A DNA stretch of 23,484 bases, from IMG/VR virus record IMGVR_UViG_3300046454_000472, positions 1 to 23,484 of that record. One strand, 5' to 3'. The notes below the pieces were generated by a model. That model saw only the letters and a list, made by a program, of their open reading frames with translations. It was not told the DNA's origin and searched no databases. Below are positions 1 to 23,484 of this stretch, piece after piece; position 1 is the first letter of the stretch, and each line of letters begins with the position of its first letter. This DNA is from a virus. The translations under genes were made by a program, and so were the position numbers.

Positions 1-174
1 GCCGCCAACGGCTCCATCGAGTGGCCGGGGGTTCTCGTCACGCCTGAACATATCGTGCAGATCCAGAAAGTGCTGGTCGCCGCTCTAAGCATTTGGGCAG
101 TCGCATTGCCCTTTATCTTAAAGGCGAGCAATAATATTGACGATGCTGCCGCTAAGAGGAAGCTGCCGCCATGA
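1..174 (+). CDS. C-terminal end of a small membrane protein (5' cut by window)
   Basis: The reading frame is open from base 1 and ends with the TGA at 172-174, leaving 57 visible residues. A hydrophobic stretch of about 17 residues (VLVAALSIWAVALPFIL) looks like one transmembrane segment. It is followed by a polar, basic tail rich in Asp, Ala and Lys, ending RKLPP. The stop overlaps the next start as ATGA, so the two genes are probably translationally coupled. The gene lies just before the head-tail adaptor, so it belongs to the virion or late block. I do not recognise the family. A holin-like or virion membrane role is possible but unsupported. Confidence 0.6.
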   Translation, partial: AANGSIEWPGVLVTPEHIVQIQKVLVAALSIWAVALPFILKASNNIDDAAAKRKLPP

Positions 175-953
175 CCACGACGCCCGGCGTAACGCCGCTC
201 TCCTATGACAGCTACATCCAGAACTTGGCTGTCCTCGCCGTGATCAACATTGACACGTCGAGCGGCTCAACACGTTCGGTCGATCCAAACTTCAACGCCC
301 TCATCCCGCAGATGCTCAATTACGCCGAGCTGCGGATCCAGCGCGACCTCGACCTGATGCCGCTGCAGACCACCAATGACAGCTATCTCATGCAAGCGGG
401 CAATAACATCCTGCCGATTTCAGTGAATGATTTCGTCGCGGTGCAGAATATTCTGGTGGTCAGCGGGACGCGCAAAAAGCGCCTGCTGCCGGTCTCTAAG
501 GAGTTTATTCAAGAGGTTTACCCGGACAGCGACGCCAAGGGCATGCCGAAATTCTTTGCTCCTTATGGCGGCGACCCGGTGACCAGCGGCAACACGTGGA
601 TGAATTTCCTCATCGGTCCCAACCCGGACATCAACTACTCACTGTCGATCGTGGGCTCGACGCGCATGAACAGTCTGGCTTGGTACGCCAATACGTCGCA
701 ATCGGCGACCGGCACCACATTCATTTCGACCTTCCTGCCTGACCTGCTGCTGATGGCCAGCATGGTTTATATTTCGGGATACCAGCGCAATTTCAGCGCC
801 GCCAGTGACGACCCCAATATGGCGGTCAATTACGAGAAGCAATACCAGACGCTGCTGAAAGGCGCGATGGTCGAGGAGGCGCGCAAACGCTTCCGGGCGT
901 CGGCATGGTCTTCCGAGCCGCCTGCGCCAGTCGCCTCGCCGGTGAGGGCCTAA
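171..953 (+). CDS. Head-tail adaptor protein (SU10 adaptor-like)
   Basis: This 260-residue protein resembles the phage adaptor family typified by phage SU10, whose members sit between the portal and the tail nozzle. The visible family feature is an N-terminal helical stretch at about residues 43-62 (ALIPQMLNYAELRIQRDLDL), followed by alternating strands containing NILPISVNDFVAVQNILV and a C-terminal helical region with YEKQYQTLLKGAMVEEARKR. Its position directly upstream of a large nozzle-like protein fits that role. The start ATG overlaps the upstream stop (ATGA). The assignment rests on remembered sequence pattern and gene order. A generic tail-completion protein is the alternative. Confidence 0.6.
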   Translation: MTTTPGVTPLSYDSYIQNLAVLAVINIDTSSGSTRSVDPNFNALIPQMLNYAELRIQRDLDLMPLQTTNDSYLMQAGNNILPISVNDFVAVQNILVVSGTRKKRLLPVSKEFIQEVYPDSDAKGMPKFFAPYGGDPVTSGNTWMNFLIGPNPDINYSLSIVGSTRMNSLAWYANTSQSATGTTFISTFLPDLLLMASMVYISGYQRNFSAASDDPNMAVNYEKQYQTLLKGAMVEEARKRFRASAWSSEPPAPVASPVRA

Positions 954-955
954 AC

Positions 956-3082
956 ATGCCGCACCAGACTTTCAAGATCAAACCCGGCGTCGAAGTCAAT
1001 GAAACGCCTGTCCTCAATCAGTCAGGCATTTCCGACTGCCAGCTGATCCGGTTCAAATTTGATTCTCAGGGTGGCGGGCTGGTCGAGAAACTCGGCGGCT
1101 GGACACGTTACGCCCCGCCGATCCAGATCCCGTCCCCACCACGCGCCATGTGGGCGTGGGAGGATCTTGACGCCGATTCATGGTTTGTGGTGGGCATGGA
1201 ATCCTATTCGCCGCCGCTCACCGGCCCGTCTGGCCTCGTCACTTATTCTGCAACTGAGGAGGCGGGCGAGGGTGGCCCCTTCGACATCACGCCGCTCTAT
1301 CTGGGCGACGACAGCACGGTCAATTTTGCGACCACGGCTGGCAGTCCCATTGTCACGATCATCGACTCCAACACGCCAGCTTTAACCATCTATGACACGG
1401 TCTACATTACGGAGCAGGTCGCGATCGGCGGCATTGTCCTGTTTGGCCAATATCCGATCTACGCTTTTATCACTGCTGGCAAATTTCAGATCATAGCCAA
1501 GAACCTGCTCGGCGCGCCGAATCCGGCGATCACGACGGTGGCCGCGCCGGGCGGCGCTGTTCCTTCCATCACCACGACAGCGGCCACGGCCTATGCCGCC
1601 GTGCATCTGGCGGCGCATGGCTATGCGGTTGGAAACACGTTTACGGTCCTCGTCGCCACCACGGTCGGCGGCGTGGTTCTGTTTGGCGACTACACCATCT
1701 ATTCGGTGCAAGGCGTCAATGACTTCACGATCGCCATCCCGACGACAGCGGCCACCACGCAGACGGCGTCGATCAATGGCGGCAATATCAGGTTGATTTA
1801 CAACATTGGCGGCACTCCAGCCACTAGCGCGACCGGCTACGGCGTTGGCCCCTTTGGCGGCGGCGGCTACGGCACTGGCGTGACCGTTCCGGTCAATCCC
1901 GGCAGCAAGGTCAACGCGACAGACTGGGCGCTCGACAACTGGGGGCAGACGCTGTTGGTTTGCCCGGAAAATTCGGCGGTGCTGGGCATCCCGGTGTCCG
2001 GCATTTATGAGTGGACGCCGGACGGCGGTCAGGCGTTGGCGACGCTTATTCCGCAAGCACCGCCGGTCAACGATGGTTTTTTTCTCGCCATGCCGCAGCG
2101 TCAGGTTGTCGCATGGGGCTCGACCTTCACTGGCATCCAAGATCCGCTGCTGATCCGTTGGTGCGACGTGAATGACTACAACGACTGGACCGCCACCATC
2201 ACCAATCAGGCCGGATCCTATCGCATCCCCAAGGGCTCCAAGATCGTCGCCTGCCTGCAAAGCTCGCAACAGGCGCTCATCTGGACCGACATCGCCGTGT
2301 GGTCGATGCAGTATATTTCGCAGCCATACATCTACGGCTTCAACGAGATTTCGACCGGCTGCGGGCTGATCGCTCAGAAGGCTTGCGGCACGCTGTTTGG
2401 CGTCACTTACTGGATGAGTCAATCGCAGTTTTTCAAGCTGGGCGCTGGGGGCGTCGAGCCTATGCCCTGTCCGATCTGGGACGTGATTTTTCAGAACCTG
2501 AACAAGGCGCAGACCGACAAGATCCGCTTTGCGCCCAATTCACAGTTCAATGAGGTGGCGTGGTATTACCCGTCAAAAAACAGCGCCGAGAATGACTCCT
2601 ATGTCAAATACAACACGCTGCTCAATGCGTGGGATTTTGGCTCGCTGCCGCGCTCGGCGTGGATCAACCAGAGCGTGCTCGGGCCGCCGATCGGCGCAGA
2701 TCCGAAGGCGCTGGTCCTCTATCAGCATGAGACCTCGCCGGACGCCGCCGGTCAGCCGTTGGTGTCATGGTTCAAGACCGGCTTCTTTGCGCTCTCCGAC
2801 GCCGATCTGAAGACCTTTATCGACGAAGTCTGGCCCGACATGAAGTGGGGCTATTATGGCTCCCAGCCCAGCGCCACGGTCAAACTCAGCTTTGGCGTCA
2901 AGGATTTCCCGAGCCAGCAGCCTTACATCATCGGGCCTTTCAACCTGACGCAAAGCACAGATTTCATCTCGCCGCGCGTTCGCGGTCGGCTGGTTCAAAT
3001 AACTCTCCTCAGTAATGATCTTGGCACTTTTTGGCGAACAGGCGGCTTGCGTTACAGAGGAGCGCCAGATGGCCGGTATTAG
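956..3082 (+). CDS. Large tail protein, probable nozzle / DNA-stabilisation protein
   Basis: This 708-residue protein is probably the tail nozzle of a short-tailed phage. The N-terminus (FKIKPGVEVNETPVLNQSG, then EKLGGW) is typical of nozzle-like proteins that follow the adaptor. The C-terminal two thirds are rich in aromatic strand-forming segments (RWCDVNDYNDWTA, ALIWTDIAVWSMQY, GVTYWMSQSQFFKLG), suggesting a beta-propeller-like fold. Between about residues 140 and 290 lie two related segments (GGIVLFGQYPIYAF and GGVVLFGDYTIYSV, about 80 residues apart) that look like a duplicated beta insert. The ATG at 956 is preferred over an in-frame upstream ATG at 905, because 905 lies inside the adaptor gene while GGTGAGG precedes 956. 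The family call is inference from pattern and position. Confidence 0.6.
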   Translation: MPHQTFKIKPGVEVNETPVLNQSGISDCQLIRFKFDSQGGGLVEKLGGWTRYAPPIQIPSPPRAMWAWEDLDADSWFVVGMESYSPPLTGPSGLVTYSATEEAGEGGPFDITPLYLGDDSTVNFATTAGSPIVTIIDSNTPALTIYDTVYITEQVAIGGIVLFGQYPIYAFITAGKFQIIAKNLLGAPNPAITTVAAPGGAVPSITTTAATAYAAVHLAAHGYAVGNTFTVLVATTVGGVVLFGDYTIYSVQGVNDFTIAIPTTAATTQTASINGGNIRLIYNIGGTPATSATGYGVGPFGGGGYGTGVTVPVNPGSKVNATDWALDNWGQTLLVCPENSAVLGIPVSGIYEWTPDGGQALATLIPQAPPVNDGFFLAMPQRQVVAWGSTFTGIQDPLLIRWCDVNDYNDWTATITNQAGSYRIPKGSKIVACLQSSQQALIWTDIAVWSMQYISQPYIYGFNEISTGCGLIAQKACGTLFGVTYWMSQSQFFKLGAGGVEPMPCPIWDVIFQNLNKAQTDKIRFAPNSQFNEVAWYYPSKNSAENDSYVKYNTLLNAWDFGSLPRSAWINQSVLGPPIGADPKALVLYQHETSPDAAGQPLVSWFKTGFFALSDADLKTFIDEVWPDMKWGYYGSQPSATVKLSFGVKDFPSQQPYIIGPFNLTQSTDFISPRVRGRLVQITLLSNDLGTFWRTGGLRYRGAPDGRY

Positions 3083-3167
3083 CGCAAAAATCTGGTTCGA
3101 CCTTGTTCTGCTCACAGTGATTTGCGTCCTGCTTTTGGTCCTGATCAATCGCGGCATGAGAGGCTGA
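3069..3167 (+). CDS. 32-residue single-span membrane peptide
   Basis: This short frame encodes 32 residues: a polar start (MAGISAKIWF), a hydrophobic core of about 16 residues rich in Leu, Val and Ile, and a basic end (NRGMRG). The start codon has a strong ribosome binding site, AGAGGAG at 3056-3062, six bases upstream. It overlaps the last 14 bases of the nozzle-like gene in another frame and ends three bases before the next ATG, so it fits exactly into the operon. The function is unknown. A holin-like, spanin-like or virion peptide role is possible. The binding site and tight packing make a real gene likely despite its size. Confidence 0.6.
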   Translation: MAGISAKIWFDLVLLTVICVLLLVLINRGMRG

Positions 3168-3170
3168 TCG

Positions 3171-3548
3171 ATGACGTCGTCAATGAATGATCTGCTCACG
3201 GTCGCCAAGAATATCGTCACGGCGATCAACGACCAATCGCGCCAGACCCTGCTGATCGCCGGTTCGCAGGTAGCAGAAGCTTTGGCTGGTCCTGCGCTCA
3301 TAGCATCCGGGTCTGGCCGCCTGTGCGTCGTAAGCGTGATCAACGCGGGAAGCACTCCCGGCTACTTTTATGATCGCGCCGACGCCCTAACTTTTCCAAA
3401 TTCTCAGCTGCTCTACACAATTCCAGCAACGGTTGGCGTGTATCGGGTGGACCTTCCATTTAATCTTGGTCTAGCCGTCAACCCCGGCACTGGCTGCATC
3501 GTGACTACCAGCTACTCTATCGGCAACGTCGCAAGGGGAGGCCAGTGA
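3171..3548 (+). CDS. Small hypothetical virion-block protein
   Basis: The protein has 125 residues, with a helical N-terminus (about 1-40, NDLLTVAKNIVTAINDQSRQ) and a strand-rich remainder (GRLCVVSVINAGSTPGYFYD, then YTIPATVGVYRVDLPF). It has no signal peptide or membrane span. It ends YSIGNVARGGQ. A GAGAGG element lies about ten bases upstream of the ATG, inside the end of the 32-residue gene. Its stop overlaps the next start (TGATG). The size and late-operon location would suit a small structural or decoration protein. I do not recognise the family, and that role is inferred from position only. Confidence 0.75.
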   Translation: MTSSMNDLLTVAKNIVTAINDQSRQTLLIAGSQVAEALAGPALIASGSGRLCVVSVINAGSTPGYFYDRADALTFPNSQLLYTIPATVGVYRVDLPFNLGLAVNPGTGCIVTTSYSIGNVARGGQ

Positions 3549-4237
3549 TGCCCCTCATCAAATCAGCCAGCAAAGCGGCGATTTCGAACAATATCTCTGA
3601 AATGATCAAGGCCGGGCATCCGCGCAATCAGGCGATCGCCGCGGCCATGGACACTGCGCGCCGGGCGCATCGAGCGCCGGGCGGAGGCTTTCCAGCGTCA
3701 ATCCCTCCGCCGAAGGATCTGCCAGCTCCGCCCAGCGGGCTGCTCGGCGGCCAAGCGAAGATCCACACTGGCCCGATCCACAGCGCGGTCGCTGGCCGCA
3801 CCGATCACCTGCCGGTCCATGTGCCATCGGGCAGCTACGTCATCCCGGCAGACATCGTCTCCGGCATCGGCGAGGGCAACACCATGGCCGGGTTCAAGAA
3901 CCTGAAGCAGGTTTTCGCCGGGCTTCCTCGAGGCGCTGGCGCGGCCCCTTATGATCACAAGGGAGGCCCCTATGGGGCGGGAAGCAGTCCTTACAACCGC
4001 GACGTGGGAAAGCCTTATGGCGCGACAATGCCCGGCCACGCCGCCGGAGGCAAAACCGGCTCCGATGTCAAAGTTGTGGTGGCGGGCGGCGAATACACGC
4101 TCACGCCTGAAGAGGTGCAAGCGGTAGGCGATGGCGATATGGAGCGCGGCCACCGCGTGCTTGACGACTTTGTGAAACAATATCGCGCCCATACTATCAA
4201 GACTTTGAGCAAGCTCCCGGGGCCTCGCCATGACTGA
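3548..4237 (+). CDS. Phage virion-associated protein, Lys-rich N-terminus and Gly-rich linkers
   Basis: The 229-residue protein begins with a short motif common in phage proteins of the virion block: a Lys/Ser-rich start, then NISEMIKAGHPRNQAIAAAM (about 15-34). Next come a Pro/Gly-rich linker, a segment HVPSGSYVIPADIVSGIGEG (about 95-114) resembling motifs in phage structural proteins, a Gly/Pro-rich stretch, and a C-terminal helical part (TLTPEEVQAVGDGDMERGHR). It also carries the motif HAAGGK, discussed with the other virion proteins. The ATG at 3548 is chosen over a GTG one codon upstream because AAGGGGAGG lies six bases before it and it overlaps the preceding stop (TGATG). The molecular function is unknown. 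Confidence 0.75.
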   Translation: MPLIKSASKAAISNNISEMIKAGHPRNQAIAAAMDTARRAHRAPGGGFPASIPPPKDLPAPPSGLLGGQAKIHTGPIHSAVAGRTDHLPVHVPSGSYVIPADIVSGIGEGNTMAGFKNLKQVFAGLPRGAGAAPYDHKGGPYGAGSSPYNRDVGKPYGATMPGHAAGGKTGSDVKVVVAGGEYTLTPEEVQAVGDGDMERGHRVLDDFVKQYRAHTIKTLSKLPGPRHD

Positions 4238-4721
4238 GGATGTGAAAGTTCGTTTCGGCGTGCCAGATGACGTCCACAACTTCATGGACCTCACCTTCAT
4301 GTGCGCGGAAGAAAACGGCCTGCTGTCGATGAGCACTCCGAAGGTGCTCAAGGAGGTGTGGGCCAGCCTCAACAATGATCACGGTCTCATAGGCGTGATC
4401 GAGAGCAGCGAAGGCGTGCTCGAGGCGGGCATCCTGTTGCGCGTTGACACCATGCCATACAGCGAAGACCCAGTCATATGCGAGCGTGCGATCTTCGTCA
4501 GACCGGAGTTTCGCGCCGCCAAGGGCGGGCGCGCCAGTCGGCTGTGTGAATTTGCCAAAGTCGTCTCGGACAAGCTGGAGATGCCGCTGCTAATCGGTGT
4601 TTTGTCAACGCATCGCGCTGCTGGTAAGGTGCGTCTATACGAGCGTCATTTTGGAAAGCCAGCCGGAGCCTACTGGCTATACGGGGCCAACACTGGCCCA
4701 GAACAAGAAGCGGCGGAGTAG
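4230..4721 (+). CDS. GNAT-like acetyltransferase-fold protein
   Basis: This 163-residue protein looks like a small GNAT-fold protein. The N-terminal part (VKVRFGVPDDVHNFMDL) resembles the first strand and helix of the fold. The middle has the pattern ERAIFVRPEFRAAKGGRASR (about 90-109), matching the GNAT core strand followed by an R/GxGxG/A-type acetyl-CoA loop. The C-terminal part (RLYERHFGKPAGAYWLYG) matches the final strand pair. It overlaps the previous gene by 8 bases and is followed 4 bases later by the next start. GNAT-like genes of this size recur among structural genes of similar phages. The substrate is unknown, and a degenerate structural role is possible. Confidence 0.65.
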   Translation: MTEDVKVRFGVPDDVHNFMDLTFMCAEENGLLSMSTPKVLKEVWASLNNDHGLIGVIESSEGVLEAGILLRVDTMPYSEDPVICERAIFVRPEFRAAKGGRASRLCEFAKVVSDKLEMPLLIGVLSTHRAAGKVRLYERHFGKPAGAYWLYGANTGPEQEAAE

Positions 4722-4725
4722 GGCG

Positions 4726-7700
4726 ATGGGAGGCAAGTCACAGACTTCGTCGCAGCAAGTCACGATACCGCCAGAGGTGCTGGCCCGCTACAATGCGGTC
4801 AACGCCAACGCGCAGCAGGTCTCGCAGACGCCGTTCCAGCAATATTCGAGCGACCCCAACGCCTTTGTCGCGCCGCTGACGGCGGCGCAAAATCAAGGAT
4901 TGCAGGCGACTTCAGATTACGCCAACGCGGCCCAGCCGGGCGTACAATCGGCCATGGGCATGACGCAGGGCGCGATGGGCGCGGCCAACCCGAGCGATCT
5001 GAACGCCGACGCCATCAACAAATATATGAATCCCTACACTCAGAACGTCACCAACCAGATGACGCAGCTGATGAATCAGCAGAATCAGGTGGCGCAATCC
5101 GGCCAGATGGGCAACGCCATCAAGAGCGGCGCGTTCGGCGGCGATCGTTCCGGGCTGGCGGCGATGAACCTCGCCGGGCAGCAGTCGCTGGCCTACGGCA
5201 ACGCTATGGCTCCAGTCCTCCAGCAGGGCTACAACACCGCGCTTTCAACCGCCCAGCAGCAGCAGGGCGTCGATCTGCAGGCCCAGCAGGCCAACCTACA
5301 GCGTCAGATGGCTGGCGCGAGCCAGTACGGCCAGCTGGCTGGCATGGGGCAGCAATATGGCCTCGCAGGCGCGCAGGCTTTGATGGGGGCCGGGCAGGTC
5401 CAGCAGCAGACGCAGCAGGCGGGCAACACCGCGCTCTACAACCAATTCCTGCAGCAGCAGTCCTATCCGTTCCAGACCGCGCAATTCCTCGCCAACATCG
5501 CCGAAGGCACCGGCGCGCTGTCCGGCCAGACCACGACATCGACCCAGCCCTCGAGCTTTTTCTCCGATCGTCGCCTCAAGGAAAACGTCAAGCGCATCGG
5601 CACCGCCAAGAACGGTCTGCCGATCCATAGCTTCAACTACAAGGATGATCCCGACAAACTCACCCGGCTCGGCTTCATGGCTGACGAGGTGGAGAAGAAA
5701 CACCCGGAGGCGGTCGGCCTCGCAGGCGGCTACAAGACGGTCGATTATGGCCGGGCGGCGCGCGCCAGCGGCGGCGGCACGGTGACCGATTTCGATCATG
5801 GCCGCGGCTTCGACCTCGGCGGCGGCATCGGCTCCATGTATGACCCGAGCTGGTCTGGCATCGACACAAAAGAAGCAAACGTCCTTGGTCATGCAGGATC
5901 TGCCGCTGCGCCGGGGCTCGATCCTTACACTGCCGCCAATCGTCACGTCCCCAAGCAATCGACTGCAGCTCCGACACATCGCATGCTGACGCCCGGCACG
6001 ATGCCGCAGCAACAGAAGAGCGGATTGCAGCAGGCCGCCGGTCTCGTGCAGAGCGGCCTTGGCATGTACAAAGATGTCAAGGGCATGGCGGGCGACGCCA
6101 AGAGCGCATACCACGATGCGACTGGAGGCGGCGGAGAAGCTCCTGCAGCTGGTCATGCGGCCCCTGCAGCGGGCGGCAGCGGTGACAATCCTTTTAGCGT
6201 CAAGTCTGCTGAACCGGCTGCGCCTGCTGCTCCGGCAGCTGCGGCTCCGGCAGCTCCAGTGCATGAGGGCGCGCTCGAGACTGCTGCGCCAGAAACGAAA
6301 GTTACGGAGCTGCTCCCTCAAGACGTTCCTGACGTCAGCGGGTTGGCAGGCGCAATTCCCGATGTTGGCTTTGGCGCGCGCGGCGGTCGCATCGGGCGTG
6401 ACATGGGTGGCGGTCTGGCCGCATCCATGCCTCCGCCCATGATGCCCGAGACCAGTCAAGCGAGCATGATGCAGAACGAGGCCAAGATGCGGCAGAGCAC
6501 GCCGCCGACATGGAACGGTCCCTTTGCGCATGGCGGTCTGGCCGATGGCGGCCAGCCTGCGCCTGTCGTCACTGGCGCGCCGACCCACGGGCCGGACGTC
6601 GTGTCGCCCACCGCTGACTACCTGAAGGGGCTCGGCGAGGCGCAGGAGGCCCAGCAGCGCGCCAACGATGTGCAGGAGAAACAGCACGCCGTCCAGCAGG
6701 CCAATCCGTTCATGTACTCGCCCGATCTGTCGCCGTTCGGCCAGATGATGAACGCGCGCGGCTTGATGCAGGCTTCGCAGGCGCAGGGCCAAGAGGGCAT
6801 GTACAGCCCGTCTTACAACGGGAAGCCGCTTGGCTTTGTGCGCGGCGGTCTGGCTGGAGGAGGAGAAGGAGGAGGCGATGTGCCGTACCAAGACACTGGC
6901 GGCCTCGACATTCCCGACGACAAAAGCTGGCAGCAGGACAAATCCGAACAGAAGTCAATGGAGCCCGCGCCACAGAAGAGCGGTGACAGTGGCGGCGGCG
7001 GCGGCGCGATGGGTGCGCTGGGCTCGATCGCCGGTGTGATAGGCAAGATCGCGCCGCTGTTCATGCTGGCCAAAGGCGGCGGCGTGCAGGATGGCGACGA
7101 AATTCCGATGGGCGCGGTTCAGCGCGAAGACGATGACGATCTTCCGCTGCTCGAGCGCGAAGGCGGCCTGCTGCCGAAAGAAAATGCGCCGCTGCCTCCC
7201 GAGCGCCCGGCTGGTCTTGGCCACGCGCTGCCCGATCACTTCGCAGAGCCCGATCGCTTTGCGCCTGCGGGCGAACATAGCAGGAGCATGGCCCCGGAAG
7301 GCTTCACGCCGAACGGACCAGACAATCCGCTGCCCGAGCCTTTCGATCGTGCGAAACGGTTCACGCTTGAAGACACGCACTCGAGGGACATGGCCCCGGA
7401 AGGCTTCACGCCGAACAAGCCAGATAATCCGTTGCCCGAGCCCTTTGCAGCTGGTCTTGCAGGAGACCGCACGGCCATGGCTGACGCCTTGCGTGGCGAT
7501 AATTCTGTTGCAGCCATGGCTCCTGACAATTTCACGCCCGGCAGGCCGCCGTCGCCACTTGATCGGAGCGAACTTGAGGGTAGCCCGTTTGCGGGCTACG
7601 AGAAGGGGTTGGGAGCCGATCCGCTGAAGGCAGACCTTCAACAGAACCCGCCGCGCGTCATGCCCGGGCTGGATCCTCGAGTCGCCAATAGGGCGCTCAA

Positions 7701-8514
7701 TCAGGAAGACATTGGCGGCAACCCCGATCAGCCCGGCGCAAAGCTTCCCAATCGCGTGCCGACCCCAATGCCTCCGGGGCCAGTGCGCGCTGATGTCAAT
7801 GAGCCCCCGCGGCCACTGCCGCCGCCCGACGCCGGGCTTGTGAAGAAAGCTGCGCCTGCGCCTGTGACGCCGCCGGTGCGTCCGGCAGCGGCTGGGCTCA
7901 ACCCTTCTGCGCCGCTGCAGCCGCATATCGTGCACACGGTCCCGGTGGCTCCGCAGCCCGCAAGGCAGATCCCCGGAGCGATGCAGCCTTCGTATGGGGC
8001 CAACGCCTACGCGCCGACGCCTCGGATTGCGCCCGCGCAGCAGGCGATCGAGCAGGGAATCCCCGGCGCGCGTGGCCGCAACGTCAGCCCCAGCTCACCG
8101 GCGACGATCCACGACTATGGCGGTTGGCAGGCTCCGTCTGTCGGGCAGGTGTTCAACCGTGCGGCTGAAATTGCCCGTCAATACGGCATCGACCCGCATC
8201 TTTTCCAGCGCATGATTCAGCAGGAAAGCGGCGGTCTGATCGACAACATCGGCGACGGCAGGTCTTCATTTGGGGTGATCCAAGCGCACTTTGGCGGCAT
8301 CAATCCGAAGATGCCTCATGCGGGCATGGGTGATGACATGCGGCGCGCTGGCATCGATGTCTTCGATCCGAGCACATGGGAGAAGCAGCTGGCCTTTGCG
8401 GCCAATCACATCCGCAACAGCGGCTGGTCGGCGTGGACGACCACCATGCGCAAACTGGGATATAATTATGCTTCAGGCGGTCTCGTGCCGCCGCGCAGAG
8501 ATGAAGAGGCTTGA
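4726..8514 (+). CDS. Giant virion protein: internal S74-like chaperone domain and C-terminal lytic transglycosylase-like domain
   Basis: The protein has 1262 residues. Residues 1-270 are Gln/Ala-rich and helical. Residues 280-345 match a Peptidase S74 / intramolecular chaperone domain, starting SDRRLKENVKRIG and containing RLGFMADEVEKKHPEAVG and KTVDYGRA. In such domains a serine at the SDxRLK start is the self-cleavage site, here S280. Residues 350-1135 are low-complexity Ala/Pro/Gly-rich with repeats. The last 125 residues (IARQYGIDPHLFQRMIQQES) look like a soluble lytic transglycosylase domain with E1167 as catalytic candidate, fitting cell-wall opening during infection. The start at 4726 follows the preceding stop by 4 bases with GGAG 8 bases upstream. 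An S74 domain far from the C-terminus is unusual. Confidence 0.7.
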   Translation: MGGKSQTSSQQVTIPPEVLARYNAVNANAQQVSQTPFQQYSSDPNAFVAPLTAAQNQGLQATSDYANAAQPGVQSAMGMTQGAMGAANPSDLNADAINKYMNPYTQNVTNQMTQLMNQQNQVAQSGQMGNAIKSGAFGGDRSGLAAMNLAGQQSLAYGNAMAPVLQQGYNTALSTAQQQQGVDLQAQQANLQRQMAGASQYGQLAGMGQQYGLAGAQALMGAGQVQQQTQQAGNTALYNQFLQQQSYPFQTAQFLANIAEGTGALSGQTTTSTQPSSFFSDRRLKENVKRIGTAKNGLPIHSFNYKDDPDKLTRLGFMADEVEKKHPEAVGLAGGYKTVDYGRAARASGGGTVTDFDHGRGFDLGGGIGSMYDPSWSGIDTKEANVLGHAGSAAAPGLDPYTAANRHVPKQSTAAPTHRMLTPGTMPQQQKSGLQQAAGLVQSGLGMYKDVKGMAGDAKSAYHDATGGGGEAPAAGHAAPAAGGSGDNPFSVKSAEPAAPAAPAAAAPAAPVHEGALETAAPETKVTELLPQDVPDVSGLAGAIPDVGFGARGGRIGRDMGGGLAASMPPPMMPETSQASMMQNEAKMRQSTPPTWNGPFAHGGLADGGQPAPVVTGAPTHGPDVVSPTADYLKGLGEAQEAQQRANDVQEKQHAVQQANPFMYSPDLSPFGQMMNARGLMQASQAQGQEGMYSPSYNGKPLGFVRGGLAGGGEGGGDVPYQDTGGLDIPDDKSWQQDKSEQKSMEPAPQKSGDSGGGGGAMGALGSIAGVIGKIAPLFMLAKGGGVQDGDEIPMGAVQREDDDDLPLLEREGGLLPKENAPLPPERPAGLGHALPDHFAEPDRFAPAGEHSRSMAPEGFTPNGPDNPLPEPFDRAKRFTLEDTHSRDMAPEGFTPNKPDNPLPEPFAAGLAGDRTAMADALRGDNSVAAMAPDNFTPGRPPSPLDRSELEGSPFAGYEKGLGADPLKADLQQNPPRVMPGLDPRVANRALNQEDIGGNPDQPGAKLPNRVPTPMPPGPVRADVNEPPRPLPPPDAGLVKKAAPAPVTPPVRPAAAGLNPSAPLQPHIVHTVPVAPQPARQIPGAMQPSYGANAYAPTPRIAPAQQAIEQGIPGARGRNVSPSSPATIHDYGGWQAPSVGQVFNRAAEIARQYGIDPHLFQRMIQQESGGLIDNIGDGRSSFGVIQAHFGGINPKMPHAGMGDDMRRAGIDVFDPSTWEKQLAFAANHIRNSGWSAWTTTMRKLGYNYASGGLVPPRRDEEA
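7287..7416 (+). repeat. Direct repeat inside the giant virion gene
   Basis: Bases 7287-7314 and 7389-7416 are identical over 28 bases, 102 bases (34 codons) apart and in frame. They encode MAPEGFTPN within a longer repeat that continues to LPEPF. A third, diverged copy (MAPDNFTPGRP) lies near 7516-7548. The repeats sit in the disordered Pro-rich linker of the protein. Confidence 0.85.
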
Positions 8515-8516
8515 CG

Positions 8517-10151
8517 ATGGCCGATCTACCTAGCGACGTTGCCTTTGCGCAGCCGGATCCTGCGGTGCTTGCGGCGAACAAGCTTACGGAGCCGCCGCCT
8601 GATGCAGCTATCCCTAACGCCCGTCGCACGGCGCAGGAAGTTCTTGCACCTACGCCTGCTTCTGTTCCAAGGGGCGGCGGGGCGGCTTCTGCTCGCTACA
8701 GCGACAATTATGGCGGCGGCAAAGGGCCTGATGCTGCGGTCAATCAAAGCTTGAAAATTGCCAATGCTGCAACTGAAGAAGGCCCCAACTGGATGGACAA
8801 GCATCGGAGCATGGTCATTCCGATCTTGACCGGGCTTGGCGCAATGGCCTCGTCCGACAGTCGCTATCTAGGCTCGGCGATGCTGCAGGGGCTGGGCGCT
8901 GGCGCGCAGGCTTATGGCAAGGAGCGTGACGAGGAAATTGCGCAGGCGCACGGCGCTACCAACATCGGAAAGACGGGTGCGGAAATCGGAAGAGAGCAGC
9001 AGGGCACTAAAGAAAGCGCAGCCCGCACGGCAGGTGAGGTTGCGGCCAACTGGCAGCGCGGCACCATCACGCAGAACTGGGCTGGCACGCCGTTCAGCAG
9101 CCACATCTGGGACACGCCGCAAGGGCCGCGTGTTGTGAAAGACGTGGAGGCGGATGAATTTCAAAAAGCGTATCCCGGGGCTGCTTGGCGTGACCCTAAT
9201 ACGCTTGGCGGCGTCACTCCAGTTCCTTGGGAATCGCCAACCAAAAGAGGCGCAGTAACTCCTGTTGCTAAACCGGATGAGGGTGGAGGCGGCGCTCCGG
9301 TCACTGGCGGTGGCGCGCATGTCGTTGATACTGGGGAACGCAAGGTGTCAGATTTGATGCCGGGCGTGGTGTACCCGGACAAGGCGCTGGACACAGATAA
9401 GTCGGAGCGTGCGCTGGCTTTGGAAAACAAAAGCACGGCTGGGGCCGCCATGGCCAAGAAAAATGAAGTGGCTGCTCTTGCCAATACAGCCAGAGAGACA
9501 GACAGCCGTCTTCATTCGTATGCTTCGCATGTTGCTGACGCCAATGCTCAAGGCGTGGGTGGTCCGCAGGCCGGTAATATCGCAAATGCTTATGCGCTAT
9601 ACATGCAGCTGTTGAAGCAGGCTGGCTATAAAGACCCTATACCAGCATTTACTGACGCCAATGCTGCGCAGCAATTCATGGCCAAGAACCAAGATTTTTT
9701 GGCCGCTCAGACTTCAGATGCTTTTGGGCAGCACTCAAACGCTGCACGGCAAGCTTTGGCCATGAGCCTGCCCAATATCGACATGCAGCCTGAAGTGCGC
9801 TCTGCTATGATGGCGCAGCTGCTGGTCGATCAGCAGCGCGTCAAGGAGCTGGATTCGGCTTACAAATATTCGTCCACCAAAGCAGGAGGGCCGCAGCGTT
9901 CATTTGAAAATGTTCCCACCAATTATGACAACGCCAATAAAGGTCGCCTTAATGCTGCTAAGCAGCAGCTAACTTCTTTGATGATGCATCCGAGTGACTT
10001 CATGAAGCGGGCGTTCAATGGCGAGTTTACGGAAGCAGAAATTGAGCGTCGCCTAGCCGGTAATGGCGACCCGAGAAAGGCCATGCCGGGTTATGATCCC
10101 AGCATGCACATCAGCAGTTTCTTCCCGCATAAAGCGCCGCCCAGACAGTGA
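8517..10151 (+). CDS. Probable internal / ejection virion protein
   Basis: The 544-residue protein is Ala-, Gln- and Gly-rich. It has a disordered N-terminal 80 residues, a short hydrophobic patch at about residues 95-125 (MVIPILTGLGAMASS, then YLGSAMLQGLGAGAQ), a charged helical segment (KERDEEIAQAHGATNIGKTG) and a mostly helical C-terminal half. I recognise no enzymatic motif. It lies between the transglycosylase-bearing protein and another long Ala-rich protein, the usual place for internal or ejected proteins in short-tailed phages. The ATG at 8517 is chosen because GAAGAGG precedes it; a TTG two codons upstream overlaps the previous gene. Function is inferred from composition and position. 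Confidence 0.6.
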   Translation: MADLPSDVAFAQPDPAVLAANKLTEPPPDAAIPNARRTAQEVLAPTPASVPRGGGAASARYSDNYGGGKGPDAAVNQSLKIANAATEEGPNWMDKHRSMVIPILTGLGAMASSDSRYLGSAMLQGLGAGAQAYGKERDEEIAQAHGATNIGKTGAEIGREQQGTKESAARTAGEVAANWQRGTITQNWAGTPFSSHIWDTPQGPRVVKDVEADEFQKAYPGAAWRDPNTLGGVTPVPWESPTKRGAVTPVAKPDEGGGGAPVTGGGAHVVDTGERKVSDLMPGVVYPDKALDTDKSERALALENKSTAGAAMAKKNEVAALANTARETDSRLHSYASHVADANAQGVGGPQAGNIANAYALYMQLLKQAGYKDPIPAFTDANAAQQFMAKNQDFLAAQTSDAFGQHSNAARQALAMSLPNIDMQPEVRSAMMAQLLVDQQRVKELDSAYKYSSTKAGGPQRSFENVPTNYDNANKGRLNAAKQQLTSLMMHPSDFMKRAFNGEFTEAEIERRLAGNGDPRKAMPGYDPSMHISSFFPHKAPPRQ

Positions 10152-10169
10152 AAGCCGGAGTGAACAGCC

Positions 10170-12377
10170 ATGGCTGAAGACTATGATTTTTCTGGCGTGG
10201 GGGCGAAGCCGCCAGCAGCACGAGAAGCTCCGGTTCAGTCTGACCAAGGCGGAGACGCAGGCTATGATTTTTCTTCTCTTGGCTTGCCCGGGAAAAGCGA
10301 GCCCAGAGACGATCGACCAGTCACGAGTGACTCTTTTCAACCAGTTTTTCCAGTGCGTCCCAACGAGCCGTGGAGCGAGGTGTTGGCCAAAGCACCGGCT
10401 AACATTCCCGGCGCTGCTGCAAGGACGGCGGTTGGCGCTTATCGTGGCGCTGAGAATACGCTCAATTCGCTGAATCCGGTTGGCAATATGATTTCCATGG
10501 CCTCCGGCGACAAAGAAGCGGCAAAAGAGGGGGCAAAGCATCTCACCGACAACCCTTTGGTGTCCGGCGCGCTTGCTGCAACTCGCGCATATCAGAACCC
10601 CGGCAGTGTCGTCGAGAGCGCGAAAGAGGCAGGTAAAAACTTTTACAACAAATGGCTGACCAGCGAGGGCTGGAAAAAGAACATCGGCGAGGACATTCCG
10701 GGGACCGCGTTGGACATTGCGTCTGTTGCAGATCCAGCTTTGCGCGGCACGCGCATGCTCACAGCAGTGCGTGGGGCTGACCTAGCCAATGACGCACGGC
10801 TGGCCTCTACGCTGTCTCGCACCGGCCTTGGCATCTCACCAGCGGATCTTACGCCAGCTCAACTTACGGCCCTTGCTGAAAACATCAACACCAAAGGCAT
10901 GACGCCTGCAACCGTGCGTGAATCGATAATGCAGTCGTCTACTGGAGTGGCCCCGCCGCGTGGCGCGGCTACGGGATATGCGCCAGTGGCTGGCGCAGAG
11001 TCTGCAGCGAGCGCCCGGTCAGGAGCTGGAGCTGCTGCAGCGACTGAGCGGATCCAAGGCATGGGCGGCACGCCGTCGGCACCTGTCGATCTTGGGCAGG
11101 CGTGGCATGATGCGCGACAAGCCCATAAAGGAGACACCAAGGCAGCTTATGACGCTTGGAGGCAGAATCCGGGTGAATTTTCTCCCGAAGCTGCTCCTTA
11201 CCTCAGTCAATGGGTGCAGAGTAGCGCAGCTGGAGCTGATCGAGCTTTCTTCAATCCAGACTATGCACGTGGCGCAGACAAGTGGGGCCCGACGCAAGCG
11301 GCGCTAGACAGGTTTCATGCAGGGCTGACCAATACGCCAACTGGTGTTCTTGATCTGTCACACATCGATGAGCTACGTCAAAACCTTCGTGCGGCGACTA
11401 AGAGCGGGATGGGTGTGCCCGGCGCTGATTCACGTGTCATTGAAAAAGCTATCAATGGGCTGGATCAAGGTGTTTCGCATGCTGTTGCTCACCCTCCTTT
11501 TTTCAGCAACAGCGCCAATGGTCCGGCGATCAACAAGCAATTACTAGACGCCCGGGCGGCTCACGCCAAAGAGCGAACTTTGTTTGGCGATGACGCTCCG
11601 ACAGCAGTCACGGGGGCTCATGGGGCTCTTGACGCCAGCAATGGTCCTGATTTGCATCTGGCTGGGGCAAAACTGGAAGACGCCCTGCTCAACAAAAAGA
11701 CAGGCCCGGGACTATACAGTCATATGTCATCTGCTGGTCTCGGCAGCACGGTGGACGACTACCTGCGCAATCGGCTTTTGAGCGGCGACTCAGCTAAAAT
11801 CGATCAAGTCATGTCTTCGCCTGTCGGCAAACAGGTTTTCTCCAACCCTGCGGACCGTGCGCAGATCAACACACTGAACGCCAGCCGAAAAGCGTTTGAG
11901 GCGCAACACGGGACGCCTGAACCTGTTTCAGTGGGCTCGAGGGTCGCAAGCGTCGCCAAACCTCTTGCAGCTGCAGGAGCTATGGGAGCGGCGTCACATT
12001 TTCTTGGCCACAATCCGATAACTGCGCTTGGCATTGGCGCAGCCAGCGGCATCGGCGAAAAGCTTGGCGAGCATTTCTTTGGCAATCCGGCGAGAAAAGA
12101 GTTGGCTGGCGCGCCTGCCTCTTTTGGCAATCGCGCGGCAAACGTCGCACAGCCTACGCTTGACATGATGACCGGAGCCAACGCGGCCCGGCTCAACGAA
12201 CCAGACTTGCCCGGACACGCTCGAGGCGGCAGAGTAGGCCATCAGCATCTGGTCGATCGCCTGTTCACGCACATCGAGAAAGCAAAAAAGGCGGAGAAGA
12301 GCCGCACGTCGGTCCTCCTCCACCAGCCTGATGAACACATCGCCAAGGCGCTCAACGTCGCGCAGGCGGCGATCTAA
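10170..12377 (+). CDS. Long Ala/Gly-rich virion protein, probable ejection protein
   Basis: The 735-residue protein starts with two copies of a short motif (DYDFSGVG at about 4-11 and GYDFSSLG at about 31-38). A helical Ala-rich body follows, with PGAAARTAVGAYRGAENTLN early and an AWHDARQAHKGDTKAAYDAW helix in the middle. Near the C-terminus is a small-residue hydrophobic stretch (PLAAAGAMGAASHFLG, then ALGIGAASGIGEKLG). The protein ends in a basic module introduced by HARGGRVGHQHLVDRL and continuing with a Lys/Glu-rich helix. No catalytic motif was recognised. CGGAG lies about 10 bases before the start. As the last gene of the late + block, it probably encodes an internal or ejected protein. 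Confidence 0.6.
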   Translation: MAEDYDFSGVGAKPPAAREAPVQSDQGGDAGYDFSSLGLPGKSEPRDDRPVTSDSFQPVFPVRPNEPWSEVLAKAPANIPGAAARTAVGAYRGAENTLNSLNPVGNMISMASGDKEAAKEGAKHLTDNPLVSGALAATRAYQNPGSVVESAKEAGKNFYNKWLTSEGWKKNIGEDIPGTALDIASVADPALRGTRMLTAVRGADLANDARLASTLSRTGLGISPADLTPAQLTALAENINTKGMTPATVRESIMQSSTGVAPPRGAATGYAPVAGAESAASARSGAGAAAATERIQGMGGTPSAPVDLGQAWHDARQAHKGDTKAAYDAWRQNPGEFSPEAAPYLSQWVQSSAAGADRAFFNPDYARGADKWGPTQAALDRFHAGLTNTPTGVLDLSHIDELRQNLRAATKSGMGVPGADSRVIEKAINGLDQGVSHAVAHPPFFSNSANGPAINKQLLDARAAHAKERTLFGDDAPTAVTGAHGALDASNGPDLHLAGAKLEDALLNKKTGPGLYSHMSSAGLGSTVDDYLRNRLLSGDSAKIDQVMSSPVGKQVFSNPADRAQINTLNASRKAFEAQHGTPEPVSVGSRVASVAKPLAAAGAMGAASHFLGHNPITALGIGAASGIGEKLGEHFFGNPARKELAGAPASFGNRAANVAQPTLDMMTGANAARLNEPDLPGHARGGRVGHQHLVDRLFTHIEKAKKAEKSRTSVLLHQPDEHIAKALNVAQAAI

Positions 12378-12459
12378 AAATAAGGAGCAGGGTGGCCCCG
12401 ATCAGGAGCCAAGGGGCTGCAGTGAACATGAGCCACAGCAGGCTGAAGAGCAGCTCCAT
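12352..12459 (-). CDS. 35-residue membrane peptide
   Basis: The frame encodes 35 residues starting MELLFSLLWLMF, with one long hydrophobic segment containing PWLLIGATLLLIF and a basic end (RSPPARR). The ATG follows the stop of the upstream 23-residue gene by one base (TAAGATG), so it is probably translated by coupling; no strong ribosome site of its own is visible. Its last 26 bases overlap, antisense, the end of the convergent ejection-like gene. It is the last gene of a four-gene - strand operon. The function is unknown. The hydrophobic core and basic tail would suit a small holin or a membrane-acting inhibitor. Confidence 0.5.
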   Translation of the reverse strand: MELLFSLLWLMFTAAPWLLIGATLLLIFRSPPARR

Positions 12460-12460
12460 C

Positions 12461-12532
12461 TTAGCCACACCTGCTGAATAGAAAGCCCATAAAAAGGCCG
12501 AAGAGGATACTTCCGATAAGCATGCCACACAT
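12461..12532 (-). CDS. 23-residue membrane peptide
   Basis: The frame encodes 23 residues, almost entirely hydrophobic (GMLIGSILFGLFMGFLF) with Cys at positions 2 and 22. The start has a very good ribosome binding site (GAAGGAG, six bases upstream on the - strand). It sits between a 62-codon gene and a 35-codon membrane gene in the same direction, with gaps of only a few bases. No function can be assigned. The binding site is the main argument that it is translated. Confidence 0.5.
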   Translation of the reverse strand: MCGMLIGSILFGLFMGFLFSRCG

Positions 12533-12543
12533 TTTGTTCTCCT

Positions 12544-12732
12544 TCAGACCATAACGAGGCCGATGTGCTCGCCAGTCTCACGTTTCATGATTTCGATGCG
12601 CCAGCAGCCGTTGATCCGCTTGCTGGACCGGATCGGCTTGTGAGCGCGGTCCGGGTGTCTGCCGTCGAGAATTTCAGCAATGCGCTTGGCGTCCTCGAGG
12701 CGGATGATCTTGTAGGGGACCGGGCCCGGCAT
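12544..12732 (-). CDS. Small hypothetical protein
   Basis: The 62-residue protein begins MPGPVPYKIIRLEDAKRIAE, continues with a charged stretch containing HPDRAHKPIRSSKRING, and ends with strands CWRIEIMKRETGEHIGLVMV. It is soluble and basic. Its start overlaps the preceding stop (TGATG at 12730-12734 on the - strand), indicating coupling to the 85-residue gene upstream. The family was not recognised. As part of the unit controlled by the promoter at 13013-13041, it is likely expressed early. Confidence 0.65.
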   Translation of the reverse strand: MPGPVPYKIIRLEDAKRIAEILDGRHPDRAHKPIRSSKRINGCWRIEIMKRETGEHIGLVMV

Positions 12733-12989
12733 CAGCGGATCTTGGTCTGCAGATTGAAAGCCCGGTCATTGGCCTTGATGTATTTGCGCAGCTTGCGGTC
12801 TGCTTTTTCTTGGGCGATGCGCCAGTTGATGCGAGCCTCGTCCAGCTCAGTGAACCGAATTTCGGTAGGCGGAACGCCACTCTCTATACATTTCGCGATG
12901 ACGTCTTTTGCAAGCTGTTCAGTTGGTTCGGTCGCCGCCACGACCCAGTATTTTTTGCCCTTGGGCTTCACATCAATCAAAAACGGCAT
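12732..12989 (-). CDS. Small hypothetical protein, first gene of a four-gene operon
   Basis: The 85-residue protein has a strand-rich start (MPFLIDVKPKGKKYWVVAAT), a helix (EQLAKDVIAKCIESG), a strand (TEIRFTEL) and a long charged C-terminal helix (EARINWRIAQEKADRKLRKY). The order beta-alpha-beta-alpha suggests a small alpha/beta domain of unknown function. A strong ribosome site (GAAGGAG) precedes the ATG. It is the first gene after the - strand promoter at 13013-13041 and is translationally coupled to the next gene. It may modify host processes, but that is only inferred from its place in a small early-type operon. Confidence 0.7.
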   Translation of the reverse strand: MPFLIDVKPKGKKYWVVAATEPTEQLAKDVIAKCIESGVPPTEIRFTELDEARINWRIAQEKADRKLRKYIKANDRAFNLQTKIR

Positions 12990-13012
12990 ATCGTTCTCCT
13001 TCCGATGTCCAT

Positions 13013-13041
13013 AAGCTACGACAGCCGTATTCGCCTGTCAA
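13013..13041 (-). promoter_or_regulatory. Promoter with palindromic operator (copy A)
   Basis: On the - strand TTGACA (13041-13036) is followed after 17 bases by TAGCTT (13018-13013), a sigma70-like arrangement reading into the 12989 gene. The spacer carries the shared core CGAATACG. Bases 13020-13039 form a near-perfect palindrome, GACAGCCGTATTCGCCTGTC, with 16 of 20 positions symmetric. The site also lies upstream of the divergent fibre gene, so it could act in both directions. Confidence 0.65.
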
Positions 13042-13076
13042 CTATCTTCTAAGGGGGCGCTGCGGAGGGCCCGGCC

Positions 13077-14084
13077 ATGGTCAACAGCTTCACCTACACC
13101 ACGAACAAAAACATCATAAAGCCAGCGTTCAACAACACTGGCTGGGATGTGCCCCTCAATCAGAATTTTGACATGATCGATGCTGCGCTTGGTGCGACGC
13201 AGGCTATGAATCTCCAAGGAAACCTTCTTACCGATATTCTTCTCACAAAGACGTGGCCACTAGATCCGGGCGGGGTTCTTGCTAACGCGAGTTGCATCCC
13301 CATGAGATTGGCGCTGACTGGCGCAGTGACTCAGAACACGTACATCCACGTCCCAGCAGCGACCAATGGCCTTTGGGTTGTGTCAAATAACACTACATCA
13401 GCAAGTGGCTTTAACGTATTTTTTGGCGGATCTGCGACCCAGATATTGGTTTCGAGAAACCAGTCTACGCTAATATGGTGTGACGGCGGCGGGGCGCTTC
13501 TGCTTGGCTCTTCTGGCATCACTTCCGCAACTTTTGCAGTCGGAGACTACAAGCACTCCGCGGCTCCAGCTGCACAAAGTGGGTGGCTTCTGTGCAACGG
13601 TCAGGCAGTTCCTCGCACAACGTACAGCGCATTGTTTGCGGCCATCGGCGGCTATTACGGCGTTGGCGACGGCTCGACCACTTTCAACGTCCCGAATCTG
13701 ATTGGTCGCGTGCTGTCTCATGCTGACCAGAATCAAGGCGTCACGCCGGGCGTTAATTTCGCTCAAGCTGGCGGTGTTTCAGCTGTCACTTTGGACATCA
13801 GCCAGATCCCTTACCATGACCATGGCGGCGGCAACCATCTTCATGGCGCATATCAAGCCGCCCACCAGCATGGCATCGGAGGAATCCTCTCCAACCAAAA
13901 CCAAGCGCCGGGGGCTCAGTACGGTCCCAGCTGGCAGTTCCAGACTGTTTACTCTGACTGGCAGCAGCCAGCTGTCACTATCGGCTACAGCGGCAACACC
14001 ATAGGCGGTCAAGGCAGCAACGGCGGCCACACCAACGTGCAGCCGTCGCTTGGCTGTTACATTTTCATCTACGCAGGCGTGTGA
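13077..14084 (+). CDS. Tail fibre protein with phage tail collar domain
   Basis: The 335-residue protein has an N-terminal attachment region (NIIKPAFNNTGWDVPLNQNF), a strand-rich middle, and a phage tail collar domain from about residue 155. Visible there are SGWLLCNGQAVPRTTYSALF, then GDGSTTFNVPNLIGRVL. A His/Gly-rich segment follows (YHDHGGGNHLHG, then HQHGIGG), as is usual in such receptor-binding fibres where His clusters bind metal in the trimer. The C-terminus (NVQPSLGCYIFIYAGV) is the typical end of collar fibres. GGAGG lies about ten bases before the ATG. The gene is isolated between two - strand units and probably specifies host binding. Confidence 0.85.
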   Translation: MVNSFTYTTNKNIIKPAFNNTGWDVPLNQNFDMIDAALGATQAMNLQGNLLTDILLTKTWPLDPGGVLANASCIPMRLALTGAVTQNTYIHVPAATNGLWVVSNNTTSASGFNVFFGGSATQILVSRNQSTLIWCDGGGALLLGSSGITSATFAVGDYKHSAAPAAQSGWLLCNGQAVPRTTYSALFAAIGGYYGVGDGSTTFNVPNLIGRVLSHADQNQGVTPGVNFAQAGGVSAVTLDISQIPYHDHGGGNHLHGAYQAAHQHGIGGILSNQNQAPGAQYGPSWQFQTVYSDWQQPAVTIGYSGNTIGGQGSNGGHTNVQPSLGCYIFIYAGV

Positions 14085-14505
14085 ACGGGGCGGCGTAGGC
14101 GATCGAGCTGTGATGCTCGCAGTAGGGCGGATCATATGTGGTCACGCCGCAATAGCGCATACTGAGCTTGACGCCCTCGATCGGCCACCGGCATGACGTG
14201 TTTTTCAGCTCATAGATCCCCAAGCCTTCCGGCGGCGGCGGAGGCGGCTCTGGCGCTTTTGGCACCTTCGGCGGTCTCGGCGGCCTCGGCGGCGGGCGCT
14301 TGAACGTCAGGGGCCGGTGGCCGCGAGTGATCGCCACCCTGCCCCGCAGACGATGGACAACCCCCGAGACTGCGCTGCGCGTCATGCCAAGCTCGCCAGC
14401 AATGATGCCAGTGCTTTTGCCCTCGTTCCACAGCTCGATGACTTTCAGGCTTCTCTCGGGGATTGGCTCGGGTTCGAGCGTCAATAGGACAGCGTACCGG
14501 CCCAA
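14065..14505 (-). CDS. GcrA-family cell-cycle / transcription regulator
   Basis: The 146-residue protein matches GcrA, an alphaproteobacterial cofactor of sigma70 RNA polymerase that acts at methylated GANTC promoters. Residues 17-55 form a helix-turn-helix (LWNEGKSTGIIAGELGMTRS, then AVSGVVHRL). Residues 70-92 are a Pro-rich linker. The C-terminal part has the GcrA signature CRWPI (105-109), YCG (118-120) and PYCEHHSSIAY (127-137). The start is uncertain: TTG at 14505 follows a GAAGG element, but TTG at 14484 overlaps the upstream stop and gives a protein beginning MTLEPEPIPERSLK, which fits GcrA N-termini equally well. It is the last gene of the long - strand operon and overlaps the fibre gene by 20 bases. 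Confidence 0.8.
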   Translation of the reverse strand: MGRYAVLLTLEPEPIPERSLKVIELWNEGKSTGIIAGELGMTRSAVSGVVHRLRGRVAITRGHRPLTFKRPPPRPPRPPKVPKAPEPPPPPPEGLGIYELKNTSCRWPIEGVKLSMRYCGVTTYDPPYCEHHSSIAYAAPFTRLRR

Positions 14506-14867
14506 GGAGCCGCCTTCGAAAAGTGGTCGGTAGGCATCCGCGGCGCAGGATCGAACAGCAGCGAGTGATCAAACACCAGCGGCGCGACTACCTTGACCTT
14601 GGCCAGCTTGTATTCGGCAGGCTTCTGCGCAGTGATGGCGGGCTCGACGGGCTCGGGCATGGGCGCAGGCTCGACATAGCGCCGGTGGTGGCGACGGTGC
14701 CATACCTGCAGCCCGGGGGCCGCTGCATGGAACACAGGGGCCGCGTGGCGCACGTGGACGCCGCGGCTCATGCCATAGAGGCTGAGCTGCCCATGGTTGT
14801 GGTGCCGGGCCTGCGCCCCGCTCGAAATGAGGACTGTGGCGAAAACGACTAGAGTGATGCGGCGCAT
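14481..14867 (-). CDS. Exported His/Pro-rich small protein
   Basis: The 128-residue protein begins with a clear Sec signal peptide (MRRITLVVFATVLISSGAQA), followed by a His-rich segment (RHHNHG, then WHRRHHRRY) and a Pro/Glu-rich part (EPAPMPEPVEPA). The mature protein is basic and has no recognised domain. GAAGGAG lies upstream of the ATG. Its end overlaps the GcrA-like gene. It lies downstream of the endolysin and may act at the envelope, for example as a spanin-like or accessory lysis factor, but there is no lipobox, so the role is open. Confidence 0.7.
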   Translation of the reverse strand: MRRITLVVFATVLISSGAQARHHNHGQLSLYGMSRGVHVRHAAPVFHAAAPGLQVWHRRHHRRYVEPAPMPEPVEPAITAQKPAEYKLAKVKVVAPLVFDHSLLFDPAPRMPTDHFSKAAPWAGTLSY

Positions 14868-14877
14868 GATTTCTCCT

Positions 14878-14961
14878 TCATTGCGTGACTAGGATGATGA
14901 TGGCGATCAGGATTACGATGGGGGCGACGATGAAGCCGCAGATGAAGCCGATCCAGAACAT
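14878..14961 (-). CDS. 27-residue hydrophobic peptide, candidate holin
   Basis: The frame encodes 27 residues, nearly all hydrophobic (MFWIGFICGFIVAPIVILIA, then a further Ile/Leu run and VTQ). AGAGG lies about eight bases upstream. The first 49 bases overlap the end of the 91-residue gene in a different frame. The stop is ten bases before the next start and lies within that gene's ribosome site. The location two genes after the endolysin suggests a holin or pinholin, but this is inferred from context only. Confidence 0.5.
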   Translation of the reverse strand: MFWIGFICGFIVAPIVILIAIIILVTQ

Positions 14962-15188
14962 TTCAGGGCCTCTCGGACGTCGTGGGCAAACTGGTTGTTG
15001 ATCTTGGCCAGTTCGATCATGGCGTGCCGACGGTTGTAGCAGAAACAATCGTTGCCGTGGTGTCGTCCGGCGTTGGTCGGGATTAGCATGCAATCGGAGC
15101 TGGCGCAGGGTGTGAGCTTACTGATGGCGGCGTCTCGAGCCCACAAGGCTACGGTGATCCAGTCAGTATGGTCAGGGGCCTGCGCCAT
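14913..15188 (-). CDS. Small Cys/His-containing hypothetical protein
   Basis: The 91-residue protein has five cysteines (C28, C33, C48, C50, C76) with nearby histidines, in the segments TPCASSDCMLIP and GRHHGNDCFCYNRRH. The arrangement could bind a metal. A helical stretch follows (AMIELAKINNQFAHDVREAL) and then a Ser/Ala-rich end. There is no signal peptide. TAGGAGG lies five bases before the ATG, a strong start. It is directly downstream of the endolysin, with a gap of nine bases. The family was not recognised. Its 3' part is overlapped by the 27-residue membrane gene. Confidence 0.65.
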   Translation of the reverse strand: MAQAPDHTDWITVALWARDAAISKLTPCASSDCMLIPTNAGRHHGNDCFCYNRRHAMIELAKINNQFAHDVREALKCSGSASSAASSSPPS

Positions 15189-15197
15189 CTTTGCCTC

Positions 15198-15704
15198 CTA
15201 CGCACGGCGATCGGGGCGCACAAAGGCCACGACGCGGTTCATGGTATAGACGCGCCGGTTGACGTTATGATTCTGGTTGCCGCCGAGCCCCACGATGCGG
15301 CCCATCTTGTCGAAGCCCGCAAAGATCGTGACGTGGTGCCTCATGACGACCAGATCACCCGGGACCGGGTTGGTCACACGTTGCCCATCATAAAGCTTAT
15401 CGATCGCCGCGAGCGAATCATTATGCTTATATCCGGCCTCCGACATAATCTTATTGGTGAAGGCGGCGCACCACTTTCCGTTGAAGCCGGTGACATTGCC
15501 GCGGCCTACGTAGTGTTCTGCGACCTCGAGGAGGCCGGTGCGGCCCATGACCATGCGTGGCGCGAACAGGGCTGCAAAAGCCTCGAAGGGATTTGAGAAC
15601 GCAGACGCTGCTGGAGGGGCTGCGTGATGGCGATGAAGGTGGGGCCGGGCATACGCCTGCGATGCCGCCATGATGATGGCGACAGCCAACAAAATTTTCT
15701 TCAC
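15198..15704 (-). CDS. Exported endolysin (TIGR02594-like, NlpC/P60-CHAP type)
   Basis: The 168-residue protein probably cleaves peptidoglycan at lysis. It starts with a Sec-type signal peptide ending SQAYA, then a His-rich linker, then a cysteine peptidase or amidase-like domain. Key features are WCAAF with C79 as the likely nucleophile, PVPGDLVVMRHHVTIF with H123 or H124 as the likely partner, and GGNQNHNV (about 141-148), a pattern characteristic of TIGR02594 proteins. The GTG at 15704 is chosen because GGAG lies six bases upstream; the TTG four codons earlier overlaps that ribosome site. The signal peptide implies Sec-dependent export rather than strict holin dependence. Confidence 0.8.
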   Translation of the reverse strand: MKKILLAVAIIMAASQAYARPHLHRHHAAPPAASAFSNPFEAFAALFAPRMVMGRTGLLEVAEHYVGRGNVTGFNGKWCAAFTNKIMSEAGYKHNDSLAAIDKLYDGQRVTNPVPGDLVVMRHHVTIFAGFDKMGRIVGLGGNQNHNVNRRVYTMNRVVAFVRPDRRA

Positions 15705-15738
15705 GATGCACTCCAAGGGATTTTATAGGGGAGGGGAA

Positions 15739-15765
15739 GGCCGCTGGGGAAGGCTCCCAGCGGCC
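15739..15765 (-). other. Strong hairpin between Gly-rich gene and endolysin gene
   Basis: A perfect 10-base inverted repeat (15739-15748 with 15756-15765, arms GGCCGCTGGG and CCCAGCGGCC) has a 7-base loop. In the - strand transcript it lies between the Gly-rich gene and the endolysin gene. It is followed by a C/T-rich stretch rather than a clean T run, so it is a weak terminator candidate or a processing/stability element. Confidence 0.6.
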
Positions 15766-15774
15766 CCGGTCAGG

Positions 15775-16143
15775 TTAGTGACCCGCGACGCCGCCACCGA
15801 CAGCGATCACGCTCGAGCCGCCCGACGTGGTCGAACCGGCGATGCCATTGCCCGAAGACGCGGCAAGGGTGCTGGAGGTGGACGAAGCCGTGCCAGCTCC
15901 GCCACCGCCCGCGATGGACGGACCGAAGAAGCCGCCAACGGCGACGCCGCCACCACCGGCAACGCCGGTCGCGCCAGCGGTCGTGCCGCCGATCGCGGAG
16001 GCATGACCCAGCGAGCCCGTCACGGTCGTGGAGTGCGAGTTGGTGATGACGGCCCCGCCGCCAACGCCGAACGCAGTGACCTGCGCGAAAGCCGGAGCCG
16101 CGAACAGAGCCAGCGCGCTGGCGAGAACAAGGATCTTTTTCAT
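15775..16143 (-). CDS. Exported Gly/Ser/Ala-rich small protein
   Basis: The 122-residue protein has a clear signal peptide (MKKILVLASALALFAAPAFA). The mature part is built almost only of Gly, Ala, Ser, Thr and Val (GVAGGGGVAVGGFFGP, STTSGGSSVIAVGGG), with no cysteine. Such composition suggests a flexible or self-associating envelope protein. Start ATG 16143 is chosen because TAAGGA lies about eight bases upstream; a frame open further upstream would have no signal peptide at its start. It is preceded by a structured 311-base leader and followed by a strong hairpin, so it may be regulated as a separate transcript segment. Function unknown. Confidence 0.65.
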   Translation of the reverse strand: MKKILVLASALALFAAPAFAQVTAFGVGGGAVITNSHSTTVTGSLGHASAIGGTTAGATGVAGGGGVAVGGFFGPSIAGGGGAGTASSTSSTLAASSGNGIAGSTTSGGSSVIAVGGGVAGH

Positions 16144-16242
16144 GCGTATTTTCCTTAACTTCACGTGAATTACCGGGGAGACCGCCCCGGCGCGGATTCC
16201 TTTCAAGACCACTGGCCAACCTGAAACCGCGTAGGAAGGGTC

Positions 16243-16322
16243 GGCCAGTGGCTTGCTTGCTTTCGTGCTAGACCCGTTCAGTAAAATCCAACACGCCTCG
16301 GCTCTCCACAGAGGGACGCAAG
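16243..16322 (-). repeat. Structured repeat unit 1
   Basis: On the - strand the unit begins CTTGCGTCCC, contains an inner CGTG...CACG pairing, and ends CACGAAAGCAAGC. The terminal CTTGC and GCAAG can pair. Unit 2 at 16382-16453 has the same ends and a similar length, but its interior differs. Confidence 0.55.
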
Positions 16323-16381
16323 TTCGAAACTCATGGCCGCCGATCTGGGAGGGGTCAAGCCCTTCTCCCTACGCGATCGGC

Positions 16382-16453
16382 GGCCAGCTTGCTTTCGTGG
16401 CAGCTGATGAGCTAACCCGCCACGCCCGCCAGTTGCAAAAGCGGGGACGCAAG
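16382..16453 (-). repeat. Structured repeat unit 2
   Basis: On the - strand the unit begins CTTGCGTCCC directly after the stop of the exported Asn/Ser-rich gene and ends CACGAAAGCAAGC. Its inner hairpin is longer (CGTGGC with GCCACG, plus AGCT with AGCT around a CATC loop) than in unit 1. The 13 bases GCTTGCTTTCGTG (+ strand) are identical in both units. Confidence 0.55.
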
Positions 16454-16454
16454 A

Positions 16455-17249
16455 TTAGTTGGAGGCCATCTTCACGCAGACGCCCGCGTCAGCGGACTTG
16501 CGCGCCCCCTTTTCGCCGCAAGAGGCGACGACATACTGGTGCCCTTTCTTGTCGAAGTAAGCGGCGGCCTTCAGATCGGTCGCCTTCAGCTCACGAGACT
16601 TTTCGCCGGGGACCGGGCCATGGTACTCGCCCTTGAAGACCGGGTGGCCATAGGGCTCGGCGACGGCGACCGTGGCATAGCGACCGACGCGGCAGCGGAC
16701 GCCGCCAGCGGTCATCGAGACGGCCAGCTCATCGTCCATACAGAGCGTCTGCAACGCGGCTTCGCGCTGTCCAAAAGCCCACAAGGTACGGGCATTGAGC
16801 CTTTTGTTGCAGGGGCCATCCTGCCAAGGAAAACCCAGCGCGCCGCCGCCTCCCACAGCGGCACCGCCCAGCGAGACGGAGCCGTTGCAGGACTCGATGC
16901 CCGCGGCGCTCATGCCGGGCGCAAACACCGCCGGGGACTGGCCGGTGGTGGTCGAGTTGAAAGTGTTGGTGTTGGCCGCGCCAGACTGGTTGGCGTTGAC
17001 CGAACGGACGCCGACATTCTGGCTCGAATTGATCCGCGAATTGACGTTGGAGCGCGAGGCCGAATTGGAGTTGGAGTTTGCCCCGGAGAACGCGGTGTTG
17101 CGATTGTTCTGGACGGGGTCGGCGACAGCAGCGGAGCTGGAGCGCGAGTTGGAGATACCGGTTCCGACGCCGATGGCGTTCTGCGCCAGCGAAGGGGTGA
17201 CGCCGATCGCGATCATCGCGAAAGCGGTAGCAATGCTCTTAACTTTCAT
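16455..17249 (-). CDS. Exported Asn/Ser-rich protein with six cysteines
   Basis: The 264-residue protein has a signal peptide (MKVKSIATAF, then AMIAIGVTPSLA). The mature N-terminal half (about 24-105) is rich in Asn and Ser (SGANSNSNSASRSNVNSR). The C-terminal half has six cysteines (C121, C147, C170, C186, C244, C258) and looks like a compact disulfide-bonded domain (LGFPWQDGPCNKRLNARTLW, then QREAALQTLCMDDELAVSM). GGAGGAA lies seven bases before the ATG. It is the first of four exported proteins encoded in a row. An envelope or surface-exposed role, such as superinfection exclusion, is possible, but the family was not recognised. Confidence 0.7.
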   Translation of the reverse strand: MKVKSIATAFAMIAIGVTPSLAQNAIGVGTGISNSRSSSAAVADPVQNNRNTAFSGANSNSNSASRSNVNSRINSSQNVGVRSVNANQSGAANTNTFNSTTTGQSPAVFAPGMSAAGIESCNGSVSLGGAAVGGGGALGFPWQDGPCNKRLNARTLWAFGQREAALQTLCMDDELAVSMTAGGVRCRVGRYATVAVAEPYGHPVFKGEYHGPVPGEKSRELKATDLKAAAYFDKKGHQYVVASCGEKGARKSADAGVCVKMASN

Positions 17250-17289
17250 ACTTTCTTCCTCCGGTGTCCATGGCGATGGCCATGTTTCT

Positions 17290-17529
17290 TCATGATTCGG
17301 CTATAGTCAAGTCAGGTTCTGTTTCCCCAATGTCATACTTCACGCCACAAAAGGGGCAGAACGTCGGAACTACGAGTGGCAGTTTTTGCGGCCCGTAGCG
17401 ATTAATTTTTTCAGTCGATAGCAGCGTAGGAATCGCCACCAAATGACCTCTGACGATGCGGAAAGCGCAAGCCAGCCTAGTGTTCTTTTCAACCAGCATC
17501 TCGTTCATGTTGCTGGCGCAGTCACACAT
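17290..17529 (-). CDS. Small zinc-ribbon-like protein
   Basis: The 79-residue protein has cysteines at 2, 4 and 21 and a CPFC knuckle at 58-61 in the context VVPTFCPFCGVKYD. The pairs CxC and CxxC could together bind one zinc ion. The ATG at 17529 follows the upstream stop by one base and has GGGGAAG before it. The longer frame from 17559 starts inside the upstream gene and is less likely. Small phage zinc-ribbon proteins often bind host proteins or nucleic acid. No specific role can be given. Confidence 0.65.
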   Translation of the reverse strand: MCDCASNMNEMLVEKNTRLACAFRIVRGHLVAIPTLLSTEKINRYGPQKLPLVVPTFCPFCGVKYDIGETEPDLTIAES

Positions 17530-17530
17530 T

Positions 17531-17686
17531 CTAGTGCTTCCCCAAGATCCAGCCGCCAAAGACCCATCCGGCTGCGCCGAACGCGATGATGTCGATGGCG
17601 ATCAGCAGGATCAGCGCGGTCCCGATCATGCGATCGTTCCGGCTCATGTGCCGTTCCAACTGTTCTAGTTGCTCGGCGTCGATCAT
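17531..17686 (-). CDS. 51-residue membrane protein, holin candidate
   Basis: The frame encodes 51 residues: a charged, helical N-terminus (MIDAEQLEQLERHMSRNDRM), a hydrophobic segment (IGTALILLIAIDIIAFGAAG) and a second, shorter one (WVFGGWILGKH). The start overlaps the MazG-like gene's stop (ATGA) and its stop is followed by the next ATG after one base, so it is locked into the operon. One or two membrane spans with a cytoplasmic charged head fit a small holin or a membrane regulator. The endolysin is several genes downstream in the same operon. Function inferred only. Confidence 0.65.
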   Translation of the reverse strand: MIDAEQLEQLERHMSRNDRMIGTALILLIAIDIIAFGAAGWVFGGWILGKH

Positions 17687-18147
17687 CCGTGCAGCCTCGT
17701 CCTGAAGCCCAGCTTTTCGCTGGTCGCATTGAATTTTTCGAAGATGGCCCGGTCAAGGTCGATGCCAGACTTGATGGCCAGCAGCGAGACGTAGATCACC
17801 ACATCGGCCAGTTCAGTGGCCAGATCGGCGATGGTGGCGCGCGAGCCCTCGAGGCCAAGGCGTTCACGCTCGAGCTTTTTGACGACGTTGCAGGCTTCGC
17901 CCATCTCACCGGCGGCGGCGTTGCCGAAGTAGGACAGGTCGAGCTTGTCGCTGTTTTTCCATTCGAGCTGGCGGGCGATGTTGGCCTGCTCCAGCGTGTC
18001 ATAGAAAATGGGCGGATTCTGCTCGGGCTCGAGCTTCCCCTTCGTCTCTTCGATGGCGTCAGCGATCATGCGGTAGGCAACGCCATGAGCCAATCCCGCC
18101 TGCTGGGAAAGGACGGTGGCGGCGGCTACGATTTCCACGTGCTTCAT
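17683..18147 (-). CDS. MazG-like nucleoside triphosphate pyrophosphohydrolase
   Basis: The 154-residue protein resembles all-alpha NTP pyrophosphohydrolases of the MazG superfamily, which hydrolyse (d)NTPs or alarmone-related nucleotides to monophosphates using magnesium. The metal-binding pattern is visible: EMGE (E81, E84), then acidic residues after KKLERE, and ELADV (E112, D115). The C-terminal helix pattern (LDRAIFEKFNATSEKLGF) is also typical. The first 65 residues are an extra helical region. Start and stop overlap both neighbours as ATGA. Phage MazG-like proteins are thought to adjust nucleotide pools or ppGpp levels in the infected cell. The exact substrate is unknown. Confidence 0.8.
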   Translation of the reverse strand: MKHVEIVAAATVLSQQAGLAHGVAYRMIADAIEETKGKLEPEQNPPIFYDTLEQANIARQLEWKNSDKLDLSYFGNAAAGEMGEACNVVKKLERERLGLEGSRATIADLATELADVVIYVSLLAIKSGIDLDRAIFEKFNATSEKLGFRTRLHG

Positions 18148-18350
18148 TTCGCGTTTTCCTTGTTGACGATGACCAAGTCGCGGCGGATTTTCTGACGCCG
18201 GGCGGCCTCAATGTCAGCGGCCCAGTTGTCAATGTTGTGTTTCATGTAGCAGCGGGCGCGGGCCAGCACGGATTCAAGGTCGGGACAGTCATCGAGCGCC
18301 TTGCACATGGCCACGATGTTGGCTTCTCTTTCGACGTAAGGCGATGCCAT
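18144..18350 (-). CDS. Small hypothetical helical protein
   Basis: The 68-residue protein is helical and charged (YVEREANIVAMCKALDDCPD, then ESVLARARCYMKHNIDNW), ending in a basic segment RRQKIRRDLVIVNKENAK. The ATG at 18350 follows the upstream stop by one base (TAACATG). An ATG at 18371 is possible but lies inside the upstream gene without a ribosome site. The stop overlaps the MazG-like start. The family was not recognised; it may work with the MazG-like enzyme given the coupling. Confidence 0.6.
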   Translation of the reverse strand: MASPYVEREANIVAMCKALDDCPDLESVLARARCYMKHNIDNWAADIEAARRQKIRRDLVIVNKENAK

Positions 18351-18351
18351 G

Positions 18352-18561
18352 TTAAGCGGTCTCTCTTGCATTTCGGATGAATCGCCGCGTCAGGGCGATG
18401 GTGTTGGCGAGGCCGCGGTAATCCGACGACGTTTTGGGGCAGACGATCATTGGGATGCCGGGGGCTCTGATCTTGAAGTTTTTCCCGAACGTCACCTCTG
18501 GTTGGTGGCCAGCTTGCACGAGCAGCTCCACCGCGGCTTTGGCTTCCTTGGATAGCCTCAT
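18352..18561 (-). CDS. Small HicA-like (dsRBD-fold) protein, tentative
   Basis: The 69-residue protein has the order helix (SKEAKAAVELLVQAG), strand-turn-strand (HQPEVTFGKNFKIRAPGIPM), strand (IVCPKTSS) and a C-terminal helix (LANTIALTRRFIRNA). The short Gly-His, Gly-Lys and terminal Arg-rich helix pattern recalls HicA-type small RNA-binding folds. The usual catalytic histidine of HicA toxins is not seen, since Asn follows GK where His is expected, and no HicB partner is adjacent. The ATG at 18561 follows the upstream TGA by two bases. Treat this as a phage protein with a possible nucleic-acid-binding fold, not a toxin. Confidence 0.45.
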   Translation of the reverse strand: MRLSKEAKAAVELLVQAGHQPEVTFGKNFKIRAPGIPMIVCPKTSSDYRGLANTIALTRRFIRNARETA

Positions 18562-18563
18562 GG

Positions 18564-18788
18564 TCAGCGCACCAAGCCGCAGGAGCCGCTGCGCTCGGAA
18601 CTGACGAGCCAAGCCATGCAGTCTTTGCCGACGCACCGGCACAGCTCCCTGTCCTGTGCAAAAGAAGTCTGGGATGTCATGCGGTCGCCGCGGTTGGTGA
18701 TGGTTAGAGAATCAATGTTTGGGGCTGCACTGACGCTGGTGAAAGGGCACCATTTTTCTTTGGCCTCTTTTTCTAAAATCACTGCCAC
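18564..18788 (-). CDS. Small Cys-rich phage protein (KWCPF...CMAW...CGL type)
   Basis: The 74-residue protein has cysteines at 14, 50, 52, 57 and 70 in the contexts KWCPF, LCRCVGKDCMAW and GSCGL. This spacing is that of a recurring phage family of probable metal-binding proteins of unknown role. The start is GTG at 18788, chosen because GAAGGAG stands seven bases before it. Upstream lies a pair of competing hairpins that could control its translation. The next gene begins two bases after its stop. Confidence 0.7.
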   Translation of the reverse strand: MAVILEKEAKEKWCPFTSVSAAPNIDSLTITNRGDRMTSQTSFAQDRELCRCVGKDCMAWLVSSERSGSCGLVR

Positions 18789-18813
18789 GCCGTTCTCCTT
18801 CGGTGTCGTAGCG

Positions 18814-18864
18814 CCGGGAGGACGAGACGCCTCCCGGGCATTGCATATTTCAGGGCGTCTCGTC
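18814..18864 (-). promoter_or_regulatory. Two mutually exclusive hairpins before the Cys-rich gene
   Basis: Hairpin one pairs 18814-18821 with 18830-18837 (CCGGGAGG/CCTCCCGG, 8-base loop). Hairpin two pairs 18821-18831 with 18854-18864 (GACGAGACGCC/GGCGTCTCGTC, 11 bases). They share bases, so only one can form. The 18854-18864 arm lies in the last codons of the 38-residue gene, so translation of that gene could decide the outcome. Confidence 0.55.
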
Positions 18865-18966
18865 AGTGGCCTCCATGTCGGCGACCACGCCCAAATCCAA
18901 GTTCAACTTGAGGCTGATCCTGAAAGTCTTGAAGAAAGTCTTGAGGAAGGCGAGAATTTCGAACAT
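18850..18966 (-). CDS. 38-residue small protein or leader peptide
   Basis: The frame encodes 38 residues: a hydrophobic and basic start (MFEILAFLKTFFKTFRIS) that could form an amphipathic helix, then LKLNLDLGVVADMEA and an acidic end (TDETP). The ribosome site AAAGGAGGG is among the best in the window. Its last codons take part in the alternative hairpins before the next gene. It may be a true small protein or a leader peptide controlling downstream translation. The spacing to its neighbours is normal for this operon. Confidence 0.6.
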   Translation of the reverse strand: MFEILAFLKTFFKTFRISLKLNLDLGVVADMEATDETP

Positions 18967-18984
18967 TTCGCCCTCCTTTCTGTG

Positions 18985-19245
18985 TCAGGCAGTGGCCTCT
19001 CCGGCCATGTTGCGGGTATTGGCTTTCACGACGTCAACAAAGACGGCGAGCAACTTCTGACGCTCGTCTTCGCTTTTGTCAGTCATGAAGTTGGCCAAAG
19101 TAAACGCCATGCTGTTAAGCACGGTGTCGATTTCGTGTCCGTGGAAAATCATGTTGATTTCAACGGCTAGAGCCTCGACAGCTTTACGCTGCGGGTCATC
19201 TGGCTCCAAAACGTGTGAGTTTATTTCGAATTGTCGGTCGCTCAT
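18985..19245 (-). CDS. Hypothetical helical protein, first gene of the long operon
   Basis: The 86-residue protein is acidic and mostly helical (KAVEALAVEINMIFHGHEID, then TDKSEDERQKLLAVFVDVVK). It has no cysteines, membrane spans or recognised motif. AGGTG lies about five bases before the ATG. The predicted transcript start from the promoter at 19272-19300 gives a short leader of about 20 bases. As first gene of a unit of about fifteen genes, it is probably expressed early and strongly. Function unknown. Confidence 0.65.
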   Translation of the reverse strand: MSDRQFEINSHVLEPDDPQRKAVEALAVEINMIFHGHEIDTVLNSMAFTLANFMTDKSEDERQKLLAVFVDVVKANTRNMAGEATA

Positions 19246-19271
19246 CAGGCACCTGTTGTGTTGGTCTGTGT

Positions 19272-19300
19272 AGGCTAGGACAGGCGTATTCGGGTGTCAA
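19272..19300 (-). promoter_or_regulatory. Promoter with palindromic operator (copy D)
   Basis: On the - strand TTGACA (19300-19295) is followed after 17 bases by TAGCCT (19277-19272), reading into the 19245 gene and the long operon. The spacer contains CGAATACG. Bases 19279-19298, GACAGGCGTATTCGGGTGTC, are an imperfect palindrome (14 of 20 positions symmetric). The site starts four bases beyond the VRR-NUC stop codon. Confidence 0.7.
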
Positions 19301-19303
19301 CCC

Positions 19304-19681
19304 TCAATCGAGACCAAATCTGAAAATTAATCCCTCGATCTGGGAAGGCGTGCGAACGAGCACATAGACGCCGCCATTTTCTGTCCAGCGAATCTCAAAG
19401 CCTTCCTGATCATCGGATTGCCGACCTTTTTTGCGTGTTTTCAGCTCGACAGCGATCGCCAGCCCCCGGCATAGCAGGATGAAATCAGCTACGCCACGCC
19501 GCACGCCCATTTTTCTGAGGCGCGCGGCGGTCGCCTTGCTGCGTTTCCCGCCATTGGGGACGTGAAACCACACGGTCTTTTTACACGCGCGCGTGAACAC
19601 AGCCGCAGCGTGCATCTGCAGCGTGTCTTCGACATAATCGACCAGATCGCGTGGATCAGCCGTGTTTGGCAAGATATTCAT
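19304..19681 (-). CDS. VRR-NUC domain nuclease
   Basis: The 125-residue protein is a stand-alone VRR-NUC nuclease, a PD-(D/E)XK-type fold found in phage Holliday-junction or structure-specific nucleases and in FAN1. Visible features are HVPNGGKRSKATAARLRKMG (40-59), GVADFIL with D66, and AVELKT with E79 and K81 as the catalytic E-x-K. It ends after a typical strand and helix (VYVLVRTPSQIEGLIFRFG). The ATG at 19681 overlaps the RHH gene by 26 bases; the longer open frame upstream lies wholly inside that gene and is unlikely. It may process replication or recombination intermediates together with the helicase and the DUF2800 nuclease. Confidence 0.85.
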   Translation of the reverse strand: MNILPNTADPRDLVDYVEDTLQMHAAAVFTRACKKTVWFHVPNGGKRSKATAARLRKMGVRRGVADFILLCRGLAIAVELKTRKKGRQSDDQEGFEIRWTENGGVYVLVRTPSQIEGLIFRFGLD

Positions 19682-19865
19682 CGATCGCCAGCTGGACGAC
19701 GTGCGACACGCTGTTGATGTCCGGGTCTTTGCGAAACAGTAATTTGATCGCATCCTTCTTTCTAGGGCTGATGCGAACCGTCATGACCACCATCGGTTCG
19801 ATGACCGGAGCGGGCGTCTGCTCTGCCACAGGCACAAAGGGCGGGACTTCCATTACTTTTGTCAC
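19656..19865 (-). CDS. Ribbon-helix-helix DNA-binding protein
   Basis: The 69-residue protein has a disordered Pro-rich N-terminus and a C-terminal ribbon-helix-helix domain: strand VMTVRIS (27-33), helix PRKKDAIKLLFRK and helix SVSHVVQLAIDEYLAKHG (52-69). Such proteins bind DNA as dimers with the strand in the major groove. The GTG at 19865 is preferred because the - strand promoter at 19894-19922 would start transcription near 19887, downstream of a possible ATG at 19907. AGAAAGGA lies nine bases before the GTG. ATG 19853 is the alternative. It lies next to three copies of the shared operator and is a candidate regulator of that set. Confidence 0.7.
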   Translation of the reverse strand: MTKVMEVPPFVPVAEQTPAPVIEPMVVMTVRISPRKKDAIKLLFRKDPDINSVSHVVQLAIDEYLAKHG

Positions 19866-19893
19866 TGAGTTAAATCCTTTCTTGCGTTTCACG

Positions 19894-19922
19894 AACCCTA
19901 CGTGCATCGTATGCGCTTGTCA
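19894..19922 (-). promoter_or_regulatory. Promoter with shared core (copy E)
   Basis: On the - strand TTGACA (19922-19917) is followed after 17 bases by TAGGGT (19899-19894), reading into the RHH and VRR-NUC genes. The spacer contains CGCATACG, then ATGCACG. It includes TACG-N5-CGTA, the same inverted pattern as copy A. It lies between the divergent RHH and helicase genes. Confidence 0.65.
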
Positions 19923-19939
19923 ATTACAGGAGCAGAATC

Positions 19940-21394
19940 GTGAATTTGCATTTTGACGAGCAGATCCTGTCAGTCACCCTGCGCCGACACCAAAATGAGG
20001 CTGTTGACGCCCTCGCCACCGCTCCCTACCAATTCGCGTACGCTGAAATGTCGGTCGCCTCTGGCAAGTCGCTGGTCATGGGCAGTCTGGCCAAGCGAGC
20101 CCTGCTCCGACCGCGCAACCGGGTGATGATCGTCGCCCACACTGAAGAACTGGTCAAACAGAACGCCCACGCCTGCAAGTGGCTTGGCCTTAACCCTGCC
20201 ATCTGCAGCGCCGCGCTGGGCCAGTCTTCGGTCTTCGCCGATCTGACGGTCGGCACCGTCGGCACGATCGCCAAACGGCTCAACTATTTTCAGGACGTCA
20301 GCGCGGTGATCGTTGACGAGGTGCACCGGGCGCGCATGGAGGAGAACAAAGACGGCTCGGCCTCGCTCTACCTGCGGATCAAGGATGGCCTGCCCAACGC
20401 CTTTTTCCGCGGCGTGACCGGCACTGGCTGGCGCGAGGACGGCACCGGGTCGCTCGAGAACACATTCGGCCACAAAGTTTACAACTATGGCTTCATCGAG
20501 GCGCTCGAGGACGGCTACGTCAAGCCGCTGCGAGCGGTCCCAGCTGAAGCCAAAGACTTTGACACCAAGGGCCTGAAGACCAATTCGCAAGGTGAGTGGT
20601 CTGGGCAGGAGCTGACCAATCGAGGCGTGGCGCTGGCCCCAGAGCACGCTGTCGCCTTGCTGGCCGCCATGCGGGAGGAAGACCGCCACCGGGCGCTGAT
20701 CTTCGCCTGTGACATCGAGCACGCCAACGCCCTCGAGGCCGAGCTGCGCAAGCTTGGCGTTGACGCCCGGGCGGTCCACACCGGCAACGGCGGGCGCGTG
20801 GCCAATGTCGAGGCGTTTCGCAAGGGTGCTTTTGAGATTCTGGTTTCGGTGGCGATGTTTAACGTAGGCTTTGATGTGCCCGATATTGATTTCATGGCGT
20901 TCTGCCGCCCGATGAAGTCTGCCCTGCTCTACGCCCAGTCGCTGGGCCGCGGCGCGCGCCTGTCCGAGCTGGCCTATGATTGTGTCGTCTGCGATTTTGG
21001 CGGCAACATCCTCCGCCACGGCGCGCTCGACATGATCAAGCCGCCCAAGCGCCGGGCTCAGAACGGACCAACGGTAGGTGCCGAGCCTGATGACGACGTG
21101 CCCAAGCTTGACGAGATAGACCGCATGGTCGGTGGCGATCTGCGCAAGGGAGCTGCCGAAGGCTCGCTGCTGTCGCGCCATGGCAAGCCGAAATGGGTCG
21201 AGCCGTCTGGCGACCCTACCTATTTGATTGGGCGCAATCTTTGGCTGATCCCGACTGTCACGCTGGGGCAGGTGCGTTGGTTTTCGCCTTCCTATCCGCT
21301 CGATGCCAAGCATCTTTTTTGCGAATATGATGGCCGCCGCGGCTGGACAGCTCGAGGCGCAGTTGATAGCGTGGGCATCCTTCACAAGGCTTGA
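19940..21394 (+). CDS. Superfamily 2 DNA helicase (DEVH box)
   Basis: The 484-residue protein is a compact SF2 helicase using ATP to unwind or remodel DNA during replication or recombination. Motifs in order are a Q-like RRHQNEAV (15-22), Walker A MSVASGKS (37-44), motif Ia VAHTEEL, Walker B DEVH (126-129), motif III TGTGWR (160-165), motif V SVAMFNVGFDVPDID (303-317) and motif VI QSLGRGAR (333-340). The final 140 residues are a family-specific extension. The start is GTG at 19940, with AGGAG seven bases upstream. Its stop codon lies inside the TTGACA of regulatory copy B. Close relatives act in phage replication modules with DUF2800 and DUF2815 genes, as seen here. Confidence 0.9.
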   Translation: MNLHFDEQILSVTLRRHQNEAVDALATAPYQFAYAEMSVASGKSLVMGSLAKRALLRPRNRVMIVAHTEELVKQNAHACKWLGLNPAICSAALGQSSVFADLTVGTVGTIAKRLNYFQDVSAVIVDEVHRARMEENKDGSASLYLRIKDGLPNAFFRGVTGTGWREDGTGSLENTFGHKVYNYGFIEALEDGYVKPLRAVPAEAKDFDTKGLKTNSQGEWSGQELTNRGVALAPEHAVALLAAMREEDRHRALIFACDIEHANALEAELRKLGVDARAVHTGNGGRVANVEAFRKGAFEILVSVAMFNVGFDVPDIDFMAFCRPMKSALLYAQSLGRGARLSELAYDCVVCDFGGNILRHGALDMIKPPKRRAQNGPTVGAEPDDDVPKLDEIDRMVGGDLRKGAAEGSLLSRHGKPKWVEPSGDPTYLIGRNLWLIPTVTLGQVRWFSPSYPLDAKHLFCEYDGRRGWTARGAVDSVGILHKA

Positions 21395-21433
21395 CAAGCG
21401 AATACGATCGTAGTCAGCTAGACAGGCGAATAC
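21391..21433 (+). promoter_or_regulatory. Tandem copies of the shared regulatory core (copies B and B2)
   Basis: TTGACAAGCGAATACG begins at 21391 and overlaps the helicase stop codon. A second copy, TAGACAGGCGAATAC, begins 28 bases later at 21419. The first copy also contains the palindrome TACGATCGTA. No good -10 box lies 17 bases from TTGACA. TAGTCA (21411-21416) with TTTAAT (21434-21439), 17 bases apart, is a possible promoter flanked by the two cores. Confidence 0.55.
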
Positions 21434-21457
21434 TTTAATCACCAGAAAGAGGCAGAC

Positions 21458-21949
21458 ATGGGTAAAATTACGATTTCCGGCGACACGCTGGAGGAAATCA
21501 GCGACACGCTCGATATGCTGTTTGGAACTGCTGGCCCGGCTCCGACAGGCCCGGAAGTTGCTGCGGCGGCTCCGAAGGCGACCCGCACGCGCACCAGCAG
21601 GAAGGCTGAAGCTCCGGCTCCGGCGCAGCCGAACGAGGCGCAGGCGGCCCAGCCGTCCAACCCGTTCACCGCCCAGCAGCCCCAGCAGCCGCAACAGCAG
21701 CCCTTCGCACCCGGCGCTGGCCCCTTTGCTCCCAATGGCGCAGCGGAACGCCCGGCGGTCACCCAGCTGAAAAATCTGCTCAACACGCTTTCGGCCCAGC
21801 ATGGCGAGCCGCAGGTCTATGCATGGTGCATGCAGCGGGCGCTCAACCTGCCGCCGACGGTGACCAAGGAACATTTCCTGAGTGACGTCATCTACACGGT
21901 GCCGGATGAAAAACTGATCGAAATCTACAAGACGGGCGGCGGCGCTTAA
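21458..21949 (+). CDS. Hypothetical replication-module protein with Pro/Gln-rich linker
   Basis: The 163-residue protein has a short N-terminal segment (MGKITISGDTLEEISDTLDM), then a basic patch with ATRTRTSRKAEAPAPAQ. A low-complexity linker of Pro, Gln and Ala (about 45-95) follows, and then a C-terminal helical domain (QLKNLLNTLSAQHGEPQVYA, then WCMQRALNLPPTVTKEHFLS). AGAGG precedes the ATG. It is followed by a clear terminator. The linker tethering two small domains suggests a protein-protein or DNA-binding adaptor for the helicase or nuclease next to it, but the family was not recognised. Confidence 0.7.
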   Translation: MGKITISGDTLEEISDTLDMLFGTAGPAPTGPEVAAAAPKATRTRTSRKAEAPAPAQPNEAQAAQPSNPFTAQQPQQPQQQPFAPGAGPFAPNGAAERPAVTQLKNLLNTLSAQHGEPQVYAWCMQRALNLPPTVTKEHFLSDVIYTVPDEKLIEIYKTGGGA

Positions 21950-21970
21950 AAAGCTGTCAAGCTAAAATTA

Positions 21971-21999
21971 GGGTCATCCTACTAGGATGGCCCTTTTTT
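21971..21999 (+). terminator. Rho-independent terminator
   Basis: A 9-pair stem (GGGTCATCC with GGATGGCCC, one G-T pair) and a TACTA loop are followed by six T at 21994-21999. It ends the 21458 gene 21 bases after its stop and lies directly before the DUF2800 gene's ribosome site. Confidence 0.85.
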
Positions 22000-22016
22000 A
22001 ATTGGAGGAGAACCTA

Positions 22017-23018
22017 GTGGGACGACACGCGAATTTTGCCCCCAGCAGCGCCGCACGCTGGCTGAATTGCCCCTACAGCGCCATCATCGGCGCAACCCTG
22101 CCAAATGTGGACAGCGACGCCTCGAGGGAGGGCACGCGAATCCACGCCCTGATCGAGACCGCGATCTTTGGCGCGCCCATCCCTGACGAGGAAAGCGACG
22201 ACGTGGCCTATGGCGTCGAGCTGGTGCTGGACTTCATCCGGCAGCTGGGCGGGCCTACGTCGGTGCTGGTCGAGCGTCAGGTGCGCCTCAATGACGACGT
22301 CTGGGGCACTGCTGACATCATGCAGCCCAAGCCTGACATCACCACGCTGGTTGATTACAAGAACGGCGCGATGGACATCCTCGTCGATCAGAACATGCAG
22401 CTTATGACTTATGACGTGGCGATTCTGGAAGAATTTGGCCCGTCGAAATTCTACCGCAATGTGATCATTCAGCCGAACAGCCGGACAGCTGGCGATCAGC
22501 CCGACGTCAAGCAGACGATTGTGCCGCTCGAGGCGGTGGAGTTTCACCGCGAGCTGGTGCTCGATGCGGTCGATCGCGGTCTCGGCGGCGAGGGACCGAT
22601 CCCGGGCCGCCACTGCCGCTATTGCTCAGCTTTCGGCAACTGCCCGGCGACGCAGGAAATGCTGCCCATGATCATGACGTCGGTCAAATTCATGCCGACA
22701 GAAGTGCCGAGCGAGACGGCGGTGCGCCTGCTGCGCGTATTACGTGGCCTTGATGACTTCAGGAAAAATCTCGAGAAGGATCTGATGCGGCGCTTTGCCG
22801 CGGGCCAGAAAGTGCCCGACGCCAGCGTGGGCATCACTTCGACACATCGCAAGTGGCAGGACGATCGGCTGGCGGTCTCGCGGCTCATGACGGCCTTCGG
22901 GCTCAGCGGCGTGGATCCGGTCACACCGGCCACCGCAGAGAAAATGGGTGCGCAGGGCAAGGAAATTGTCAGCCAGCTGGCCTTCAAGCCGCCGGGCAAC
23001 GCCAAACTTGTGTATTGA
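22017..23018 (+). CDS. DUF2800 family Cas4/RecB-like nuclease
   Basis: The 333-residue protein belongs to the PD-(D/E)XK nuclease group of DUF2800, related to Cas4 and RecB nuclease domains. It begins NFAPSSAARWLNCPYS, typical for the family. Catalytic candidates are H43 (EGTRIHALIE), D100 (WGTADIM) and D113-x-K115 (LVDYKNG). C18 together with C200, C203 and C209 (HCRYCSAFGNC) reproduces the four-cysteine pattern of iron-sulfur nucleases. The GTG at 22017 is chosen because GGAGGAG lies six bases upstream; an in-frame TTG at 22002 lies before that site. In related phages it sits beside the DUF2815 protein, as here, and is thought to act in recombination or end processing. Confidence 0.85.
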   Translation: MGRHANFAPSSAARWLNCPYSAIIGATLPNVDSDASREGTRIHALIETAIFGAPIPDEESDDVAYGVELVLDFIRQLGGPTSVLVERQVRLNDDVWGTADIMQPKPDITTLVDYKNGAMDILVDQNMQLMTYDVAILEEFGPSKFYRNVIIQPNSRTAGDQPDVKQTIVPLEAVEFHRELVLDAVDRGLGGEGPIPGRHCRYCSAFGNCPATQEMLPMIMTSVKFMPTEVPSETAVRLLRVLRGLDDFRKNLEKDLMRRFAAGQKVPDASVGITSTHRKWQDDRLAVSRLMTAFGLSGVDPVTPATAEKMGAQGKEIVSQLAFKPPGNAKLVY

Positions 23019-23034
23019 CAACCGCATACGCTCG
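23015..23034 (+). promoter_or_regulatory. Shared regulatory core before the ssDNA-binding gene (copy C)
   Basis: TTGACAACCGCATACGCTCG starts at 23015 and includes the DUF2800 stop codon TGA. The core CGCATACG is the same as in copy E. No clear -10 box is found at 17 bases; TATTTT at 23045-23050 is the nearest candidate, with too long a spacer. Confidence 0.5.
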
Positions 23035-23052
23035 TGAAACTCTGTATTTTCT

Positions 23053-23092
23053 ACTGTGTGACTGTGTGAATGTGCAACAAAAACTGTGCAAC
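23053..23092 (+). repeat. Short tandem TGTG repeats in the leader of the ssDNA-binding gene
   Basis: ACTGTGTG occurs twice in direct succession (23053-23060, 23061-23068), and TGTGCAAC twice (23071-23078, 23085-23092). All lie in the 89-base gap before the start at 23108, just upstream of the ribosome site AAGGA (23095-23099). Confidence 0.7.
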
Positions 23093-23107
23093 GTAAGGAT
23101 GTTAAAA

Positions 23108-23484
23108 ATGGCTCGTGATCTTGTAAGCATCTATCTTTTCAACGGGCAGGCCGTGTTCTCCAAGCGCCTGTTTGAACCCGAAACCAAGGATATGGCGGGC
23201 AAGCCGCTCGACAGTCCCTCTTACAGCCTCCTCATCCGCTTCCCCAAGACTATGCCTAACTGGTATGATGAACCGGCGCTGCAGGGCTTCAAGGAAGCCT
23301 GCCAGACCGTCATGCTGCGCGAGCTGCCTAACGTGCCTTTCCCTTACATCGAATTTCCGGTTAAGGATGGCGACCGCCCGAACAGGAACGGCAAAATCCC
23401 TGACTGGGCTAAAGGCCACTGGTTTGTCCGGTCTTCGTCCACTTTCATCCCGACTGTCGAGCAGGTGGTCGGCGGCGTGAAAAC
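23108..23484 (+). CDS. Single-stranded DNA-binding protein, DUF2815 / Enc34 type (3' cut by window)
   Basis: The frame runs open from the ATG at 23108 past the window end, giving 125 visible residues. The family signature is clear: LLIRFPKTMPNWYDEPALQ, then ELPNVPFPYIEFPVKDGDRP, then PDWAKGHWFVRSSST. Proteins of this family (characterised in phage Enc34) have an OB-like fold and bind single-stranded DNA. AAGGA eight bases upstream supports the start. It is preceded by regulatory copy C and short tandem repeats. It follows the DUF2800 nuclease, the usual pairing in phage replication modules, where a DNA polymerase often comes next. Confidence 0.85.
   Translation, partial: MARDLVSIYLFNGQAVFSKRLFEPETKDMAGKPLDSPSYSLLIRFPKTMPNWYDEPALQGFKEACQTVMLRELPNVPFPYIEFPVKDGDRPNRNGKIPDWAKGHWFVRSSSTFIPTVEQVVGGVK

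Follow-up and report, generated by a model that had tools for sequence, protein, structure and literature searches.

A sequence motif recurring in predicted promoters of an uncultured phage, and a candidate phage-encoded protein that may read it

Arc of phage P22 is a small phage RHH protein that acts on an operator located between the −35 and −10 elements. The T4 regulator MotA has its site in promoters of the host polymerase, and MotA boxes replace the −35 hexamer; GcrA works with sigma70 on promoter DNA. Phages L5 and L1 and other cluster A mycobacteriophages carry stoperators, many repressor sites dispersed through each genome, one of which overlaps an early promoter, and both motif and repressor diverge between relatives (PMC1934351, PMC6550527). 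The SPBRE repeat of SPbeta is an intergenic phage repeat that was first spotted by sequence and was later found to be the site of a single phage repressor, MrpR (PMC10516654).

We analysed a 23,484-nt stretch of DNA from an uncultured phage (the window). One switch-like sequence appears to recur in the predicted promoters of nearly all non-virion genes of this phage, and sharing of this sequence most likely serves joint control by one phage-made protein. The window contains five exact copies of TTGACA-N2-CGMATACG, compared with none in 500 dinucleotide shuffles, so the motif is not as frequent in shuffled sequence as it is here, and every CGMATACG octamer in the window is part of a motif copy. 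A near-complete genome of the same phage (G001; 67,094 bp) contains 7 exact copies plus variants, whereas 300 shuffles gave a mean of 0.007 and a maximum of 1. A scan of the complete genome and its relatives had been proposed in the sequence-only reading; it added G001 sites at 48151 (−), 48219 (−, TCGACA) and 48836 (+), as well as variants at 58960 (−; CGTAATACG) and 56530 (−; 18-bp spacer). Orthologous sites were found in G002, G005, G020, G022, G032–G035 and L193–L195; as these genomes are related, the sites are not independent. All 8 strong G001 sites lie 31–93 nt upstream of a same-strand gene start, whereas a gene start follows within 100 nt on the same strand at only 6.2% of strand positions. 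Beyond the variants, the next PWM matches in G001 were at the level of shuffled sequence, and no convincing copy was present within the virion block, in agreement with the earlier proposal. We discounted, as due to chance or coding conservation, PWM matches within genes of G001, G002 and G033, together with a lone weak match in G032 and another at 347 in G020. Because the copy at 48151 heads a small-gene operon leading into the terminase genes, restriction of the motif to early genes is unproven.

The five copies reported from the sequence-only reading are all present, as is the degenerate copy, although the third was misplaced by one nucleotide and has its motif at 19923–19908. Copy A (13013–13041, − strand) consists of TTGACA at 13041–13036, the core CGAATACG at 13033–13026, TGTC, and TAGCTT as the −10 element at 13018–13013. 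Its half-sites, GACAGGCGAA and GACAGCCGTA, are symmetric at 8 of 10 positions, and it precedes the small-gene operon, the first gene of which (12732–12989, −) starts at 12989. Copy B (19272–19300, −; motif 19300–19285) contains TTGACA, CGAATACG, TGTC and TAGCCT at −10, lies 55 nt before the long-operon gene starting at 19245, and has orthologous copies in G005 and G035. Copy C (19895–19923, −), with TTGACA, CGCATACG and TAGGGT at −10, precedes a gene for an RHH-like protein; second in this unit is a VRR-NUC-like nuclease gene (19304–19753, −; start probably 19681; phrog_824, 1e-25). On the plus strand, copy D (21391–21419; motif 21391–21406) has TTGACA and CGAATACG with TCAGCT at 17 bp. It overlaps the stop codon of the helicase gene, for which no relatives were found in bacterial genomes, and lies 67 nt before the linker-protein gene (21458–21949, +), for which a family search gave no family and synteny with relatives was examined; orthologues of copy D occur in G005, G032, G033 and G035. 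The degenerate copy D2 (21419–21434, +; TAGACAGGCGAATACT) is 28 bp downstream of copy D, has two mismatches, is operator-like and is without its own −10 element. Copy E (23015–23043, +; motif 23015–23030), with TTGACA, CGCATACG and AACTCT at 17 bp, overlaps the stop codon of the exonuclease gene (22002–23018, +; phrog_69), precedes by 93 nt an ssDNA-binding-type gene starting at 23108, and has orthologues in G005, G032 and G033.

The sites have the geometry at the sequence level that is expected of sigma70-type promoters, in which TTGACA-like −35 and TATAAT-like −10 hexamers are separated by 16–18 bp. The −35 hexamer is a perfect TTGACA in 8 of 8 strong G001 sites, which distinguishes them from the T4 middle promoters, and TANNNT follows at exactly 17 bp in 6 of 8; the three minus-strand copies in the window carry TAGnnT at this spacing, as had been claimed. 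A generic promoter scan misses these sites because the −10 element is weak. This TTGACA-N17-TA...T geometry, together with the shared ancestry of the related phages, could mean that these are plain strong host-type promoters whose spacer was conserved through duplication of a promoter cassette, with no reader at all. We regard that explanation as improbable, since flanking and downstream sequences differ among the copies of one genome, the core persists without a −35 or −10 element and drifts in concert at several sites of a relative (the L193 group), and bacterial genomes contain no such spacer regulon.

Persistence of the core was evident in copies with GTGACA, CTGACA, TCGACA or TAGACA, all of which keep GACA...TACG, as do copies in which the TT at −35 or the −10 element is missing; examples are paired GTGACA copies in G002 and a TCGACA copy common to G001 and G002. 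Something other than sigma70 must therefore constrain the core, and conservation independent of the sigma70 hexamers is as expected of a symmetric operator. Alignment of the sites revealed an imperfect 20-bp dyad, GACANNCGMA followed by TACGNNTGTC, spanning the −35 box and the spacer. In 32 sites picked irrespective of their right half, TGTC stood opposite GACA at the dyad offset in 9, compared with 1.6 expected (P 2e-5), and TGTC was not enriched at other offsets of the same sites. Mean symmetry was 5.2 of 10 at the sites versus 2.7 in random windows. The inverted repeat thus occurs at fixed spacing above chance, with symmetry that is partial in about two-thirds of sites, where the right half-site is poor; copy C is among these.

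The dyad also sets the motif apart from the L5 stoperators. Like the present motif, the L5 site, GGTGGCTGTCAAG, includes TTGACA, there on the other strand, but L5 sites are asymmetric 13-mers spread genome-wide that also stop elongation, whereas the sites described here are dyad-like and lie at promoters. L5-type systems belong to temperate phages with an immunity repressor; here a tyrosine integrase (PF00589) was not detected in G001 or 7 relatives. SPBRE differs in being a 15-bp motif with a recombinase-like reader in a temperate Bacillus phage (PMC10516654).

A search of 257 Gb of bacterial and archaeal genomes for the extended motif yielded only 6 scattered, unrelated single matches, which is chance level. 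We therefore rejected a host regulon. The earlier suggestion that the spacer is read by a regulator and not by sigma70 alone is supported by several lines of evidence: the dyad at the expected offset, retention of GACA...TACG in copies without the −35 TT or the −10, conservation of sites at orthologous genes in relatives, other repeated elements at the corresponding position of similar promoters in relatives that lack the motif, and absence of the motif as a regulon from bacterial genomes. Taken together, these results make it likely that a phage-encoded regulator reads the motif.

A role in DNA maintenance, with an iteron, replication or packaging signal falling in intergenic DNA by chance, could draw on a perfect DnaA box (TTATCCACA) that is flanked by two copies in the 48.1–48.3 kb intergenic region of G001 and found at the same place in G002, and on tandem copies in G002. 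Such a role is the most improbable that we considered, as the copies are dispersed, directed towards genes and at a fixed distance from the −10 element and gene start. Nearly as improbable is control of the GcrA type, in which the phage GcrA-family protein (14065–14505, −; PF07750), encoded in the operon behind copy B, would read the spacer together with sigma70 in the manner of host GcrA at methylated GANTC sites. In Alphaproteobacteria, GcrA binding depends on CcrM methylation (PMC7987155, PMC3667746); having a GcrA homologue is the likeness of this phage to that system, and the differences are that its sites lack GANTC (0 of 5 window promoters) and are not co-distributed with the protein. 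GcrA-like proteins are encoded by many phages of this environmental group and scored above cut-off in 19 of 35 records, most of them without the motif; G004, for example, has GcrA and no motif. GcrA was disfavoured as the reader on the basis of this distribution and the lack of GANTC.

We considered the RHH-like protein behind copy C (19656–19865, −; 69 aa; MTKVMEVPPFVP...PMVVMTVRIS...NSVSHVVQLAIDEYLAKHG) to have about an even chance of being the phage-encoded reader. Comparison with relatives (MTKIDEVPPF in G005) and the position of the promoter point to the GTG at 19865 as its start; an upstream ATG at 19907, inside the promoter, is an unlikely start. A motif copy precedes this gene in all eight genomes with upstream sequence, namely G001 and those with orthologues of copy C (G002, G005, G022, G032, G033, G035 and, as a variant, L193). 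The profile of the protein matched the motif-bearing records that cover the locus, with one further distant match in G004 and one marginal match in G019, and V.TVR, the strand predicted to contact DNA, does not vary among motif genomes with the protein. In the distant homologue from G004, the same predicted contact residues (V.T.R) occur with a different promoter element, which speaks against this protein as the reader. The predicted order of elements is strand-helix-helix, and alignment to an accepted RHH protein with hhalign was weak (P-value 2.8e-4, probability only 41%). The protein had no match in 50,697 phage records, and its AlphaFold (AF2) monomer had a mean pLDDT of 74, formed no strand and gave no structural match. 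The resemblance to Arc would lie in a small phage protein with a possible RHH-like fold and a putative operator overlapping the promoter; Arc differs in having very few operators, and the RHH-like protein had no Pfam hit and so is not detectably homologous at that level.

A less likely reader is a small YdaS/Cro-like HTH protein from the primase operon (G001 54944–54651), downstream of two copies (PF15943, 4.8e-5). Palindromic operators suit Cro-type dimers, and strong matches to this protein were confined to the motif genomes G001, G002 and G032, with a weak one in L193. Relatives that have other elements (G004, G024, G025, G028 and G039–G042) carry similar small HTH genes; many relatives have such genes in their early regions, and gene and operator could diversify together. 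Yet its recognition-helix residues vary among G001, G002, G032 and L193 despite one operator core, and its gene does not adjoin a copy; it was also not seen in five motif records, though those contigs are fragments.

In our model, the motif serves as an operator embedded in phage promoters of the sigma70 type. There, host RNA polymerase would use TTGACA-N17-TAGnnT, and a phage-encoded dimeric DNA-binding protein would recognise the overlapping 20-bp imperfect dyad and thereby control about ten transcription units for replication, nuclease and small genes. The RHH-like protein, as the likeliest reader, would be autoregulated through its own copy. The more probable sign, given a phage regulator, is repression: a protein bound across the −35 box and the spacer would obstruct polymerase, and its accumulation would shut down or meter these promoters. 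The RHH repressor Arc represses in that way at a P22 promoter. For the model as a whole, with RHH-like protein and repression as the likeliest components, we see the chances as evenly balanced. An activator site, at which a phage protein on the spacer would aid sigma70 at a weak −10 element (TAGnnT) and switch on middle genes, might account for the poor −10 boxes, nearly missing at 23015 and 21391, and for the placement of copies ahead of replication genes, possibly middle genes. We think this rather unlikely because most copies have a perfect −35 TTGACA, which is atypical of activator-dependent promoters, in L193-group variants the same element comes with a good −10 (CTATAA), and occlusion is the better fit for a dyad that extends across the −35 box and the spacer. 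What began as a repeated string in metagenomic sequence can now be treated as a putative regulon open to testing, for which about ten targets, an operator and a candidate regulator are predicted.

Several relatives without the motif have other repeated elements, most of them palindromic, in comparable promoters (five genomes, 2–5 copies each; single-copy palindromes in L198, L201 and L204 were left out of this count), which suggests turnover of putative operators like that in phage immunity systems. For one orthologous gene, palindrome tests promoter by promoter were weak (P mostly 0.01–0.6), and the cross-lineage claim therefore rests on recurrence within genomes. Tentatively, the phage group may have immunity-like specificity groups, with one regulator-operator pair per lineage in or beside the −35/−10 elements of early promoters of the same kind; the RHH-like protein and GACANNCGMATACGNNTGTC would be one pair, and CGGAAGN3CTTCCG, GGTGAAN5TTCACC, GTTGACN5GTCAAC and the GTTTAAAAC element would belong to others. 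No single regulator family common to all lineages was found. If they exist, such groups would give superinfection exclusion or shield early transcription from rival phages without lysogeny, and these phages allow one to ask whether phages without a detectable integrase show them. The different elements at equivalent promoters offer a natural series for studying how regulator and operator specificity may change in step.

The sequence-only reading had described five exact copies of TTGACA-N2-CGMATACG and one degenerate copy in the window. All were recovered by a mismatch-tolerant search, at positions correct to within one base, and the motif was well above shuffle level (5 exact copies versus 0 in 500 shuffles). 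Every occurrence of its core, the octamer CGMATACG, was part of a motif copy. As claimed, TAGnnT follows a 17-bp spacer at the minus-strand copies; in the two plus-strand copies this -10 position reads TCAGCT and AACTCT. At 21391-21396 and 23015-23020, the helicase and exonuclease genes that lie upstream end on the TGA of TTGACA, such that promoter and reading frame have bases in common.

We extended the scan to a near-complete genome, G001 (IMG/VR contig IMGVR_UViG_3300046663_000089, 67,094 bp), which is the same phage: identity was 100% across window 1-19926 and 19946-23484, and the arrangement of these segments is consistent with a genome that is circular or permuted. G001 contains 7 exact copies (0.007 expected) and variant sites at 48219, 56530, 58960 and 65621, all on the minus strand. 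A weight matrix trained on the 8 strongest sites that it then scored gave these 36-44, versus 16.1 for the best of 30 shuffles. A same-strand gene started 31-93 nt downstream of all 8, whereas the 100-nt stretches upstream of such starts make up only 6.2% of strand positions. TANNNT was found at exactly the 17-bp spacer in 6 of the 8 and at no other spacer length. The strong sites precede the RHH/VRR-NUC genes, the long operon, the small operon at 12989 (-), the linker gene (21458-21949, +), the SSB-type gene (start 23108), a small-gene operon running into the terminase genes, an operon that includes a primase-like gene, and an oppositely oriented gene at G001 48916. Elsewhere in G001, 62015-62620 (-) shows a DPPW motif on visual inspection and resembles adenine methyltransferases of the MT-A70 type; G002 and G004 have homologues of it.

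Related contigs were retrieved via the tail, exonuclease, helicase, RHH-like and 'LADRYA' proteins. Orthologous motif copies were present in G002, G005, G020, G022, G032, G033, G034 and G035. Those in L193-L195 had a drifted core, CGAAYACG, with CTATAA as the -10; the same drift at several promoters of the L193 genome is what would be expected for sites of one regulator. Another relative, G036 (IMGVR_UViG_3300046559_000446, 138,254 bp), has two RHH-like genes, at 1409 and 70707, 69.3 kb apart, and is possibly a concatemer of two genome units of about 69 kb each.

For dyad symmetry, 32 non-redundant sites were chosen by the left half alone (GACA-N2-C[AG]..TACG), and TGTC was counted at the mirror position if at least 3 of 4 bases agreed. 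It was found in 9 sites versus 1.6 expected (P 2e-5), with no further excess at other offsets from -6 to +9, which defines half-sites GACANNCGMA and GACANNCGTA. About one third of sites were good dyads, a group that excludes the copy upstream of the RHH-like gene. The core also persisted without a consensus -35, as in GTGACA (G002, twice), CTGACA (G005, G034) and TCGACA (G001, G002), and several of these copies lacked a -10 as well. Thus the motif is more than a sigma70 promoter, in agreement with the earlier suggestion that sigma70 alone does not need a conserved spacer sequence and that a regulator probably reads it. Within one phage group the element is repeated, oriented, conserved, partly symmetric and fused to sigma70-type promoters.

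As a regulon the element is absent from bacterial genomes. A host regulator is an unlikely reader, since a search of 257 Gb of bacterial and archaeal genomes for the 18-letter form yielded just 6 matches, all single and from unrelated phyla. We infer that a dimeric phage protein would bind it, most likely the RHH-like protein (19865-19656, -). This protein was present in all motif genomes with contigs spanning its locus, and its gene lies directly behind a motif copy in 8 of 8 genomes with upstream sequence. Its predicted DNA-contact strand, PMVVxTVR, is nearly invariant. The RHH fold is a putative, moderately supported assignment: comparison with the profile of an accepted RHH protein gave P 2.8e-4, a Pfam search gave no match, and a monomer structure model was uninformative on fold. 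A YdaS/Cro-like HTH protein (G001 54944-54651) also co-occurs with the motif and could be the reader, but its recognition helix differs between genomes with a common operator. The RHH-like protein would most likely be an autoregulated repressor covering the -35 and spacer.

The window also encodes a GcrA-family cell-cycle regulator (14065-14505, -; PF07750, 6e-16). GcrA is disfavoured as the reader, being above cut-off in 19 of 35 related records, mostly motif-free, including G004. Its presence suggests that the hosts are Alphaproteobacteria and that it has a role separate from the motif.

G004, with a 79% identical tail protein and different replication genes, has no motif copies. It has five TTGAC promoters with a common GTTTAAAAC-type element at -10, three of which precede genes whose G001 homologues lie near motif copies. 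A position-locked k-mer survey and direct listing showed repeated elements in four further relatives. CGGAAGN3CTTCCG occurs four times in G024, three within the 17-bp spacer of TTGACA promoters; GGTGAAN5TTCACC, twice in G008, exactly fills this spacer; GTTGACN5GTCAAC (three in G028) and TTGACN5GTCAA (two in G025) overlap the -35. The elements of G024, G028 and G008 were absent from all 100 shuffles made for each; that of G025 reached at most 1, and the short G004 element at most 2 versus 4 observed. One element copy lies upstream of the 'LADRYA' gene family in each of these five genomes. Because palindromes judged on single promoters were mostly not significant, the case for lineage-specific elements rests on recurrence.

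L5 stoperators (PMC1934351, PMC6550527) and SPBRE/MrpR (PMC10516654) are similar in that one phage genome holds many copies of one regulator site. Membership in the L5 system was rejected on symmetry, location and integrase; a tyrosine integrase profile search of eight of these genomes gave no match. We found no earlier description of this element in the literature searched, which reached few subscription papers.

Within the virion block, an acetyltransferase-like gene (window 4230-4721, +) has orthologues in G003, G004, G005, G020 and G022, and its counterpart in MW202675 is annotated as a putative acetyltransferase. In G001 (48.1-48.3 kb; L112 8136-8256), two predicted operator copies in an intergenic region between divergent genes flank a perfect DnaA box, TTATCCACA, which is also present at the equivalent place in G002; in L196 and L200 a TTATCCACA-like box adjoins their palindrome. 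This region is a possible replication origin.
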